Translations under genes and position numbers: made by a program
The notes under the pieces: generated by a model
What the model was told of the DNA's origin: nothing
Database searches by the model: none
The model's input: the letters and a program-made list of their open reading frames with translations, nothing else
Shown: positions 1 through 64,000 of the stretch, in pieces
Position numbering within the stretch: the stretch's first letter is position 1
Layout of the letters: each line of letters begins with the position of its first letter
Virus record (IMG/VR): IMGVR_UViG_3300026484_000394
Span: 33,198-97,197 of that record
Length of the DNA: 64,000 nucleotides
From: a virus
Reading direction: 5' to 3' (one strand)

Positions 1-1
1 G

Positions 2-298
2 CTTAATGGCAATGCCGTAGATAAGATAGCAGAGTCTGTTAAGTCTAGCTTTTTTGGGGGCAATTGGAATAGTAGAATAGCCTCCCTGCACTCTCTATCC
101 CTTCAGAATGGAAATGGCATACAAAAGATAACAGCAAGGGTGTTCGTGAACCCTATGCTTTCAAAAGAAATTGTTTTCTATGGAAATGCATTCTCTTTAA
201 GTAGATATGGAATGCTCGACTGGATTGGGTATGGAAATACACTATTTAAAGTGAAAAGCTTAATTGACATAGAGAGTGGACATGCTACATCCTTATAA
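2..298 (+). CDS. C-terminal end of an unknown, probably structural protein (cut by window edge)
   Basis: Reading frame 2 is open from the left edge to a TAA at 296-298, giving 98 residues with no start in view. The peptide is rich in Asn, Gly, Ser and hydrophobic residues, and looks beta-structured like the large virion proteins further right. The next gene starts inside it (ATG 282), the same overlapping arrangement used throughout this strand. I recognise no domain. It is probably the last part of another tail or virion gene belonging to the same operon. Confidence 0.6.
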   Translation, partial: LNGNAVDKIAESVKSSFFGGNWNSRIASLHSLSLQNGNGIQKITARVFVNPMLSKEIVFYGNAFSLSRYGMLDWIGYGNTLFKVKSLIDIESGHATSL

Positions 299-992
299 TA
301 TTTTATATCCTACTCAGCATCAGACAGTAGAAAGTGACCCTTACTTTAAGGCCTTTAAAAAATATCTTGGAGCAACAGAAGAAATTATTGTAGCTAACCG
401 TGCAAATGTTAAACAAGGCCGTATCATTATTCCTTGCCATATTGTTGACATAGATGACGATAACTTTATGTTTGCAGATAGAGATGATATCAATATTTCC
501 TCTATTGTTTCCCAAGTTAGTTTTAATGGAGAGTGGGTTTTGTCCGACCTAGAGGATTCTATTAGTAAAGAACATGATTTCTATCAAATGGTAAATGATA
601 TTGTTTTTGTTGTTTGCAAGGCAGAACCTATTATTTATCATTCTACTGTCACTGGGGACTTGAGTGCGGATGGTGTTTTTTTTCTGCAGTCAACCTCAGA
701 AAAAATCGCAACCATCTCCAACTTAGTCCTTCAATCGTCAATTTCATTTGAAGAGAAGATAGTAGAGATTCAAGACAACATTGTCACGACAGATAAAAGA
801 ATTATTAAATTAAACCACATAGATATGTTTCACTATTCAGTGGATGATGTAGTAGTGAAAGGTGTTTTCTTTGACCCTGTTGCAACTGTAAGCAACTCTG
901 ATGGCTATATAGAAATATCTCTGCCTAGTGACAAAATGTATCTAAAAGAGCATCTAAATTTCCAGACAAATATTTATTTCAAAGAGGTGTAA
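282..992 (+). CDS. Hypothetical virion-region protein, 236 aa
   Basis: A 236-residue acidic protein with alternating hydrophobic strands and few helices, and no motif I recognise. I prefer the ATG at 282 over the GTG at 276 because the purine-rich AGAGAG at 271-276 then sits at a usual distance. The start overlaps the end of the preceding gene and the stop lies 2 nt before the tape-measure-like gene, so it belongs to the same transcript. A tail or tail-tip role is inferred from position only. Confidence 0.7.
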   Translation: MLHPYNILYPTQHQTVESDPYFKAFKKYLGATEEIIVANRANVKQGRIIIPCHIVDIDDDNFMFADRDDINISSIVSQVSFNGEWVLSDLEDSISKEHDFYQMVNDIVFVVCKAEPIIYHSTVTGDLSADGVFFLQSTSEKIATISNLVLQSSISFEEKIVEIQDNIVTTDKRIIKLNHIDMFHYSVDDVVVKGVFFDPVATVSNSDGYIEISLPSDKMYLKEHLNFQTNIYFKEV

Positions 993-994
993 TA

Positions 995-3900
995 ATGCAA
1001 GACCCAATGGCTACACAAACTCAATCTAGCATGTATCTTAATCCTTGGCAATCAATGCTGTCTCACCCATCCATGATGGGTACTGGACCGCAAGGCTTTG
1101 TAGACCCATCTTCATTGAGCTATTATCAGAATAGTTACGGCAGCAATATGTCAAATATTGCGAGTAGTCAATATGGACAAATTCATTCAAACGCATTTTC
1201 TAATGCAGCATTACTAAATACTGGAATGGTAGCTCCAGGTGCAGGAATGAACATGTCAATGCTTAGACAGCATCAAGCAAATGCGTCAATGAATATGGGA
1301 CATAGTATGACAACTACTGGTATTGGGCTAATGGGTGGTTTTGCTGGGGCTACGATAGGTTCACGGTTTGGTGCCATTGGTGGTGTTATTGGTGGTATTG
1401 TTGGCGAAGCAGCAGGTTCCATGGTAGGGGTTTTAGCTGAAGATGGTTTAAATACTCTTTCAGGAGTTCATCGCTCCATGGGACTATTGGCTAATCCAGA
1501 CAGTCCCTACGGTGGTGGCTATGGGCATTCTACCTCTGATGCGAAAGATGTATATTCATCTATTCAAGATATGTCTATGGATGATATTACTTTTAGTCAG
1601 CAAGAAATTGGTCGAATACTTAACGAAGGCATTAAAACAGGCCAGATTTCTGGAGGCTCTACAGATCAAATAAAAACTAAACTGAAAGAACTGAAAGAGA
1701 CTGCAAAAGGACTAGCTTCAATGTTTGGGACCAATGATATCTCCGAAATAATGGATCATATGAGAAAGCTAGGTGGAAGTGGACTTATGGCGGCGGATAC
1801 AAAGCAGGTTGCAGCAGATGTTGCAGTGGCAGCAAGAGCACTCGGAGTAGATGCTCAGCAGTATGGGGTGGCTTATGAAGCAAGAAGTAAAGCTAAATCT
1901 GATATGGGGGGTCATTCTGAGCAAATGAACTTATTGTTAGATGCTAGGGTAGATGGCTTTATGTCATTGGGAGACAAGACCTCTCTTTTGTTTGGGGGGA
2001 GTAAAGATAAAAGAGCAAAAGTAAGCCAAGAACTATACCAAATAGAGGCAAACTTATTCGGCAGCTCTACCACAAGTTCAGTTTTATTGTCAGAGCAGAA
2101 CACAATGTCAAAAGAACAAATAGTTATGTCCTCTAAAGCTTTTGCAAGAGAGTCATTCTTAAATAGTGACAGAGAGAATTTGACAAAAGAAGCTTCTTCA
2201 TCAGGTCAGCCTCTTTCATCTGTTGTAACTTCTAAATTTGAAGCCCTATCGGAGAAAGAGAAGAGAAAGTTTTACGATATTGGGAACAAGAAGGTGTTGA
2301 GTAAATGGGAAGATAAGAAAGGTATGTACGAGGATGTCGTAAGCATTTCCCCCGATGTTTTCAGTATAAGGGAAACTGATGCATACAGTTCTTTTGATGC
2401 ACAAGCTTTGAAAAATGCCACTCAAGATGATTCTAAATTTGTATTCAGTAATACTGATTTGGCAAACAAGAGTATTCACTCTGTTTTCAAAGCTATTCAG
2501 TTTGGCTTTGGGAAAGAAGAGTCGATCGGTACCGGGAATATCTCTACTGATGTATACAAATTAGCAAATGCAATGACGGAAGACATGAATGGTGGGGTTG
2601 CGAAAAAGGCACAGGACATTCACGACCAGATGAAAGCAGATCGTGAGCAAAAGAGTATCTTAATGAATACAAATAGAGCTGGATTCATAGAGAAGATATA
2701 CCGAAAATACTCAAACAAGGCTACAGATTTTGTTGTAGATATTTCTACAAAAGCCATGTATGATGCTGAATTTTCTGGCACTGCAGAGAGTGACGGGATG
2801 TCTAAAAAAGAAATATTTTCCAAGTATTCAAAAGAGATCTCAGAAGGTAAATCAGGATTAGATAAGAGGTTTTCTTTAGATTCTATGCTTACTCAAGGAG
2901 GCAGAAGTTTTAGTGCACTTGCTTGGATGAAAGACAAAAGTGCTACAAAAGCAGACACTATTGTAAACTCTTCATTAGCTGCCGTAGGAGACTACCAAGT
3001 AGTAATACAGGAAAGTAAGAGTCAAGCACTAGCCCAATTGATGGCAGGAGAGTATAGCAAAGATAAACGTAATCATGGGTCAGAGACGAAAATGCAGAAT
3101 CTCTTGTCTGTCGCGTCAGGTAAAATAAGTGTTGACGAGTGGGCAAAAAATAGGGATATCCGATCTAGCCAAATTCAAGAAGATGCGAAAAGCTTTAAAA
3201 GCACTATGTCAAGGTCAACAACAAATAGACATCGTCAGCTAAAGAACGCTTTGACAGAATTTGATGATACTCATTCATCGGGATATTTTAATGTGGCTGT
3301 GATGGCAAAAGATGAACTGTTTTATTCAGGAAGAAGGGTTGCAAAAAACAAGGTAGCAAGAGTAAATAAAAAACCAAAATATACAGAAAAAGTGAGTAGT
3401 TATTTGCAATCCATTAATCAAGGCTCTGATGATGATATTAAAACTCGATTGGAGTTTGCTAAGAAACTGGAGAGTGGAGAGTTAAAAAAAAGCATTGATG
3501 AAAAAGGCTTCAGTCAAGTAGTAGATGATTTTATGTCCTCAGATGCAAACAAGAAACTTAGTGGAAAGAGACATATTGCAGACAAAATCAAGAATTCTAA
3601 TGGAGATATTAAGTCTCTATATTCGGATATGTTTAAGGATACTGCAAAAAGAGAAAAATTTAAAGCTGGTGGAGCGGACATAAAGTCTATGTTGGATTCT
3701 ATTGGGGTGAATGTTTCTGGAAATTTGTCCAAAGATGACTATTTGGATACAAAAGATATGCTGAGAGATGGAAAATTTTCCAAACAAATAACACAGCTAT
3801 TGGGAGAAGGGGTGGATGCAAAAAAAATACAGACGAATTTAGCTAATGCTATTGACGGAAATGAAAAAGCACTTGCTCTAGCAAACTCCCCTTTCGCTGG

Positions 3901-4669
3901 ACAGGTGACTCAATTGTATGCAGCAGATAAGAACAATAGTCCTCTTCAAAAAGAGGCTAATCACAGCCTGAAATTCAGAAAAGGACTTGTGGGCTTCGGA
4001 GAATTATCACAAGAGAGAAAAGAGGCTGTGTTAACTGCTGCCAAAGGGGCAGCAGCTGTCACTAAAGGTGATAACAGAATTGAACATGCTTTAAGTATTC
4101 GCAATAAACTAGATAGCTATTCTGACCTTGATGAGGAAGAAAAAATAATAGCTACCAACCTCTCTTCATATGAAGATATTGGAGATGTGGATCTAAAAAA
4201 CCTGTCTTCTTTTGCTGCAAGCACAGATATGAGCGGTCGTTTTATGAAAGAAATGAGGACAATCACAGGGCAAAGCTTAAGAACAGAGGACGACCAGGGG
4301 CATATGAGAGATGCTTTTGCTTTATTTAAAGAGGAAGAAGATGGGTCTTTTGATCTGCGAACAACTTCTGAAATGAAAGAAGTGCTTGGCGGTGACGGGA
4401 AAATGTCAAGCCATTTCAAAGACTTATGGGAAGAGAAATTTAATGAGTCTTACAATGAAAAGAATGCATCTGAAAAAAAGATAAATTCATTTCAATCTTT
4501 CATAGCTGAGAATGCTGGGATGGGAGGAAAGCTAGATGCTTTTGAAAGCTCTTTAAATGGAGGAGCTAGTATGAAGGCTACTGAAACGCTTTTAACAAGT
4601 ATTGATTCGACACTTGCTCAAATCGCTAAAAATACAGAGAATAAAACATCAATTAAAAGTACGGAATAA
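995..4669 (+). CDS. Putative tail tape measure protein, 1224 aa
   Basis: Tape measure proteins fill the tail tube and set its length. The N-terminal 100 residues are rich in Met, Asn, Ser, Gln and Gly. Residues about 106-150 form a Gly-rich hydrophobic stretch with GxxxG-type spacing that could insert into a membrane. Most of the rest is charged, Lys/Ser/Asp-rich and predicted helical, and the extreme C-terminus (LLTSIDSTLAQIAKNTE) looks like many tape measure ends. At about 1.5 angstrom per residue, 1224 residues would fit a tail near 180 nm. It lies just upstream of groES/groEL and the frameshifted tail assembly chaperone; normally the chaperone pair comes first, so the order is reversed. 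It could instead be another internal virion protein. The call rests on composition and context, not on a matched domain. Confidence 0.5.
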   Translation: MQDPMATQTQSSMYLNPWQSMLSHPSMMGTGPQGFVDPSSLSYYQNSYGSNMSNIASSQYGQIHSNAFSNAALLNTGMVAPGAGMNMSMLRQHQANASMNMGHSMTTTGIGLMGGFAGATIGSRFGAIGGVIGGIVGEAAGSMVGVLAEDGLNTLSGVHRSMGLLANPDSPYGGGYGHSTSDAKDVYSSIQDMSMDDITFSQQEIGRILNEGIKTGQISGGSTDQIKTKLKELKETAKGLASMFGTNDISEIMDHMRKLGGSGLMAADTKQVAADVAVAARALGVDAQQYGVAYEARSKAKSDMGGHSEQMNLLLDARVDGFMSLGDKTSLLFGGSKDKRAKVSQELYQIEANLFGSSTTSSVLLSEQNTMSKEQIVMSSKAFARESFLNSDRENLTKEASSSGQPLSSVVTSKFEALSEKEKRKFYDIGNKKVLSKWEDKKGMYEDVVSISPDVFSIRETDAYSSFDAQALKNATQDDSKFVFSNTDLANKSIHSVFKAIQFGFGKEESIGTGNISTDVYKLANAMTEDMNGGVAKKAQDIHDQMKADREQKSILMNTNRAGFIEKIYRKYSNKATDFVVDISTKAMYDAEFSGTAESDGMSKKEIFSKYSKEISEGKSGLDKRFSLDSMLTQGGRSFSALAWMKDKSATKADTIVNSSLAAVGDYQVVIQESKSQALAQLMAGEYSKDKRNHGSETKMQNLLSVASGKISVDEWAKNRDIRSSQIQEDAKSFKSTMSRSTTNRHRQLKNALTEFDDTHSSGYFNVAVMAKDELFYSGRRVAKNKVARVNKKPKYTEKVSSYLQSINQGSDDDIKTRLEFAKKLESGELKKSIDEKGFSQVVDDFMSSDANKKLSGKRHIADKIKNSNGDIKSLYSDMFKDTAKREKFKAGGADIKSMLDSIGVNVSGNLSKDDYLDTKDMLRDGKFSKQITQLLGEGVDAKKIQTNLANAIDGNEKALALANSPFAGQVTQLYAADKNNSPLQKEANHSLKFRKGLVGFGELSQERKEAVLTAAKGAAAVTKGDNRIEHALSIRNKLDSYSDLDEEEKIIATNLSSYEDIGDVDLKNLSSFAASTDMSGRFMKEMRTITGQSLRTEDDQGHMRDAFALFKEEEDGSFDLRTTSEMKEVLGGDGKMSSHFKDLWEEKFNESYNEKNASEKKINSFQSFIAENAGMGGKLDAFESSLNGGASMKATETLLTSIDSTLAQIAKNTENKTSIKSTE

Positions 4670-4754
4670 TTATAAGTATTTTTATGTTATTATTCAGACA
4701 TATTCTGCAGGGTTCTATTTATATCTAGACCTTGCTACAAAACAAGGAGTTTAT

Positions 4755-5021
4755 ATGTTAGAAGCATACAAAGAAGTGATTATTACAAGAAGACTTGGGA
4801 ACAGTAAAGAAAGTGAAATGGGGGCAGTAAGAACATCCTCTGAGAAAGCAGAATCCCTTAAAGTGGAAGTGCTAAGTTCAAATGTGCATATGGTAAATGC
4901 TGGAGACAAACTTTTGATTGCAAAATACTCCGGAACTGCAGTTACTTATAAGGGCGAGGATGTTGTGTTTATACGAGAAGAGGATATCTTAGCGTCAATT
5001 ATAGGAAGAGATGATGCATAG
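4755..5021 (+). CDS. groES: GroES-like co-chaperonin, 88 aa
   Basis: GroES heptamers cap the GroEL barrel. The C-terminal half matches the family well: AGDKLLIAKYSGTAV, then KGEDVVFIREEDILA, equivalent to the VGD-x-V-x-F-x-KYxGTEV and LLxxxDILA blocks of bacterial GroES. The segment ESEMGAVRTSS near residues 20-30 sits where the mobile GroEL-binding loop belongs. At 88 residues it is a little shorter than bacterial GroES (about 97). The start is ATG 4755, preceded by AAGGAG at 4744-4749; the same frame is open further upstream, but that part overlaps the tape-measure end without a ribosome site. It overlaps the groEL start by 11 nt, so the two are translationally coupled. The 85 nt gap before it is the largest in the first 11 kb and might hold a promoter, but I see no convincing one. 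Confidence 0.8.
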   Translation: MLEAYKEVIITRRLGNSKESEMGAVRTSSEKAESLKVEVLSSNVHMVNAGDKLLIAKYSGTAVTYKGEDVVFIREEDILASIIGRDDA

Positions 5022-6417
5022 AGACCTGATAACTTCTGTATTTCAAACGGCCGCGAGAACAGTTGGCTCAACATATGGTCCAAATGGTAGTTTCGCAATT
5101 TTAACGGATGGGAAAAACTCTGTAGTAACCAAGGATGGCGTGAGTGTTCTTCGTCATATGAAATATTCAAGCAACGTGGAGCAAGGTATATTTGAAATTA
5201 TCAAGGAAGCCTCTCTTCGGACTCTTACTGAGGTAGGTGACGGGACAACAACAACTATTCTCTTGGCTGAAAATATTTACTCGCTATTACATCCTGTGGA
5301 CTTTCACAAAAAAGAAGATATCCTAGCTAAAGCAATTGCTCAGCTTTCTGATGTGAAGAAAAAGGCTTCCCAAGAGGACTTATTCACAGTGGCAATGACT
5401 GCAACTGCAGGCGACGAAATTTTAGCAAGAATAGTTGTGGATGCTGTAATAACATCTGCTGAAAAAGGATATTCTAGTGTCACTGCCGAAGCTAATTCTG
5501 AGAGTAATACTTCTATTCTTGAAGAAGAAAGACTTGGGTTTAAGGGTACTTTAGTGGACAATGCTTTTTATGATAAGTCAGGCGACTTTTTAGAATGGGC
5601 AGATGCAGTTACCATTGTATCTTTGTCTGAAATAGCAGGAGAAGAGAATGTTATTTCGCTTGTAGAAAAATGCCTAAGAGAGGGGATTGAGAAAATTATG
5701 ATCCTGGCACCAAGCTTCGCACTCACTGCACTCTCTGCAATGGCAGTGAATAATCATCTGGTTCGATTTGCTCCTATTGTAATCTCAGCAGGAGACGCCG
5801 CTAAAACAAAGCTTGCCCTAGAGACATTGGCTATCTCTTTAGAAGCTACAGCGATAGGTATAGAAACTGGAGTGGAGTTAAGAGACGCTACACAAACACA
5901 TTTTGCTCAGATAAAATCTCTTTCTTTTCGCAATTCACATATATCTTGTGAAGTGAAATCAACTGATGGTGGAGAGGTTAGGAGAGAGTCTGCTCGAATA
6001 CTTGCTTTAGATTGTCTAGCAAAGGCTTCTGATGACGAAGAGCGAGATATGTATAGAGTAATACTTGGGATCTTAAATAGAGGAAGTATCACTATTCAAG
6101 TAGGAGCAGCTAGTTTAGGTGCTGCTATTGAAAGAAAAGATAGAACAGACGATTGTGTTAATGCAGTAGAGCTAGCCTTATCTGGAGGTGTTGTAGCTGG
6201 GGCAGGAAGAGCTTACGAGGCAGCTCTAGCTAATCTTGGTTACGACACTCCCTTTGGAGAAGCATCAAGTGCATTAATTCTTCCAATAACGAAGAGCACT
6301 CGCCCTTTAGATCCATATGCTGTTGCTGAAACTGCTCTTACTCAAGCAATAGAGCTTGCCTTTCTAATGAAACGGTCAGCAGTAGTTGTATTAAATAATA
6401 AAAATAAGGAATCTTAA
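5011..6417 (+). CDS. groEL: Phage-encoded GroEL-like chaperonin, 468 aa
   Basis: Group I chaperonin subunit. Visible family blocks are VGSTYGPNG (18-26), TKDGVSV (40-46), GDGTTT (76-81), the C-terminal VGAASLGAAIERKDRTDD (364-381) and GGVVAGAGRA (392-401). The three aspartates needed for ATP hydrolysis in E. coli GroEL (D52, D87, D398) are present as D42, D77 and D381, so the ATPase should work. It is about 80 residues shorter than bacterial GroEL and lacks the Gly-Met tail. It starts inside groES (ATG 5011 or 5014) and ends directly before the tail assembly chaperone gene. Other jumbo phages (for example EL and OBP) carry GroEL-like proteins; this one comes with its own GroES and sits inside the tail operon, suggesting clients among the tail proteins. 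Confidence 0.92.
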   Translation: MMHRDLITSVFQTAARTVGSTYGPNGSFAILTDGKNSVVTKDGVSVLRHMKYSSNVEQGIFEIIKEASLRTLTEVGDGTTTTILLAENIYSLLHPVDFHKKEDILAKAIAQLSDVKKKASQEDLFTVAMTATAGDEILARIVVDAVITSAEKGYSSVTAEANSESNTSILEEERLGFKGTLVDNAFYDKSGDFLEWADAVTIVSLSEIAGEENVISLVEKCLREGIEKIMILAPSFALTALSAMAVNNHLVRFAPIVISAGDAAKTKLALETLAISLEATAIGIETGVELRDATQTHFAQIKSLSFRNSHISCEVKSTDGGEVRRESARILALDCLAKASDDEERDMYRVILGILNRGSITIQVGAASLGAAIERKDRTDDCVNAVELALSGGVVAGAGRAYEAALANLGYDTPFGEASSALILPITKSTRPLDPYAVAETALTQAIELAFLMKRSAVVVLNNKNKES

Positions 6418-7095
6418 ATGACGGCCAATGCAAATATTCAAACAGAAAATCTTGAAGAGGACAGCATCTCTAGTGATGCTATTGATTTTGAAGATAGTTC
6501 ATTTATAGCAGAAAATGACCACTCTCAAGAAAATCAAGATACGCAAGATACACAAGATGACACTCAGCCTGCAGAAACTAAGGAGGAGAAGAGTGAGACT
6601 CCTCCTGAATCTGAAGCTACTAGAATGGAGAAGCTCATGAAAGAAATAGCCAGCCAGCCGATTGAAGTGGCTATGGCTAATCTTGAAGTAAGTGAGCGAG
6701 AGCTTCAGGCTGCGGCAGAAGGAGTGTTTTCAAAAAAAGGTTATGCTCAGAGGGCCTTTACTCTTCCTTTTGGGGGAAGTATTGTTTTGAGAACAAAGTC
6801 TGTAAACGATTTCATTGATTATACGAACTATGTTCGAAGATTACTGCTAGAACCCATTTCAAAGAATGAGTACGACACATATACTCAATTAAGAAATTTA
6901 GCCTATGCTATTGTTGAACTAGATGGTGAAGATTTAACAGAAATGGATATTGAGGAGAAATTCCAATATTTAAGAACATTGAGTGATGCAAAAGTAGCAG
7001 CTATAATCACAACTACGGTTAAATTTTGGAGAGTCTCTCACTTGCTTCTTCATCCGGAGTTAGTTCCTTTTTTGTCAAAACAGCCCAAAACATAG
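6418..7095 (+). CDS. Tail assembly chaperone, short form (gpG-like), 225 aa
   Basis: Tail assembly chaperones bind the tape measure protein and bring tube subunits to it; they are usually made as a short product and a -1 frameshifted longer one. The first 60 residues are acidic and disordered, rich in Gln, Asp, Glu and Thr. A folded part follows with FTLPFGGSIVLRTKS near residue 117 and a helical region to the end, the pattern of this family. The ATG directly follows the groEL stop. A second reading frame, shifted by -1, overlaps its last 24 codons, and a perfect slippery heptamer lies in the overlap. The function is inferred from the frameshift layout and neighbours. Confidence 0.65.
   Translation: MTANANIQTENLEEDSISSDAIDFEDSSFIAENDHSQENQDTQDTQDDTQPAETKEEKSETPPESEATRMEKLMKEIASQPIEVAMANLEVSERELQAAAEGVFSKKGYAQRAFTLPFGGSIVLRTKSVNDFIDYTNYVRRLLLEPISKNEYDTYTQLRNLAYAIVELDGEDLTEMDIEEKFQYLRTLSDAKVAAIITTTVKFWRVSHLLLHPELVPFLSKQPKT
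7068..7074 (+). promoter_or_regulatory. Predicted -1 ribosomal frameshift site T TTT TTG
   Basis: In the zero frame the codons are cct ttt ttg, so the heptamer T-TTT-TTG fits X-XXY-YYZ exactly. The shifted frame is open from 7023 to a TAG at 7314-7316 and has no good ATG of its own, only a TTG at 7026. Slippage would give a 299-residue fusion (219 + 80). The zero-frame stop lies 18 nt after the heptamer. Confidence 0.65.
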
Positions 7096-7316
7096 TTCTT
7101 TGGGCTCTAAAAAGATTAGATCAAATGGATGGACCTCCACAAGACGGTTTAGAAAAAGCTCTCTTTGAAGCATTGATGATGCATGAGCGGTCCAGACAAA
7201 AGAAGATTGCTATCTCAAGCTCTCTAATAGGGGTGTTTGGTAGCTTGTCTACCGAGTCTGCTGACTACAGCAAGAATATCGGAGAATTAATAAGAGATAT
7301 ATTGAAGGAGAATTAG
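7074..7316 (+). CDS. Tail assembly chaperone frameshift extension (gpT-like part), 80 aa
   Basis: This is the part translated only after a -1 shift at 7068-7074, joined to the 219 residues encoded upstream. It is helical (VLWALKRLDQ, then LEKALFEALMMHERSR) and ends ILKEN, like the second half of phage tail assembly chaperone fusions. There is no independent ribosome binding site in front of the frame's only early start codon (TTG 7026). The stop TAG overlaps the GTG start of the next gene by one base. If the shift does not occur, this would be a free-standing 96-residue protein from TTG 7026. Confidence 0.6.
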   Translation, partial: VKTAQNIVLWALKRLDQMDGPPQDGLEKALFEALMMHERSRQKKIAISSSLIGVFGSLSTESADYSKNIGELIRDILKEN

Positions 7317-9184
7317 TGGCTAGCAATAAGCAGATTGTGGAAATTCCTGATGTTGGAGCCGTGGGCAGAGAGTTAGGAATACAATTTGATATCAAAGAAG
7401 GGTATTATGTTTGTGGGAGAAACTTTTATAGAACTTTTTCGTGTATGGTTGAAGAACAGTTTGACATACAAGGAAGAGCAGATGAAACACTAGACCAATA
7501 CTTTCATAAACTCAGGGATACCCAGTCTCTCGAAGCACAAATTAAAAAAGAAAGATCATTAAATCTGGAACCTTTTACTGAAATTCAATGGCAAAGTAAA
7601 AAACTGAATATATTTCAAGAAACTGACTTGGAAAAGAAAGGTCACCACGAGTGTTTCAGAAGAGATACTGAGACCAAGGCTGGAACTTTTGTAAAGGGAG
7701 ATGTTGTATTTAGAATAGTTAATTCCAAAGGAAGAGAGTGTGGTGTTATTATCACAAGAAAAGGGAAGCCTTCGTTTGTAGAGTTTCCAAAGAGTGAGTT
7801 ACTTCTTCCTATTAATTACTCAGGCACCGTAAGGGAAGCTAGGTATTTTAACACTATCTCGAAGGCAATAATAAAAGGTTTTGCTGAATTGCCAATCATA
7901 ACAAAATCATTTGGATCCAATATCTTCCTTTGTGTCGCATTAGGACTTGTGGAAAATATAAGAGTTGGGACTTTGCATCTATGGTCTTTGGCTCAGGTTC
8001 TAGTCGAGTATCCGGATATATTTAAGTATCCTCGCTTTACTATCAATGGAAGACAGCCATTAGAGATGATAACTACTCATTATGCTAGATTTTCTGGTGA
8101 AAAAAAAAGAGAGATTACAGGACAGCTTCTTGAAGTATATGCAGAAAGAAACCTCCCTATTCCAAAAGAGATGTCTGCTTATATCGTTCAAGATGGAATG
8201 CCTAAAATGTCAAGGAAGCTTCTCTATGAGAAGATGAGAAATGCTCTTGAGATAGCATTTACTTTTTTCTATCAAAATGGGTTTTTTTGCTATAAGGAAA
8301 AATTGACTGGTGATGTCATCGAGTTTAGCTCAGATAATTATAGTTCAGAATCAAAAGACATTTCAGAAAGGCTTAAAAGATACGCTCCTATTTCCCAGGG
8401 CTTCAAAAGTTTTACTTATCAAGAAAGAGTGTTTACTATTGCCCATATCGTGAGAGAGATTATATCAGAGACACAAGTGATAGAGAATCACAAATTTGAG
8501 CTAGGTGAGCAGATGATTTGGATTGATTATGCAAGAAGTGTTGTCGGATATAAGACAGATGGTGTAGAGCTTGTGGAATTCAAAAGACTTGCTTATCCTG
8601 CAAAGAAACCCAGTGTCACAGGCGTACTTAAAAGGTATGATATGTTCAGGCTGTTATTTGCAGATGAGGAATCATTTTTAGAGTTCTTAGCTATTTCCAT
8701 AGCTATTCAGGTTTGTTTAATTATGAAGATACATTTTCATGTTAAAATTCCAAATACTAATGCTAAGCATAAGTATAGAATAAGTCAACTGCTCCGTAGT
8801 GCAACTCTAAATCCCTTGAGGCTGTCTTTTGTTACAATAAGAGGGCATAAGCCAAAACTTCGGGAGGACAATATATCTCTAGATGAAAGTCTTTTCAGTA
8901 ATTATATGGTAACTTTTGATGACTCTTCAGATATTCCAATCAAGTACGATAGCATAACCCAAGAGTTTGAACTTGCAAGAAGAATAATGATGTATATCTC
9001 GAGATGTGGAAGTCCTTTTCATTCTAAATTAATCACTGAAGTGCTACAATATATAGCACAAACATATCGCAATGAAACACACGCCGACAATACTGTTTAT
9101 ACATTTGATATGGTGCGTAAGATTGTTGATGTGATATGCGGGCAACAGCTTCGCAAAAGACCAACTAAAAAAATAAAGGAATAA
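7316..9184 (+). CDS. Hypothetical basic protein of the tail operon, 622 aa
   Basis: Starts with GTG overlapping the previous stop by one base, with AAGGAG about 5 nt upstream. The protein is mixed alpha/beta, Lys/Arg-rich and ends in a basic tail (RKRPTKKIKE). Its middle (around residues 180-290) is helical and fairly hydrophobic. I recognise no enzyme motif. It directly follows the tail assembly chaperone, where tail hub or tail completion genes often lie, but this is only positional. Confidence 0.7.
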   Translation: MASNKQIVEIPDVGAVGRELGIQFDIKEGYYVCGRNFYRTFSCMVEEQFDIQGRADETLDQYFHKLRDTQSLEAQIKKERSLNLEPFTEIQWQSKKLNIFQETDLEKKGHHECFRRDTETKAGTFVKGDVVFRIVNSKGRECGVIITRKGKPSFVEFPKSELLLPINYSGTVREARYFNTISKAIIKGFAELPIITKSFGSNIFLCVALGLVENIRVGTLHLWSLAQVLVEYPDIFKYPRFTINGRQPLEMITTHYARFSGEKKREITGQLLEVYAERNLPIPKEMSAYIVQDGMPKMSRKLLYEKMRNALEIAFTFFYQNGFFCYKEKLTGDVIEFSSDNYSSESKDISERLKRYAPISQGFKSFTYQERVFTIAHIVREIISETQVIENHKFELGEQMIWIDYARSVVGYKTDGVELVEFKRLAYPAKKPSVTGVLKRYDMFRLLFADEESFLEFLAISIAIQVCLIMKIHFHVKIPNTNAKHKYRISQLLRSATLNPLRLSFVTIRGHKPKLREDNISLDESLFSNYMVTFDDSSDIPIKYDSITQEFELARRIMMYISRCGSPFHSKLITEVLQYIAQTYRNETHADNTVYTFDMVRKIVDVICGQQLRKRPTKKIKE

Positions 9185-9186
9185 TC

Positions 9187-10872
9187 TTGATTACATTTGT
9201 AGGAAAAGTAGCTGATTTTGGTGATGGATTTACACAAACAAGTGTGCAAATCTTATTGGTAGATAAAGCTAATAATATAAACGAATGGTCTCCTATAGTC
9301 TCAGTATCTGATGAAGGCGTTTATGGACATACATTTATTCTTGATGGCTTGATGGACTTTGTTTCATCTGAAGCAAGAGCTGTAGTTATAGCTTGGAATG
9401 ACAAAAAAGAACGAAGTGCTACTCACGAAATGCTCTACAGTCAGGTTCATCATGTTCCGAAAGAACCATTAGTGGTGACTGATATTACACTAGAAAAAGC
9501 AGCAGAAGCTAATCATAGACTCCTGAATGGACTAATAAATACTGTTGAAGGACTGACATCAGAATATCAGCCTGAAATAGACACCCCTAACCAGCTCGCT
9601 TATTTTGAAGATGAGCCGATTTTCAATCAGACAAAGCCTATTTCGTTTCAGATGAAAAGTAGGGGGGTGTATATTGATCCATTCCCAATACTGTTTGTTA
9701 AGGCAGGTAGCTACCAAATTCCTATCAGAGTGAGCTTTGCTGGCGGTAGCAAGAGGGAAATGATTCTGAATGTTAATGTTGCTAAAAAAGAGGAAGAGGT
9801 TCTAGTCTCATTAGATGACATAAATATAGACAAAGGGCTTTGTTTATTTGCAGTAAAGAACAGAGGAATTAAAGATAATATTTTTAGAGCAGACTTGTTT
9901 ACTTCAACAAAATTTAATTTACAGAATGTTGATTTTATAATAGATGGCCAAAAGTATTCAACAAATGATCTTTCTCGACTTGGAGTTCAATTCTTACTAC
10001 CAGACTCTGATGAGGCAAAGGTCGAAGTGACCATGATTGCTTATGGAACGGTCAATGAAGGATCAAAACTAGAAACATATGAGTATACACAGGAAGTCCA
10101 GAGATACAAAAGTCTTGTCGGAGATATGGCAGTCTCTCTTGATGCTGACTCTGGTAAATATACTGCCGCTGTGAATTTTGAGGGAGGAGATGATATCTCT
10201 ACTATTCTATGGCAGATTGTGTATAAATCTACTGTAATCGAAAAGGTACTTAAGGTTACTGATGTAGACTCTAAGGCCTTGATAAACATTCTGTACCAAG
10301 ACTATGCCTCACCGGATAAAAAGAGTATAGAGTTTGAGACTATTAAGCCTGGAAACTACGATATTAATGCATACGCTATTAATTCAGCCGGAGTATATAC
10401 AAAAGTCTCTCATTCTCTTTTTGTTCCAGGAGGAGACGCTGAAGAGGACGACATTGAAGTTGGAGATAGCATTACTATTGGTTGTGTAAGTGATCACGGA
10501 GAAGTTCCAATCGTTACTGTGTACCGACTATCCAGAGAAGGATATATAAAAGACACTTCCACTCCTATGGACCATGCCTTTGAGCAAACTTACGTATACG
10601 ACCATGTTGCAGAATATGCCGATAGCTTTTATATATTTAAAGTTGGTGAGAGTATAGTTGTAAAGAAAGTTGGAGCTCCAAGAGGCTGTATGGTTGTTTA
10701 TGCCAAAGGTCTTCAAGCCGGTAGAGAAATTGCTTTCCAGCTTCAGGACTTTGAAGGAGAAACAATAGATGAAGGGATACTAGATGATTCTGGATTTGGA
10801 GTCTATTATAAAGTTATGTCTGAGAATGTACGAGGTGTTCTAGTTGTGGGCAAAACCAGACGAGTAGTGTAA
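9187..10872 (+). CDS. Beta-rich structural protein with an Ig-like segment, 561 aa
   Basis: The likely start is TTG 9187, six bases after AAAGGAA; there is no better in-frame ATG near it. The chain is almost wholly beta-predicted. Residues about 315-410 read like an Ig/PKD-type sandwich (alternating strands ending NAYAINSAGVYTKVSHSLFV), followed by an acidic linker (GGDAEEDDIEVGD) and a last beta domain. No catalytic motif is visible. It is probably a tail or baseplate decoration or fibre-connecting protein. The next gene starts 1 nt after its stop. Confidence 0.65.
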   Translation: MITFVGKVADFGDGFTQTSVQILLVDKANNINEWSPIVSVSDEGVYGHTFILDGLMDFVSSEARAVVIAWNDKKERSATHEMLYSQVHHVPKEPLVVTDITLEKAAEANHRLLNGLINTVEGLTSEYQPEIDTPNQLAYFEDEPIFNQTKPISFQMKSRGVYIDPFPILFVKAGSYQIPIRVSFAGGSKREMILNVNVAKKEEEVLVSLDDINIDKGLCLFAVKNRGIKDNIFRADLFTSTKFNLQNVDFIIDGQKYSTNDLSRLGVQFLLPDSDEAKVEVTMIAYGTVNEGSKLETYEYTQEVQRYKSLVGDMAVSLDADSGKYTAAVNFEGGDDISTILWQIVYKSTVIEKVLKVTDVDSKALINILYQDYASPDKKSIEFETIKPGNYDINAYAINSAGVYTKVSHSLFVPGGDAEEDDIEVGDSITIGCVSDHGEVPIVTVYRLSREGYIKDTSTPMDHAFEQTYVYDHVAEYADSFYIFKVGESIVVKKVGAPRGCMVVYAKGLQAGREIAFQLQDFEGETIDEGILDDSGFGVYYKVMSENVRGVLVVGKTRRVV

Positions 10873-10873
10873 T

Positions 10874-11464
10874 ATGCGATATGCAGCTTGTTCCGCAAAA
10901 AACCTAACTTCTAGTAAGATTAAGGTTCTTGTGGCGGACAGTGCTGATGTCATCGTGTATCATATTATTCAAGGTCAGATTGCCGAAATAGACCATACTG
11001 CTCTTGATGAAAAAGATAACAAGACAATATTGACATTTCCTGTTCATGAGAGAGGGTACTATATCGTCAAGGGTCATAAAACAGTTCAAGTATATAAGCA
11101 AGGTACTGTCCCTTATGTAGGCTTTGTGATTTCCTCTTCTGACTTAGAATTGGACTACCAAATTTTAGATGCAGATATGCAAGAGAAAGACTTAGCTGTG
11201 CTAACTCTTTTGCAGGACGGCATTATTCAGATTTCTCCTAATGGGTTGCGATCTTTTTTTGTGTTAGTAAATGAAAAGATGTATTTCTTTTGTCCTAGCT
11301 GTGAAATCAAGAAAGAAACTTCTGCTTCTTGCCCAAAGGCTTCACTGTCTATAAAAAACACAGGTTTCAGTATCTCATCTTCAGGCTCAAAATTAGCTGT
11401 ATCTTCAGAGAAAAGTAGCAAAACAACTCTTTCAGTCAAACGAATGCAAATAAAGGAGCTCTAA
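10874..11464 (+). CDS. Hypothetical structural protein with a CPSC motif, 196 aa
   Basis: About 140 beta-rich residues are followed by FFCPSC and a further Cys about 15 residues on, which might form a small metal site or disulfide. The tail is a Ser/Lys-rich repetitive stretch (SLSIKNTGFSISSSGSKLAVSS) of low complexity. It ends within the ribosome site of the following short ORF. I do not recognise a family. Confidence 0.6.
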   Translation: MRYAACSAKNLTSSKIKVLVADSADVIVYHIIQGQIAEIDHTALDEKDNKTILTFPVHERGYYIVKGHKTVQVYKQGTVPYVGFVISSSDLELDYQILDADMQEKDLAVLTLLQDGIIQISPNGLRSFFVLVNEKMYFFCPSCEIKKETSASCPKASLSIKNTGFSISSSGSKLAVSSEKSSKTTLSVKRMQIKEL

Positions 11465-11465
11465 G

Positions 11466-11600
11466 TTGACTAAAAATAGAACAGTGAAGATTTCTACGAA
11501 AACATATATTACACGGCTTCAAGTGAAGCCTCCAATCACTCACGACAAGATATCTCTCAAAAAAAATAGTAATTTTTCTTTTCGAATCTCTTTTAAATAG
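11466..11600 (+). CDS. Possible 44-aa basic peptide (TTG start)
   Basis: A short frame starts with TTG 11466, two bases after the preceding stop, and ends with TAG 11598-11600. Its support is a strong AAAGGAG at 11453-11459, inside the end of the previous gene, which otherwise would serve nothing. The peptide is basic and Ser/Thr/Lys-rich. It may be a real small virion peptide or a leader; there is no homology evidence. Confidence 0.35.
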   Translation: MTKNRTVKISTKTYITRLQVKPPITHDKISLKKNSNFSFRISFK

Positions 11601-11620
11601 AAATTTCATAGAAAAGATAC

Positions 11621-11626
11621 TATAAT
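11621..11626 (+). promoter_or_regulatory. Possible -10 box TATAAT
   Basis: A perfect TATAAT lies 28 nt before the ATG at 11655 in one of the few real gaps of this strand. No acceptable -35 is present at 16-18 bp (TAGAAA at 17) and there is no TGn. It is weak as a host promoter, but could serve a phage-modified polymerase. Confidence 0.3.
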
Positions 11627-11654
11627 TAACTAAATGCAAAAAAAGGATATACCT

Positions 11655-12269
11655 ATGAATTTTATAAATCATGTAGCACAACATTTGGATGCTTATTCTG
11701 AACAAGAAGATACTGGCAGTTTTATCAAGGAAGCTGCGGAGAACGATGTAACTTATAACGATATGGTTGCTCTAAACAACCTCCTTAATGGAGATGCGGC
11801 CACAGGCGAGAACATTATTCAACCAAATGGTGAAATAGCCGACAGCAGAATTAATGTTGCAATTATGGGCTATGAAAAGATAGCTAGTCAAAGTATCACT
11901 CAAAATGAACTTCTTCAAGAGCTAAATCAAGTTGGTTTAACGGGAGAGGATTTTGATATTGTGGCAGGTTTAATTGAGAAACAAGCTTCAGATCGTTTGG
12001 AAGCTGAATTCATGTCTAGAATGGACGGTATTCACGGAGGTCTTATGACAGCCAATATTGACCCTATGGAAGCAGTACATTTTATGGATTCTTTTGCCCA
12101 GGCAGAAAATAATGAAGAGCAAGACAAGGTAGCTTCTGAATATCCACATTACTCAGAAGCAGACCTGGAGGCGATCGCTATTGCGAAAGTTTCTCTTGAT
12201 GAGCTTTCTGACACGGGAGCAACAGAACCTATGCATTATTTTTTAGCCGCTTCACAAAGAGAGGTGTAA
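11655..12269 (+). CDS. Acidic helical virion-type protein with EKxAS motifs, 204 aa
   Basis: Starts at ATG 11655, seven bases after AAAGGA; an upstream in-frame ATG (11634) has no ribosome site. The protein is acidic and helical. It has an IKEAAEN segment near residue 24 and three copies of a short motif: EKIAS (74-78), EKQAS (108-112) and DKVAS (157-161). The same motif recurs in the product of 43950-44921 beside the capsid gene and once in the next gene, which suggests a shared processing or docking signal. I recognise no domain; a scaffold-like or internal head/tail role is a guess. Confidence 0.65.
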   Translation: MNFINHVAQHLDAYSEQEDTGSFIKEAAENDVTYNDMVALNNLLNGDAATGENIIQPNGEIADSRINVAIMGYEKIASQSITQNELLQELNQVGLTGEDFDIVAGLIEKQASDRLEAEFMSRMDGIHGGLMTANIDPMEAVHFMDSFAQAENNEEQDKVASEYPHYSEADLEAIAIAKVSLDELSDTGATEPMHYFLAASQREV

Positions 12270-12272
12270 GAA

Positions 12273-13259
12273 ATGACTGCTGAGCAAGAACAGATAAACA
12301 AAACAGAAGGTCTTGTTCGGGCTGTCATTGATATGATGGCAGGAAGACAGTCTGACTTTGTAGATGGAGAAAAGCTAAAGAAGTTTCTTGACAACTATGC
12401 TTTCATTGAAGCTATTGCAGAGAATCAGACGATTGATATTTTCCTTGCTAATGTTACTCAAACAAAAGCACGCTTCAATCAGGTATCAGAACGTCTTTCT
12501 GGTTTACTAGCTGCTGCTGAATCCGAATCTGATAAGCTGATTTCACAGATGGGAGAAGGCTCGTCAGGACTAGCATTAAATTTGGCTAATATATCTTTAT
12601 TTCAATCAACTGTAGCTGATTCTTATGGGTCAATATTACAACACTTAGCAGATATTGATATAACTGCTAAATTAAATCAGATGGATTCAAGTCTTGCTGA
12701 ATCTATGGGGCTTATAGAGGACATGCGTTCACAGAGAACAGAAATAGATGCTCTCCTCAGAAAAGTTGCAGACAATAAGGCCTTGATTGAAAACATGGAT
12801 GATGTGAACTCTACTCAAACTTCTCTGATTGAAGATACAGGAGTAATGCTACTAGAATTAGAGAAGCAAATAGAGAATTATGCATTTTATTCGGAAGAGT
12901 TTGATAAGGTCTATGTAAATGCCGTTCAATTTGTAGAGAAGTTTGCCTCTCTTGCTAAGCAAATAGAGCATGTGTCCTTGAGAGACGATAAGTTAATATC
13001 ACTAATGCATAATGTAATAGAGAACTCAAGCAAAGAGCACTTAGAATTACAACAAATAATTGCAGATGCCGGAAATTCTATAGAACAACTTGGATTAGGT
13101 ACAGCACAAAGGCTTACAGAGATGACTCTTTTTATCAATGAGTTCAATGCTATAGGTCAAGCAATCTCTTCTTTTTCTCTGGACTTTGAAAAGCAAAAGC
13201 AAGATTACAGAGCAATCACTGTGGAATTAGAATCTACAGAGTTTACATATGGTAAATAA
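12273..13259 (+). CDS. Coiled-coil protein, 328 aa
   Basis: All-helical sequence with heptad-like spacing of Leu, Ile, Val and Met over most of its length and few prolines, so an extended coiled coil is likely. One EKFAS motif lies at 222-226. GAGGTG precedes the ATG. It is flanked by the EKxAS protein and a long row of beta-rich proteins. It could be a chaperone or scaffold for the large structural proteins, or a rod-like virion part; nothing in the sequence decides. Confidence 0.65.
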   Translation: MTAEQEQINKTEGLVRAVIDMMAGRQSDFVDGEKLKKFLDNYAFIEAIAENQTIDIFLANVTQTKARFNQVSERLSGLLAAAESESDKLISQMGEGSSGLALNLANISLFQSTVADSYGSILQHLADIDITAKLNQMDSSLAESMGLIEDMRSQRTEIDALLRKVADNKALIENMDDVNSTQTSLIEDTGVMLLELEKQIENYAFYSEEFDKVYVNAVQFVEKFASLAKQIEHVSLRDDKLISLMHNVIENSSKEHLELQQIIADAGNSIEQLGLGTAQRLTEMTLFINEFNAIGQAISSFSLDFEKQKQDYRAITVELESTEFTYGK

Positions 13260-13262
13260 TCT

Positions 13263-14402
13263 ATGAGACAGTTCTCATACAAATACAAGTCTTATATGAT
13301 TAACAAACATGGATTTGTCAATATGATTCCCCATGCTAAGTTTTTTCATGACTACATGGGATTTACAGGTAGCTTAGGGCTACCTATTTTTCAAACTTCT
13401 GCGAACCCAATGTATTCGGCAAATTTTTGCAAGTTGTTTACCGACCACACAATGTCATTTAAGCATAAAGTAGAATTGTTTTTTCCTGAGATTGAACAAG
13501 GGGTCTTTCTTGTTTCTGATATAAAATATGATGTCCTTCAAGACCCTACGGATGATGTAACAGTAACTCACAGTGTGGACTTAGGCGGTCAGTACGAAGA
13601 ATATGTTGTGATAGAGAACTTTACTGCTACTTTTGAAATTGAACTCTTTGTTGATTTTGGCAAAAGACTTTCTATACAAGCACCATTAGAGATAAACTGT
13701 GCATACATAGACATAATCCTGTTTAATCAGAGAATTAGCTTGACTACTCACGCAAACAATATCTTCATTCTTCCATATTTAATGTCGTATAAGACAGATT
13801 TCCCTCCAGAAGCAGCAAGACAAGACAACAGTTTCTCAAATATTTCTACAAACTCAGACTTAAGCTATGGATTTATTCTGTCAGATAGCTGTAGAGAAGC
13901 TCTGCAGAGAAAGAAAATATCCTTTCAAAAATTAGATATGGAACTCTTTGAGATTAAGAGAAAAGCAACAGAGTTGGAAGTACAAGCAGAAAAAGATAAT
14001 CCAATGGAAGACATCTATAGTCCAGAAACTCAACCCAAGACTAAAGATAAGTTTACAATTTCCCTTCCTCAATCACTGTTTAGGGATAAGATGGAACTGT
14101 ACGGCTTCCCTCTGTTTAACTCCGAGATTAATCTGGAGTGCTGTAAGTATTGGGAAGGAGCACTGTATAGTGTTTATTTTGGGTTATATGATGTTCCTGT
14201 TCTATCAGAAGGAAGTGATCCAGTAAGCTGTCTTAAAACCCCGAAAGAATGTCAGGAAACACCTCAGTACGAGGTTAGAAATAAAGTTATAGATGGATTT
14301 ATCACATATTCTGATTTATCTTGGGACGAGCTAGATAGCAGAATACCAGGAATGATAGACCAACCTACTAAACTAGAAGCAGAAAAAGATATGGAGATAT
14401 AA
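13263..14402 (+). CDS. Beta-rich structural protein, 379 aa
   Basis: Starts 3 nt after the coiled-coil gene and overlaps the next start in a TAATG. The N-terminal 200 residues are strongly beta-predicted with many aromatic residues. A charged helical stretch at about 225-255 is followed by another beta part with several cysteines (LECCKYW, SCLKTPKEC). No family is recognised. Its tight coupling with the neighbours suggests a component of the same large tail or baseplate assembly. Confidence 0.65.
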   Translation: MRQFSYKYKSYMINKHGFVNMIPHAKFFHDYMGFTGSLGLPIFQTSANPMYSANFCKLFTDHTMSFKHKVELFFPEIEQGVFLVSDIKYDVLQDPTDDVTVTHSVDLGGQYEEYVVIENFTATFEIELFVDFGKRLSIQAPLEINCAYIDIILFNQRISLTTHANNIFILPYLMSYKTDFPPEAARQDNSFSNISTNSDLSYGFILSDSCREALQRKKISFQKLDMELFEIKRKATELEVQAEKDNPMEDIYSPETQPKTKDKFTISLPQSLFRDKMELYGFPLFNSEINLECCKYWEGALYSVYFGLYDVPVLSEGSDPVSCLKTPKECQETPQYEVRNKVIDGFITYSDLSWDELDSRIPGMIDQPTKLEAEKDMEI

Positions 14403-16690
14403 TGATAGTTCTACATTCCAAAATCCCTTCGTCAGGTTCTTGTAATAAAGGAGAAGACAAAGAGGAAGATAGTGAAGAAAATAAAGAGGATGAATCGTGT
14501 TCAAAGAAAGAATTGCCTCCCAAGTCTGATACAAAGAAACAGAACAAGAAGGCTGACGATGAAGAGGGTGATGACGAAGAAGATTCTCCCTTGTTTGCCC
14601 AGGACGGATTTTCATCTGTAGTTCCAGTTCTGCCTTTAGGTGATTACACATTTAAGAAAGGCGAGTATATTAGCTGTGAGCTTGAAGCTGTAGATATAAG
14701 TAGTATGACTGTTACTTCCGCTGTAGCAACAGTTTCTATGTATACCCTTGACAGAAAAGAGACTGTTGACTTTACTAAGCAAGAACTCCTTTCTGGAGTA
14801 GATTCTTTCTTTGAGACGGTTATCTTATCTGAGGAGCAAGATTTTGCAGCCTCGAACAGTTTGTTGTTTGGGGATGAAAGTGTCTCAATATCTTGTGCTT
14901 CCAAAGAAATTGATGTTGAGTGCAAGATAGCTTCTTGTGAAGATGACAAGGCAGTCCTTCATGTGATGATGGATTCTTTACAGTCCGAAAGTGAATGTGA
15001 TTGGGAAGAGATATGGCAGTTAATCGTAGTAGCGGATGCAGAAATGGGAGACGGCACAATAATGGAAGTTGTGATTCCGTTTAAACTTGAACTTTTTGCA
15101 AAAAGGATAGTCTTATCTTGTGATGAAGCAGACATTCTTTACGGTGATACAATAAAATGCTATAACGGCTGGATGTCAGATACTCAAACAAATATAGGAA
15201 TGTTTAAATTCTGTAAGACTGAAAACACAAGAACAACTTTGTATTTGAGATATATTTTTTCCAAGATTTTTAATTACTATGTTCCTGCTAGGCAAGACCT
15301 GTGTAAATTTCTTGCTTCGCATATCGAAGATACAGCGGGGTATGAAAAAGTATATCTCTTGAAATTACCCATGTATGCTGAAGATGCTGAAATCATCAAA
15401 CTAGAACTAATGAATGGTGAAGGTGAAGTGGCTATGTCCTTTGTTGACAACAGAGGTAAAGCTTCATTTGATTTCTCAAACATATCATCAAGTACAGGAA
15501 AAGTTATACTTAAAGCTACTGTAGCAGAGCAAGAATCCTTTTTCATAATAGAAGCGGGTTCTGCAGAGACAGAGTATATTGTTTCAGTTGCAGATAATAG
15601 GCTGGTGTATCCAACAAAAAACCGTGCTTTTGTTAGCAGTGATATAGATTTAGCCAAAGCCAAAAGTTCTATGTATTGGTTTCATACCTTTGTAGATTCT
15701 TTGCAGTCAGGATTAGTTCGAATTCAGGAAGCTAAAGCTCGCTCGCATGTAGTAGCAATGGTGTTTACGAGAGGAATGTCAGCTGGGTTACTTACTAATA
15801 TGATGGACTTTATTGCATATTTATTGTATGAGAATATAAAACTCCAAATTTCCGACAGTGAAAGAACTTTTTTCCTTGACTCAATAAAGCAGGTAATAGA
15901 TGCTTATGCAAGAAGTATGGCTAAGGCACAGTTTGGGCTCAAAAAAGATATTCGAAAGCGTGTGGCTAGGGATTGGCTTTTTACAATTAGAAGAGACGCA
16001 TTTAAAAGAAATCAGCAACAAGCATATGTGGAATATATGCCTTTGATTATGTGTGGAGCAGTGTCGTACTGTGCCTTCACAAAAAGACCTCAAATGGTAA
16101 TTGGGGCACCTATGTTTGGGTCAACGATAGATTTAGAAGACACTTCTGTGGCAGCACTAGATATTGAAGATGCAGTAATGACCGATTCTATCTCATCAAT
16201 GTTTCAAAAATATATCAACTTCTTTATACCATCGACAGATCTAGTAAGACTAAATACATTAAGACACCTAAAAACATCCATTCTGTATGGAGCATCTCAA
16301 AACAATTGGTCTGGGCATTTAGTGGTAATCAAAAAAGATGGCCTTCATTCTGAGCCGTACAGTTCTGAGAATAAGGCCTATGGCATTAATGCAAAGCCAG
16401 GAATGACAGTTGAGACCCCAGGAAAAATAGGTAAAATATGGAAAGAGTTAACAGACCAATGTGTTCGAGTTAGAACTTTTGAAAGCTATTACCCTGTTCA
16501 CGGGAAAAAAGCAATGGAGGCTATCGAAACAATGCCCGAAGGTGCTTTTCCGATGAATTGGTCAACTCAGCAAATAGTTGTCCTTGATATGGATGAAAAC
16601 AAACTGATTGTAGACGGTGAAGTTATATATGAAAATATTATTTTTAGTAGACCAAATGAGCATATTCTCATAGCAGAAAGGAAGGTATAA
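14402..16690 (+). CDS. Large structural protein with acidic N-terminal linker, 762 aa
   Basis: Residues about 17-65 are a highly charged, low-complexity linker of Glu, Asp, Lys and Ser (for example KEEDSEENKEDE). Long beta-rich sections follow. A helical middle at about 430-530 contains LFTIRRDAFKRNQQQ, and a C-terminal beta part ends HILIAERKV. The disordered acidic linker may tether the protein within an assembly. There is no catalytic signature. The start ATG overlaps the previous stop (TAATG). Confidence 0.65.
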   Translation: MIVLHSKIPSSGSCNKGEDKEEDSEENKEDESCSKKELPPKSDTKKQNKKADDEEGDDEEDSPLFAQDGFSSVVPVLPLGDYTFKKGEYISCELEAVDISSMTVTSAVATVSMYTLDRKETVDFTKQELLSGVDSFFETVILSEEQDFAASNSLLFGDESVSISCASKEIDVECKIASCEDDKAVLHVMMDSLQSESECDWEEIWQLIVVADAEMGDGTIMEVVIPFKLELFAKRIVLSCDEADILYGDTIKCYNGWMSDTQTNIGMFKFCKTENTRTTLYLRYIFSKIFNYYVPARQDLCKFLASHIEDTAGYEKVYLLKLPMYAEDAEIIKLELMNGEGEVAMSFVDNRGKASFDFSNISSSTGKVILKATVAEQESFFIIEAGSAETEYIVSVADNRLVYPTKNRAFVSSDIDLAKAKSSMYWFHTFVDSLQSGLVRIQEAKARSHVVAMVFTRGMSAGLLTNMMDFIAYLLYENIKLQISDSERTFFLDSIKQVIDAYARSMAKAQFGLKKDIRKRVARDWLFTIRRDAFKRNQQQAYVEYMPLIMCGAVSYCAFTKRPQMVIGAPMFGSTIDLEDTSVAALDIEDAVMTDSISSMFQKYINFFIPSTDLVRLNTLRHLKTSILYGASQNNWSGHLVVIKKDGLHSEPYSSENKAYGINAKPGMTVETPGKIGKIWKELTDQCVRVRTFESYYPVHGKKAMEAIETMPEGAFPMNWSTQQIVVLDMDENKLIVDGEVIYENIIFSRPNEHILIAERKV

Positions 16691-16692
16691 TA

Positions 16693-17817
16693 ATGAATTT
16701 CAATCTTTCAAAAGAGCATCTTAAGATCAGTTTAGAGGGGGGAGATTTTTCTCTCCTTGTAGAAGACTTTTCTTGTGCTAGTGATACCAAACACAAGGTA
16801 TCTCAGAAGACGAAATGTACAATTGAGATAGAAGAGGAAGCAGCTTCTGATATTCGACAGATTTTTATTGACGGATTAGTGCAGAAAGCCAGTGGAGACA
16901 ATAGTTATATTTCTAAGCGAAAACTTCAAACACTGTTCTCGTCTCTTTTACCTATTGTCGAGTATAGTGATGCAGGGCTGATTGATATCTCTGATGAAAT
17001 CAAAGAGCAAATTGAGACTGCAACTAAAGATATTGAAATCAATACCAAGGTGTCTATAGAAGATAGTTCTTATTACCTAGATGCTAAGTATTGTATAGTA
17101 GCTGAGACAGAAGTAAAGAAAATAAACTTGTCTCTCAAGGCTATTACAAAAGACAATAATGAAGTAATTGAGGAGAACAGTCTTGTGAGTAGCCAGTTCA
17201 CACTAGCTCCATCAGATATACTTGATGAAGATGATGGGCTAACAGCGGACACAAGCATTGATTTGGAATATATTTTTAATCGAGTAGTTACGCTAACTGA
17301 AAGAAAAGACTTGAATGTAATAGAGACTTTTGGTAGGCTTTGGGAAAGAGACATTCAAGATATAGAAGACATCTTAGATATGTATGTTGAGTTATTCAAT
17401 AGTGCTTTCCAAAGTCTGACAGGAATTAAGTTTGAAGTCACTTCAAGATACCCTTTTGTTTCACACATATGTGGTATAAATCCTAATGTAAATGGGTTTA
17501 TGATAATTCCAATTAATCATACACAGATTTATATGAGCGGGTCAAGAGCAACAATACAAGCGAATGATACTGAGATGACTTATGTATCCGGAGATATTCA
17601 ATTTCCCTTCATCCCAGTAATAGGATCCGCAGAGAAAATGTTTGATATTTGTTCTGGTGAACCGGAATGGAGCAAGACGGGACCCCTTTGTAAAGAGTAT
17701 GTAGGGGAAAATATATCCGAGTTTGAAATAAATACAATGTTTAGCTGGGTAAATAGAACTTCGGCGGACACAAAGACTTATAGCTTATCTGCTCTGGGTC
17801 TAGATCATAAGGAATAA
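16693..17817 (+). CDS. Structural protein, 374 aa
   Basis: GGAAGG lies just before the preceding stop, followed by ATG 16693. The first 190 residues are acidic and beta-rich. A helical segment near 215-245 carries DIEDILDMYVELFN, and the last 130 residues are beta-rich with scattered cysteines (CGINPN, CSGEPEW, CKEY). I see no known motif. It belongs to the same run of coupled genes, with a 2 nt gap to the next. Confidence 0.65.
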   Translation: MNFNLSKEHLKISLEGGDFSLLVEDFSCASDTKHKVSQKTKCTIEIEEEAASDIRQIFIDGLVQKASGDNSYISKRKLQTLFSSLLPIVEYSDAGLIDISDEIKEQIETATKDIEINTKVSIEDSSYYLDAKYCIVAETEVKKINLSLKAITKDNNEVIEENSLVSSQFTLAPSDILDEDDGLTADTSIDLEYIFNRVVTLTERKDLNVIETFGRLWERDIQDIEDILDMYVELFNSAFQSLTGIKFEVTSRYPFVSHICGINPNVNGFMIIPINHTQIYMSGSRATIQANDTEMTYVSGDIQFPFIPVIGSAEKMFDICSGEPEWSKTGPLCKEYVGENISEFEINTMFSWVNRTSADTKTYSLSALGLDHKE

Positions 17818-17819
17818 AT

Positions 17820-20800
17820 ATGAGAGCAAAAGAACATTTTACAGCACTTCAGTTTGATGAAGGAGTGGTTATGTCGAGCGATGCAACTATCGTGGCTCCT
17901 CAAGCAAAAACAATTATCTGTCGAGAAGGCCTCAATCAAACAGTTTCATTTAGCCATGGAGCTGGAAGCACTTTTCCTCTTTTAGGAGAGTCTATTAGTA
18001 AACTAATTAAAAAGACTGACTATATGTCCTTCCGAAATTTCCTAGATGAGAGCACTTCTGCCTTAAGGGAAAACGAGGTTCTATCTAGTGATAAAGAAGT
18101 AAACTCTTTGCTTCAGGCCAATCTTAGACAGGAAATTTTCACCGCGAAGAGACAAAGCCTGTTCCTTGACAATCATTCATTCAACAGTCAGACATTTTCC
18201 CTGTTTTCGGAGATAAAAGTTCTAAAAACAGCCCCTCAATTTGATAAGAAACTAAAGTTTAATGGGTTAGACAAGGGACTTTCCTCATTCCCTTTGTACC
18301 AATTGTCTTTAGAAACTTCTACTGTAGTATTTAATTCTGCAGGTAAATTATCTCTATGCTATGATCAATCAAGGTTAGACTCTGCATTTGCAGGACTGCT
18401 TGAATTCTCTCTTAGAGATAAATCCAAGAATGTAATTCGTCCTTTATGTAGAGTTCGGGATATTGTTCCTTTAAATAAGGGGAGACTTGTTTTTCTTCCT
18501 GTCGATGAAGCAGCCTGCTCTGAAGCAGTAATGAATCAGAAAGAATCAAAATCGGTTGTAGAAGTTATGACTAGCAGGAATGATGTAGCTATAGAAGTAG
18601 ATGATTCACTTATTAAAGAAGGAGATTTCTTTCTAGTAAATAAAACATCTCAGCCTGTTCGGATAACTCTTACTAACGGAGACACACACAACCTCAATCC
18701 TTACGCAATAGAAAAAATCAGAATAAACCAAGTCTCATCAGTAACCGTGTTTAAATCTCTTTTTGCATATCCTACTCGAATTACAGAGGGTGCCGAAGAG
18801 AAATTCTTATTTAAACCTCTTCCAACAGTGAAATACTATTCTGTAGGCGACCGATATGTTAATGCTCCTAGCTTTTCAATAGATAAAATCACTCGCAATC
18901 TACAGAGCAGTCTAAATCTAAGAAATGAATCTGGCCTTGTTCATATCTTGAGCTACGCAACCAACTTAAAGTTAGAAAAAACAACTGTTGTTGCTTTTGG
19001 TGACGAGCTTGGAATGAGATACAATGAAACTGATATTATTATTCGAAATGGCGAAGTCTTAACTAAAAAGGCTTCAGAGACAGATTTCGCTACAGTGAAA
19101 CTTCCTGATACTAAAACAGGAGGAGAAAGAAAGTATGTCCAAGATGGGATTGAATTCAGCTCTAAAGAATCTATTGTAGGAGGTCGAACAATAGAAGATA
19201 AGGCTTTTATGTACGAAACAAACTACACTTACACAAAAGGTGCTGTTCATCGAAAACTGACGGGTCAAGCATATCCTGTTGGATTTTATAGAATTACATT
19301 TCAGCAAAGTGGGTGCCTACTTCAGAAATTTCCTATGCAGGATGGGAATGTAAATGTGCGAAATAGTTATTACGCAAGTGAAATCGCGTTAGTTCTTTCG
19401 GCTAAGGATGGAGAATTAGCTGTTTTAAATAGAAGAGACCCTGATGAGGACAGAATTATATACTCTTATCTAAGTGCATTTGCTAAGCATTCTAAAACAG
19501 CATTTGTTATTGAGTCGTTTGGTATGGTTTCAAGAAAGACTCTTCCTTATACTGTTAGCGAACACTGGTTGGCAAAAAAAATACTTGCTGACTATCCTTC
19601 TGACTATCCATTTTTATTGCAAGGAACTGCCTCAAGGACTCTTGAGAATTATTATTTGTGCTGGGTAGCTTTACGCCAGGTAGGTTCCAAAGAAATTAAA
19701 TTCTTTTTTGAATTAGAGAGTGAACATGGATTTTATTCTCACTTAGGAAACTCCTTCTATCTTTCACAACCCGCCATAAAATGTGAGGATGAGCAAAAAT
19801 ATGCCTTAAATAAGCTAAGTACTTGTGGTCATCCATATAAATATGACTTATTTACTTCAACGACCATCAACTCTATGGAAATACAAGAAATCATCCCAGA
19901 GAGTTATTTTACTAGCGAGGTTATTTCTGCTGGGCATATGTTTCATGTAGACCCTTTGCCAATAAAAACTGAAATGGTGGGTAACTATGGTCTTCATGCA
20001 ATCTCTGTTCAAGAGAGCTCTTCGCTAGAGACAAACATATACCACTCTAGCCCTACAAACACTAACCTGAATGAATATTTCAATGAAAATATATTTTTAT
20101 ATACTCTTCCCGAAATAGGTCTGATTTGTTCCGTTCCTTTTGCATTAGATACGGTGCCCACACAGGTAGAAAAGATAAAAGACAATTACAAAAGAGGAGT
20201 TAGGTATACTTTTGCCACTCATACTGTTGAAGCCTGGTTTTCAGAAGCAAAAGGGATAGCTGAAAGCAATTATCTTGTGTCTATTGATGGCAAAGAAGTC
20301 TATCTTGAGCAGAAGCCATATCCTGAATTCATGAACAAAGACCAAGATATTTATAATCTTAAAGCCTTCTATTTAACAGAAATGAGGCTTGATGAGCTAC
20401 ATTGCCAACCAACTATTTTAGCGAGTCTTTTGTATGCAAAATATGGTTTTATTCAGTGTATTCTTGGCGTTTGGTCAGAAGAAGACGAAGATGTGTTACT
20501 TGATGATACAAGCCTGCAGATAACTAAAGAGCATAGTCAGAAAGGACATCTTCTGGTAGCTTCTTGTAATGGACTTAGTCCGAAATACATAATAAATTAC
20601 TATTCTATGTATAGTGTGTTTTCTACAGGTAAATTGTTTGAATATGATACTGAGTTTCGTCTTACCATCAAAAAAGAAGGATTGGTGTCTAAGTTGCCAT
20701 TCTCGTATATTGCAGATGCAAAAGAGAGTTACTTCAATGAAGAAGAAGAGATAGCTACGAAGCTTATTATTCAAGGTTTTTCAAGTGAGCTACAAGGGGC

Positions 20801-21692
20801 TCTTCTTATTGCATATGCTCCAAAAGGTTTCACTCTGAATGGAATGTGGGAAAATCCCGTAGACAATGTAGGCTCGCTGGATAAAATTCTTCTTCAAGAC
20901 CATTTGGAATATACCGTTCCTTCAGGAAGTCGAGTCCCTATTGACATTAATCTTGGCAGTACGAACAAGCTAGTCTCTACAGAAATCTTAAGGAATACTA
21001 TTGAGCACTATGAGAGGATAGATGGCTTTGTTACCAAAGAAGTTATAGCGAATGAGAAGATGAGTCCATTTCAGAGAGGGAAGTATACATACTCTCTCCA
21101 CTATGTTCATCATGAGCATAATGGAGTGTTTTTGTCTAGGCAAATATCTGTAGACCTAGAGGCTTATCCTCGCTCTAAGTCATACCAGAACAATAATGCT
21201 ATCCAGTCTCTAATCTTCCCTTTAAAACAGGATTCTCATCAAAAGAAGATGGCTGCTCGTGCAGTGTATGTACGCTTTGATACAAGATTTATCTCAGAGG
21301 CAATCCCTTCATACTACGACAAGTTCATAGAGTTACCTACTGCATTCACTTGTGATTTGGCTCCAGAAGAATCGGTTCTGGCAGAAGCTTCTGACAAAAT
21401 AGATTTCTTCAAAGAAGAGACTTTTGAGATTTCGGGGGAAGCTCTAATTGGACTACAAGGAAAGAATAGATATTATATAGACAATATAGATGCTAGTTCG
21501 AAAATCTTCAAACTGTCTTTCAGAAATACAGAGATTAGCTTTCACGACCAATCTAATGTAGGAACATACGATATACTAAATGCATATCCACTTTACGCTA
21601 AAGGACTGTTATTTAAGCAACCGTATAAGCATCTAAATAATGTCAAACAAAACGGGTTTATCAAGGAGTCAGATAATGTTGTGGGTAAATAG
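17820..21692 (+). CDS. Giant beta-rich structural protein, 1290 aa
   Basis: The longest protein in the plus-strand cassette. It is almost continuously beta-predicted, with frequent Tyr, Phe and Ser, no signal peptide, no membrane segment and no Walker or protease motif that I can find. Size and composition match multi-domain baseplate, tail-tip or fibre proteins. The end overlaps the next gene's start (ATG 21676) by 17 nt, so the two are coupled. Function unknown. Confidence 0.7.
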   Translation: MRAKEHFTALQFDEGVVMSSDATIVAPQAKTIICREGLNQTVSFSHGAGSTFPLLGESISKLIKKTDYMSFRNFLDESTSALRENEVLSSDKEVNSLLQANLRQEIFTAKRQSLFLDNHSFNSQTFSLFSEIKVLKTAPQFDKKLKFNGLDKGLSSFPLYQLSLETSTVVFNSAGKLSLCYDQSRLDSAFAGLLEFSLRDKSKNVIRPLCRVRDIVPLNKGRLVFLPVDEAACSEAVMNQKESKSVVEVMTSRNDVAIEVDDSLIKEGDFFLVNKTSQPVRITLTNGDTHNLNPYAIEKIRINQVSSVTVFKSLFAYPTRITEGAEEKFLFKPLPTVKYYSVGDRYVNAPSFSIDKITRNLQSSLNLRNESGLVHILSYATNLKLEKTTVVAFGDELGMRYNETDIIIRNGEVLTKKASETDFATVKLPDTKTGGERKYVQDGIEFSSKESIVGGRTIEDKAFMYETNYTYTKGAVHRKLTGQAYPVGFYRITFQQSGCLLQKFPMQDGNVNVRNSYYASEIALVLSAKDGELAVLNRRDPDEDRIIYSYLSAFAKHSKTAFVIESFGMVSRKTLPYTVSEHWLAKKILADYPSDYPFLLQGTASRTLENYYLCWVALRQVGSKEIKFFFELESEHGFYSHLGNSFYLSQPAIKCEDEQKYALNKLSTCGHPYKYDLFTSTTINSMEIQEIIPESYFTSEVISAGHMFHVDPLPIKTEMVGNYGLHAISVQESSSLETNIYHSSPTNTNLNEYFNENIFLYTLPEIGLICSVPFALDTVPTQVEKIKDNYKRGVRYTFATHTVEAWFSEAKGIAESNYLVSIDGKEVYLEQKPYPEFMNKDQDIYNLKAFYLTEMRLDELHCQPTILASLLYAKYGFIQCILGVWSEEDEDVLLDDTSLQITKEHSQKGHLLVASCNGLSPKYIINYYSMYSVFSTGKLFEYDTEFRLTIKKEGLVSKLPFSYIADAKESYFNEEEEIATKLIIQGFSSELQGALLIAYAPKGFTLNGMWENPVDNVGSLDKILLQDHLEYTVPSGSRVPIDINLGSTNKLVSTEILRNTIEHYERIDGFVTKEVIANEKMSPFQRGKYTYSLHYVHHEHNGVFLSRQISVDLEAYPRSKSYQNNNAIQSLIFPLKQDSHQKKMAARAVYVRFDTRFISEAIPSYYDKFIELPTAFTCDLAPEESVLAEASDKIDFFKEETFEISGEALIGLQGKNRYYIDNIDASSKIFKLSFRNTEISFHDQSNVGTYDILNAYPLYAKGLLFKQPYKHLNNVKQNGFIKESDNVVGK

Positions 21693-23304
21693 AGATTTAA
21701 TAGAAGGGGAGCTAGCCATAAATGGGTTAAGCTTCTACAAAGATGGGTCAGCGAATGGAAATGGTTCCTGGGGTTTTTTTTATTTGCTTAGAAATGGCAA
21801 AGACAAGCCTATCAAATTATTCCTTGGACTCAAATTTAATGTACTGTCTGTTATCACGGATAGCTATACAGAAAGTTTCATTAATATTCCAAAGTACCAA
21901 GAAGAGAAGGTACATAAGCTTCGTCGTGCTAATACTTTTTCTTTTGAAGCTGAGGACCTTACTCAATACAATGCAGATGAAGTAAATAGCGATGACTTAA
22001 TCAGCTTTGTCTTGGATGATTTCAAGCTGGAAGTTGATATTGTAGAGTTTGCTAAGAGAATATATACTAAAGTGAAGTTCTTAGAACAATTTGAAGCCAT
22101 GTTGCAGTCAAAAGTTTTGCAGACACGGGGTGCAAAGCCTTTTCGAGAAATCATTGCTATTCCTACTAAAATCTTTGAGGGGAATATAGAGACAATGAGT
22201 ACACTTTTTGTTGGGCAAACTAGCTATTCAGTAATCAATAATCGAATTTACTTTCCCAATGAAATTCATCCCGAAATCAGATATTCTGTCTGGAATATTC
22301 CAATAGATATTGATTATGATGGAGCCTTACATACAAACTTATTGAGATTAAAAAGTGGACACCTCGGAATAGTTGATATGGGTGTAATAGACAATAGTTC
22401 TTCAGAGGATGGATTTTCCCCTTCTTTCGATATTCGAACAATAAGAGATGGTTATTATGATATTGAAGTGGTTGACCCTTTTGTAAACATAGGATATCGT
22501 CCTAGTAAACACTTATATTGTCAAGATAACTCGGCTTGGTATACTCGCACTATTCCAAGCAGTGAACCAAGATTGGTGGGAGATATTCCTCTTGTTGTTG
22601 ATGAGTTTAAATCGTTGGAACCTATTATTGGTTTAGGGGATAGGGTTATATTAAAGCTTATTGCTGATTTCAAAATTAAACATGGGTTTAGTCTAGAGCA
22701 GGATAGATTTTTTAGTGAAAATATTCCTGTGTTAATTCAGGCTTTTCTCTCACACAAAAAAATCCCATGGGTAGAGAGCACTTTAGTTGAACGCCTTGCA
22801 AAAAGATTTGAAGCAGCTTACAATTTACCATTAGCAAGCAGGAATACGCTTATAGACATAGAAAAACAAACCAATATGGACAGAAATGTTATAATCGTGA
22901 TGTATCATCCGGTCTTGAATGAACATGTGTTTTATGAAGCAGGAGATAATGATAATTCTAGTATTGAAAAAGGCTCTGTGATTTTCAGTATTAAAGGCTT
23001 TCGATATGGAATATGCATTGAGAATGGAGAAGGTAAATTCATTTGGTCAAATATTGAGAAACCCTTCCGTGCAAAAGAGAAAATATTCCTTGATTTTCAC
23101 GGCAAAGAGGATTCTGTAACTCAAAAAAGTATAACTTGCTATTTGGATTTACAATATAAAGGAAGTAATGCTTACATACTGGCTATTCCAAAAACATCTT
23201 TTCGCACATTTGTGGAAAAAAGCATGGGAGTTTTCCAAGGTAATTATATCTTGGGTCAGAAAAGTGGAACAATTAAATTAGATAGGAATGTAATATGGCA
23301 GTAA
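21676..23304 (+). CDS. Beta-rich structural protein, 542 aa
   Basis: I choose ATG 21676 (AAGGAG at 21663-21668) over an in-frame ATG at 21640, which lies deeper inside the previous gene and lacks a ribosome site. The protein mixes beta strands with a helical part around 320-385. It overlaps the following gene by 10 nt. I recognise no domain; the tail/baseplate association is positional. Confidence 0.65.
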   Translation: MLWVNRDLIEGELAINGLSFYKDGSANGNGSWGFFYLLRNGKDKPIKLFLGLKFNVLSVITDSYTESFINIPKYQEEKVHKLRRANTFSFEAEDLTQYNADEVNSDDLISFVLDDFKLEVDIVEFAKRIYTKVKFLEQFEAMLQSKVLQTRGAKPFREIIAIPTKIFEGNIETMSTLFVGQTSYSVINNRIYFPNEIHPEIRYSVWNIPIDIDYDGALHTNLLRLKSGHLGIVDMGVIDNSSSEDGFSPSFDIRTIRDGYYDIEVVDPFVNIGYRPSKHLYCQDNSAWYTRTIPSSEPRLVGDIPLVVDEFKSLEPIIGLGDRVILKLIADFKIKHGFSLEQDRFFSENIPVLIQAFLSHKKIPWVESTLVERLAKRFEAAYNLPLASRNTLIDIEKQTNMDRNVIIVMYHPVLNEHVFYEAGDNDNSSIEKGSVIFSIKGFRYGICIENGEGKFIWSNIEKPFRAKEKIFLDFHGKEDSVTQKSITCYLDLQYKGSNAYILAIPKTSFRTFVEKSMGVFQGNYILGQKSGTIKLDRNVIWQ

Positions 23305-26300
23305 AAGCAACTCACACCCCACAGCTTCAAGAGGATGCTCTTTATGAGTTGAAAAAAGAAGCATTTTTTAGAATCTCTGAGCAAGTAGGCAGTCTTCAGT
23401 CAGACAGTCAGATACCAGTTTCTCTTAGAAATATATCTTTGTACCTGGGAGACAATAGTAGGATAGTATATAAGCCTTCTCAAATTAAGGGACTTTATAG
23501 CAGTCGTTCAAGCAATGTATTTGTGAAAGAGTACATTAAACTCGACAATAGCAACTGGATGATGTTTGTTCACATAGGACAGGAGAACAGTGTCGGACAG
23601 GTAGACAAGATAGCTATAGGCTCTGTTGATGGAGCTATTAAGATTGCCCCTAAAGGAACAGAAAGAGTAATCTCTCTTACAACTACTTTTGCGAACGAAA
23701 ACATTCAAATTATTCCGAGTGAACTGAGAGAGCATTTTGAAGCAGAAGCAAACCGTACTGGATATCCTCTTGGGGACTACGAAGAAGGGGTATATCTGCT
23801 GGATAGCCCAGCACCTCTTTTTGCTAATGACACGGCTATGACTAGAGACAGTGATTTTGTAGGACTTTGGATTTCTTTTGGAACAATGCTTAAGTATGAT
23901 TTATCTAATCTGTCTAATTTTAATATTGATGGTGTGAAAGTCGGAGCAATCGACATCAATAATGACATCAACTCTATTCAGATTTTGAAGATGCTTTCGA
24001 ACTGTGCCTTTGGATATGCCACTATTCTTTTAGATAAGGAATTGTTATTAGCAGACCTAATGAAATACTCAAAGAAGTTCGTTTACGAAACTAATATGCA
24101 GGATACAACAAGAATTTGCGTTGATAATGTTCTGGAAACATTACAAGAAAAAGGGTTGTTCGGTATGCTTTATGAGGAGATGGAAGCCATCAAAGAGTAT
24201 CCTATTATGGCTTTTGACGAACATACGGGGAAAATACACAGAGACCTTCAGACTGTACTAAAGTTTAAATATAAAAAAGAATACATCTATATGCTTTTAG
24301 ATTCTAAGTCTGAAAAAATGTATTTCCTTAGTTATGCAGGGGATATTTCAACTTACGAAAATTCTAAATATAATTATTCCGTGAAAGTTTCTAGTTCTCT
24401 GTGGCTGTCAAAATCAAACAGAATTAATCTTGATGGCTTTGTACTTTTCACAGGCTTCCCTAATCTTCAGCATAACAAAGTTTTAGATATATATTTTGAT
24501 AATACTTCAGAGAGCTTCAGTTCTTTAGACAAAAACTTCTCTATCGACGTTTCAGAGTTTGATAAGTTTTTTGATGAAGAGTCGGCAGGAGCCAAACAAA
24601 ATAGCTACGAACATAACACTGACCTTATTCACTCTTTTGGGAACAATTCTTTCCCTCTTGTGAGTGGCTTGGTGGGCTATCGCTTTAAAGAGGTTAGAAA
24701 TAAGATTCCTTATTTTAGCTTACAAACAAGTGCAGAACCTACTTTTAGTACAATGATAGATGTTGTAGCTAAAAAGGCTTTTCTCTTCACCCCTGCACTG
24801 AAGATGAATTGTGATTATTCTAAGTCATATCCTACTTTAGAGATTATGTCTTTTCTTAAAAACTATGTCTCGATGCAACTAGGGATAAAAGATGCAAAAG
24901 AATTTGTAGGTGAGCTTGAGGGAGGCAGTTATGTCTACGCTGTACAGTTTGGATATTATGCTGATGGATGGACCTTATTTAAGACAGACGATAATACTTT
25001 TGAATGTAAAAAGACAGACCCAATAAGACTTTCTTATGCGTTCAATGGTGCTGTAGAGCAAGTAGCTATGGATGAGGCAAAGAGTATTTTGGAAATAGTA
25101 CAGAAGCTTCAAGAGCAAAATGTTTCACCCTCAGACATAGAAGAGAGGATATCCGATAGTCTCAATAGTGCGACAAATAGAGTTCATTCAAAGATTAATG
25201 TTGCAATCAAGGGTATGGCACTTGCTTTTGACCAGGAAATTATAAGAAAAACTGCTCAAATACCTAAAATCATAGATTCTCAAACCCCTTCTTATGTGTT
25301 TGATAGATTTTTGGACTCAGATACGATTTATGTCAATAACGCTCCAACTGGTCCAGCTCTTAATCATGCTCTTTTGTTTGAAGATACATTTAATAATATC
25401 TATTTGCAGCACAGGTCTCATTACCTAAGCCTAATAGATATGAATCCAGATAAAAACAAAGTACATTGTCCATATCTAATAGACTTTACTATGTCTATGC
25501 TTGAAAACAAGATACACCTTATTGTAGATACTGATGTGTCCAATAGCATATCAGTATCTACTAATGATGTGTTAGGACTCAGTGCACTAGGAGAAATGCT
25601 TTCTGCCAATGGAGAGATAGAAATAGAGGGAGAATTGTTCCCTTACAGCGAAGCATATTCAAAAGAGATGACAATACAATATTTTGGAATACGAAACATT
25701 GACGGAAAAGACTTTAATATCTTTAAGCTCACTGACTTTACTACAATGTCGGACGAGGTGGCAAAAGCATACAATAAAAGATTTCTTTCTGAAGCCTCAG
25801 ATCAGTTCTCTGCAATTGGCATCGACTTTGAAGAAGCAAAGAAAGAAATGTTTTCTTTTGGAAAGGGTGACTATCAAGAATTGAGTGTCCCTAGGGTTCC
25901 GGGAGGACAACCTCTTTATGTAGCTATGCTAGAGAACAAACTGATGGTGTCTCTTGATGGAGAGGAGTATTCACAAGTAAATCCTGGTTTCTCATTTGAC
26001 CTATCTGCAAGATTAAAAATTAATAGCAGGCTAGCATTTATTTCCTCTCTTCAGAATTTAGTGAATATGCGTATAACAGAGACTACTTTTAGCTTGTTCC
26101 CAGAAGAAGTGCACGATAAAGAAGATATATATAATGTGTCTATTAAAGAAGTAATTCTAAATGCAGAAGAAATACATTTAAACAAGATACATATCACCAC
26201 TGTTTGCCAAGTTGATAATGGGAGCATCGTTCTATATGACAACAAAAATATTGTTTATCAAGAAGGAGAATCATTTGCGTTTGAACAATCTGTTTCTATA

Positions 26301-26564
26301 GATGGGTTTGTTCGTAAATCGGCTGAAGAAATTAGCTATTTAGCTGTTGCTAAGTTGAAATATTACAGCAAAATCGTAAAAGACAATCATGTCGTCGACA
26401 CTGCAGATGAATTATTAGGTGAGGAAGACACATATCTGATAGAGTTAAATCTTCCTTTTACGGTAGTGATGGAAGCAAGTTCTTATATTTTTGCTGACAT
26501 TAATGAAGCACGACATCTTGGCTTAGATGACCAATTTGTAATAATGGAGGAGAAAGATGACTAA
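23295..26564 (+). CDS. Giant structural protein, 1089 aa
   Basis: Mostly beta-rich. There is a helical, Glu/Gln-rich segment at about 590-640 (EIVQKLQEQNV, then DIEERISDSLNSAT) that may be a short coiled coil, followed by more beta domains. No enzyme motif is visible. Start and stop both overlap neighbouring genes (10 nt and 8 nt). With the adjacent 1290- and 1140-residue proteins it forms the core of an unusually large unidentified structural cassette. Confidence 0.7.
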   Translation: MAVKATHTPQLQEDALYELKKEAFFRISEQVGSLQSDSQIPVSLRNISLYLGDNSRIVYKPSQIKGLYSSRSSNVFVKEYIKLDNSNWMMFVHIGQENSVGQVDKIAIGSVDGAIKIAPKGTERVISLTTTFANENIQIIPSELREHFEAEANRTGYPLGDYEEGVYLLDSPAPLFANDTAMTRDSDFVGLWISFGTMLKYDLSNLSNFNIDGVKVGAIDINNDINSIQILKMLSNCAFGYATILLDKELLLADLMKYSKKFVYETNMQDTTRICVDNVLETLQEKGLFGMLYEEMEAIKEYPIMAFDEHTGKIHRDLQTVLKFKYKKEYIYMLLDSKSEKMYFLSYAGDISTYENSKYNYSVKVSSSLWLSKSNRINLDGFVLFTGFPNLQHNKVLDIYFDNTSESFSSLDKNFSIDVSEFDKFFDEESAGAKQNSYEHNTDLIHSFGNNSFPLVSGLVGYRFKEVRNKIPYFSLQTSAEPTFSTMIDVVAKKAFLFTPALKMNCDYSKSYPTLEIMSFLKNYVSMQLGIKDAKEFVGELEGGSYVYAVQFGYYADGWTLFKTDDNTFECKKTDPIRLSYAFNGAVEQVAMDEAKSILEIVQKLQEQNVSPSDIEERISDSLNSATNRVHSKINVAIKGMALAFDQEIIRKTAQIPKIIDSQTPSYVFDRFLDSDTIYVNNAPTGPALNHALLFEDTFNNIYLQHRSHYLSLIDMNPDKNKVHCPYLIDFTMSMLENKIHLIVDTDVSNSISVSTNDVLGLSALGEMLSANGEIEIEGELFPYSEAYSKEMTIQYFGIRNIDGKDFNIFKLTDFTTMSDEVAKAYNKRFLSEASDQFSAIGIDFEEAKKEMFSFGKGDYQELSVPRVPGGQPLYVAMLENKLMVSLDGEEYSQVNPGFSFDLSARLKINSRLAFISSLQNLVNMRITETTFSLFPEEVHDKEDIYNVSIKEVILNAEEIHLNKIHITTVCQVDNGSIVLYDNKNIVYQEGESFAFEQSVSIDGFVRKSAEEISYLAVAKLKYYSKIVKDNHVVDTADELLGEEDTYLIELNLPFTVVMEASSYIFADINEARHLGLDDQFVIMEEKDD

Positions 26565-27267
26565 TCTTACAGGCACTAATATACTAACACCCACAGATTG
26601 TTCTAGCCAAGTAGTGGTAGTTTCAGGGAGAGAAATCACTGTTTGTTCAGGAAAAGGAGGGCAATCTTTTCTTGAAATCAACAATAGCGATTCTCAAGGG
26701 ACAATTCCTCATTTTTTAAGCAAGTCTGGAGACTATCTTGTTATTGAATATCTAGGTGCTTTTCCTGAAATTGACTACGGTACTATTGATGATAATAGAT
26801 TTAGCTTTTTTAGAATAGCTCAGGTAAATAAAACCATGATGGAAATATCCTTTCGGCCTTCTACAGATAACGAAGAGGGCAATGTGTCTATCCCTTTTGA
26901 AAAAGCACTCCTTCCAAAATCAGAAGAGACACTTAATCGAATAGCAATCTTGATTTCTTCTACTGGGGATAACCTTCATTGTATACTAGCAACTCAAACA
27001 AAGCTATTTCATTTATACGGCTCTTCTCGCCAAGAGCAAGACTCTATTGCCGAGAGAGCTAATGTTCGGTTTAAGATTGGCAGCAAAAGCAAGATTTACA
27101 AGATTTCTACTGGAACCTCAAAGTGTATTGGGTCGACAGCAGTCTCTGCTTTGCAAAATTCTTCGCTAGAGTTTCACGAAGTTGCACGGTTCAATTCAGC
27201 TTCAGAGAATCGTAGACTAGATATAATACAAGATCTAATTTTGGGAAATAAAAGGGTGTTTCAATGA
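26557..27267 (+). CDS. Structural-region protein, 236 aa
   Basis: Begins within the end of the 1089-residue gene after GGAGG and ends in an ATGA overlap with the 1140-residue gene. Beta-rich, with a Ser/Gly-rich middle and three scattered cysteines. No recognised family. It may be a small partner or chaperone of the giant neighbours it is coupled to. Confidence 0.6.
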   Translation: MTNLTGTNILTPTDCSSQVVVVSGREITVCSGKGGQSFLEINNSDSQGTIPHFLSKSGDYLVIEYLGAFPEIDYGTIDDNRFSFFRIAQVNKTMMEISFRPSTDNEEGNVSIPFEKALLPKSEETLNRIAILISSTGDNLHCILATQTKLFHLYGSSRQEQDSIAERANVRFKIGSKSKIYKISTGTSKCIGSTAVSALQNSSLEFHEVARFNSASENRRLDIIQDLILGNKRVFQ

Positions 27268-30200
27268 TTGCTACTTCGGTAAATATACTCAGCAACGCAA
27301 TAAATCTTGTGTATCAACAAAGTGTAAAAGTGAATGGAATAGGTGGAGTAAGATTCTACTTTTCTCGGAAAACGACAGATTCTAATCTGCCAATAGAAAT
27401 CTCTTTTGTTCTTTATCAAGGTCAACTAAGAGCTTTTTGTAAGCAACATCAAGATGTAATCCTACAAGAAGTCACAATTGGAGAAAGAGATTGTTACACA
27501 TATAGAAATGATATTATTTTCTTTAAAGAAGCAATCCTCGAGCTTATAAGTAAACAGACTAACCAAGAAGAAACAAGCAGTGTAGTTGAGACAGTTAATT
27601 CTATTTTCGGTGTAGACCTAAGCAAAATTGAGAATATTACTGCTTTTGAATTCCAGAAGTCTATGTATGTGGACAATATGAGTCTAAGCTCTAGCGATAA
27701 TGTAGCAGAGGGGTATCTTATTATGCTTGCGGATATAGCTACTAAATCATTTATCACATCTATCTTCGTAGGAAAAATAAAGCCTCTTTCTAGGCGACAA
27801 TATGCAGATAAAGTAAACGAGTATTCTCAAAATAGAATTTTAGATGATATTGTCATTCAAAATCTAGAGAACTCTACTTTTATAACCAACAACTCTCCAT
27901 TTACTGCGGTTGTTACAAAAGAAGCATACCAATATAAGCAGTACAGAATTGGAAAGGCAGATGCTTTTTTTCAGAGGGAAATTAGCACTACTAATGACCT
28001 CACTATCGAGGCAGGACAATCTATACAGGTGATACATTCAGTTCCACAGAGAGAAAATAGATATTCTTTATTATCTAATCCTATCCAAAAAATTCCTGGC
28101 CCTGTCAGAAAATCAAACCTTAACGAGATGAGAGAGGCGTTGCCATACATTAAAGAAATGCCATTTTATTTTGAACTAAAAGAAATCTCTCTTCCTATGA
28201 GTGAGGTTTCAAGCAATGACTTTGTTGTAGTTAGCTCTCTTTTTGAGTTATTTTCAGAAAAAGATAATTTTGCTAGAGCTATATTAGATGCGGAAGATGA
28301 AATATCAGGTACTTCTATTACGGGTTCTCTCGGTATTGTATCCATATCCAATGGGAATGCAGTAAAAGATTTTATAGACAATGGTAGAGTTTCTTATTTC
28401 GCCTCCAATTTTCGGGTAACATTTAATGCCAAGCTGAGAAAGATATACTCATATCTTGGGGAAGACCAACTCAACGCAGTAGTTGATTACACTGCAGCAA
28501 TGAAAGCCTCTCGTATCTTGGCGATAGAAAGCAAGGTTGTATACAATGACACAATCTCTACTCCTATGCAAGCCCTTGCTGTGGAAATAGGTTTCTTTGG
28601 AGATATGAGAGAAGTAATAGCCAACAATAAAACATTGGTGTATGTAGATGAAGTATCCAAAGGTGGGTTGCCCTGTAACACAGATAGACAAGAGATTGTA
28701 AGGCAACTACTCTCAGGCGAGTTCTCTGGAGACACTGTTGTGTTCAATGCCAATGATATACTAAATAACCCTTCCAAGCCCGTCTACTACGGAAAAATAA
28801 CTGCAACAGGAGATGGAGAATTAGATGATGCATATGCTGCTTATCAGAAGAATATTGTTAGTAATCTTTCTGGCTTCAATATGGTTAATACTCAGCTCCA
28901 AATGACCTCTGCACAGTTTGCTGCAGTCGCACCATTGTTTAATTCAGACCCAACTTTTTCAGACCCTTGCCGAGAAGACTTAGTTTATGTAGTAGAAGAA
29001 AATATATCAGAGCTAGGTCTAGCAACAAATCTTGAGCAGACAATACAATCCATTAAGAAAAGGGCATACTCTTTCCGCAAGCCTATAGAGCTACTTGCTG
29101 TGATGAATATAGGAATATCTCTTGATGGAGCTTGGTATTTTTGTGGGGAAGATTTTTTTACCTCAGAAAATATTGAAAATGAAAACTACACAACCGTTAT
29201 CTCAGATGAAATAAAACACTTCCAAGGAGATTCAACATCAGTAAAGCATCCTATCTCTGACAAAAAAAAGTTCATGGATAGAGCACTGAAAGGAGATGAA
29301 TATAAGCAAAAGCTTCATGATGTGTTTAGAGCACTGGCTATTGGAGATATAGACACTTCTTTAATTTATAAACACCAGGGATTAAGATATATTGCAGAAC
29401 ATCTTCTTGATCAAAACAAAAGATATTTTTATGACTATGAAGATATTTTTAAGCTAAAGAGAAAGGCTGTATTCAAAAAAGAGCAGGATACAATAACTAA
29501 TAAATTTGTGTTACCTAATATTTTAGAACAACTCATAAATGACCAAAAAGATGGATGCGTAGGGTATATTGGAGACAGTGATGTTCATTATTTTGGAAAG
29601 AGAAGAGAAGCTCATCGAAGAAACTATGCCAAGCTTCGTCCTAACGACAAGCCAGATGCTGCTTATGAAATAGGTCATACCGTGTCATGTATGATAAACA
29701 CTGAAAATATTAGAAATGCAAGCAGCTTATTTCACTCTACGGGAAAGGACTTGTTTGGAGTCAATTTTGGAGACTGGACAACCATTGATACTTTGTCTGT
29801 TCAAAAGACTGAAAATGTCTTCTATAGAGGAATGATTTACGGCTTTCAAGTTAGCATACATAAAAATGATATTAAAGTTTTTAGCATCTTGTATGACTAT
29901 AAGACCAAGATGTTAACAATAAACAACCCTCAAAAACTAGAGATTATAGATTATGCGTTACTTCTTACATCTTTTGATGTTCTTCTACATGACTATTATG
30001 ATAGTCTGGAAGGACTTCATAGAGTAGCTCTCGGTGTTTATGCTTACTCTGGCGAAGAGTCTTTGCGGTCACAGCTTTCTCAGAAATTTCTTCTCAGTAA
30101 CCAGCCTCCAAGAAGAAGGTCTACAACAAAGATTTTCGGGGTGTCTGTTGGCCTTTTCGGAAGAAGCCTTTTTGTGAAACAAATGGAAGAATCTGCTACA

Positions 30201-30686
30201 AATATAGATGGGGCAAGTATCGCTTTAATCTTAGATAGTCAGTCGCTAAAAATTTACAGAGATGGGATTGAAGCTTCTTCTATACCTGTATCATACCTTG
30301 AAAGCTGTTCCGAGCTAGCTTTTTTTCAAGATGGATTTTTTGTGCAAATAGAAAGAGGAGAGAGGTTTCTTCCAGCAAACTACATCGCTAACAGCTTGAC
30401 GAGAGCAAGCATTACAATATCTAGCTACAAAGGGACACTGTCTCAAACAAGGGGACTGTCAGGAAGACTTGTAGTCGTGGATTTTCTCGAAAAAAGAACT
30501 ATTGCCTGTTCTCCTGATGTAGACATAGAATTTCTGTTGGATGGCAAAGGATTGCATATGCAACAGGTTTCAAGCAAGTATAGACATCCATTGGAGTTAG
30601 TGCACGGAATAGCTGATATTCTAAATGAAAATACTACTTCTGTTGAGCAGCTAGGTCTGTCTTTTACAGTTAGTTATGACATCTAA
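27264..30686 (+). CDS. Giant structural protein, 1140 aa
   Basis: Starts in an ATGA overlap with the preceding stop. Beta-rich N-terminal part, a helical section around 600-760 rich in Lys, Arg and Tyr (KQKLHDVFRAL, KRYFYDYEDIFKLKRK, KRREAHRRNYAKLR), then more beta domains. The basic helical block is unlike the other giant proteins here and might be a hub- or nucleic-acid-facing part. I find no nuclease or peptidoglycan hydrolase signature. Function unknown. Confidence 0.7.
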   Translation: MIATSVNILSNAINLVYQQSVKVNGIGGVRFYFSRKTTDSNLPIEISFVLYQGQLRAFCKQHQDVILQEVTIGERDCYTYRNDIIFFKEAILELISKQTNQEETSSVVETVNSIFGVDLSKIENITAFEFQKSMYVDNMSLSSSDNVAEGYLIMLADIATKSFITSIFVGKIKPLSRRQYADKVNEYSQNRILDDIVIQNLENSTFITNNSPFTAVVTKEAYQYKQYRIGKADAFFQREISTTNDLTIEAGQSIQVIHSVPQRENRYSLLSNPIQKIPGPVRKSNLNEMREALPYIKEMPFYFELKEISLPMSEVSSNDFVVVSSLFELFSEKDNFARAILDAEDEISGTSITGSLGIVSISNGNAVKDFIDNGRVSYFASNFRVTFNAKLRKIYSYLGEDQLNAVVDYTAAMKASRILAIESKVVYNDTISTPMQALAVEIGFFGDMREVIANNKTLVYVDEVSKGGLPCNTDRQEIVRQLLSGEFSGDTVVFNANDILNNPSKPVYYGKITATGDGELDDAYAAYQKNIVSNLSGFNMVNTQLQMTSAQFAAVAPLFNSDPTFSDPCREDLVYVVEENISELGLATNLEQTIQSIKKRAYSFRKPIELLAVMNIGISLDGAWYFCGEDFFTSENIENENYTTVISDEIKHFQGDSTSVKHPISDKKKFMDRALKGDEYKQKLHDVFRALAIGDIDTSLIYKHQGLRYIAEHLLDQNKRYFYDYEDIFKLKRKAVFKKEQDTITNKFVLPNILEQLINDQKDGCVGYIGDSDVHYFGKRREAHRRNYAKLRPNDKPDAAYEIGHTVSCMINTENIRNASSLFHSTGKDLFGVNFGDWTTIDTLSVQKTENVFYRGMIYGFQVSIHKNDIKVFSILYDYKTKMLTINNPQKLEIIDYALLLTSFDVLLHDYYDSLEGLHRVALGVYAYSGEESLRSQLSQKFLLSNQPPRRRSTTKIFGVSVGLFGRSLFVKQMEESATNIDGASIALILDSQSLKIYRDGIEASSIPVSYLESCSELAFFQDGFFVQIERGERFLPANYIANSLTRASITISSYKGTLSQTRGLSGRLVVVDFLEKRTIACSPDVDIEFLLDGKGLHMQQVSSKYRHPLELVHGIADILNENTTSVEQLGLSFTVSYDI

Positions 30687-30698
30687 AAAGGACTTTAT

Positions 30699-33365
30699 GT
30701 GATACCTTTATTTTATATACTACCTACAGACAACTTGTATACAAAGACGACAGGAGTGGTTACAAAAATCACTCCATCTTTTGTTCAATCTTCACGGGTG
30801 CTACAGCTTGAGTTTATGTATAATCTGGAAGAGTTTTTCTATCTTACTATAGAATTTTCATCTTTTGACCAGCCCTCATCTATCCAGCTCAGTGGGCTAT
30901 ACGGAACCCAATCTATTCCAGTAACAGAAGGGCAACAAACTTATTCTCTTACAGGAAAGAAAGTCAGTGTAATTATTCAGAAGGACGACATTCTGAGTAT
31001 TGCAAACAATGCAATTTCTGTATCAGATATGCAGAGCAACATAGAGATTGAAATCAAGACTCTTCGAGATAATAAGGATATAAGCGGTCGCCCGAGAGTT
31101 ACATCGTTTGAGCTTAATGATTTAGCTATCCTTATGCAAGTGAATGGCTCTTCTTTATCTTATCGCAATGGGAGAAGAAAAGAGAATTACCAACCAGTCG
31201 TTTCTGTTAATGGAGTAGAGTCTGTTCCATCCGCTATTGATGGTCATTACAGTATCTTCCATTTGTCTGGAGACTTGTCAGGTCTATCTTTGGCTATCTT
31301 ACCACTTCAAGACTTCCGAAATCACTTTTTATTTCGTCAAGACCCCGCTCTGAAAAATTGTATTGTTGAACACTCTATATTTAAAGCACGACAAAAGACA
31401 TATCAATTTCAAAATGGTGCAATTCGAGTTCAAAATAATCTTATGACGATGCAGTATTTTTTTCAAAAAGAGAAAGACGATTTCAGACAGTATATTTTCA
31501 ACGCTACACGAGATGAAAACATATATTCTGAGATAAGTCTCCTAATCCCTGCTGTTAAACATGATTCTATGACTGTTTATGACCTTAAGAAAGATGTCCT
31601 TATTTTTGGTCGAAAAGTTATGGAGACGATTGTATCTGCAGACGGTACAGTACACCATAGATTAACTCTGCTGGAGTGTGCTGATATGTTTGGCCGAAGC
31701 ATTGAGGATATCTTTATTTTCGACTACTTACCCCACTTTATTCACGGAAAAGACTGGAAGCAGTCTGATGGAAGCGAAGGGCTGGGACACCTTCTTCGAA
31801 AGACTGGACTGACAGAAGAGTATATTCCTACTTCCTCTGCAAAGCCGAAATATAAGAACAAAGACTATTTATCTCTTTCTAATACTCGGTATGTTGCAAC
31901 AGTATTTAAAAAAACCCTATACTCATTCACTAAAAGTCATCCAGCCACAGATTCCCAGTTGAAAAGAATTGCCCCAGGGAATTTTATCTCGCCTAGGGAA
32001 AGCTTTGTGTCAATAGATAACAGCTCTGTTAGCTTTTCGCATGGAAGTTATGCTCAGTCTTATTCGAGAGAGAATAGTCCTATCTTAGCAGAGAATTCAC
32101 TTTTGTCGGAGCATAAGGACATAACAACATTCGCAGGTGTTGTCTTCAATGCTAACCCTAAGATAATTACAACAGCTCAAATAAACATTACAAATAGAGA
32201 TACTTATTTATTACTGTGTCGCTCAATAGAAACTGCTGAGTATGGAGTAATAGGAGTAAGAAGAGGCACTAGACAGTTGACATATAGCATTTCTTTCCTT
32301 TTTGATGACACAACAATTACTTGTATAGCAAATATAGAACAAAGAAAAATCTACTACATCAACTATCAGACTAAGCAAGTTGAGACAGACCCATCTGAAT
32401 TTTCAGGCACTTTTAAAAAGTACCTTTCTTCTGTTGATGAGGAAAACCTGATGTCTTTTATTGTTAAAGGAACTACAGGAGGGTCAAAGCTAAATATTTT
32501 TCCTTTTGTTGCCCAAGTTGAAAAGAAGAAATCTCTATATGCTTCTATGCTTTCTAGAGAATTAGTTCTAGATCCCAATAATGCTCTTATGCCTATGCTT
32601 CTTAACCGAGATCTATCCCGAATTGTCATTGGAGATTCTTCCGAAAGAACTGTTTTGAAAAGTAGATTTGGAACAAGTTCTGGTATTTTTAAGCAGATAT
32701 CAAGTGGGATTTTTTGCACGGAGTCTGTGCAAATCACGATGATTTCTGTGGTTGATTCATCTTTTGAATTTAAAGCTATTTTTGAGGGAGAAGAGTTTGG
32801 CTTTATTTTTGAATTTGACGGAGGACACACAGAATTTTTATTGGACTTTAAGCGGTCAGTCTTTAATAAAAATGATTTTTCTCACGGTCCAGCTACCTCT
32901 TTTGATGTTCTTGCTGACCAGGCATATGAAAAAGTATTTCAGTATTTTAATTTCAGAGTCTTTCAGAACACTTTTGAGCCGAGCTTTGCGATAGATATCC
33001 CAATATTGATGAAAGCTGTTAAGTCTGGGCAGATTGGTGTGTTAGGAACTTGTTTTGTGCAGGCAGACGAGCAGTTCATATTTGATTCCACCGGCTTTCA
33101 CGAGGTGTTGTTTACTGATGGGCAAATAAGCTCAATAAATGGTGAGGAAGCTGAGATTGTTGAGGAGGGAAAGGCTATATTGCTAGTTGATGCTCTTGCT
33201 GGTAATAGCCTTGTTTCTTCCATATGCTCCAGTAAATCAGTAACACTGAAAGACGCATACCCTGACGAGGAACAACTTTATGCGAGAGAATGTACACTTA
33301 ACCAAAATTATGCAATAATATCAGACATAGATATTGGACAATATAGAGAAATCAGGGAGCAATAA
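30699..33365 (+). CDS. Large beta-rich structural protein, 888 aa
   Basis: The likely start is GTG 30699, six bases after AAAGGA; an ATG three bases earlier runs straight into TGA. Beta-rich throughout with short basic linkers (RNGRRKENYQP; KPKYKNKDYL). No catalytic motif is seen. It stands 12 nt after the 1140-residue gene and 4 nt before the next, so it is co-transcribed with them. Probably part of the same tail or baseplate structure. Confidence 0.65.
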   Translation: MIPLFYILPTDNLYTKTTGVVTKITPSFVQSSRVLQLEFMYNLEEFFYLTIEFSSFDQPSSIQLSGLYGTQSIPVTEGQQTYSLTGKKVSVIIQKDDILSIANNAISVSDMQSNIEIEIKTLRDNKDISGRPRVTSFELNDLAILMQVNGSSLSYRNGRRKENYQPVVSVNGVESVPSAIDGHYSIFHLSGDLSGLSLAILPLQDFRNHFLFRQDPALKNCIVEHSIFKARQKTYQFQNGAIRVQNNLMTMQYFFQKEKDDFRQYIFNATRDENIYSEISLLIPAVKHDSMTVYDLKKDVLIFGRKVMETIVSADGTVHHRLTLLECADMFGRSIEDIFIFDYLPHFIHGKDWKQSDGSEGLGHLLRKTGLTEEYIPTSSAKPKYKNKDYLSLSNTRYVATVFKKTLYSFTKSHPATDSQLKRIAPGNFISPRESFVSIDNSSVSFSHGSYAQSYSRENSPILAENSLLSEHKDITTFAGVVFNANPKIITTAQINITNRDTYLLLCRSIETAEYGVIGVRRGTRQLTYSISFLFDDTTITCIANIEQRKIYYINYQTKQVETDPSEFSGTFKKYLSSVDEENLMSFIVKGTTGGSKLNIFPFVAQVEKKKSLYASMLSRELVLDPNNALMPMLLNRDLSRIVIGDSSERTVLKSRFGTSSGIFKQISSGIFCTESVQITMISVVDSSFEFKAIFEGEEFGFIFEFDGGHTEFLLDFKRSVFNKNDFSHGPATSFDVLADQAYEKVFQYFNFRVFQNTFEPSFAIDIPILMKAVKSGQIGVLGTCFVQADEQFIFDSTGFHEVLFTDGQISSINGEEAEIVEEGKAILLVDALAGNSLVSSICSSKSVTLKDAYPDEEQLYARECTLNQNYAIISDIDIGQYREIREQ

Positions 33366-33369
33366 GAAA

Positions 33370-35283
33370 ATGGCATATATATTTAATTTAGATAATACTT
33401 GGGTTTCATCAGCCCTTGTCCCAAAGAGCAAGATGTTTGAAGAATCTACTATTGTAGTTACAGATAAAGCCGTAAACATATTTCTAGAGAGCGATATTGC
33501 TCTCGGATTAAATACTGGCTCTAAAAGAATGGCATTTAAGCATAACAACATTCTTTTTAAGACGAACAGAGTTAAACAGGACAACTGGCATACCACATAT
33601 GTATCTCGGCCATCAATCCAACGAGGATTTGTGATGTGGTCTGGAGATTTTAGTCCAGCAAACACTTTTGACGCGATTTCTGGCATATCGTTGGAAATCG
33701 AAGATTCAGTAACCTACTCAGCTTCTTTCTCGGGAGATTCTATCAGTTTTACAGAGCCGGAGGTGTTTAGAATTTACACTGATGGCGGTGTGATAAAGGT
33801 AGATGATGCAGACTATTCTGGAAATACGATTACTATAGGAGATTTCAAGGCAACCTTGGACGAGGATAAGCTTAATCAGATTTTTGGGCAAGACTATTCT
33901 TTTCTCTCTGAACTAGAGCTTCAATCGCCAGAAGAAGCTTTCGATTTATCTTACGAGAAAATTGATATCCCAAATGGGACTTACGATGAGATTGAGATAA
34001 TATTAGATAAAGAAAATTTAGCTGTGGATGAATTTGGACAGGTTTATTTTAAAGTTCCTGATTTTGATTTTAATATATCTAAAAATGCAATCTGGTTCGA
34101 GGGTAGTCGAAGAGAGTATTTAAAGTCTGACCAGTTCTCATTTATTCTTGATGGAGGAGACGATGTTTATTATGAATTCTCTAAAGATCGACTCCGAGCC
34201 GCCATTAATGAAGAGGCATATTTTGTAGACGGACTTATTAATTGCTCTGAAAGAACATATATTGGATATGCGAAGGTATATAGCAGTTATGTGTATGTAG
34301 ATTTTTACTTTATGCAGAGAGAAGGTGATAGTGAAGAGTGTGCTGCACTAGAGGATACAACCGAAGCTAAAAGAGCTTGCCGTTTAAAAGTCAAAAAAGA
34401 CAGTATTGAAATGTCGAAGATAGACGATGATATTGAATTTATTGAAATTAACTCTACTATTAAGAACGATCCACTACCTCTATACGACAAAATCCGTTTT
34501 GGAATTGGATGTTTCATGTCTGACTATAAGATGTATACTTATAGGGATGATAGAGATACTCTTGAAGTTATTTTCAATAGAGAATCTTCGTCTAAGTATA
34601 TTAAATTAGAGATGGAAGACCAGTCTACGAGATACTACGCAGACATCACTGTTAAAGATGGAACCCAAGAGAGCACCAAGACTAAAAAATTCCAAAGATA
34701 TTCTTCTACAGCGATGTGGAGTCTGGGGAGCACAGCATATATAAACACTATTCTAAAGAGGAGTTTTGATAGTGTATCTGATACAAATACAACCAAGTTC
34801 ACTAATGCAGCCATTTCTTTAGAAACTGACACTGTAAAAATCTTTACTAGAACGTTGTATATTAATGTGCTTAACCAAACTTTTGATTTCCCTCAGCAGT
34901 CTATGAGCTACGAAACTCTTGCTGTTCTTGGTTATGTGGATGGCGACGAACTGTTGTCGTTGCAAGTGGATTATATACCTTCTTCTGGTGTTATTTATGG
35001 AAGAATAGAAAGAGACTCTGAATATGAGACTTTCGATAAGCCTGAGTTGCTTGATATGATGAATAGCTTGAATCCTGAATATAGCTTCTCTTTGACTTGT
35101 AACTTGTCCCTACTTAAATACACAGACCTTAATGGGGTTGCTCATGACATGCCGTTCTCAAATTCAACTTTAATTATCGCAGAGCGAACTTCTCTTAATG
35201 GGGAAACTTTTTACAGAGTGTATTATAAAAACATAGATAGTTACGGCTTCATAAATGCTTTAACTTTTAAAGTAGAGGAGTAG
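33370..35283 (+). CDS. Beta-rich acidic structural protein, 637 aa
   Basis: I place the start at ATG 33370 rather than the in-frame codon at 33334, which overlaps the previous gene without a ribosome site. The protein is Asp/Glu-rich and beta-predicted, with a Cys pair in an acidic helical insertion around 320-340 (CAALEDTTEAKRAC). No recognised fold. Tightly packed between the 888- and 488-residue genes. Confidence 0.65.
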   Translation: MAYIFNLDNTWVSSALVPKSKMFEESTIVVTDKAVNIFLESDIALGLNTGSKRMAFKHNNILFKTNRVKQDNWHTTYVSRPSIQRGFVMWSGDFSPANTFDAISGISLEIEDSVTYSASFSGDSISFTEPEVFRIYTDGGVIKVDDADYSGNTITIGDFKATLDEDKLNQIFGQDYSFLSELELQSPEEAFDLSYEKIDIPNGTYDEIEIILDKENLAVDEFGQVYFKVPDFDFNISKNAIWFEGSRREYLKSDQFSFILDGGDDVYYEFSKDRLRAAINEEAYFVDGLINCSERTYIGYAKVYSSYVYVDFYFMQREGDSEECAALEDTTEAKRACRLKVKKDSIEMSKIDDDIEFIEINSTIKNDPLPLYDKIRFGIGCFMSDYKMYTYRDDRDTLEVIFNRESSSKYIKLEMEDQSTRYYADITVKDGTQESTKTKKFQRYSSTAMWSLGSTAYINTILKRSFDSVSDTNTTKFTNAAISLETDTVKIFTRTLYINVLNQTFDFPQQSMSYETLAVLGYVDGDELLSLQVDYIPSSGVIYGRIERDSEYETFDKPELLDMMNSLNPEYSFSLTCNLSLLKYTDLNGVAHDMPFSNSTLIIAERTSLNGETFYRVYYKNIDSYGFINALTFKVEE

Positions 35284-35287
35284 AAAC

Positions 35288-36754
35288 ATGGCAAGACTGT
35301 CAGCATATCATGACTTTATCCCAAGCTTCATAAACGGAGAGCAACACAACTTTCATTCATTCAGAGGATGTCAGATACAAGCCCATTTATCTTCTGCTTT
35401 AAAGATGATGGACTTTAATACAATTTCTGTTAGAAAAAGAAAGATACCTAAGTCTAAGACAGACGAGCAGAAAGGGGTGTACTCAGCTCCTGTCTCTTTG
35501 GATGTCGGCTCTTCCAACCAAATCAAGCTCTTTCTGTGGAGTGATATTAAGCAGGACTATTCGGCTTCACTGGTTGCAGGGGATAAAAATATACTTGAAG
35601 CTGTGACTCATAGCATCTCTCCAATCAGTATTGGCAATAATAATTATATCTATGGAACACTAGAAAATTTACCGTCAGGGCCAGATATCTTAAACAATAA
35701 TATTTTAATTAACTTCAATGGGAAGTTAAAGTCCAATACATCTATTGTAGGCCGCTCACTACTTGGACCACTAATGTTTGAAACAACAATTGCAACGGCT
35801 TCAAAGAAAGGAGATGTTTCTATTTTAGTAGCAGATGCTCACAAGGTTATGGCGGGGCAAATAGTCTACTTCGGAACAAAGAGAGCTGGGTTTGCAAGAA
35901 GAAAAGTTACTGGGGCTACACTCACGGAAATATTCTTTAAAGAACCCCTGTCTGCAAAAGAAATTTCAGGAGAACATTCTTTTGTTTTTAACGAGAGGCC
36001 TGTATTTAAACCGGCTTTTTCAACTACTACAGCAGAAAGCTCTCGCAAGAACACAAAGAAGCTAATCTTATCTGATTATGGGGAACTACACTTGCGAGAT
36101 GTAGAAGTTCTCGCAGAGGAGCCTTTTAACACTACAGTGTATTTTATGAGAGACACTGACAAGCTAGCTATCGTAGAGGACTTGATAACAGAGCCTTTGC
36201 CGAAAGGCACTAAAGTTGTTGCCCGAACTGAAGATCCTTTTGAAGCCTGGGCTATTACTAATGATGAAACGGATACCAATGTGGTCAAATGTGATACATT
36301 TTGCTCAGCCTGTATTGGTCGCGTAGGGTATAGTGGCAGAGATGCATATACAATTGTCGGCTTTTCTGGAGAGTATGTGATTTTAGACAAAGAAGTCCTA
36401 GCAAACCAAACAGTCACTTTCCCTTCACTTAGTGCTGACTTTTATGGAAATGAAGCAAGTTCTCGCACTACAGCAGAGGTAAACACCAACAGCACGGTTC
36501 TCTTTTGTCGTGATTCAGATAAATTCTTTGTTGGGCAAATCATAGAAATAGAGAATATTGCAGGGAGGTTTAGGGTTGAGTTAATTCGTTCTGATGCTCT
36601 TCTGTTAGACCGTCCACTGTTGCCGGAAACGCTTGATGGAGCAATATATTTTGGCACACTAGATGTGTCTTGGGGTTCAAATAGAACACAATCAGATTTA
36701 GATGCTATTAATCTTAATCTAGAGGAATTTGTATTTCAGGGAGAAAACGAATGA
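35288..36754 (+). CDS. Beta-rich structural protein with internal repeat units, 488 aa
   Basis: Two stretches look like variants of one beta unit: VMAGQIVYFG...GATLTEIFFKEPL around residues 195-225, and FFVGQIIEIE...SDALLLDRPL around 415-445. Both follow the pattern hGQhh then xxxLhhxxPL. Such short repeats are common in baseplate-wedge and fibre-connecting proteins, but I cannot assign a family. The ribosome site is GAGGAG inside the preceding gene end. Its stop overlaps the next ATG (ATGA). Confidence 0.65.
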   Translation: MARLSAYHDFIPSFINGEQHNFHSFRGCQIQAHLSSALKMMDFNTISVRKRKIPKSKTDEQKGVYSAPVSLDVGSSNQIKLFLWSDIKQDYSASLVAGDKNILEAVTHSISPISIGNNNYIYGTLENLPSGPDILNNNILINFNGKLKSNTSIVGRSLLGPLMFETTIATASKKGDVSILVADAHKVMAGQIVYFGTKRAGFARRKVTGATLTEIFFKEPLSAKEISGEHSFVFNERPVFKPAFSTTTAESSRKNTKKLILSDYGELHLRDVEVLAEEPFNTTVYFMRDTDKLAIVEDLITEPLPKGTKVVARTEDPFEAWAITNDETDTNVVKCDTFCSACIGRVGYSGRDAYTIVGFSGEYVILDKEVLANQTVTFPSLSADFYGNEASSRTTAEVNTNSTVLFCRDSDKFFVGQIIEIENIAGRFRVELIRSDALLLDRPLLPETLDGAIYFGTLDVSWGSNRTQSDLDAINLNLEEFVFQGENE

Positions 36755-37971
36755 AAATCACATTAACACCAAGAATGGTTCACTATCAAGGGCGAACACT
36801 ATTCTTCAATGCAAGTGAACACACAATGCTCCTTACTGAAGACTTAATAGTGGAGGAAGCTGATATATGCTTCGTTTTGCCTACACATATGATTTATATC
36901 TCATTGTCATCTACTTTGGCATTCTATACAAGAGATCTCAAGACTGAGGCTCTCTATGGACCGTATTCAGATTCTTTAAGTATACTCAAATATCACATGT
37001 TTGGATTGTATGATAACTTAGCAGGGTTTCTAAAAAATAGCTTTTCTCTTAATAGTGAACTGTCTTGTCATGAGTTTATGTTTAATGGCTTTGTATATAA
37101 TACGCATACCTTTGAATTCAATAGGAAGCCTGCGAGAGTCCTTGCTGAAATACAGGCTCATCTGTCTCCCATAGATTCTCAATTCAAGTTCTCGTTTGAC
37201 TACACTACTCACATATCGGAAACTGTAGCGGAAGATTTTGTAAACAGCCTTGATGCAGTCTTTAATAAAAATCATTTTGAAAACTTTTTAAAGGTGAATA
37301 AGTTTGGAACTATGTTTTCCACAGATAGAAGTAGTTCAAAAGGTGTTACGACAGCAAAAGGAGGAGCTTTTTTTGCTTTAAATCAATCAGAGAAGCGACA
37401 CTCCGTCACATACATCCCATATGTGTTTATCGACGGCTATATAAGATTTAACAATATTGACACGGATGAGTCAAGAGAATTATTTACCAAGTACATATCT
37501 GATGCATCCGTAGAGGCAATATCTAATGAGAGGGATATGGAGTATTATAAAAACAGGTTCTCCATCTCTATCACAAAGAAGAGCATTCGTCTTACAAAAA
37601 TAGACCTATTTAACGAAGTGCTTCTGGTAATTACTACCCCTAACCTTTTAGAGCAATACATCTTGGTTAGGCTAGGAGATTCAAGTATCATCCCCATTAG
37701 GTTTAACTCATTTTCAAAAACATACACTATCTTAGATCAAGCATCTGTAAGTCGCATACCAGGTCTCTCTGTTGTGAATAACCATCTTGAATACAAACAA
37801 ATAGACTTACTAATTGAAGATACAGATAGTTCAAACACAGAGGTCGTTATTTCAGAAGAGCTTCACTTCGCTGTAAATCATAGTAAGAAGCAAGCATATT
37901 CAAAAGACAATAATGTGTATTCTATCAACTATCTTGACGACATACTTAGATATAAAATTAAAGGGGTCTAA
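36751..37971 (+). CDS. Structural-region protein, 406 aa
   Basis: Mixed alpha/beta, starting with beta strands and followed by a Phe/His/Asn-rich middle. The ATG overlaps the previous stop; GGGAG lies 7 nt upstream. Immediately followed by a 61-codon gene. No domain recognised. Confidence 0.65.
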   Translation: MKITLTPRMVHYQGRTLFFNASEHTMLLTEDLIVEEADICFVLPTHMIYISLSSTLAFYTRDLKTEALYGPYSDSLSILKYHMFGLYDNLAGFLKNSFSLNSELSCHEFMFNGFVYNTHTFEFNRKPARVLAEIQAHLSPIDSQFKFSFDYTTHISETVAEDFVNSLDAVFNKNHFENFLKVNKFGTMFSTDRSSSKGVTTAKGGAFFALNQSEKRHSVTYIPYVFIDGYIRFNNIDTDESRELFTKYISDASVEAISNERDMEYYKNRFSISITKKSIRLTKIDLFNEVLLVITTPNLLEQYILVRLGDSSIIPIRFNSFSKTYTILDQASVSRIPGLSVVNNHLEYKQIDLLIEDTDSSNTEVVISEELHFAVNHSKKQAYSKDNNVYSINYLDDILRYKIKGV

Positions 37972-38157
37972 ATGCGTTTCATAAACGAGGCAGAGAATGA
38001 AATATTTTCTGCAACAGATAAAAGAGTGGGCAAAATTCCAGTGGTCAAAAGCATTCTAAAGAATGGAGATAATCATAGTGAAGAATTGGCTATAATTTCA
38101 GACAATCTCAAAGACTCTGAAATTGTATATCTCGTCACCGAAAAGGCTAAAAAATGA
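37972..38157 (+). CDS. Small protein, 61 aa
   Basis: Starts directly after the previous stop with AAAGGGG upstream and ends in an ATGA overlap with the next gene, which supports translation despite its size. Charged, with a beta-type C-terminal half (SEIVYLVTEKAKK). No known family. Confidence 0.55.
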   Translation: MRFINEAENEIFSATDKRVGKIPVVKSILKNGDNHSEELAIISDNLKDSEIVYLVTEKAKK

Positions 38158-39419
38158 CCAATTTGTCACTAAAACCCGTGTTTTTCCACAAAATAGGACA
38201 CTTTAAAGAAGGGTCTACTTTAACTTATAAAGTTTTTTTTGCATCAACTGACCCTTTGTTTTACTTTGTAGCTTATGTAGAACCTACAGATACTGAGTAC
38301 AGTATAAACTTTGCCCCTATGCTACCAAACACAGACAATTTCAGCGTGGTTGAACTAGGAGATTCTTCAAGAACATATAAGTTCGGGGAAGAATTTGAAA
38401 CAGTGGTAGCAAACAGATTACTGGAAGGCTTTGGGGACTATGTTACGATCACGCTATCTATAGAAAAGCCATTTGTTTTCAGCAATAGTGCTCCAGGAAT
38501 TGCCCCTACAGGGGAGCATATTTCAGAATACACACGAACATTGCTGAAACCATTGTATAAAATAGGACTCTTTCAACTTGCTTCATCTATTGCGATTGGC
38601 ACACAAGCGAGAATGACAACAATGCTGTCTTTAGCAAATGGCTTTGACTTCAAGAAAGCCATAGAAGTCTCAGTAACAGACCTGCTTATAGTCAAGAAAA
38701 ACCTGAGCGATGCCATAGATAAAACATTGCCTTCGAAGGAGCAAGAATGGATAAAGAGTTTCTTCTTGAAGATTTTGAATGCTAGTCCATACACCTCGTC
38801 CGTGGCTCAGATTTTTTGCGATATAGTGTCTCTGTCTAGAATGATGGCAGAGAAAGAAATCCGACTCTCGGATGTGCCATACCAAATTGCAGTCTCTCTT
38901 GTTTTAGATTGGATAAAAAAGCCAAGCAGAGAAAGAGAAAACAAGCTCAAGCAAGTCAGCGAAAACAAGGAACAGAGATTTGAGTTCAGATTAAATGCAA
39001 GCTCTATGGAAAAGAAAGAGAAGCTGTATGAAGCCTTAAATAATTTACAGAGCTTTATTTATATTACAGGTATAGAAGTTAAAAATATTGAGACTGGAGA
39101 ATCAAAACATCTCTCCGTGCAAAATCAATTAGCATCGCTACTTAGTAAAAATAAATCCTCGTGTCTAGAAACAAGAGGACTGCAGACAAAAAATGGGCGA
39201 TTTATTGTTCAGTATGGATATGGCACATCTTGTGACACTTTTATTGGAATGTATGCTTTGATAGATGGAGATATGTATGGACTTAAAAAAGAGAGTAAGA
39301 TTGTGAACGATTCACTCACTCCCATAAGAACTTGGAGCTGGAAAGACCAAACAAAACAAATGATAGGTAGCACAGTAGATTCTGCTGACAACATTCAAGT
39401 TACTTTCAAGGGAATATAG
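38154..39419 (+). CDS. Structural-region protein, 421 aa
   Basis: N-terminal 120 residues are beta-rich. The middle (about 130-270) is helical with a basic segment (DWIKKPSRERENKLKQ), and the C-terminal 120 residues are beta-rich again. The three-part layout differs from the purely beta neighbours. It lies at the end of the large structural cassette, two genes before the terminase. Function unknown. Confidence 0.65.
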   Translation: MTNLSLKPVFFHKIGHFKEGSTLTYKVFFASTDPLFYFVAYVEPTDTEYSINFAPMLPNTDNFSVVELGDSSRTYKFGEEFETVVANRLLEGFGDYVTITLSIEKPFVFSNSAPGIAPTGEHISEYTRTLLKPLYKIGLFQLASSIAIGTQARMTTMLSLANGFDFKKAIEVSVTDLLIVKKNLSDAIDKTLPSKEQEWIKSFFLKILNASPYTSSVAQIFCDIVSLSRMMAEKEIRLSDVPYQIAVSLVLDWIKKPSRERENKLKQVSENKEQRFEFRLNASSMEKKEKLYEALNNLQSFIYITGIEVKNIETGESKHLSVQNQLASLLSKNKSSCLETRGLQTKNGRFIVQYGYGTSCDTFIGMYALIDGDMYGLKKESKIVNDSLTPIRTWSWKDQTKQMIGSTVDSADNIQVTFKGI

Positions 39420-40136
39420 ATGACTAAAATGATTTTTGATATGTCTAGAAAGCTAGAGGATGCACTAGATGGCGTTACAGGAGAAAATGCCATATACCTA
39501 TTGTCAAGTAACAGAAAGAATCTTCCTGCCATCTCTTTTAAAGCTGCCCTTATATTCTTTGGAGAGGACTTCTTCACTTTAGAAAATGAGACCGTACAGT
39601 TGGCTCTGTTGTCCGCAAAAGTACCACCAGAAAAAATAGAGAAAGTGATTGCACTAAAGTCTCTTCTCTCTAATTATGATGAAGCTCTTTCTCAAGCACA
39701 TCCATTTTCTTTGCTCGTAGAAGCTATGAACGATACAGAAACTCACACTTCTCTTTTACAGTTCCAATACTCTGAAAAGATTATCTGGGCACTGGTGTGC
39801 ATAATGGTCTTTGTAGGAGCAGAAAATATACCAACCACTAGAGATGCAACACGATACATAGTTGCCTGTTTAAAATCAGAAGGGTGGACAATGCCACCGT
39901 TAATGTTAGGAACTCAAAAATTCACAGACTACTTTGAATATTTCGATTCCAAAATCTATGAAGACCGAAGATGCTCTGAAAAATTCCTTTTATCCTTTTG
40001 TGCGAAAGAACATGGTGATGCAATGGAAGATAAAGGGAACTTTTATGAACACCATAAGCCAATTTTACTATACTTACACTCTAAAATAAATCAGACAGTT
40101 GGGGAGCTTGATATAAATGGTATTGAAGACAGATAA
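39420..40136 (+). CDS. Helical protein upstream of terminase, 238 aa
   Basis: Follows the previous stop without a gap (AAGGGA about 6 nt upstream) and overlaps the terminase start by 20 nt. Predicted almost all helical, with a hydrophobic helix near 120-132 (IIWALVCIMVFVG) and several cysteines late in the chain. Small terminase subunits often precede the large one, so this is a possible candidate, but no DNA-binding helix-turn-helix is evident. I leave the function open. Confidence 0.6.
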   Translation: MTKMIFDMSRKLEDALDGVTGENAIYLLSSNRKNLPAISFKAALIFFGEDFFTLENETVQLALLSAKVPPEKIEKVIALKSLLSNYDEALSQAHPFSLLVEAMNDTETHTSLLQFQYSEKIIWALVCIMVFVGAENIPTTRDATRYIVACLKSEGWTMPPLMLGTQKFTDYFEYFDSKIYEDRRCSEKFLLSFCAKEHGDAMEDKGNFYEHHKPILLYLHSKINQTVGELDINGIEDR

Positions 40137-41712
40137 AAGAATTGCAAAATTCATAGAAGACCGGGTGTATGTAGATAATATGAAATTAGACTTGAAGGCT
40201 TATGCAGCCTTTAAGCTTCCTTACGAACTTAATGAAAACAAGACTATGCTACTAGCTGGAAGACAGGTTGGAAAAACAGTATATCTCGGCACAAAGCTTG
40301 CCGTAAAGTCTCTATTGAAGCATCCGAACAGAGCACTATATGTGGCTCCTCTTGAATCTCACACCAAGTCATTCTCTAAAACAAAATTACAGAATGTTAT
40401 TGACTCTACTCCTGAACTAAAAGCTATTTTTACAGGTAAGGGAACACAGAGCGATGTATTCTTTAAGAAAAACATCTTGGGCGATTTTATTGAACTTACT
40501 TATGCATCTATGGGAGCAGAAGATCCAGTTCGTGTTCGTGGAAAGTCTGCGGATGATTTGTATATTGATGAAGCACAAGATGTTGATTATGATGTCCTTC
40601 CTGCGATAGAAGAGGTTACCACTTCTGCAAAGGCTCCAGTTATTACTTATGCAGGAACAGCTAAGAGCAAAGACAATACAACAGGTGTTATTTGGGACAA
40701 TTCAAATATGATGGAAAGAATTATCAAATGTACTTATTGTAAGAAATATAATATTATTGATAGAAGAAACATCTCTAAAAAAGGCTTAGTCTGTAACAAG
40801 ACAAATTGTCGTAAACCTTTGTACGTAGAGCATGGTGTTTGGGCTCAAACAGGTAGTGCAGATGCAATATACAAAGCTTTCCGTATTCCTCAAGTCGTGC
40901 TTCCGTATCACAACACAGAAGACAAGTGGAAAGAGATTTGGAGTAAGTATATGCAATATACTGAAACAAAATTTAATCAGGAAGTCCTTGGGATTCCAGC
41001 TGGGTCGGCAGACAGATTTCTTACTATTGAAAAATTGAAGAAGAAATGTACAGGTGGAAGAATGAGAGTAACCTGCGACCCCGAGTGGAGAAAGAATTAT
41101 CATGCAATGTTTATGGGTATAGATTGGACTGGTAATGGTGTATTAATGAAGTCTAGAACGGTCGCACTTATCATAGGGCATCGTAAAGATGGAGTGTTTG
41201 AAATGGTATGGGGTAAAATTTTCCCTCCTGGTGGGGTTAATGAGCAACCCAAAGAGTTGATTAATATGGCTCAATTGTTCCAATGTCAGATGGTAGGTGC
41301 GGATGCAGGAATGGGGATGATTCAAAATAAAGACATTATGGATGCTTTGGGAACAAACAGGTTTAAATCTATTCAGTATGTCGGTACTGCTGGGAACCCA
41401 TTCAAATTTCTCCCTGAGAATAACACAATTAATTTGCATAAAACGAAAGCTATTGATACTATTATGGGTATCTTCGTGGATAAATTTATGCCAAGAGTCT
41501 TAACTAAAGGGAGAACTCTTAATTTTATCTTCCCTGACTTTGATGATTGCCGCAATTTTTTAGAAGACATTCTTGCTGAACATGAAGAAGAAACAAGATC
41601 TGGGAATAAGATTTGGACACACGACCCAATGAAGCCAGATGACACACTACATGCTATTGTTTTCGCTATGTATGCCTATATGCATTACAAGCAAGCAGTA
41701 TCTTTCTATTAG
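40117..41712 (+). CDS. terL: Terminase large subunit (TerL), 531 aa
   Basis: DNA-packaging ATPase and headful/cos nuclease. Walker A is AGRQVGKT (47-54), Walker B with catalytic Glu is DDLYIDEAQD (146-155), and the coupling motif is ITYAGTAKS (176-184). The C-terminal RNase H-like nuclease shows its acidic residues in MGIDW (D336), GADAG (D396) and KPDDTLHA (D508/D509). Between the two domains is a four-Cys cluster, CTYC at 205-208 and C226/C231, likely to bind zinc. Start ATG 40117 lies within the upstream gene. The gene ends the long plus-strand operon; the head genes downstream have their own promoter. Confidence 0.93.
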   Translation: MVLKTDKRIAKFIEDRVYVDNMKLDLKAYAAFKLPYELNENKTMLLAGRQVGKTVYLGTKLAVKSLLKHPNRALYVAPLESHTKSFSKTKLQNVIDSTPELKAIFTGKGTQSDVFFKKNILGDFIELTYASMGAEDPVRVRGKSADDLYIDEAQDVDYDVLPAIEEVTTSAKAPVITYAGTAKSKDNTTGVIWDNSNMMERIIKCTYCKKYNIIDRRNISKKGLVCNKTNCRKPLYVEHGVWAQTGSADAIYKAFRIPQVVLPYHNTEDKWKEIWSKYMQYTETKFNQEVLGIPAGSADRFLTIEKLKKKCTGGRMRVTCDPEWRKNYHAMFMGIDWTGNGVLMKSRTVALIIGHRKDGVFEMVWGKIFPPGGVNEQPKELINMAQLFQCQMVGADAGMGMIQNKDIMDALGTNRFKSIQYVGTAGNPFKFLPENNTINLHKTKAIDTIMGIFVDKFMPRVLTKGRTLNFIFPDFDDCRNFLEDILAEHEEETRSGNKIWTHDPMKPDDTLHAIVFAMYAYMHYKQAVSFY

Positions 41713-41716
41713 ACTG

Positions 41717-41745
41717 TTGATATTTTAGTGTGTTTGTGGTAGAAT
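41717..41745 (+). promoter_or_regulatory. Strong sigma70-type promoter for the head module
   Basis: TTGATA (41717-41722), a 17-bp spacer and TAGAAT (41740-41745), with TGG directly before the -10 as an extended -10. Transcription would start near 41752, about 25 nt before the next ATG. It lies in a 64-nt gap between terL and the head genes, where a promoter is expected. Confidence 0.7.
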
Positions 41746-41776
41746 TGGCATTACAATCATCTTGAAGGAAAAAAAT

Positions 41777-42100
41777 ATGTACACACCAATAGCTGTAGCT
41801 CAAAAACTGCGTGAAGCCGCAGGGGAGATTCGTAATCTAAAAGAAGAGAATGCTATTCTTTTACAAAAAGTGGCTGGTTTAGAGAATGCACCTGCTACAG
41901 CTGAGGTAATTGATCCTCAAGTCGCACTGCACAAAGAGGCGGCACAACAAGATGTGGGCTTTGGCTTCCGGGACGAACCATTAGGTTTTGGTTCAACTGT
42001 GGAGAAAATGCCTCAATTTTCATCAGCAAGTGATCTTTCAGCAGAGGAGCAATTAGATAGACTTCTAATGGGCGAATCTGATTCTGATTATCATGATTAA
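41777..42100 (+). CDS. Small acidic head-module protein, 107 aa
   Basis: Start ATG 41777, seven bases after AAGGA. The N-terminal 45 residues are helical with a coiled-coil look (KLREAAGEIRNLKEENAILL). A flexible, Gly/Phe-containing acidic tail follows (VGFGFRDEP; ESDSDYHD). It contains HKEAA, similar to VKEAA near the N-terminus of the capsid candidate. First gene after the head promoter and just upstream of decoration and capsid genes; a scaffolding or assembly role is plausible but not shown. Confidence 0.6.
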   Translation: MYTPIAVAQKLREAAGEIRNLKEENAILLQKVAGLENAPATAEVIDPQVALHKEAAQQDVGFGFRDEPLGFGSTVEKMPQFSSASDLSAEEQLDRLLMGESDSDYHD

Positions 42101-42117
42101 ACAATAAGGATTACAGT

Positions 42118-42552
42118 ATGGGATACCAAACTGAAAAGATTTTTGGAAAAAGAGAATACGTACATATCGTTTCTCCTGACTTTTTAAGCTTACCAAAGCT
42201 AGAGATGGAACTTGAAGACAATGTAAAAGTATCTTCAGGCGAATTTGTAAATGCTACAGGTGAGAAAATTACTCTAACTACTGAAAAGAAAGCTTTCTTT
42301 CTAGTGACAGAAGATTCACACTATAATGATATGTTATCTCGCCCTAAACCAGGTGGCGTAGCAGAGGGCTTCTTTGGAATGATGGTTATTCATACTAAAA
42401 GATACGATGAAGGCGACACAGCTTTTTCTGTAGGAGATGGTGTTACTATCATTGACGGAAAGATTGCTCACCTTGATGCAGACCATACTGTTAGAGTAGG
42501 TCAAATTGTAAAACGCGGCACTGATTGGCTAGCGATAACTTTAGGAGCATAA
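42118..42552 (+). CDS. Putative capsid decoration protein, 144 aa
   Basis: Beta-rich with a C-terminal part (GDGVTIIDGKIAHLDADHTVRVGQIVKRG) of the type seen in small phage head decoration/stabilisation proteins that precede the major capsid gene. It lies one base before the capsid candidate and shares its promoter. Codons are favourable, as expected for an abundant protein. The function is inferred from position and this beta C-terminus. Confidence 0.5.
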   Translation: MGYQTEKIFGKREYVHIVSPDFLSLPKLEMELEDNVKVSSGEFVNATGEKITLTTEKKAFFLVTEDSHYNDMLSRPKPGGVAEGFFGMMVIHTKRYDEGDTAFSVGDGVTIIDGKIAHLDADHTVRVGQIVKRGTDWLAITLGA

Positions 42553-42553
42553 T

Positions 42554-43531
42554 ATGCAACCAGCACAGTCACAAACAGTAAGTTCACAGCAATTCGTTTC
42601 GAGAATGTTTCAAGATGATGGTTTTGTAAAAGAAGCTGCAGAGAAAATCTCTCTATTTATCCGAGATAAGATTCGTGAAAAAGGCTTTGTTAGAAAAGTT
42701 TTAAAGGTTTCTCCTGTATCTGCAAAAGATTTAGTTCCTACGGAGCATACAGACCAACCAGCAATTATGATAGAAAGAGATGTTGATGCTCGTGCAATGA
42801 CAGTTCCTCTTCGTGGTCGTGGTGAATTCAGATACCATGAAACAGACAGATATACTGTTTATTTCCAAAAAATTGTTTCTGAAAAAATCAGAAAATCAAA
42901 AATGGAAATGATGACAGTTAAAACTGACTACAAAAAACTTTTCCGTGATCGTATCTCTGAAGCAATGTTTCATGTTGAAGATATGACTATGATGGGTGGG
43001 GTTTCTAAAGTTCTTGCGGATGAAGAAGCTGAATTCAAAGCAGCAAATGGTGGAAATCTTTCTACTCAAGGGAATAAAAAATTCTCTGCTCAAACTGTTT
43101 ATTTTGACGAAGGGGAAACACTAGATAAATCTAATTTAGTTTTCTTATTCCAAATGCCTACTCGTAACCGTATCGCTAACAAAACTGTACTATTAACAGA
43201 GACTCTTATTCAAGAGTTAATGCATATGACTATGCAAGAAGTTGGTGACAGTGTTGTTTCTCAAATGTGGAAAGATGGAGTAGATAATATATCTGACTTC
43301 TGGAACAAGAAAATTGTTACTACAATTAAGTCTGACTTAGTTAAAAATAATGAGATTTATGCTTTTGCTCCAGAAGAAATGTATGGACACTTCTTTGTTC
43401 TTCAAGATCACACTTCTTACATCGAAGTTGACAGAGACATGATGACAATGGATAGTGAAGCTTATATTGCTCATGCAATTGGTAATACGAAAGGTGTGTA
43501 CAGAGGTGTGTTCTCTGGACTAGAAGAGTAA
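42554..43531 (+). CDS. Putative major capsid protein (HK97-type), 325 aa
   Basis: Size, position after terminase and decoration gene, and a strong upstream promoter fit the major capsid protein. The chain begins with a Gln/Ser-rich N-terminal arm and a helix (FVKEAAEKISLFIRDKIRE). An acidic middle follows, then a C-terminal part with alternating strands and helices that would fit P-domain and A-domain order. An N-terminal segment may be removed by a prohead protease, but none is recognised in this window. The pattern is HK97-like; this rests on context and outline rather than a named motif. Confidence 0.7.
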   Translation: MQPAQSQTVSSQQFVSRMFQDDGFVKEAAEKISLFIRDKIREKGFVRKVLKVSPVSAKDLVPTEHTDQPAIMIERDVDARAMTVPLRGRGEFRYHETDRYTVYFQKIVSEKIRKSKMEMMTVKTDYKKLFRDRISEAMFHVEDMTMMGGVSKVLADEEAEFKAANGGNLSTQGNKKFSAQTVYFDEGETLDKSNLVFLFQMPTRNRIANKTVLLTETLIQELMHMTMQEVGDSVVSQMWKDGVDNISDFWNKKIVTTIKSDLVKNNEIYAFAPEEMYGHFFVLQDHTSYIEVDRDMMTMDSEAYIAHAIGNTKGVYRGVFSGLEE

Positions 43532-43541
43532 GGTCTATAAA

Positions 43542-43838
43542 ATGATTGCACTCACACATATATTAACAAACTTAACAGATAAGCCTGTTTCTATTGGGCT
43601 TACTACGATTGAGCCTGGTAAATCAGGTTCTGTAAGTGATAAGCATTTCCAAAGAAAGCTTGCTTATGTTAGCCGTATGGTTAAGGAAGGTAAATTAAGC
43701 TTTGGTAGTCCAGTTGGTTCATATGTAGTGGGTAATGCTGATGAGGGAAATAAAACTCCTTCATCTACGCAAGAGCCTGTTACCAAAGAAAACCCTCTAG
43801 ATACTATTGAAAGTGTACTTATTAAACAACCTAATTAA
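43542..43838 (+). CDS. Small head-module protein, 98 aa
   Basis: Begins 10 nt after the capsid gene. The first 60 residues form beta strands with TIEPGKSGSVSD, a pattern seen in small post-capsid proteins; the rest is a flexible Pro/Thr/Lys-rich tail. AAGG lies about 8 nt before the ATG. Possibly a minor head or connector-associated protein. Confidence 0.6.
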   Translation: MIALTHILTNLTDKPVSIGLTTIEPGKSGSVSDKHFQRKLAYVSRMVKEGKLSFGSPVGSYVVGNADEGNKTPSSTQEPVTKENPLDTIESVLIKQPN

Positions 43839-43849
43839 GGAACTCCACG

Positions 43850-43969
43850 ATGACTATCAATCCCCATTCTCGGGCAAAAATAGAAAAGACTATCTTTGCA
43901 CACCTATTAAGTATGTATATTAAAAAGCTTATATTAGAAGGAGGCTTGGATGTTAGTGGATGTAATTAG
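43850..43969 (+). CDS. Small peptide, 39 aa
   Basis: ATG 43850 preceded by AAGGA (43838-43842) and a stop at 43967-43969. It overlaps the next gene's start by 20 nt and covers the whole gap between two certain genes. The peptide has a helical middle (EKTIFAHLLSMYIKKLILE). No family recognised; translation is supported only by the ribosome site and spacing. Confidence 0.45.
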   Translation: MTINPHSRAKIEKTIFAHLLSMYIKKLILEGGLDVSGCN

Positions 43970-44921
43970 TGATACAGATCACAGTACATTAAGAGAGAAA
44001 CTCGCTTCTTCTAATGAACTTCGGCAGCGAGTCGCTTCAATAGGCGAGTTACCATCAAAAAAAAGAGATGAGCTAGTAAAAGAGGCTTTCGCATGGCCGG
44101 AAGAAAAGCTATTTCCTATATATACTCCTGAGCATGCCCTTATTTCAAGTGTATACCTCGAAGGAAACAACAATGCACCTGACTTTGTGAAAACTGCTTG
44201 TCAAGAGAGTTGTGCTATATACGGAATAGATGTAGAAATCTCTAACCTAACTAAGGTTGCCTCACAAGAGATAGCATTAACTCCAGATGACTTCGCTATA
44301 CCGAGCAGATTAAAACTACCTCTCGTGGATAAAGATAGCTTCAGGTTGTCTCGCCATGAATTCGAAAAGTGTGCCAATGAATTATCTTTTGAAGAATTGG
44401 TTTTAGGAGCAACTCAACTAGAGAAAAAAGCCTCGATTTTCGGAGAAGAGTCTAGTGATGAGATACGCACTTGGACCTTAAAAGGAAGCGTGCCTATTGC
44501 TGAGGCAAAAAGCATATTAGATGAGAGATATGTAGAAACTGCTAATCCTGATTACATTAAAATTGCAGAGAGTCTTGCCGGCGAAACTCTACGTTCACAA
44601 GAGGCTGTAGCAAATTTCCTTTTTGATGTTGTATCTGTAGACGGAGAATCTCATATCGAAAAGAGTGCTTCTGAAGCAATAGCTGAATTTATGACCTCTC
44701 CTCAATATGGAGAAACAATTGTGTTATATGGAGAAGAGCTAGATTTGGAGAAAGTTGCGAGTATAGATGCCGAAGACTGGACCAACGTATTCTCTATGGA
44801 TACAGTAGAAGCTCTTTTTCAAGAAGGTACTTTAGATACTGCCTTATTGCAAGACATTGAGAAAAATGCAAGCGAAGAAGAAAAACAAGCTATAATAAGC
44901 TTTGTGGTTAACACTCAATAA
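43950..44921 (+). CDS. Acidic helical head-module protein with repeated EKxAS motifs, 323 aa
   Basis: ATG 43950 follows AAGGAGG, the strongest ribosome site in the window, so the product is probably abundant. The short motif EKxAS occurs five times: EKLAS (16-20), EKKAS (158-162), EKSAS (237-241), EKVAS (267-271) and EKNAS (304-308), plus TKVAS (101-105). The same motif marks the product of 11655-12269. Repeated short motifs in an acidic helical protein beside the capsid gene suggest a scaffold or internal head protein with protease or docking sites. There is no protease signature in the protein itself. Confidence 0.65.
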   Translation: MLVDVISDTDHSTLREKLASSNELRQRVASIGELPSKKRDELVKEAFAWPEEKLFPIYTPEHALISSVYLEGNNNAPDFVKTACQESCAIYGIDVEISNLTKVASQEIALTPDDFAIPSRLKLPLVDKDSFRLSRHEFEKCANELSFEELVLGATQLEKKASIFGEESSDEIRTWTLKGSVPIAEAKSILDERYVETANPDYIKIAESLAGETLRSQEAVANFLFDVVSVDGESHIEKSASEAIAEFMTSPQYGETIVLYGEELDLEKVASIDAEDWTNVFSMDTVEALFQEGTLDTALLQDIEKNASEEEKQAIISFVVNTQ

Positions 44922-44940
44922 TTCCAACTAAGGAGAAGTT

Positions 44941-45201
44941 ATGGCTGAAGTAATGATTGACTATAACGAAGTCAAAGAACACAGTTTCTCTCCGTTTTTC
45001 GGAGCAGGAACTGCAAAAATGGTAGACGATATATATCGTAACGAGGGCTCAAAAATTACAGCTACAGGCCTTGTAGACGATATGGATACTATTTCAAACG
45101 CTAATGAAGGTACAAGAGCTGTAATTAGTGCACAAGTGAGTGGTATCGCAGGGTATCACAGATTCCAAGGGCAAGTACAACAAGTACAATTGCCTCTATA
45201 A
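44941..45201 (+). CDS. Small head-module protein, 86 aa
   Basis: AAGGAG at 44930-44935, then ATG 44941. Mixed helix and strand, ending in a Gln/Val-rich tail (QGQVQQVQLPL). It lies between the EKxAS protein and another small protein. No family recognised. Confidence 0.6.
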   Translation: MAEVMIDYNEVKEHSFSPFFGAGTAKMVDDIYRNEGSKITATGLVDDMDTISNANEGTRAVISAQVSGIAGYHRFQGQVQQVQLPL

Positions 45202-45220
45202 ATATAGGAGGGACTTTATT

Positions 45221-45526
45221 ATGGCATTAGTACCTACATCAAAGCCTTCTGTAGATTCAGAGGGTTTACTTAAAGGTCTAGGAGTAAAAGTGAATGGGTC
45301 TGTGCAAGCAATGCACAAAAATGAACCTATTTTCGGAATAGGAAATCAGAATTTGCAAGGATATGTAGCCCTTAAAATGTATGAGCAACACACTGCCGAT
45401 GTAATAGATCAATCTGTTGCTGACAGTGGAGAGCGTGTACTTCAAGAAGGGCAATCATATAGCTCAGGCAAGCCGTATATCACACACAATAAAGTGTGGA
45501 TAGATGACATAGTAAGAGCCACTTAA
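45221..45526 (+). CDS. Small head-module protein, 101 aa
   Basis: Start ATG 45221 with AGGAGGG about 9 nt upstream; a longer frame from 45140 would overlap the previous gene and has no ribosome site. Beta-rich in the middle. The stop overlaps the start of the sigma-like gene (TAATG). No known family. Confidence 0.6.
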   Translation: MALVPTSKPSVDSEGLLKGLGVKVNGSVQAMHKNEPIFGIGNQNLQGYVALKMYEQHTADVIDQSVADSGERVLQEGQSYSSGKPYITHNKVWIDDIVRAT

Positions 45527-46134
45527 TGATTCGAGAGCATCAAAGTACAATAGACTACTTTAGGAGGGTGTATTCCAATGACATCCCTCCTGCTCAATTG
45601 GACTACAAATTATTCAAATACTCGCAAGAAGCTGCAAAGTCTTTTGACCCCAAGAAAAATGCATCATTTAAAACTCACCTATCTAATCACTTAGCTAAGC
45701 TAAAGAGAGATGTACATTCTTCTGGTTCAACAATCAAGACTGGAGAAGAAGTTGGTTACAGTATCCACCGAATTAAGAGAGCCAAAGATGAGTTTTACAT
45801 GGTACATGGCAGAGAACCTGAAAATGCAGAAATTGCAAAAGCTGTCAACCTGTCTGAGAAGATAGTGGGGAAGTATGACCGAATGTCGTCTATAAAAGCT
45901 GTTCGTTCAGACACAGCAGATAGGGGTTCTATGTCTGTAAAAATGAATGAACTGCTCCCTAACCTAAACAAAACGGACAAAGCTATAGTAAGAACGATTA
46001 CTGGTGATATGGGAGTGTCTGAGGCTTTGAAGCACACTGGATTAAGCAAGTCTTCATTCTATAGAAAAAGGGACTTATTATCTTCTGATATGAAAGAGTC
46101 ATATCTTAGAATGAGAGAAAAGAATACACAATGA
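45526..46134 (+). CDS. Sigma70-like factor, 202 aa
   Basis: Sigma factors direct RNA polymerase to promoters. Residues about 30-60 (AAKSFDPKKNASFKTHLSNHL) match the region 2.1-2.2 pattern of 'aa.kFDp.kg.kFsTya...i'. Residues about 76-115 match region 3.0/3.1 (RIKRAKDEFYMVHGREPENAEIAKAVNLSEKIV; compare 'GREPT.eEiAe.l.ls.ekv'). A helix-turn-helix at about 147-185 (DKAIVRTITG ... ALKHTGLSKSSFYRKRDLL) sits where region 4 belongs. Region 1 and much of region 2.3-2.4 are reduced. It is coupled to the genes on both sides (TAATG, ATGA). The phage RNA polymerase gene lies 1.6 kb away on the other strand, so this is a candidate specificity subunit for it; it might instead redirect host polymerase. Confidence 0.7.
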   Translation: MIREHQSTIDYFRRVYSNDIPPAQLDYKLFKYSQEAAKSFDPKKNASFKTHLSNHLAKLKRDVHSSGSTIKTGEEVGYSIHRIKRAKDEFYMVHGREPENAEIAKAVNLSEKIVGKYDRMSSIKAVRSDTADRGSMSVKMNELLPNLNKTDKAIVRTITGDMGVSEALKHTGLSKSSFYRKRDLLSSDMKESYLRMREKNTQ

Positions 46135-46589
46135 CAGCGAAAGTTTCGACATTAGTTAGTACGATATTTGTGCCTAAGCAACTCGACTCGTACTCGGTTC
46201 AGGAGATAAATGATATGTTTGAAAGCATAGAGAAATCTTTCAACTACATATTGAATAAAATACGAGAACAAGGATTTTATATGGACGACATGAAACTGAA
46301 AAGAGTTAGTAGCATCGTAGATATGGCTACTGTATCGAATGAAAATATTGATAGCATTAATGAATACATATCTTCTATGAATAATGCTCTTGCTGGAGAC
46401 TACTTCTTATCTAAAGAAATTTTAGAAGTCTCTCAAATTTCATTAAGGAATGAAACTTTTTCAGCTTCAGTAAGTGTGCAGCCAAAAGTAGTTTCTGTAG
46501 CACTCTCTTCTGGAGAAGTTGTTACTGTCGGTACTACTGGAGTTGTTATTCAAAATGGAACAGATAGCAAGGAGATTTTGTATGATTAG
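46131..46589 (+). CDS. Hypothetical protein, 152 aa
   Basis: Starts in an ATGA overlap with the sigma-like gene. N-terminal 100 residues are helical (INDMFESIEKSFNYILNKI); the last 50 are beta-rich and Val/Ser/Thr-rich. This helix-then-beta layout suits a small fibre-anchoring or head-spike protein, but no family is recognised. It overlaps the next gene by 8 nt. Confidence 0.6.
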   Translation: MTAKVSTLVSTIFVPKQLDSYSVQEINDMFESIEKSFNYILNKIREQGFYMDDMKLKRVSSIVDMATVSNENIDSINEYISSMNNALAGDYFLSKEILEVSQISLRNETFSASVSVQPKVVSVALSSGEVVTVGTTGVVIQNGTDSKEILYD

Positions 46590-47373
46590 AGTCTCTGTAA
46601 CTGATGGCACTTCAACCTCTTTCCGATTCGTGCTTAATTCTGACATTGATTTTGACCAGGCTGATTTGTATCTGACTACAGAGGGCGAGCAGATGCATGT
46701 AGATTCTGTTACTGAAGCAGGCTCTCTCGGACTATATCAAATCCTATTTATCAACCCTGAGACAGGTGTTTTTTCGGTTAATCTAAATGAAGTTCAGTTT
46801 GAGACTATTTATTACAAAGATTTTAAAGTAGTCTTTCTGAAAGACAATGAGACTATTGATGAAACAGTTTCTTTTCAAGTTACACCAATTGGTGCAGAAC
46901 CACTATATGGTGTAGTAAACAAACTAAGATTTGATTTTGAAAAACTAGCAACTCTTTCTGGAGTTCAGATTAGAGTATTTTTACCAAATCTTCTTTCTCA
47001 AAAATGTCCCGATTGTTGGGACGAAGAACTAGGTCAAGCGATCTCTTCATCATGTAATTCTTGTGGAGGAGATTCTGTATTAGAAAAATATCGACCACTA
47101 GATATAATCGCTAGAAAAATCAAAACACAAGCGAAGCAACAATATGATACTGCAGGGATTGATGAGAGAGAAAGTGTTATATTTAATACTTATGCTAGGG
47201 CAGACTTTATTAAAGGTATTATCGTGGCTGATTTGACCTCTAAACAGTTCTATGAGATAGCAGAACGAACTGTTGCCAATATCGGAGGCATTCGCACTTC
47301 TACTACACTTGTAGTTGCTCTGATTAAGTCAAGTGATTCCAGAGTAAAGAAGCTTATTCCACTTTTATACTAG
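46582..47373 (+). CDS. Zinc-ribbon protein, possible neck/head-completion protein, 263 aa
   Basis: Start ATG 46582 follows AAGGAG by 7 nt. The first 110 residues are beta-rich. A four-Cys ribbon follows: CPDC (142-145), then CNSCGG (158-163). Similar 'CPxCyD...CxxCxG' ribbons occur in phage neck or head-completion proteins, which supports but does not prove that role. The C-terminal 90 residues are alpha/beta. It is the last gene of the plus-strand block and its stop lies one base from the stop of the convergent HNH gene. Confidence 0.6.
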   Translation: MIRVSVTDGTSTSFRFVLNSDIDFDQADLYLTTEGEQMHVDSVTEAGSLGLYQILFINPETGVFSVNLNEVQFETIYYKDFKVVFLKDNETIDETVSFQVTPIGAEPLYGVVNKLRFDFEKLATLSGVQIRVFLPNLLSQKCPDCWDEELGQAISSSCNSCGGDSVLEKYRPLDIIARKIKTQAKQQYDTAGIDERESVIFNTYARADFIKGIIVADLTSKQFYEIAERTVANIGGIRTSTTLVVALIKSSDSRVKKLIPLLY

Positions 47374-47374
47374 A

Positions 47375-47785
47375 CTACTCTTGTAACCTAGCTTTTGGAA
47401 TAAGGCTACCCAGTCCATACTCTTGTATATATTTCTTCTTTTTTAATCCAGCTTTTTCTGTTTTCCATCTATGTTTTTGATTATCACTGCTAGTAACCCA
47501 CTCTAGGTTTGATTTACGGTGGTCACTTCTATCTGAGTTTTTATGATTCACTATTGGTAACCCTTCAGGATTATCTATAAAATGTGTTGCAGTTAAGCGA
47601 TGTATCTTTCTTTCAAACTTTCTACCATCTTTCATTAAGGTAACCTTTGGATACCCCATCCAGTTTCGACCACGAAGAGGTACCCCAGTTGCCTTAGAAC
47701 GGATGCCTTTGTTTGGATGTATCTCATATCTAGGGAAGTCATCTACCTCAACCCATCCACGAACACTAGCTCTTTCTATTGCCAT
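47375..47785 (-). CDS. NUMOD4/HNH homing endonuclease, 136 aa
   Basis: Free-standing DNA endonuclease of the type that spreads by homing. The N-terminus has the NUMOD4 pattern (RGWVEVDDFPRYEIHPNKGIR), and a HNH_3 core follows: H62 in IHRLTATHF, N80-H81 in VNHKN, and N93 in SNLEWV. I choose ATG 47785, seven bases after AAGGA, over the ATG at 47806 inside the polymerase frame. It overlaps the end of the RNA polymerase gene by 20 nt in a +1 frame, and its ribosome site lies in the last codons of that gene. Its insertion point is exactly where beta' homology stops, so it probably split the polymerase gene. Confidence 0.85.
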   Translation of the reverse strand: MAIERASVRGWVEVDDFPRYEIHPNKGIRSKATGVPLRGRNWMGYPKVTLMKDGRKFERKIHRLTATHFIDNPEGLPIVNHKNSDRSDHRKSNLEWVTSSDNQKHRWKTEKAGLKKKKYIQEYGLGSLIPKARLQE

Positions 47786-50700
47786 TTTTTTTCCTTGTTG
47801 TATCATAGAAACCGATAAATGGGTCTAGATCTATTCCCATCATCAAGTTATTTTTTTTAGCTGAATTCATCAGTTGCTTTGAGGCCATTATCTTAGTCTT
47901 CACATCCTGAATTGCTTTATGTCCAAAAGGAACATGAATACCAAGTTGGTCACCATCGTAATCGGCATTTTGACCGTCCTCAATTACTGCAGGAATATGC
48001 ATAACATTTCCTGAAGTCCTCGAAGCATAATGTCCCGTCATATTGTGTTTATGCAGAGAGGGTGCTCTATTTATTACAACAGGGATCTCTCTCATTGCAC
48101 TATCTAAAACTCGAGTAGCAGACTCATTTCTATTTTCTATCATCTTTTTTGATTCGTTTACTGGAATCCCCATTTGGGACATCTTTCTCACTACGTGAGG
48201 TTCATACATTGACCAAGCGACATTGTTTGGAAGTTCTATTTGGTCTATGCCCATGTTTTTTGTATGAGGGGCAATAACAGCTCTTCCTGAGCCAAACACT
48301 TTGTTTTTTAGTATTCTTTGATGCCAGAAAGATGTCTTTGGATTTTCTCCTGCCACAATATCCATAACACTCTTCAGTTCTTTTTTTTGACTCTTCTTGT
48401 TGGGAGATAGGTTTGTTCCATACATAGCACCTATATGCTCTTGCAGTTCTTTGTGTAACCCATTTACTATTTGAGCAGGAGCTTTAGCTTTTTTTGCCTC
48501 TTCAAGAGTATTTACAGAGTGTATGATGTTAGCATAATGCTCATTTACATCATGCTCAACTAAACTGCCGTTCGGAAGCTTTGTTGGGGGACGCATACTT
48601 GTAGGAAGAACAGGTATTTTTGATATAAACATTGTTTCTGATGGGCTTTGCTTTAAGCTATCTAGCTTCTTGATTGCTTTGATTGCTTTGATTGCTCTGT
48701 CTGCTTTTCCTACATCAGACGTATGTTTCACTTCTGATCGCAACTCTGCCAGCCTCTCGGTTGTATTAAGCTTACCTATCTTGTGGTACACTCCACTAAT
48801 TCCCTCGTGGTGAATATCTTTATCTAGTTCTGCTTCTGTCTTACCCAAGAGGCTTGCCACTGTCTTCTTGTAGAAAGGGTTAATTACTTTTTGCTTTAAA
48901 TCTATGTGTCCGTATTGACTTCCGTGTCCTCCAAAAATACGAGTATCGTAAAATCCTTTGTTTACGGGTTCCATTGTGTTTCTCTTCATCCCGTAAGGTT
49001 GGCTCACTCTCCCTATTGAAACTCTGGTTACATCCTTATCTGTCATTGGAATGGTATGAAGATGGTTGCCATCTGCATGAACTTTAATATTCATTTGCCC
49101 TAGAAGGCCATGAAATTTCTCTCTAGCAGATTTGGGCTCGGGAGGAGGAGGGATGTGCCCAGCCTCAAAAGCATTAAACCAATCCTTGTTTTCTTGAGAC
49201 TTCACACTTCCGACTTCTCTAAGAAAGTCTCTGGCGTTATGAGCAAGAAGAGCATTTATTTCCATGTTGGAAATTGAAGATGCAGATATCTTGCCACCTT
49301 TTTTTGGTTGTTTCATCCCATCTACTGGACCATGACCAATAGCCGAATAAGTGCCTTCCCCTTGCTTGAATAGCTTCAGGGTATTGTAATGTGCTACAAA
49401 CACTTTATCTTTGAGATGCTTCTTTCTTACTGGGTCGTATACCTTATGATATAGCTGCACACCATTTTTGTCTGCCTCTTGTTGAGCAAACTCAGATAAA
49501 TCATCGTTCGTATAATGAGGAAGTGAATATTTCTTTCCTGTCTTGTGTGCTACTTCTGTCAATGCTGCTTCGCTAATTTGAGCAGGATTTTGTCTTGAAG
49601 TTACCCCTGCTCCACCAAAAACTATATCCAGAGGTTTGCCTGTTTCATCAGTAGGCATCTCATGCATAGGTAATACACCTGAAATGATTCCCTTGTTCCC
49701 ACTTCGTCCAGCGACCTTATCTCCCTTTTTGAGTGGAGATTTATAGGTGGCTGTAATATGATAATTGTTGCCTCTCTTTTCTCTTGTTCTGATTACACCC
49801 GTCTCTTGTGTTTTCCACTTTGACATCTCAGGAGCATATCCACCATAAAGCAGTTTTTTTACCTTATCATTTTCAAAACGAACTTCACTAGGGTCCATTT
49901 TCCTAAATCCAAGAGTAATAGGCTCATCTTTACTAGCGGCTTCCCCTTCATTCATGATTCCGTGTGCATCATACTTGGACATATCAATTTTCTTAGCTAT
50001 CTCCGGAAACAGAGAAGCGAACTTCTGCTTGCTGTATTCCGTTCCAGTAGAGGCATCCGTTTTGAATCTAACACCATGTAGTGATGTCATCTTCTTAGCA
50101 GCATCTTCAGATACAATAAATGCATCATTCCTTGTTCCTGGAAACATCATCCAAGCAGCTCGAAGGTTTTTACCTAAAGCAAGCTCACCATCCTTGGTGA
50201 AATTTGAATCCACCAGAGCTTGACCTTTTTTTATCTTATCTCCAGCTTTTACTATTGGATAATGATCTATATATGTTTTTGTATTAAGTCTTAGTTTATC
50301 TTTTGCATAGTCTTGAGTTTGCTTAGTTCCGGCACTATCAGTATAATGAATTAGTCCATTCTTCTCATCTACTTTTGTCACTGTTCCGGAAGTATCAGCT
50401 GTCACTAAGTGGTGTTTAGCTAATTCTGCCGACATATTTCCATTCTTGCCCTGAAGCCGAACAGGATTGACATCTCTTTTTGCAAGAGGGAGGGCTTGAA
50501 GCACATGTTTTGAAGCCATCAGGCTTCTAGTAGGGTCGTTTGAGCTAATCATCCCTAGTGAGTTCATTGCAGGGCCATACATGTCTTCTGCATGAATCAG
50601 CTGATAGTCGGCACTTTTCAATCTTCCAACTTGAATATCATTCTTGTGTCTTATTCCCACACTTCCCTTGTGGTCATCAGGAAAGGCAATTTTCTTGTCC

Positions 50701-52007
50701 CAAAGATCCCCGACTGTCTTAACGGTTTCCTTCCCCGTCTTTACATCTCTCACCATTAAAGCAGGATTTCCAAATTTATCTATGTGGGCTCCGTGAGTTA
50801 GACTGAGAGTAATTCCCGTATTCGCCCCTTCAGGAGATTTGATAGGGTCGATAAATCCTAATTGAGATGAATGTAGAGAGCGAACTGACGGAGTAATCAT
50901 TTCTGACGACGAGATGCCGCCTTCTCCAACAGGAGTAATTTCCATATTTCCTTGCGTAGTCTGCAATGGATTGTATTCTTCAGGCATTCTTGATATAGCT
51001 GCCGTAGTCATAAAGCCTTTAGCTGCTTTTTCTAAAGTAGGCTCTTTCAGAGCATCGAACACCTGCACCTTAAATGGATTATTTAGGGCACCTTTCATCT
51101 TCATTTCAGATTTTTTAAGTTCAGTGTTAACTCCCTCTGCCAGAAGCTTTTGAGGAGTCATTATTTTCTTGAACATTAAGTTCTCTTTATCATCCTCTTC
51201 AGCCCCTTTTTTTACAGCCACATTTCGAGCAATACCGAGCAAGATAGTTTTCTTGTTCACTGTATTCAAAGGAGTACCCAAAGTGTGCTTTGTCACAGAG
51301 GGATCAAGTTTTGTTTGAGAGAAGTATTCTTGAATATGTTTTTCTACCTCTGACTGAGGAGGAGTGACATCTTTTCCTATTAGACCAAGTGTGTTGGCCA
51401 GCTTCAGAGAAGTTGCACGAACATTAGACTTAGAAGATAAGTGATTGAACAGTTGGTCTCCCAGAATGCCCTTAGATTCTTTCTCTGAAGCACCCAAGAT
51501 AGTTGCAATATCCACGGCATTGAACTGCTTCCCTCCAAGAATCACATTGACATCATTCTTGCCAGTAGGAGAAACTATTTTCATACCTCTTCCATTCTCT
51601 GCATTCATCATAGTCTCAACATCACCGTTGGCTTTATTTTGAGTGTAGGCTCCAGACTTAAGCCTAATCTGGTGTGGAAGATTGTAAGTATTTCCCTGAA
51701 TAAGAAAGCCACCTTTCCTAGTATATACAGGCACAGTTCCTAGAGATACTTTTCTCTCTTTAGAAATCACTTTCTTGCTCTTATTATCTATTACAGCTAC
51801 ATCTGCTAAATACTTCTGAGAAAGGGTTCCTCCCGAATCTATAAGTTTACTTAGTCTCTTGTATGTGTGATTTACGGGAAGTGTTCTAACATTGGAATAT
51901 TTAAGAGTCTTATATTTTCCTACAACTTCTCGTCCTTCATAGACAGATGTTATTTCGTCCTGAATTCTCTTGTTTGCCTCTTTTGTTCCTGTCTGTAATT
52001 TTTGCAT
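47766..52007 (-). CDS. Fused RNA polymerase beta / N-terminal beta' subunit, 1413 aa
   Basis: DNA-dependent RNA polymerase, multisubunit type. Beta part, residues 1 to about 960: VSLGTVPVYTRKGGFLIQG (87-105); a rifampicin-region equivalent (346-364); FIDPIKSPEGANTGI (385-399); GELALGKNLRAAWM (607-620); KKGDKVAGRSGNKGIIS (760-776), with K764 and K772 equal to E. coli K1065 and K1073; and NMEINALLAH near 914. Beta' part, about 985-1413: GFYDTRIFGG (1018-1027), YGHIDL without the zinc ribbon that normally precedes it, IPVLPTSMRP (1131-1140), NRAPSLHKHN (1313-1322) and catalytic NADYDGD (1347-1353). It ends soon after LDPFIGFYDTTR (1394-1405), equal to about residue 515 of E. coli beta'. Bridge helix and trigger loop are absent. 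ATG 52007 follows AAGGGGA by 7 nt. Confidence 0.92.
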   Translation of the reverse strand: MQKLQTGTKEANKRIQDEITSVYEGREVVGKYKTLKYSNVRTLPVNHTYKRLSKLIDSGGTLSQKYLADVAVIDNKSKKVISKERKVSLGTVPVYTRKGGFLIQGNTYNLPHQIRLKSGAYTQNKANGDVETMMNAENGRGMKIVSPTGKNDVNVILGGKQFNAVDIATILGASEKESKGILGDQLFNHLSSKSNVRATSLKLANTLGLIGKDVTPPQSEVEKHIQEYFSQTKLDPSVTKHTLGTPLNTVNKKTILLGIARNVAVKKGAEEDDKENLMFKKIMTPQKLLAEGVNTELKKSEMKMKGALNNPFKVQVFDALKEPTLEKAAKGFMTTAAISRMPEEYNPLQTTQGNMEITPVGEGGISSSEMITPSVRSLHSSQLGFIDPIKSPEGANTGITLSLTHGAHIDKFGNPALMVRDVKTGKETVKTVGDLWDKKIAFPDDHKGSVGIRHKNDIQVGRLKSADYQLIHAEDMYGPAMNSLGMISSNDPTRSLMASKHVLQALPLAKRDVNPVRLQGKNGNMSAELAKHHLVTADTSGTVTKVDEKNGLIHYTDSAGTKQTQDYAKDKLRLNTKTYIDHYPIVKAGDKIKKGQALVDSNFTKDGELALGKNLRAAWMMFPGTRNDAFIVSEDAAKKMTSLHGVRFKTDASTGTEYSKQKFASLFPEIAKKIDMSKYDAHGIMNEGEAASKDEPITLGFRKMDPSEVRFENDKVKKLLYGGYAPEMSKWKTQETGVIRTREKRGNNYHITATYKSPLKKGDKVAGRSGNKGIISGVLPMHEMPTDETGKPLDIVFGGAGVTSRQNPAQISEAALTEVAHKTGKKYSLPHYTNDDLSEFAQQEADKNGVQLYHKVYDPVRKKHLKDKVFVAHYNTLKLFKQGEGTYSAIGHGPVDGMKQPKKGGKISASSISNMEINALLAHNARDFLREVGSVKSQENKDWFNAFEAGHIPPPPEPKSAREKFHGLLGQMNIKVHADGNHLHTIPMTDKDVTRVSIGRVSQPYGMKRNTMEPVNKGFYDTRIFGGHGSQYGHIDLKQKVINPFYKKTVASLLGKTEAELDKDIHHEGISGVYHKIGKLNTTERLAELRSEVKHTSDVGKADRAIKAIKAIKKLDSLKQSPSETMFISKIPVLPTSMRPPTKLPNGSLVEHDVNEHYANIIHSVNTLEEAKKAKAPAQIVNGLHKELQEHIGAMYGTNLSPNKKSQKKELKSVMDIVAGENPKTSFWHQRILKNKVFGSGRAVIAPHTKNMGIDQIELPNNVAWSMYEPHVVRKMSQMGIPVNESKKMIENRNESATRVLDSAMREIPVVINRAPSLHKHNMTGHYASRTSGNVMHIPAVIEDGQNADYDGDQLGIHVPFGHKAIQDVKTKIMASKQLMNSAKKNNLMMGIDLDPFIGFYDTTRKKNGNRKS

Positions 52008-52011
52008 CTGA

Positions 52012-52566
52012 CTATCCCCTTGTAGTAGTTTGAGTTTGGACACCACTCGTAGTGGTAACTGAATATCCGGTGTATGGTGGCTTCGGTGTTATCACACTAT
52101 CTTCTGACTCCACTAGGAGCTCTTCTTCACTAGAAGATCTCCCAATAGCGTCTGCGTAATCTTTGGTTTCATTCATTTCATATTTCACAGCTACAATTGC
52201 TTTTACTACAGGAGAAGAGGTCGGATGTGATATTGTTCTTGTTCTTACTTTAGAACCTGATCTATGAAAAGAGTTAACTTTAACATTATCTATCATATTT
52301 ACGACATCTACATCAGGCGGAATGAAGCTTGGAGCATGAGAGATAGCTTCTGAGTGCTCCACAAAGAACTTAGTCATACCAGACAGCTGAGTGCTTGACA
52401 TTCCAGTAATAACTCCATTCTCCTGTGGCACAAAACCACCCCTTTCGTCAACAACAGTTATACGACTCTCTATCCACCCAAAATTAAGCCGATGAATTTC
52501 AAAAGACATATCCATTCTCTCGGCAGAAATTGGATCAACATTGACTGTTTCTCTAATTACGGCCAT
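52012..52566 (-). CDS. Hypothetical structural-region protein, 184 aa
   Basis: Overlaps the preceding gene by 14 nt and its stop lies 4 nt before the polymerase start; its last codons carry the polymerase ribosome site. Beta-rich first half; a flexible Ser/Thr/Glu-rich tail (SSSEEELLVESED, then TTTSGVQTQTTT). No family recognised. The disordered tail and company of a connector-like protein suggest a minor virion protein. Confidence 0.6.
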   Translation of the reverse strand: MAVIRETVNVDPISAERMDMSFEIHRLNFGWIESRITVVDERGGFVPQENGVITGMSSTQLSGMTKFFVEHSEAISHAPSFIPPDVDVVNMIDNVKVNSFHRSGSKVRTRTISHPTSSPVVKAIVAVKYEMNETKDYADAIGRSSSEEELLVESEDSVITPKPPYTGYSVTTTSGVQTQTTTRG

Positions 52567-53002
52567 TTACATATCCAAACTCATACTCTGCAGAGGCCAT
52601 AGGCACTGTTCCCCAAGCATCACAATAAAATGACCGAGCACATTCAGTTGAAGAAAATCGTTCCATCTTGCTTTGATATGCCGCAGCTATAGCGAAATAC
52701 TTATCTGCTTTGTTTGAGTAGTCAATTTGACCTACGTTATCATCACCAATACTCATTTGATTTCTATTTTCTTGATGAGCAACGGCTTCCATTAGCTTTG
52801 AAATTATCCCTGGTAGCAATACTATTTCGGGAATGGTTTTAATCCTTCCTTTCAGAGCTGGATAGAGAAAGCACAGCTCTTCTCTAATATCTCTATCGAA
52901 CATTTCTATCTCTTCATCATCAAACTGCTCCTTGTTATTTAGGAGCACATTTAATTCATTGCGGTCTCGTATATAAGCCCGCACTTTCTCAGGATCAATC
53001 AT
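52553..53002 (-). CDS. Possible head-tail connector-like protein, 149 aa
   Basis: Helical at both ends with a short middle (FLYPALKGRIKTIPEIVLLPGIISKLMEAVAHQ). The all-helical small size resembles gp6-type head-tail connectors, but no diagnostic motif is visible. It starts 5 nt after the previous stop and overlaps the next gene. Treat the connector idea as a guess from outline. Confidence 0.4.
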   Translation of the reverse strand: MIDPEKVRAYIRDRNELNVLLNNKEQFDDEEIEMFDRDIREELCFLYPALKGRIKTIPEIVLLPGIISKLMEAVAHQENRNQMSIGDDNVGQIDYSNKADKYFAIAAAYQSKMERFSSTECARSFYCDAWGTVPMASAEYEFGYVNGRN

Positions 53003-53007
53003 TTAAC

Positions 53008-53523
53008 TTACCTATGCTTTTTTTGTTTTAGATAGCTCACAACACAAGTGGCATCTGCATAATCTTCGTCCCCAATAACTTCTATGCTTTTTCCTAGTGA
53101 AGTACAATGCACCTCATCAATGCCAGCTTCGCCCATATCTACATTGCAAGTACCTCCAATAATTCCACCTAAAGGCTCAAACATGAGAGTTCCCTTGTTG
53201 TCCACAATGTCTACTGTATCATTGTATATTTCGCAGTTCGTTACGATTTTTGGTGTAGAATCTTTAGGCTCCGTAAGTAGATATTCCGTGGTGTCCATAT
53301 TATACTTATCTCTACATGGCTCTGCATACACTCTAAGCAAACTCATGTCTCTTGCGTCAAAAAGATCTGCAAAAAAATAATCAATGTAATTGCCATTTTT
53401 GTCTTTGTTTTTATCTGCTTCTTGAAAACGGTCTAGGAAGTTGCGGGTAAAGGAAATAGCTCCTGCTTTAGAAATATTGGAATTTCCTCTAACTAGAACC
53501 TCTTTTTTGTATAATGAACTCAT
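53008..53523 (-). CDS. Hypothetical protein, 171 aa
   Basis: First gene after the minus-strand promoter at 53554-53582; AGGAG lies about 6 nt before the ATG. Mixed strands and a basic helix near the N-terminus; six cysteines spread through the second half. No recognised family. Leads the operon that continues into the RNA polymerase gene. Confidence 0.6.
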   Translation of the reverse strand: MSSLYKKEVLVRGNSNISKAGAISFTRNFLDRFQEADKNKDKNGNYIDYFFADLFDARDMSLLRVYAEPCRDKYNMDTTEYLLTEPKDSTPKIVTNCEIYNDTVDIVDNKGTLMFEPLGGIIGGTCNVDMGEAGIDEVHCTSLGKSIEVIGDEDYADATCVVSYLKQKKHR

Positions 53524-53553
53524 ATCTTACTCCTGTTTTTTTATTTAGGAGAT

Positions 53554-53582
53554 ATTGTATCATCTTTTGGATATATTCTCAA
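53554..53582 (-). promoter_or_regulatory. Strong sigma70-type promoter driving 53523 to the RNA polymerase gene
   Basis: On the minus strand: TTGAGA (53582-53577), 17-bp spacer, TACAAT (53559-53554), with TGA before the -10 as an extended -10. It lies in the 107-nt gap between the fibre-like gene and the operon of 53523, 53002, 52566 and the RNA polymerase. The leader would be only about 25 nt. Confidence 0.65.
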
Positions 53583-53588
53583 TAGAAG

Positions 53589-53604
53589 CCTCTCCGGAGA
53601 GAGG
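53589..53604. terminator. GC-rich hairpin 3' of the coiled-coil gene, no U-tract
   Basis: CCTCTC-CGGA-GAGAGG, a perfect 6-bp stem with a tetraloop, 27 nt after the stop of 53631-54641 and just before the -35 of the next promoter. No run of T follows on the minus strand, so it may be a 3'-end stabiliser or a factor-dependent stop rather than a simple intrinsic terminator. Confidence 0.4.
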
Positions 53605-53630
53605 ACTCTATGAAGATAGACCCAAAGGGA

Positions 53631-54641
53631 CTATGCTACAGCTCCGTCACCGTCACCAGCATCATTTGAAAGACCAAGACCTTTTCTAAAAGAAGTAATA
53701 ATTCTACTTTTATCCATGCTTGAAGCTTTTAATGTATGAGCATCTGTATACTCTTTAGCAGCAGCTAATGTATCAATAATGCTTGTAGCAGTTGCTTTAG
53801 CATTTTGAGCAATTGTAGTTGCATTAGAAGTAACTTTACTGATTAGACCTGGTACAAGTTCAGAATCTTCATTAGTAGTATCATTTAAGATATTTTCAGC
53901 AGATTGTACTCTGTCAGAAATAGAACTTAAAGAATCACCTTCACCACCAGTGATTTCTTCTAGTTTTTCTTCAATTCTTGACTCAGCAGCAGCAACTTTT
54001 GCTTCAGTAGAAGTAGTAAGTTCAGTTTTTGCAGCAGTAATTTTTTCATCTGTTGTATTAGCATTTGCTTGTTCAGCAGTGATTGCACGAAGTTTTTCCT
54101 GATCAACTAAATTAGCAACAGAACCTTCAATATCTTTGCTACCATTTAATTTAGTAACAGTTGCTTCAGTAGTAACTAATCTATCGTTAATAGCACCAAC
54201 AGTAGTTTTAGCAGCTTCTTTGTTATCAGCAACAGCTTTAACTAAAGCAACAATGTCAGCATTGTTAGAGTCAGTAGCATTTTTGTTGTCATTGATTTTA
54301 CCAAGTAAAGCAGCTTCAACATTAGTGGCACGAGTATTTTCATCTACGATATCTTTTTTGTTAGCAGCAATTTTGTCTAAGAAGTCAGCAACAATACCAT
54401 CTTCATTTGAAACAGCAGATTTAACATCTCTAACCATCTCAGCAAGAGACACAGAGTCATTGCTATCATCTAGTTCAGTAATTGCAGTTAATTGAGTTTG
54501 AAGTTCATTTACAGCAGTTAGTAATTCTGTTTTTGTAGAAAAACCTTTGCCCTCAACGTATTCAACTGTACTTTTACCTTGTTCTTCAACAAGATCAACT
54601 AAGATTTGTTCTAATTCTTCTGTAGTTACATTATCAGCCAT
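53631..54641 (-). CDS. Coiled-coil fibre-like virion protein, 336 aa
   Basis: Long helical sequence dominated by Ala, Thr, Asn, Asp, Glu, Lys and Val, with heptad-like spacing and phrases such as ENTRATNVEAALLGKI that are typical of trimeric phage fibre shafts. The base use is simpler and more repetitive than the neighbours (many gca and aca codons). It stands alone between two large gaps. Its leader holds three hairpins and its 3' end another, the sort of layout used for an abundant, stable mRNA. AAAGGA lies 6-7 nt before the ATG. A head or tail fibre, or head-decoration fibre, are the likely roles. Confidence 0.6.
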   Translation of the reverse strand: MADNVTTEELEQILVDLVEEQGKSTVEYVEGKGFSTKTELLTAVNELQTQLTAITELDDSNDSVSLAEMVRDVKSAVSNEDGIVADFLDKIAANKKDIVDENTRATNVEAALLGKINDNKNATDSNNADIVALVKAVADNKEAAKTTVGAINDRLVTTEATVTKLNGSKDIEGSVANLVDQEKLRAITAEQANANTTDEKITAAKTELTTSTEAKVAAAESRIEEKLEEITGGEGDSLSSISDRVQSAENILNDTTNEDSELVPGLISKVTSNATTIAQNAKATATSIIDTLAAAKEYTDAHTLKASSMDKSRIITSFRKGLGLSNDAGDGDGAVA

Positions 54642-54677
54642 GGATAATCCTTTTAACTTAATATTTTTTGAGCTAGG

Positions 54678-54774
54678 CTCAGTGGAGTCCTCTTTAAAAA
54701 AAGGAACTCTGAGAAACTACTCTCTTCACCAGAAGTGAGAGTATAGTAGTTTCAAGCTGAATGATAGCTTGAAA
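54678..54774 (-). ncRNA. Three tandem hairpins in the leader of the fibre-like gene
   Basis: 54750-54774: TTTCAAGCT / AGCTTGAAA, perfect 9-bp stem with a 7-nt loop. 54716-54750: ACTACT and CTCTTCAC pair with GTGAGAG and AGTAGT around a 5-nt loop, with small bulges. 54678-54713: CTCAG and GAGTCC pair with GGAACTC and CTGAG. All lie between a TATAAT and the ribosome site, so they would form the 5' end of the mRNA. They may stabilise the transcript or regulate it. Reading as terminators on either strand is possible but less fitting. Confidence 0.5.
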
Positions 54775-54788
54775 TTTACTGCTTTTTT

Positions 54789-54794
54789 ATTATA
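54789..54794 (-). promoter_or_regulatory. Possible -10 box TATAAT for the fibre-like gene
   Basis: Minus-strand TATAAT about 150 nt before the ATG at 54641. No good -35 at 17 bp (GGGCTA). Transcription from here would begin just upstream of the three hairpins. Confidence 0.35.
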
Positions 54795-54853
54795 ACTGCT
54801 TCGGCCATCAATAGCCCTAGTCTAGCATATTAAAAAAACTAAATAGCTGAAAT

Positions 54854-54884
54854 CCCAATCGTCTAAACTTGTTTAGTGGTTGGG
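54854..54884. repeat. Inverted repeat in the intergenic gap
   Basis: CCCAATC and CTAAA pair with TTTAG and GGTTGGG around a 4-nt loop; one G-T wobble in the outer arm. No T-run follows on either strand. It borders the transposase-like remnant and might be a mobile-element end or a structured RNA. Confidence 0.4.
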
Positions 54885-54904
54885 CAGTTCACCTTTAGCA
54901 AAAT

Positions 54905-55003
54905 TAAACAATAATATCTGAACTTGAAATAGCAAGAATGAGTGAAGATGAAGCAAGAATAACTTTTGAAAAACTAAGACGGAGTGGTACAGAATGCATA
55001 TGA
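54905..55003 (+). pseudogene. Possible remnant of an IS1595-type transposase N-terminus
   Basis: On the plus strand, against the direction of the flanking genes, a frame ending at TGA 55001-55003 reads MSEDEARITFEKLRRSGTEC from ATG 54938. This resembles the start of IS1595-family transposases (pattern 'msEdEAr..fe.lRW..g..CPhCG'), breaking off where the zinc-binding CPHCG would begin. Nothing further of an element is visible. It is only about 30 codons, so chance similarity cannot be excluded. Confidence 0.3.
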
Positions 55004-55020
55004 AACGTAAGATTTATTGT

Positions 55021-55050
55021 TATTACTCCCTCTCCTGGAGAGGGGTAATA
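55021..55050. terminator. Long hairpin 3' of the 419-aa gene, no U-tract
   Basis: TATTAC and CCCTCTCC pair with GGAGAGGG and GTAATA, a stem of at least 11 bp starting 3 nt after the stop of 55054-56313 on the minus strand. It is followed there by ACAATAAATC, not by a T-run. It is probably an mRNA 3'-end structure; intrinsic termination is uncertain. Confidence 0.5.
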
Positions 55051-55053
55051 CTA

Positions 55054-56313
55054 TTATTCTTCTTCGGTTTTTTGAGAAATTAATTTTACTGCTGAACCTT
55101 CCCAGATAATATCAAACTTATTACAAGCAATTCTGAACTCTAGAAATCTAAAGTCTTTTGGTACTGCTTTGTATTTAATTATAAGTCTATCTAGCTGAGG
55201 GTCTCTGCTATTTACATCAAAGAAGCTAGTAATATTAAAACTATCTTCTTCCAATTCATTAAATGTAATACCTAAATCCTCTTCTTTTACAGCTGTGCTC
55301 ACAGTCATATGGTTTCCAAATTTAGAATATGCAACTGTAGGAGTTGAAGTAAGCCCATTCGCAGAGATATCAAACATTACAATCTCATCGTCTTCTCTAG
55401 AAATCATTTTTGGGTAATCTACATCAGGGTTAAAAGTACCTCGATAACCTTCCATCTGAGCACAAATAAATTCATCGCCAGGTGCAATTGTTGTGTATGA
55501 ACTGTATACAAGTGATCCTTGTGCAACTTCCTCTTTCCCGATATATACAATTACCTCTGTATGAGATACCCATTGCAGCGTAAGAACAAACCAATCTTCA
55601 GGAACTTCACACTCAAACTTCTCTCCATAAATAAATACACCACCGTCCCCAATCTCTACATAGCTTTTAAATATATTGCTTACATTCCCAGCACCATAAA
55701 TTCTTGTTCTCTTTGAAGTGTCAGCCAGTTTAACATGCATTGAAACAAAAGCATCTCCCTCTACATTCGATGTTCTAACTTGTTGAACTGCATTGCGTCG
55801 GCTATACCCTATTGCATTTCCATCTTGGTCTTTAAATGGGCTGTCATCTATAACTGTACCTGCAGACACAGTCCGTTCTCGTGAACTAAATGCATGACGA
55901 CGACTATCATAAGACAAAGGCATCCTTACACTATTTGGAACAACTCTGTCTAGAGCATAGCCCGAGATACAAGCTTTATCTTTAAGAGCAGGTTCCTGTC
56001 TCATAATTGTTTTCTCTACAGTTTTTTCACCAAGAACAATTCTTTTTCCATGAGGAAATTCAGGAGAAACAATCATCACTGCGTCACCCTCTTGATAGTC
56101 ATATGCTTTTGCTGATATACCCATTAGAGACAACCTGCTTGCTGTAGTAGGAAGAATGTCTTCCCCTCTCTGTAAGCCAACTCTTCTTAGGCCAATATTA
56201 TGTGAAAGAGCTTCGTACTCTGTAAAATTGGGTTCATCTGCTTTAGCCCCTTTTACCGTGCTATACCACTCAGTGTTATCTTCTGTTGCCATTAAATGTT
56301 TTGTTGTTGCCAT
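55054..56313 (-). CDS. Beta-rich virion protein, 419 aa
   Basis: AAGGATTTAAT precedes the ATG. After an N-terminal 100 residues the chain becomes strongly beta-predicted, with IGDGGVFIYGEKFECEVPEDWFVLTLQWV in the middle, like a jelly-roll or lectin-type sandwich. It could be a receptor-binding, head-fibre or decoration protein. It is followed by a stable 3' hairpin, suggesting strong expression. No family is recognised with certainty. Confidence 0.6.
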   Translation of the reverse strand: MATTKHLMATEDNTEWYSTVKGAKADEPNFTEYEALSHNIGLRRVGLQRGEDILPTTASRLSLMGISAKAYDYQEGDAVMIVSPEFPHGKRIVLGEKTVEKTIMRQEPALKDKACISGYALDRVVPNSVRMPLSYDSRRHAFSSRERTVSAGTVIDDSPFKDQDGNAIGYSRRNAVQQVRTSNVEGDAFVSMHVKLADTSKRTRIYGAGNVSNIFKSYVEIGDGGVFIYGEKFECEVPEDWFVLTLQWVSHTEVIVYIGKEEVAQGSLVYSSYTTIAPGDEFICAQMEGYRGTFNPDVDYPKMISREDDEIVMFDISANGLTSTPTVAYSKFGNHMTVSTAVKEEDLGITFNELEEDSFNITSFFDVNSRDPQLDRLIIKYKAVPKDFRFLEFRIACNKFDIIWEGSAVKLISQKTEEE

Positions 56314-56325
56314 ATTAAATCCTTC

Positions 56326-57156
56326 TTAAGCAGCTAAGCTTAAATATATTATTTTTTGAAAATTATCAGTTGCTCTATTTTTACCAAAAAGAACTTCGAT
56401 TTGTTCATTTTTGTTCTCTAACGGAGAATAGAACTTTGCAATAAATCCCGTCTCTACCCTATTTCTTCCAAAAAGAACTTCGATTTGTTCATCTTTAGCA
56501 TCAAGAGAAAGGTAAGCTTTTGCTATCATTCCAGGTAAACCAGCATTTATAGATACTAGATACTCTTCTGTCCATTCTGCAGGAAGCTCAAGTGCTTCTA
56601 TAGGAGAACCATCTACTACCCATTCACCGTTGCTTAAATCTACAGGTTGTCCCAGAAAAGAATCTGAAGTCGTAAGAAAGCCGAAATGCTTAAATATTGA
56701 ACCCACAACGAGTCTACTTTCATCAACATTATTGTAGTCAATAATTTTAACCACTGGAAATCTTGTCGGAGCTACTTTAGGAAGAGCTTTATCTGCTAAT
56801 CGTACAGCAATCGTTAAAATCTCTTTATCAGTCAGCCCAGAACCTAGTCTAATTATCAATTCTTGATAGTCAATAATTTGTGCAGGTAGCTTCGCTAGAC
56901 TCACATTGTTAGTAGTCGTATTAAATAACACTCTTGATTGAACACCAAGGCATTCTCTATCTTGTTCACAGACAGAAACAAACACCTCACCTAACCAAGG
57001 AACTAGATAATACAGTTTTGTAACAACAGCCTTGTCTTTAAAAAGACGCTTGTTTTTCTCACTTAGCTCATCCACTCTCTCTAAAGAAAGACGCTCGGCC
57101 TCTTCTTTAGTAATTTTATGAGTGTTGACAAAGGTTTCGATTTTGATTGATATCAT
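56326..57156 (-). CDS. Structural-region protein with C-terminal internal repeats, 276 aa
   Basis: N-terminal two thirds alpha/beta with no motif. The last 75 residues hold two copies of a 28-residue unit around EQIEVLFGRNR and EQIEVLFGKNR. The DNA copies include an exact 25-base direct repeat at 56384-56408 and 56468-56492, 84 nt apart and so in frame. The repeat likely forms beta arches. Located between two virion-type genes; role unknown. Confidence 0.6.
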   Translation of the reverse strand: MISIKIETFVNTHKITKEEAERLSLERVDELSEKNKRLFKDKAVVTKLYYLVPWLGEVFVSVCEQDRECLGVQSRVLFNTTTNNVSLAKLPAQIIDYQELIIRLGSGLTDKEILTIAVRLADKALPKVAPTRFPVVKIIDYNNVDESRLVVGSIFKHFGFLTTSDSFLGQPVDLSNGEWVVDGSPIEALELPAEWTEEYLVSINAGLPGMIAKAYLSLDAKDEQIEVLFGRNRVETGFIAKFYSPLENKNEQIEVLFGKNRATDNFQKIIYLSLAA

Positions 57157-57177
57157 TGTATACCTTTATTTTTTCGC

Positions 57178-57198
57178 TCTGCCCCCAATGGAGGCAGA
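57178..57198. terminator. Hairpin directly after the 168-aa gene, no U-tract
   Basis: TCTGCC and GGCAGA pair around a 9-nt loop, adjoining the stop codon of 57199-57705 on the minus strand. An A-run rather than a T-run follows. Third example of such a 3' hairpin on this strand. Confidence 0.35.
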
Positions 57199-57705
57199 CT
57201 AAGCTATAGTTCTAGAAATTACTTTACCATCTTCTTTGTGCTCAAAAATTACAGCATTTGGCACTGTCGTCACTGCTTCTGCTACAGCATAACTGCCATC
57301 AGGGTTTCTTTGTTGAGTTGTTACCTGAACAACAACTGAGCTTCCGCACTGCATAGCCTTAGTAGATTTCATCCAGCCTTCTTTCTCGGAAGATGCTTTT
57401 GAGATCAACTTAAAAGTATCCCCGTTGCCCCAGAATATAACATCACTAACATTTTCTCTTGTGCCATTAGAACAAGTATTCCCAAGTGTTTTCTTTGGAA
57501 TACCCATTTCTGGGTCAAGCTCCATATATCCTTTTTCGAAGGCTTCAGCAGGAGACCATGACTCATAGCCATCTTCGTAGACAACTTTATATCCATTCAC
57601 TTGTTTCTCTTCAGCACTATAGTCACGAACTAATCCTGCCTGACCTGCTTCGTGATATGGCATTGGTACTGCATTTACTGTCTTTACGCTTCTAAAAAAA
57701 CCCAT
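57199..57705 (-). CDS. Phage protein with a YEDGYESWSPAEAFE motif, 168 aa
   Basis: Residues about 40-60 read VNGYKVVYEDGYESWSPAEAF, a motif I know from short phage proteins of unknown function, in which it stands alone. Here a beta-rich C-terminal half follows (VVVQVTTQQRNPDG and on). The start overlaps the stop of a 17-codon frame (TAATG). The function is not known to me. Confidence 0.6.
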   Translation of the reverse strand: MGFFRSVKTVNAVPMPYHEAGQAGLVRDYSAEEKQVNGYKVVYEDGYESWSPAEAFEKGYMELDPEMGIPKKTLGNTCSNGTRENVSDVIFWGNGDTFKLISKASSEKEGWMKSTKAMQCGSSVVVQVTTQQRNPDGSYAVAEAVTTVPNAVIFEHKEDGKVISRTIA

Positions 57706-57758
57706 TACAGACCACCCTCGCCAAGACTAAAAGCTTCTCTTGTGTACCCTCTCATCAT
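57705..57758 (-). CDS. Possible 17-aa coupled mini-ORF
   Basis: ATG 57758 overlaps the stop of the gp49-family gene (ATGA), and its own TAA overlaps the next ATG (TAATG). It thus bridges exactly two certain genes in a third frame. The peptide is Gly-rich. The ribosome site (AGAGGT) is too close to be ideal. It may exist only to hand ribosomes on to the 168-residue gene. Confidence 0.3.
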   Translation of the reverse strand: MMRGYTREAFSLGEGGL

Positions 57759-58255
57759 ATACCTCTATTGATAACAGCAGAACATACATTGCCGTTAAGT
57801 TCATCTTTTAACAAAAAGCCCATTAGAGGCCAGATTTTCTCTCTAGCAGTATCTTTAGCTATTCTCTCACCTATCATTTTGTCATAGTTCTCCGGAGAAG
57901 CACAAGCACTTTCACCTGTAACGGTAAACCCATTCACTAAAGTTAGCACACACACAGTCAGAACATCAGTAAGCTTGTGATACTCTTCTTTTGCAATAAC
58001 TGCATCAATCTTTCCTGGGTTCAACCGTGGAGCATTTAAGCATTTTTCTTGGATCAGTTCCTCTGTTGTTATTGCACCTGTTGCCTCTTGTGTACACTTC
58101 GCACAGTGAACCGGAGTTTCCATCATATCCATTAGGTCTTGTTTCGACTTCTTTACACTCTCCGGCATCTCTAATTCCTCTGCCTTACAGTGTGCCTCTA
58201 ATTCTACTAACTTATCTATCACTTCTTTGATTGCACGTGAAGTTTTCTTATTCAT
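57755..58255 (-). CDS. N4 gp49 / Sf6 gp66 family protein, 166 aa
   Basis: The segment LTVCVLTLVNGFTVTGESACASPENYDKMIGERIAKDTAREKIWPLMGFLLKDEL (about residues 100-155) carries the known family pattern: 'tvc.l.l.NGf.v.GeSacvspenfd...G..iA...A...iWpl.gylL'. The family is widespread in phages and has no settled function. An N-terminal 90 residues with CAKC are extra. AAGGA precedes the ATG. Confidence 0.8.
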   Translation of the reverse strand: MNKKTSRAIKEVIDKLVELEAHCKAEELEMPESVKKSKQDLMDMMETPVHCAKCTQEATGAITTEELIQEKCLNAPRLNPGKIDAVIAKEEYHKLTDVLTVCVLTLVNGFTVTGESACASPENYDKMIGERIAKDTAREKIWPLMGFLLKDELNGNVCSAVINRGI

Positions 58256-58297
58256 GTCTATCCTTCTGTTTTTTTTTAAGTGGTCATTATAACTATT

Positions 58298-58747
58298 TTA
58301 TTCTTTCAACTTGATTACAAATTTTTTGTCTATTACTGCAAAAGCAGCTTGGACATCTTCTATGTTTCTCACTATAAAGTAATGAGCTCCAACCTTTTTC
58401 ATTTTAGCTTCCATGCGAATCTGCTCTTTTGTCTGTTTGCCATTATGCTTTTTTACTTCTAGCCCCATATAGATTCCCCTATATAGAACTGTTATATCTG
58501 GCAGCCCTGGCTCACTTGTACATTTGTAATGGCCCACTGCTCTTTTGACTGATGCCATAATAGACGATTTTTTAATTGGAGATAGTCCTAGTTTGCTGAT
58601 TACTCCAGCAACTGCTCTAACTGCTACAGCAGTAAAAGAGCCCGAGTTTTGTCTCCAAAATACAATGTTTCGCCTGTGTGCAAGATATTGTAGTATTTTT
58701 GCTTGTATTTCTTTTTCGAGTGGTGGACCCTTAAGACTCGCTGCCAT
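58298..58747 (-). CDS. VRR-NUC domain nuclease, 149 aa
   Basis: PD-(D/E)XK-type nuclease of the VRR-NUC family, which cuts branched or single-strand DNA structures. Visible residues: E11/E13 region in LEKEIQAKILQYL, D84 in GLPDITVL, E97 and K99 in GLEVKK, and Q109 in KQTKEQIR; AHYFIVRN closes the fold. About the usual size for phage stand-alone members. AAAGGGG lies 6 nt before the ATG. It lies next to a metallopeptidase-like gene and near the methyltransferase. A role in resolving replicated DNA before packaging is likely; a restriction role is conceivable but not supported. Confidence 0.85.
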   Translation of the reverse strand: MAASLKGPPLEKEIQAKILQYLAHRRNIVFWRQNSGSFTAVAVRAVAGVISKLGLSPIKKSSIMASVKRAVGHYKCTSEPGLPDITVLYRGIYMGLEVKKHNGKQTKEQIRMEAKMKKVGAHYFIVRNIEDVQAAFAVIDKKFVIKLKE

Positions 58748-58748
58748 A

Positions 58749-59435
58749 TTAACCCCTTTGAATATGTATTTTTTTTGTTTCTGGATTTAGAAACCCGTGT
58801 GTTTTTCTAGCAATGTAATTAGCCGCCGTAGGAAGTGCTCCAAGACTAAGATATGAAGTCTCAGAACCCAAAATAACTGGAAGTCCTGCTAAGACAGCCT
58901 TTCGACCTCCAAAGCGATGAAGAGTCTGAAGGGCTTTTGCATTTGCCCTAGTTTCTTCTATGATAACAGGAGCTGTAATTCCAGCAGACACAAGCTTGTG
59001 GGTTTTTGACAACTCTTTGCCCTCTGCTCCAAGCTTGGCTGCATAGACGGTATCTCCAAGTGTCCCGAGAAGACCTCCACTATAAGCAACTAAGCCTGCC
59101 TTGTGTTTCAACATTGGACTTGAAGCATGTCCCAATTCGTGAGCAACTATCGAAGCTTGTCGAAATCTACCATCCGGGCCAACACGGATAATGTCATGTT
59201 CTTTGCCCGAAGCAAGTCTAGATTCGTATGCCGGCATAGAGTGTTCTTCAAATATTATCTTTTGTTTTGCTCCGGATAGTTCTTTTAATCGAGACAGTTC
59301 TCCGTCTGACATAATCTCTTCAGGACTTGACATTATCACATGAGCAGCCCCACCTCCAATTATCTGTTGGCCAACCATCGAACCCACAAGGCCAGCACCC
59401 ATGGCTCCTCCACTAAATTCGTGTTTCTCTTTCAT
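58749..59435 (-). CDS. HExxH zinc metallopeptidase-like membrane protein, 228 aa
   Basis: The motif IVAHELGHASS gives H99-E100-x-x-H103, with a possible third ligand in EETRAN (E160/E161), in M48-like order. Gly-rich hydrophobic stretches at about 10-33, 113-132 and in the C-terminal part could enter a membrane. It is much shorter than HtpX-type peptidases. AAGGAG precedes the ATG and the stop is 1 nt from the nuclease gene. It might process virion proteins or host envelope proteins; the substrate is unknown. Confidence 0.65.
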   Translation of the reverse strand: MKEKHEFSGGAMGAGLVGSMVGQQIIGGGAAHVIMSSPEEIMSDGELSRLKELSGAKQKIIFEEHSMPAYESRLASGKEHDIIRVGPDGRFRQASIVAHELGHASSPMLKHKAGLVAYSGGLLGTLGDTVYAAKLGAEGKELSKTHKLVSAGITAPVIIEETRANAKALQTLHRFGGRKAVLAGLPVILGSETSYLSLGALPTAANYIARKTHGFLNPETKKIHIQRG

Positions 59436-59460
59436 TTTATCTCCTTGTTACATTTTTTTG

Positions 59461-60453
59461 TTAATTTTCACTCTTCTTAGGCAAAACTTCCGTTAAAGCC
59501 TTTTTAATCTCTTTTGCAATAGCAGTGATTACCGGAACAGTTACTGAATTGCCTATCTGTTTATACAAATGAGAGTTAGCTAAATCTTCACTCAATATAA
59601 AAGTATCGTCATATCCTTGAAATCTTGCACATTCTCTCGGTGTAAGTTTTCGTATATCTTTCTTATCAATAATCAGAGGCACATTATGACCACCTGTACC
59701 CATATTTGCAGTTAAAGTAGGGCAAAGCTTACTTTTATTTTCTCTAACATATTTTCTTCTCCATTGATATACTGTGTCATTATTTTTCATTTCATCTTTT
59801 AACTGAGTATAATATCTGCTATTTGTATAATAGAATCTCTCGTCAGCTTCGTCATCAATTAGATCGTTAATTGTTTTTGTTAGTTTTTTTGGTTTTGGAA
59901 AATCAAATCTATCACATACTTTCTTATCTTTGAAACCTACGATATAGATTCTCTCTCTGTTTTGTGGCACATTTGAATACTCAGCAGTATTTAATACTTT
60001 ATAATTCAAATAATAACCACGACTTTCAAGCTCATCTTTGATAATCTCAAATGTTCTGCCCTTGTCGTGACCAATTAGATTTTTCACATTTTCCAAAAAT
60101 AGTATTTCAGGTTCTAAATCATCAATAAATCTTAATATCTCAAAGAATACATGACCTCTATCATCATTGAAACCTTTTCTATATCCTGCTACAGAAAATG
60201 CTTGACAAGGGAAGCCACCAGTTAAAATATTTATCTTACCGACTTCATCTGTTCGCAAGTCTTTTAAATCTTTTTCATATAATTTATGCTTGTGGTTTTT
60301 TCTATATGTGATAGCTGCTTTACTATCTATTTCATTTGCCCATGATATACTAAACCCTGCTTTTTTAAAACCTAACTCAATGCCGCCAATCCCTGCGAAT
60401 AACCCACCAATTTTGTAGTCTTTAGCTGTTATTTTTTTCATAGGAGCAGTCAT
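59461..60453 (-). CDS. dcm: DNA (cytosine-5)-methyltransferase, 330 aa
   Basis: Transfers a methyl group from SAM to cytosine C5. Family motifs in order: I GLFAGIGGIELGF (17-29), IV GGFPCQAFSVAG with catalytic C83 (79-90), VI ENVKN (121-125), VIII QNRERIYIVG (164-173), IX LTPRECARFQGY (270-281) and X IGNSVTVPVI (300-309). The target-recognition stretch between VIII and IX is short. No partner restriction enzyme is recognisable, so it is an orphan, probably protecting phage DNA from host restriction. The ATG follows the previous stop directly. Confidence 0.93.
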   Translation of the reverse strand: MTAPMKKITAKDYKIGGLFAGIGGIELGFKKAGFSISWANEIDSKAAITYRKNHKHKLYEKDLKDLRTDEVGKINILTGGFPCQAFSVAGYRKGFNDDRGHVFFEILRFIDDLEPEILFLENVKNLIGHDKGRTFEIIKDELESRGYYLNYKVLNTAEYSNVPQNRERIYIVGFKDKKVCDRFDFPKPKKLTKTINDLIDDEADERFYYTNSRYYTQLKDEMKNNDTVYQWRRKYVRENKSKLCPTLTANMGTGGHNVPLIIDKKDIRKLTPRECARFQGYDDTFILSEDLANSHLYKQIGNSVTVPVITAIAKEIKKALTEVLPKKSEN

Positions 60454-60969
60454 TTACTTATCTCGAGAAGAAGGTGTGTTCCCCGATTCCATAGAATTCA
60501 CATCTTCCAAAAAGCTTGCGCTATTTACAAAATGCGCACCTTCAAAAAAGTTTTCACTATCTATAACTAGTTTATATTTCACACTAACTTGTATGTTCGT
60601 ATTGATATAAGCACGAAGTTGGGATCTGTGTATACGTATAGCTGCTGGTATCCCTTTTTTGCACCTACATTTTCTTCTCCTCCAATAACTGTTAAGCATG
60701 CAATCTCGGTCAGAAATAATTATTATGTAAATAGCGGCTTCTGAATTGGAATGGAAGAGTTCATGCTTCTTGCATTTCTGAGGGGAATAACGATAATAAT
60801 ACCAACCACCGTGATAAAAGCAACGATGTATAAAAGGAGTATAAGGACAAGGAAAAGCAGCCTCAAGCTCTTCTAACTTACTTTTAGGGAACATTAGATG
60901 TCTCCCCGGAAATCCTACTTTGTTATAAGCAGGATTTACATGCCATATCTTTGGTGCTACTGGTTTCAT
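60454..60969 (-). CDS. Cys- and Tyr-rich hypothetical protein, 171 aa
   Basis: Starts in a TAATG overlap with the portal stop and ends directly before the methyltransferase start, so it is co-translated. It is basic and rich in Cys, His, Tyr and Arg in the middle (HRCFYHGGWYYYRYSPQKCKKHE, then RRRKCRCKKG), suggesting zinc and nucleic-acid binding. No family recognised. The base use is similar to the neighbours. Confidence 0.55.
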   Translation of the reverse strand: MKPVAPKIWHVNPAYNKVGFPGRHLMFPKSKLEELEAAFPCPYTPFIHRCFYHGGWYYYRYSPQKCKKHELFHSNSEAAIYIIIISDRDCMLNSYWRRRKCRCKKGIPAAIRIHRSQLRAYINTNIQVSVKYKLVIDSENFFEGAHFVNSASFLEDVNSMESGNTPSSRDK

Positions 60970-62756
60970 TATTGTTGTCCTTGCTGTTGAGCCTGTTGTG
61001 CTGCTTGAGTAGCATCTTTCCTGCCATTAAATTCCATGCGTTCTTTAGTGGCAACATATAGTAGCCAGTTCTCTTTTTGTAGTCTATCCATCTCTGACTT
61101 GCGTTGACCAGCTTCCATCTGAGATAATTGTTGAGCCATTTGATCAGCTTCCTGCATAATAGCTTGTTGATTAACTTGCTGAGTAGAGCTTTGTGAAAGC
61201 ATTGCTTCCGTTTTCGCTTTCTCTTCAAGATTTTGAGAAAGATTTGTTGTAAATTCTTGTATCTCAATTTGTCTCTTAGCATTCTCTTTCGCCTCTGCTG
61301 TCATTCTTGTTTGTTCTGAAGTGGCGTTCATAGTGAAGTAAGCACCCATTGTATGGTCAGATATTTTACCTGATTGAAATAACTGCAGAAGAATTTGCTT
61401 CTCAGAGATATCATCTACTATTCTAAATGGTGTTATTTTAATAGGTATTGCTTTTTTCTTTCTCATCACAGCTACTTTCTTGACAGTAAAGTTAGCAATC
61501 TTTTCCATTGAGGTAGTTAAATTCATTAACTGATTCTCTAGTACCCTGATAGATGCTCCAGCTGCATTGTACCCAAGGCCACCTTTTACAAATTCTACGG
61601 GAACACCGATACTATTCATAGCCATCACTGACACTTCGTCAATCTCTTTTGCTAGGTTAAGTGTCTTCCCTTCTCCAAATGCAGTCATCGTGTCAAGAGG
61701 AATAGGAAAATATTTAATTGAGGTTGGATCATTCTTATGTTGTGTAAGTAGAGTCTCAACTCTCTTGTTTACATCAGAACCTGACATATAGTTATACATA
61801 GGGTTCCCATCTGCCCCTGAAGTTCTTGGAACTAAACCTCTGAAAGGAAAAATCATATCACTAAGAATTTTTTCTTGGCTCTTTCTGAGCAGCAACAGAG
61901 AGATCATCTCTGGAATAGCTGAAGTAAGAATAGGCATTCCCCATCCTGAGTTAACTCCAATCATTTTTTTTCTTCTTAAGTGCAGTATCTTATCATTATC
62001 AAAGAAGACCATCGTATTCTCAACTGCTGACTGAATTAAGTCAATCGGCTGTGAAAACAACATACTTAAGAATCCATCTGTGATCATCTTTCTCTTGCTG
62101 TTTGGCATCTTGTAATAGAATGAACTTTTCCCTGTAATATCGTCAGTTATAATATTCATATTTTGCCCTGGCCAATTCACTACATTTATCCCAGAGATAT
62201 CATTTACTGGTATGTCTGCATGAGTAAAAATTGTATCTGCACTACAGTCAGGACAAACACCTTTAAATACAAGAGTTTTCTTTCTAGTTTTCTTTTTCCC
62301 TTTCCCAGTTGAAATTTCTTCCATAGATGGTTTAAGTTTACTATTATCATTAAATTGTCTCTCGTGAAGTATCTTTTGGCACGAAAGGCAAGTCATAGTT
62401 CTCTTGATTGGAGTGTATACAGACACGAAAAGATTTCCATACAATAAATAAGTGAAAGCAAGCTCTTTCAAGATATCTTTCATATCTAGCTCATCTTCTA
62501 ATATTGACTTCCATGACTTCTCATCACTTGGACTTACCTCCGATAGATCATCAGTAACATATTGAAATGTTGTAATTGATACAGATGACATTTTTTCTAA
62601 TGCACTGGCCACAACTGGGACATTAGCATTAATAAACTCTGACCATTGGAAAATCTCTTTAATATCATTAGGTAATATGTCTGCGTAGACACTACTTAAA
62701 TTATTATATCTCCCCATAAACTTTCTGTTATACATTTTTCCATTAAAAGTGTTCAT
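60969..62756 (-). CDS. Portal protein with zinc-ribbon insertion, 595 aa
   Basis: The portal dodecamer forms the DNA gate at one capsid vertex. Length, the helical Met/Gln-rich C-terminal tail (about 490-595) and the stretches GNLFVSVYTP near 107, GWGMPILTSAIPEMISLLLLRKSQEKIL and GVPVEFVKGGLGYNAAGASIRV fit phage portal architecture. CLSC (123-126) and CPDC (168-171) with a basic loop between them form a likely zinc ribbon within the wing region. I take ATG 62756 as start; a TTG frame from 62783 would overlap the upstream gene. The stop overlaps the next start (TAATG). Confidence 0.8.
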   Translation of the reverse strand: MNTFNGKMYNRKFMGRYNNLSSVYADILPNDIKEIFQWSEFINANVPVVASALEKMSSVSITTFQYVTDDLSEVSPSDEKSWKSILEDELDMKDILKELAFTYLLYGNLFVSVYTPIKRTMTCLSCQKILHERQFNDNSKLKPSMEEISTGKGKKKTRKKTLVFKGVCPDCSADTIFTHADIPVNDISGINVVNWPGQNMNIITDDITGKSSFYYKMPNSKRKMITDGFLSMLFSQPIDLIQSAVENTMVFFDNDKILHLRRKKMIGVNSGWGMPILTSAIPEMISLLLLRKSQEKILSDMIFPFRGLVPRTSGADGNPMYNYMSGSDVNKRVETLLTQHKNDPTSIKYFPIPLDTMTAFGEGKTLNLAKEIDEVSVMAMNSIGVPVEFVKGGLGYNAAGASIRVLENQLMNLTTSMEKIANFTVKKVAVMRKKKAIPIKITPFRIVDDISEKQILLQLFQSGKISDHTMGAYFTMNATSEQTRMTAEAKENAKRQIEIQEFTTNLSQNLEEKAKTEAMLSQSSTQQVNQQAIMQEADQMAQQLSQMEAGQRKSEMDRLQKENWLLYVATKERMEFNGRKDATQAAQQAQQQGQQ

Positions 62757-62757
62757 A

Positions 62758-63507
62758 TTATTTTGTAGCCTCTTTATATTCAATTGCTTCTACATCCACA
62801 TATTCTTCAAGCTCTCTGTTAAAGACTGGCATCTCTATCTCTGCTGCTGGTTCTATTGTATTAAGTGATTTAATAGCTGAAACAATACCATCTATTGAAC
62901 TGGTATTTGTTCCTGCTGTTCTAGCACTTTTTTCTACTATAGTCATTATGTCTTTTGCCGCGGCAAGTCGAACACGGTTATCTTCCATCGTGCCGTCTCG
63001 TCGTGCATTTCGAGTATCCCAAATTGCTTGTTGAGCTATCAGTGTCTTTTTCTCTTCCATATCATCGACATCTATATTGATATCAAATTGTTCTAGAATG
63101 ATACTTGTTCCACCATAGCGTGCTTCTCGTAAAATCTTACCGAAATTATACTCTTCTGAGTCTTCGTTATACATTAATAGGTCTTCCACATATTCTGTGA
63201 ACCCGATAGACCCTCTTAGCTTATCAGTATCAAAGAAGATAGCTTTGTACGCCGCTAAGGTTTCCTCTGCCATTCCTGTATGTTTAGCTATAAAAGAAAA
63301 GTCTGCTTCTGCAAAAAGCAATGTTTCTACAAAAGCTTTTCTTACCTTGCGACCATATATATACATTACTTCTTTTGCCTCAGAAGAATATGTAGTAAGA
63401 ATTCTTCTCTTTACAGCACTGATATTGACAGCTAATTCCAAATGCTCATCACTTTTGGGTTCTGTATCTATCTCCCAACTCCTGTCAAATACTGTTAAGT
63501 TGTCCAT
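62758..63507 (-). CDS. Helix-turn-helix-like packaging-region protein, 249 aa
   Basis: Mostly helical. Residues about 68-92 (EADFSFIAKHTGMAEETLAAYKAIFFD) look like a helix-turn-helix followed by the 'aYe.iFFD' phrase known in phage DNA-binding proteins of small-terminase type. Acidic C-terminal end. It lies immediately before the portal gene, so a small terminase or packaging regulator is possible although the large subunit is 20 kb away on the other strand. AAAGGTG precedes the ATG. Confidence 0.55.
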   Translation of the reverse strand: MDNLTVFDRSWEIDTEPKSDEHLELAVNISAVKRRILTTYSSEAKEVMYIYGRKVRKAFVETLLFAEADFSFIAKHTGMAEETLAAYKAIFFDTDKLRGSIGFTEYVEDLLMYNEDSEEYNFGKILREARYGGTSIILEQFDINIDVDDMEEKKTLIAQQAIWDTRNARRDGTMEDNRVRLAAAKDIMTIVEKSARTAGTNTSSIDGIVSAIKSLNTIEPAAEIEMPVFNRELEEYVDVEAIEYKEATK

Positions 63508-63516
63508 GACACACCT

Positions 63517-64000
63517 TTAGCTAATTAAAGATGTATCAATCGTAAAGTCTGTCATTCTGTTTAGCAGAGTCTTTCCTCTATTTATAAAGCTATCCAGTTG
63601 TTTCTCCCCAACTTGATCTGCAAATGTTGATCTCTGTATCTCTATCATAAGCAGTGTTCTAGCTAATCCGTTAACCCCTTTATCTATATCGTCTAAGTAT
63701 TCTGTAATTACCGCTTTTGCATCCGATGAATCTACTAAATACGAAAGAATACTAGCATTCAGAACATCTTTATCTGCTATTGACTGCAGTTGAGTTAACA
63801 TCTCAGGAGACATGTTTGTGTTATACCCCTGTTGCTGTAGGTTTGCTTGCGTTTGTGCTTGAGCATTCGGGTCTTGCTGTGCTTGAGCATTCGGGTCTTG
63901 CTGGGCTTGAGCATTCGGGTCTTGCTGGGCTTGTGCATTCGGGTCTTGCTGGGCTTGTGCATTCGGGTCTTGCTGGGCCTGTGCATTCGGGTCTTGCTGG
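63517..64000 (-). CDS. Gln-rich protein with QQDPNAQA repeats (5' end outside window)
   Basis: The frame is open from the right edge down to the stop at 63517, so a start at the internal ATG 63813 is not needed. The visible N-terminal side consists of six tandem copies of an 8-residue unit QQDPNAQA, followed by a short Gln-rich linker. A helical domain of about 100 residues follows (MSPEMLTQLQSIADKD and on), ending in a stop 9 nt before the next gene. The repeats are probably disordered. It is the first visible gene of the portal operon; the function is unknown. Confidence 0.7.
   Translation of the reverse strand, partial: QQDPNAQAQQDPNAQAQQDPNAQAQQDPNAQAQQDPNAQAQQDPNAQAQTQANLQQQGYNTNMSPEMLTQLQSIADKDVLNASILSYLVDSSDAKAVITEYLDDIDKGVNGLARTLLMIEIQRSTFADQVGEKQLDSFINRGKTLLNRMTDFTIDTSLIS
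63864..64000 (-). repeat. Six tandem 24-bp coding repeats
   Basis: Copies begin at 63864, 63888, 63912, 63936, 63960 and 63984, the last cut by the window end. Units differ only at a few third positions. They encode QQDPNAQA in the gene above. The array may continue to the right. Confidence 0.9.

What the first reader, a model, noticed from the sequence alone, without database searches (positions are those of the whole stretch)
47766..52007. Phage RNA polymerase with beta fused to a beta' fragment that stops after the catalytic loop
Seen: beta motifs (SPEGANTG, GDKVAGRSGNKG) and beta' motifs (NRAPSLHKHN, NADYDGD) lie in one 1413-residue frame, in the order beta then beta'. Beta' ends at about E. 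coli residue 515, and its N-terminal zinc ribbon is missing. Known: phiKZ- and AR9-type phages split beta and beta' into separate genes; beta-beta' fusion is known from Helicobacter-type bacteria. Inferred: this phage has fused one junction and split another, so bridge helix and trigger loop come from an unlinked gene. I do not know this exact arrangement from a described phage.
Basis: partly seen in the sequence, partly recalled or inferred. Interest (0 to 1): 0.85.

Follow-up and report, generated by a model that had tools for sequence, protein, structure and literature searches.

The report
Fused-and-split phage RNA polymerase
This phage makes its own RNA polymerase from two proteins cut differently from any cell's: one joins the whole beta subunit to the first part of beta-prime, the rest of beta-prime comes from a distant gene, and in a cultured relative both proteins are abundant in purified virus particles.

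Summary
Window 47766-52007, minus strand, is one intact 1413-codon gene: complete beta (ends at E. coli-type beta residue ~1342), about five junction residues, then beta' ~22-523 with the N-terminal zinc ribbon deleted and the catalytic NADYDGD present. The missing beta' C-terminus (bridge helix, trigger loop, second zinc ribbon; beta' ~573 to the end) is a separate 581-aa gene about 64 kb away on the same 97-kb contig, outside the window, on the other strand. Neither an assembly error nor a full beta' elsewhere explains it.

The arrangement is not unique. I found 86 distinct beta-beta'N fusions of this kind, including cultured Salmonella phage Arash (gp206 + gp216) and Vibrio phages D69/D148/D181, plus 29 single-chain beta-beta'N-beta'C enzymes and 15 three-piece ones. 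On a bacteria-rooted tree these states need only two changes, suggesting a fused ancestor, then one split after the catalytic barrel, then a second. In Arash the fusion is the most-detected protein of purified particles (published proteomics), with beta'C and a sigma-like protein, so this is probably a virion RNA polymerase. Arash's authors annotate it only as 'beta subunit'; I found no paper describing the fusion. New variant of a known kind.

The parts
47766..52007 (-). RNA polymerase fusion gene, beta + beta' N-terminal part, 1413 aa, ATG start, TAG stop
   Evidence: same frame in relatives L007-L011
49065..52007 (-). beta part, residues 1-981 (ends at RpoB residue ~1342); K1065, K1073 and R1106 equivalents are K764, K772, R805
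49053..49064 (-). beta/beta' junction, residues 982-985: no linker domain; modelled as part of an ordered hairpin and helix (blocks of pLDDT about 88-90)
47769..49052 (-). beta' N-terminal part, residues 986-1413 (RpoC ~22-523)
48918..48926 (-). site (residues 1028-1030) where the beta' N-terminal zinc ribbon (RpoC ~67-99) is deleted
47949..47969 (-). catalytic loop NADYDGD, residues 1347-1353 (RpoC D460, D462, D464)
45526..46134 (+). small sigma-70-like protein, 202 aa; homologue of Arash gp10 (in Arash virions)
60969..62783 (-). portal protein upstream of the RNAP gene on the same strand, as in Arash (gp204 portal, gp206 RNAP)
40117..41712 (+). terminase large subunit (context; homologue of Arash gp1)
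42554..43531 (+). major capsid protein (context; homologue of Arash gp226)
47375..47806 (-). HNH homing-endonuclease-like ORF overlapping the 3' end of the RNAP gene; a late insertion, not the cause of the split

Best explanation
The gene encodes the larger of two core subunits of a phage-encoded, alpha-less multisubunit RNA polymerase. Beta and the first part of beta' (clamp, active-site barrel, catalytic Mg loop) are one chain; beta' C (bridge helix, trigger loop, second zinc ribbon, C-terminal part) is added in trans from an unlinked gene, and together they make one complete active centre. A small phage sigma-like protein probably gives promoter recognition. By analogy with phage Arash, the enzyme is probably packaged in the virion and injected with the DNA to transcribe early genes without host RNA polymerase. 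Shown: the fused intact frame, the beta'C gene, conserved catalytic residues, the clade-wide architecture, no alpha gene found. Shown for Arash only (published): presence of both subunits and a sigma-like protein in particles. Inferred: assembly, activity, packaging and injection here, and the sigma's role. The architecture most likely arose by splitting a single-chain beta-beta' ancestor once, after the beta' DPBB.
For: Pfam and position mapping of beta then beta' in one frame. beta'C at contig 15018-16763 with bridge helix (helix 169-204 of a close relative's model), trigger-loop helices around 291-334, C814/C888/C895/C898 and H936 equivalents; the fold matches bacterial beta'. One fusion gene in each of 14 records searched, and exactly one full-length beta'C in each of 11 records. 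The fusion model is confident through the junction (pLDDT 84, pTM 0.73) and matches bacterial RNAP beta. No alpha homologue in 11 records; control rings in 13 of 14. Arash shares TerL, MCP, portal, head protease, sigma and both RNAP genes with this contig. Arash particles: Gp206 3516 spectra, 128 unique peptides, 100% coverage; Gp216 1210; sigma Gp10 467 (PMC10585845). Tree: fused and split states cluster with two changes among phage rows.
Against: Virion location is known for Arash only (28% identical over the chain); no peptide or activity data exist for this phage. Arash's particle list holds 116 proteins including ribonucleotide reductases, so carry-over from lysate is possible, as its authors say. 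The sigma match is short and weak (Pfam 4e-7; Arash homologue 9e-7; missing in 4 of 14 records, two of them short fragments). Rooting with bacteria joins long branches. The contig is a 97-kb fragment of what is probably a genome of about 165-190 kb, so a second, more divergent RNAP cannot be excluded. No two-chain model could be run.
Confidence: 0.78

Rival explanations
1. It is a non-virion RNA polymerase, made during infection for middle or late genes and not packaged; early genes are read by host RNAP.
For: No virion data for this phage. Arash's particle proteome includes enzymes such as ribonucleotide reductase, so RNAP there could be carried over from the lysate. Only one RNAP set was found, so nothing shows a virion/non-virion division of labour.
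Against: In Arash the fusion has the highest spectral count of all particle proteins, above the major capsid protein, and beta'C is also among the top proteins. The genes lie among structural genes in Arash and here the gene lies downstream of the portal gene on the same strand.
Confidence: 0.17
2. The beta' end is an artefact: a full beta' was broken by an assembly error, a frameshift, stop-codon recoding or the HNH endonuclease insertion.
For: An HNH endonuclease ORF overlaps the last codons. Mobile elements are active in this family: group I introns interrupt the Vibrio phage D181 RNAP and a neighbouring gene and inteins occur in relatives. A profile search read through TAG stops in some relatives.
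Against: Close relatives from other metagenomes end at the same point without an HNH ORF there. The reading after the stop is non-homologous in all relatives checked, with TAA, TAG and TGA all used as stops. beta'C is a separate intact gene with its own start.
Confidence: 0.01
3. The split was inherited from a cyanobacteria-like polymerase (RpoC1/RpoC2) and the beta-beta' fusion came later, rather than single chain first and split later.
For: The split point matches the cyanobacterial one: the beta'C profile aligns from residues 8-15 of cyanobacterial RpoC2 chains, and cyanobacterial beta is the best PDB match by sequence and by fold. PMC7598289 notes the same shared split for phiKZ-type enzymes.
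Against: Two trees rooted on bacteria put single-chain forms deepest and all split forms in one clade (SH-like 99, SH-aLRT 100). Cyanobacterial beta is short and lacks large insertions, which favours long matches whatever the kinship (not tested).
Confidence: 0.12
4. The fusion is catalytically dead and only a structural component of the head.
For: Most-detected protein in Arash particles.
Against: The catalytic aspartates, beta K1065, K1073, R1106, beta' H936 and the zinc cysteines of beta'C are all conserved here; the DxDGD motif is kept in the split forms whose loop was read.
Confidence: 0.02

Closest known systems
Salmonella phage Arash RNAP (OQ632216: gp206 + gp216, sigma gp10; PMC10585845)
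   Same: Same beta-beta'N fusion covering 92% of the query, separate beta'C, sigma-like protein, portal gene upstream; homologous TerL, MCP, portal and protease
   Different: 28% identical; beta'C lies 4.8 kb downstream on the same strand instead of 64 kb away on the other strand; beta'N carries about 30 more residues at its end. The authors call gp206 'beta' and do not mention the fusion.
Vibrio phages D69, D148, D181 (OZ195729, OZ196545, OZ196140)
   Same: Fusion plus separate beta'C
   Different: beta'C about 0.6 kb downstream; D181 has group I introns in the beta part and in a neighbouring gene; annotated as hypothetical proteins
phiKZ/AR9-type virion and non-virion RNAPs
   Same: Phage-encoded, alpha-less, beta' split after the DPBB (PMC7598289)
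   Different: There beta is itself split in two or three and beta and beta' are separate; two enzymes; no sigma. Here beta is whole, fused to beta'N, one enzyme found, sigma-like gene present.
mReC phages (Weinheimer and Aylward 2020, PMC7481178)
   Same: Phage RNAP close enough to cellular RNAP for profile search; NADxDGD; TerL of PF03237; two of its representatives come from metagenome 3300017989, which also yielded single-chain locus L122
   Different: The paper treats beta and beta' as two subunits and mentions fusion only for crAssphage. Whether its contigs are the same clade was not tested.
Helicobacter/Wolinella rpoB-rpoC fusions (cited in PMC3294249)
   Same: Beta C-terminus joined to beta' N-terminus
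   Different: There the fused chain is understood to hold complete beta' including its zinc ribbon; cellular enzyme with alpha
crAss-like, P23-45 and YonO single-chain RNAPs (PMC10770324, PMC7481178)
   Same: Both catalytic barrels in one polypeptide
   Different: Those are too divergent for cellular RNAP profiles and complete in one chain; here sequence similarity to bacterial RNAP is plain and beta'C is a separate protein

Membership tests
Arash-type fused/split phage RNAP (proposed here) | beta and beta'N (through the catalytic loop) in one ORF | tested here: met
Arash-type fused/split phage RNAP (proposed here) | separate beta'C gene starting at about RpoC 573 | tested here: met
Arash-type fused/split phage RNAP (proposed here) | shared head/packaging genes with Arash | tested here: met
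   TerL 8e-56, MCP 4e-37, portal 4e-54, protease gene 2e-46 (protease family)
Arash-type fused/split phage RNAP (proposed here) | RNAP packaged in virions | not testable with these tools
   published for Arash only
phiKZ/AR9-type multisubunit RNAP | beta' split after the DPBB | tested here: met
   PMC7598289
phiKZ/AR9-type multisubunit RNAP | beta split into separate polypeptides, not joined to beta' | tested here: not met
   beta whole and fused
phiKZ/AR9-type multisubunit RNAP | two paralogous RNAPs per genome | tested here: inconclusive
   one set found in this contig and in ten relatives of 157-194 kb; a very divergent second set could be missed
phiKZ/AR9-type multisubunit RNAP | no recognisable sigma factor | tested here: not met
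   sigma-like ORF 45526-46134, homologues in 10 of 14 relatives and Arash gp10
mReC phages | NADxDGD in beta', phage RNAP alignable to cellular RNAP | tested here: met
mReC phages | TerL of PF03237 | tested here: met
   3.6e-7, above cut-off, though PF05876 scores better
mReC phages | MCP of PF07068 | tested here: not met
   no Pfam match for the window's MCP at E 0.01
mReC phages | position inside the published mReC RNAP clade | not tested
   sequences are in supplements that could not be opened
Helicobacter-type rpoB-rpoC fusion | complete beta' in the fused chain | tested here: not met
   chain ends at RpoC ~523 and lacks the first zinc ribbon
crAss-like/YonO single-chain RNAP | all catalytic elements, including bridge helix and trigger loop, in one chain | tested here: not met
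   they lie in the separate beta'C
Cyanobacterial RpoC1/RpoC2 split | split position after the beta' DPBB, C-part starting at the RpoC2 start | tested here: met
   beta'C profile positions 27-31 align to residues 8-15 of cyanobacterial beta' chains
Cyanobacterial RpoC1/RpoC2 split | phylogenetic kinship to cyanobacterial RNAP | not tested
   no cyanobacterial rows in the trees

The most novel reading that the evidence does not exclude
A large phage lineage carries a virion RNA polymerase that began as one beta-beta' chain and was then taken apart step by step (one chain, then beta-beta'N + beta'C, then three pieces, and in some jumbo phages with beta split as well). This would give a natural series linking single-chain enzymes with the many-piece phiKZ-type enzymes, and would mean that phiKZ-type fragmentation is derived, not a relic of pre-cellular subunits as has been proposed (PMC7824862).
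Probability: 0.35. Interest if true: 0.8.

Novelty: new variant of a known kind. Interest (0 to 1): 0.62.

Why it matters
It defines a widespread phage RNA polymerase architecture that seems to have gone unremarked, with a cultured representative on Salmonella (Arash) in which it can be purified and tested. A two-protein, alpha-less enzyme close enough in sequence to bacterial RNAP to align residue by residue is a tractable model for the least that the universal polymerase fold needs, for trans-assembly of the active centre, and for how a virion carries and injects such a large enzyme. The series of fused and split forms makes the origin of fragmented jumbo-phage polymerases a question that trees can test.

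Tried and rejected
Single-protein scan of viral contigs found nothing; alignments were needed. Bacterial and archaeal genomes held no relative, so the host stays unknown. Stop-codon recoding, suggested by TAG read-through in a profile search, rejected: sequence after the stop is non-homologous and all three stops are used. HNH insertion as the cause of the split rejected: relatives without it end at the same place. Group I intron between the two halves: no Rfam match in this contig. T7-type RNAP search (PF00940) uninformative because no control rang. Several 'phage' records in the hit list are bacterial DNA (rpoBC next to ribosomal genes in L108 and L114; Efs/LM/SA records probably too) and served only as outgroups. 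Full-length (1413 aa) and two-chain modelling were beyond the tools; residues 330-1413 and a close relative's beta'C were modelled separately.

Full report
WHAT IS THERE. The frame lies on the minus strand, 47766-52007, 1413 aa from an ATG just downstream of the preceding gene. Pfam finds RNA_pol_Rpb2_3, Rpb2_6, Rpb1_1 and Rpb1_2 in that order. A multiple alignment with relatives and Salmonella RpoB/RpoC puts the last beta residue at window residue ~981 (RpoB 1342, its end) and beta' at ~986 (RpoC 22); there is no linker domain. Beta' then follows RpoC except for the first zinc ribbon (RpoC ~67-99), which is deleted, and ends at RpoC ~523. The active-centre residues are kept: beta K1065, K1073, R1106 equivalents and beta' D460, D462, D464. 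A ColabFold model of residues 330-1413 has mean pLDDT 84 and pTM 0.73, is ordered through the junction, and matches bacterial beta with E about 1e-45.

THE MISSING HALF. The record is a 97,197-bp linear virus contig; the window is its bases 33198-97197. The only Rpb1_5 match is at contig 15510-16022, inside a 581-aa gene at 15018-16763 on the plus strand, about 64 kb from the fusion gene (80963-85204, minus strand). It aligns from RpoC ~573 to the C-terminus and keeps C814, C888, C895, C898 and trigger-loop H936. The model of a close relative's copy (pLDDT 85) shows a 36-residue bridge helix and a two-helix trigger loop and matches bacterial beta'. Together the two genes cover beta' except the first zinc ribbon, about 50 residues at the split, and the large trigger-loop insertion seen in enterobacteria.

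NOT AN ARTEFACT. Five close relatives (51-63% identical, other metagenomes) have the same fusion and stop at the same place. Reading past the stop gives no homologous sequence in any of them, and all three stop codons are in use. The HNH endonuclease ORF overlapping the 3' end is present only in the window copy among those inspected, so it came later. All 11 records tested with the beta'C profile have exactly one full-length beta'C gene; the 14 tested with the fusion profile have one fusion each.

HOW WIDESPREAD. tblastn against cultured phages finds the fusion in Salmonella phage Arash and Vibrio phages D69/D148/D181 and beta'C as a separate gene in each. Profile scans of IMG/VR and domain assignment on every locus give 86 distinct beta-beta'N proteins, 29 single-chain beta-beta'N-beta'C proteins of about 2040-2240 aa without inteins (plus one cut at a contig end), 15 proteins in which beta carries only the first ~100 residues of beta' and the middle of beta' is a further gene, and 6 in which only the C-terminal half of beta is fused to that beta' start. 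Where beta'C lies within the fetched flank (60 of 86), it is always downstream on the same strand, 0.5-5.5 kb away; in the window's own subclade it has moved tens of kilobases away. The split point is nearly constant: 91-95 residues after DYDGD in most, 59-65 in the window's subclade. It is also the cyanobacterial RpoC1/RpoC2 point, which PMC7598289 notes for phiKZ-type enzymes.

HISTORY. A FastTree of 97 rows and an IQ-TREE mixture-model tree of 52 rows over 1837 columns, both rooted on bacteria, agree: all two- and three-piece forms make one clade (SH-like 99; SH-aLRT 100), the three-piece forms are one clade inside it, and single-chain forms lie outside, two of them deepest. The simplest reading is a single-chain ancestor, one split after the catalytic barrel, and one further split. 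The root depends on long branches and is not certain. The six forms with split beta were not in these trees.

FUNCTION. The contig shares terminase, capsid, portal, head protease, a small sigma-70-like protein and both RNAP genes with Arash. In Arash's published particle proteome Gp206 (the fusion) has the most spectra of all proteins (3516; 128 unique peptides; 100% coverage), Gp216 (beta'C) has 1210 and sigma Gp10 467 (PMC10585845). Full coverage by peptides shows that the whole fused frame is translated, though not that it stays one chain. The sigma-like gene has homologues in 10 of 14 related records. No alpha-subunit homologue is present in 11 records, while the control rings in 13 of 14 cellular genomes. 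The best reading is a two-subunit, alpha-less virion RNA polymerase with its own sigma-like factor. Packaging and promoter use in this phage are inferred.

WHAT IS KNOWN. phiKZ/AR9 enzymes share the beta' split but have a split beta, two enzymes and no sigma (PMC7598289, PMC7824862). mReC phages (PMC7481178) may be the same broad lineage: two of their representatives come from metagenome 3300017989, source of single-chain locus L122. That paper treats beta and beta' as two subunits, and the window's capsid protein does not match its marker family, so membership is unproven. Helicobacter-type fusions and crAss-type single chains are parallels, not kin. No paper in the held library describes this fused-and-split arrangement; subscription journals are mostly missing, so a description elsewhere is possible.

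VERDICT. Observation confirmed; interpretation supported with two corrections (not private to this phage; not a re-fused phiKZ enzyme). New variant of a known kind, with a cultured representative that makes it testable.

Noticed in passing
L049:11576-11965; also L045, L046, L051, L052, L057, L060, L065, L067: An inorganic pyrophosphatase domain (PF18823, E down to 7e-34) is inserted in frame inside the beta part of related phage RNA polymerases, near RpoB residue ~750, in several independent contigs; it could remove pyrophosphate, the by-product of the enzyme that carries it.
   Followed up: partly
L061:11630-11961, L178:2893-3165: A GNAT acetyltransferase domain sits at the same insertion site in beta; L053 has another, unidentified insert there.
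   Followed up: partly
L144:5026-5943, L140:6676-7611, L182:9497-10921: 2H phosphoesterase-like (with a weak HAD/PNKP-like match) insert in beta (L140, L144), and a NUDIX domain at the N-terminus of the beta' middle subunit (L182).
   Followed up: partly
L023, L025, L032, L034, L137, L167, L168 (beta' catalytic loop); L039, L041, L062, L067, L083, L159, L167, L168, L180-L183 elsewhere: Inteins or intein-like inserts, several with LAGLIDADG domains, at conserved RNAP motifs, including directly after the catalytic DYDGD. Not every listed insert was tested individually.
   Followed up: partly
L141:5956-13351: The catalytic-loop insert is followed by a frame change to an overlapping ORF carrying the end of beta'N plus beta'C: perhaps a split intein, perhaps a sequencing error.
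   Followed up: no
L175, L176, L177, L179, L180, L182, L183: Phage contigs in which the C-terminal half of beta is fused to the first ~70 profile positions of beta' and no N-terminal beta was found nearby: possible intermediates towards phiKZ-type virion RNAPs.
   Followed up: partly
L006:3538-3745 and 7335-7615: Two group I introns in Vibrio phage D181, one in the RNAP fusion gene and one in a gene near the position of the portal, each beside a homing endonuclease gene.
   Followed up: no
window 5011-6417 (+): Phage-encoded GroEL-like chaperonin (Cpn60_TCP1 5e-21; phrog groEL 3e-51).
   Followed up: no
window 59461-60453 (-): ORF with cytosine-C5 DNA methyltransferase motifs (FAGIGG, GGFPCQAFS) by eye; not scanned.
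   Followed up: no
window 63795-63999 (-): Tandem QDPNAQAQ repeats run off the contig end in a protein whose conserved part matches Arash structural protein gp218.
   Followed up: no
L114 (CAKLQF020000005), L108 (AGRM01000005), probably L193: Records filed as phages in the public collection carry plain bacterial rpoB/rpoC regions.
   Followed up: partly
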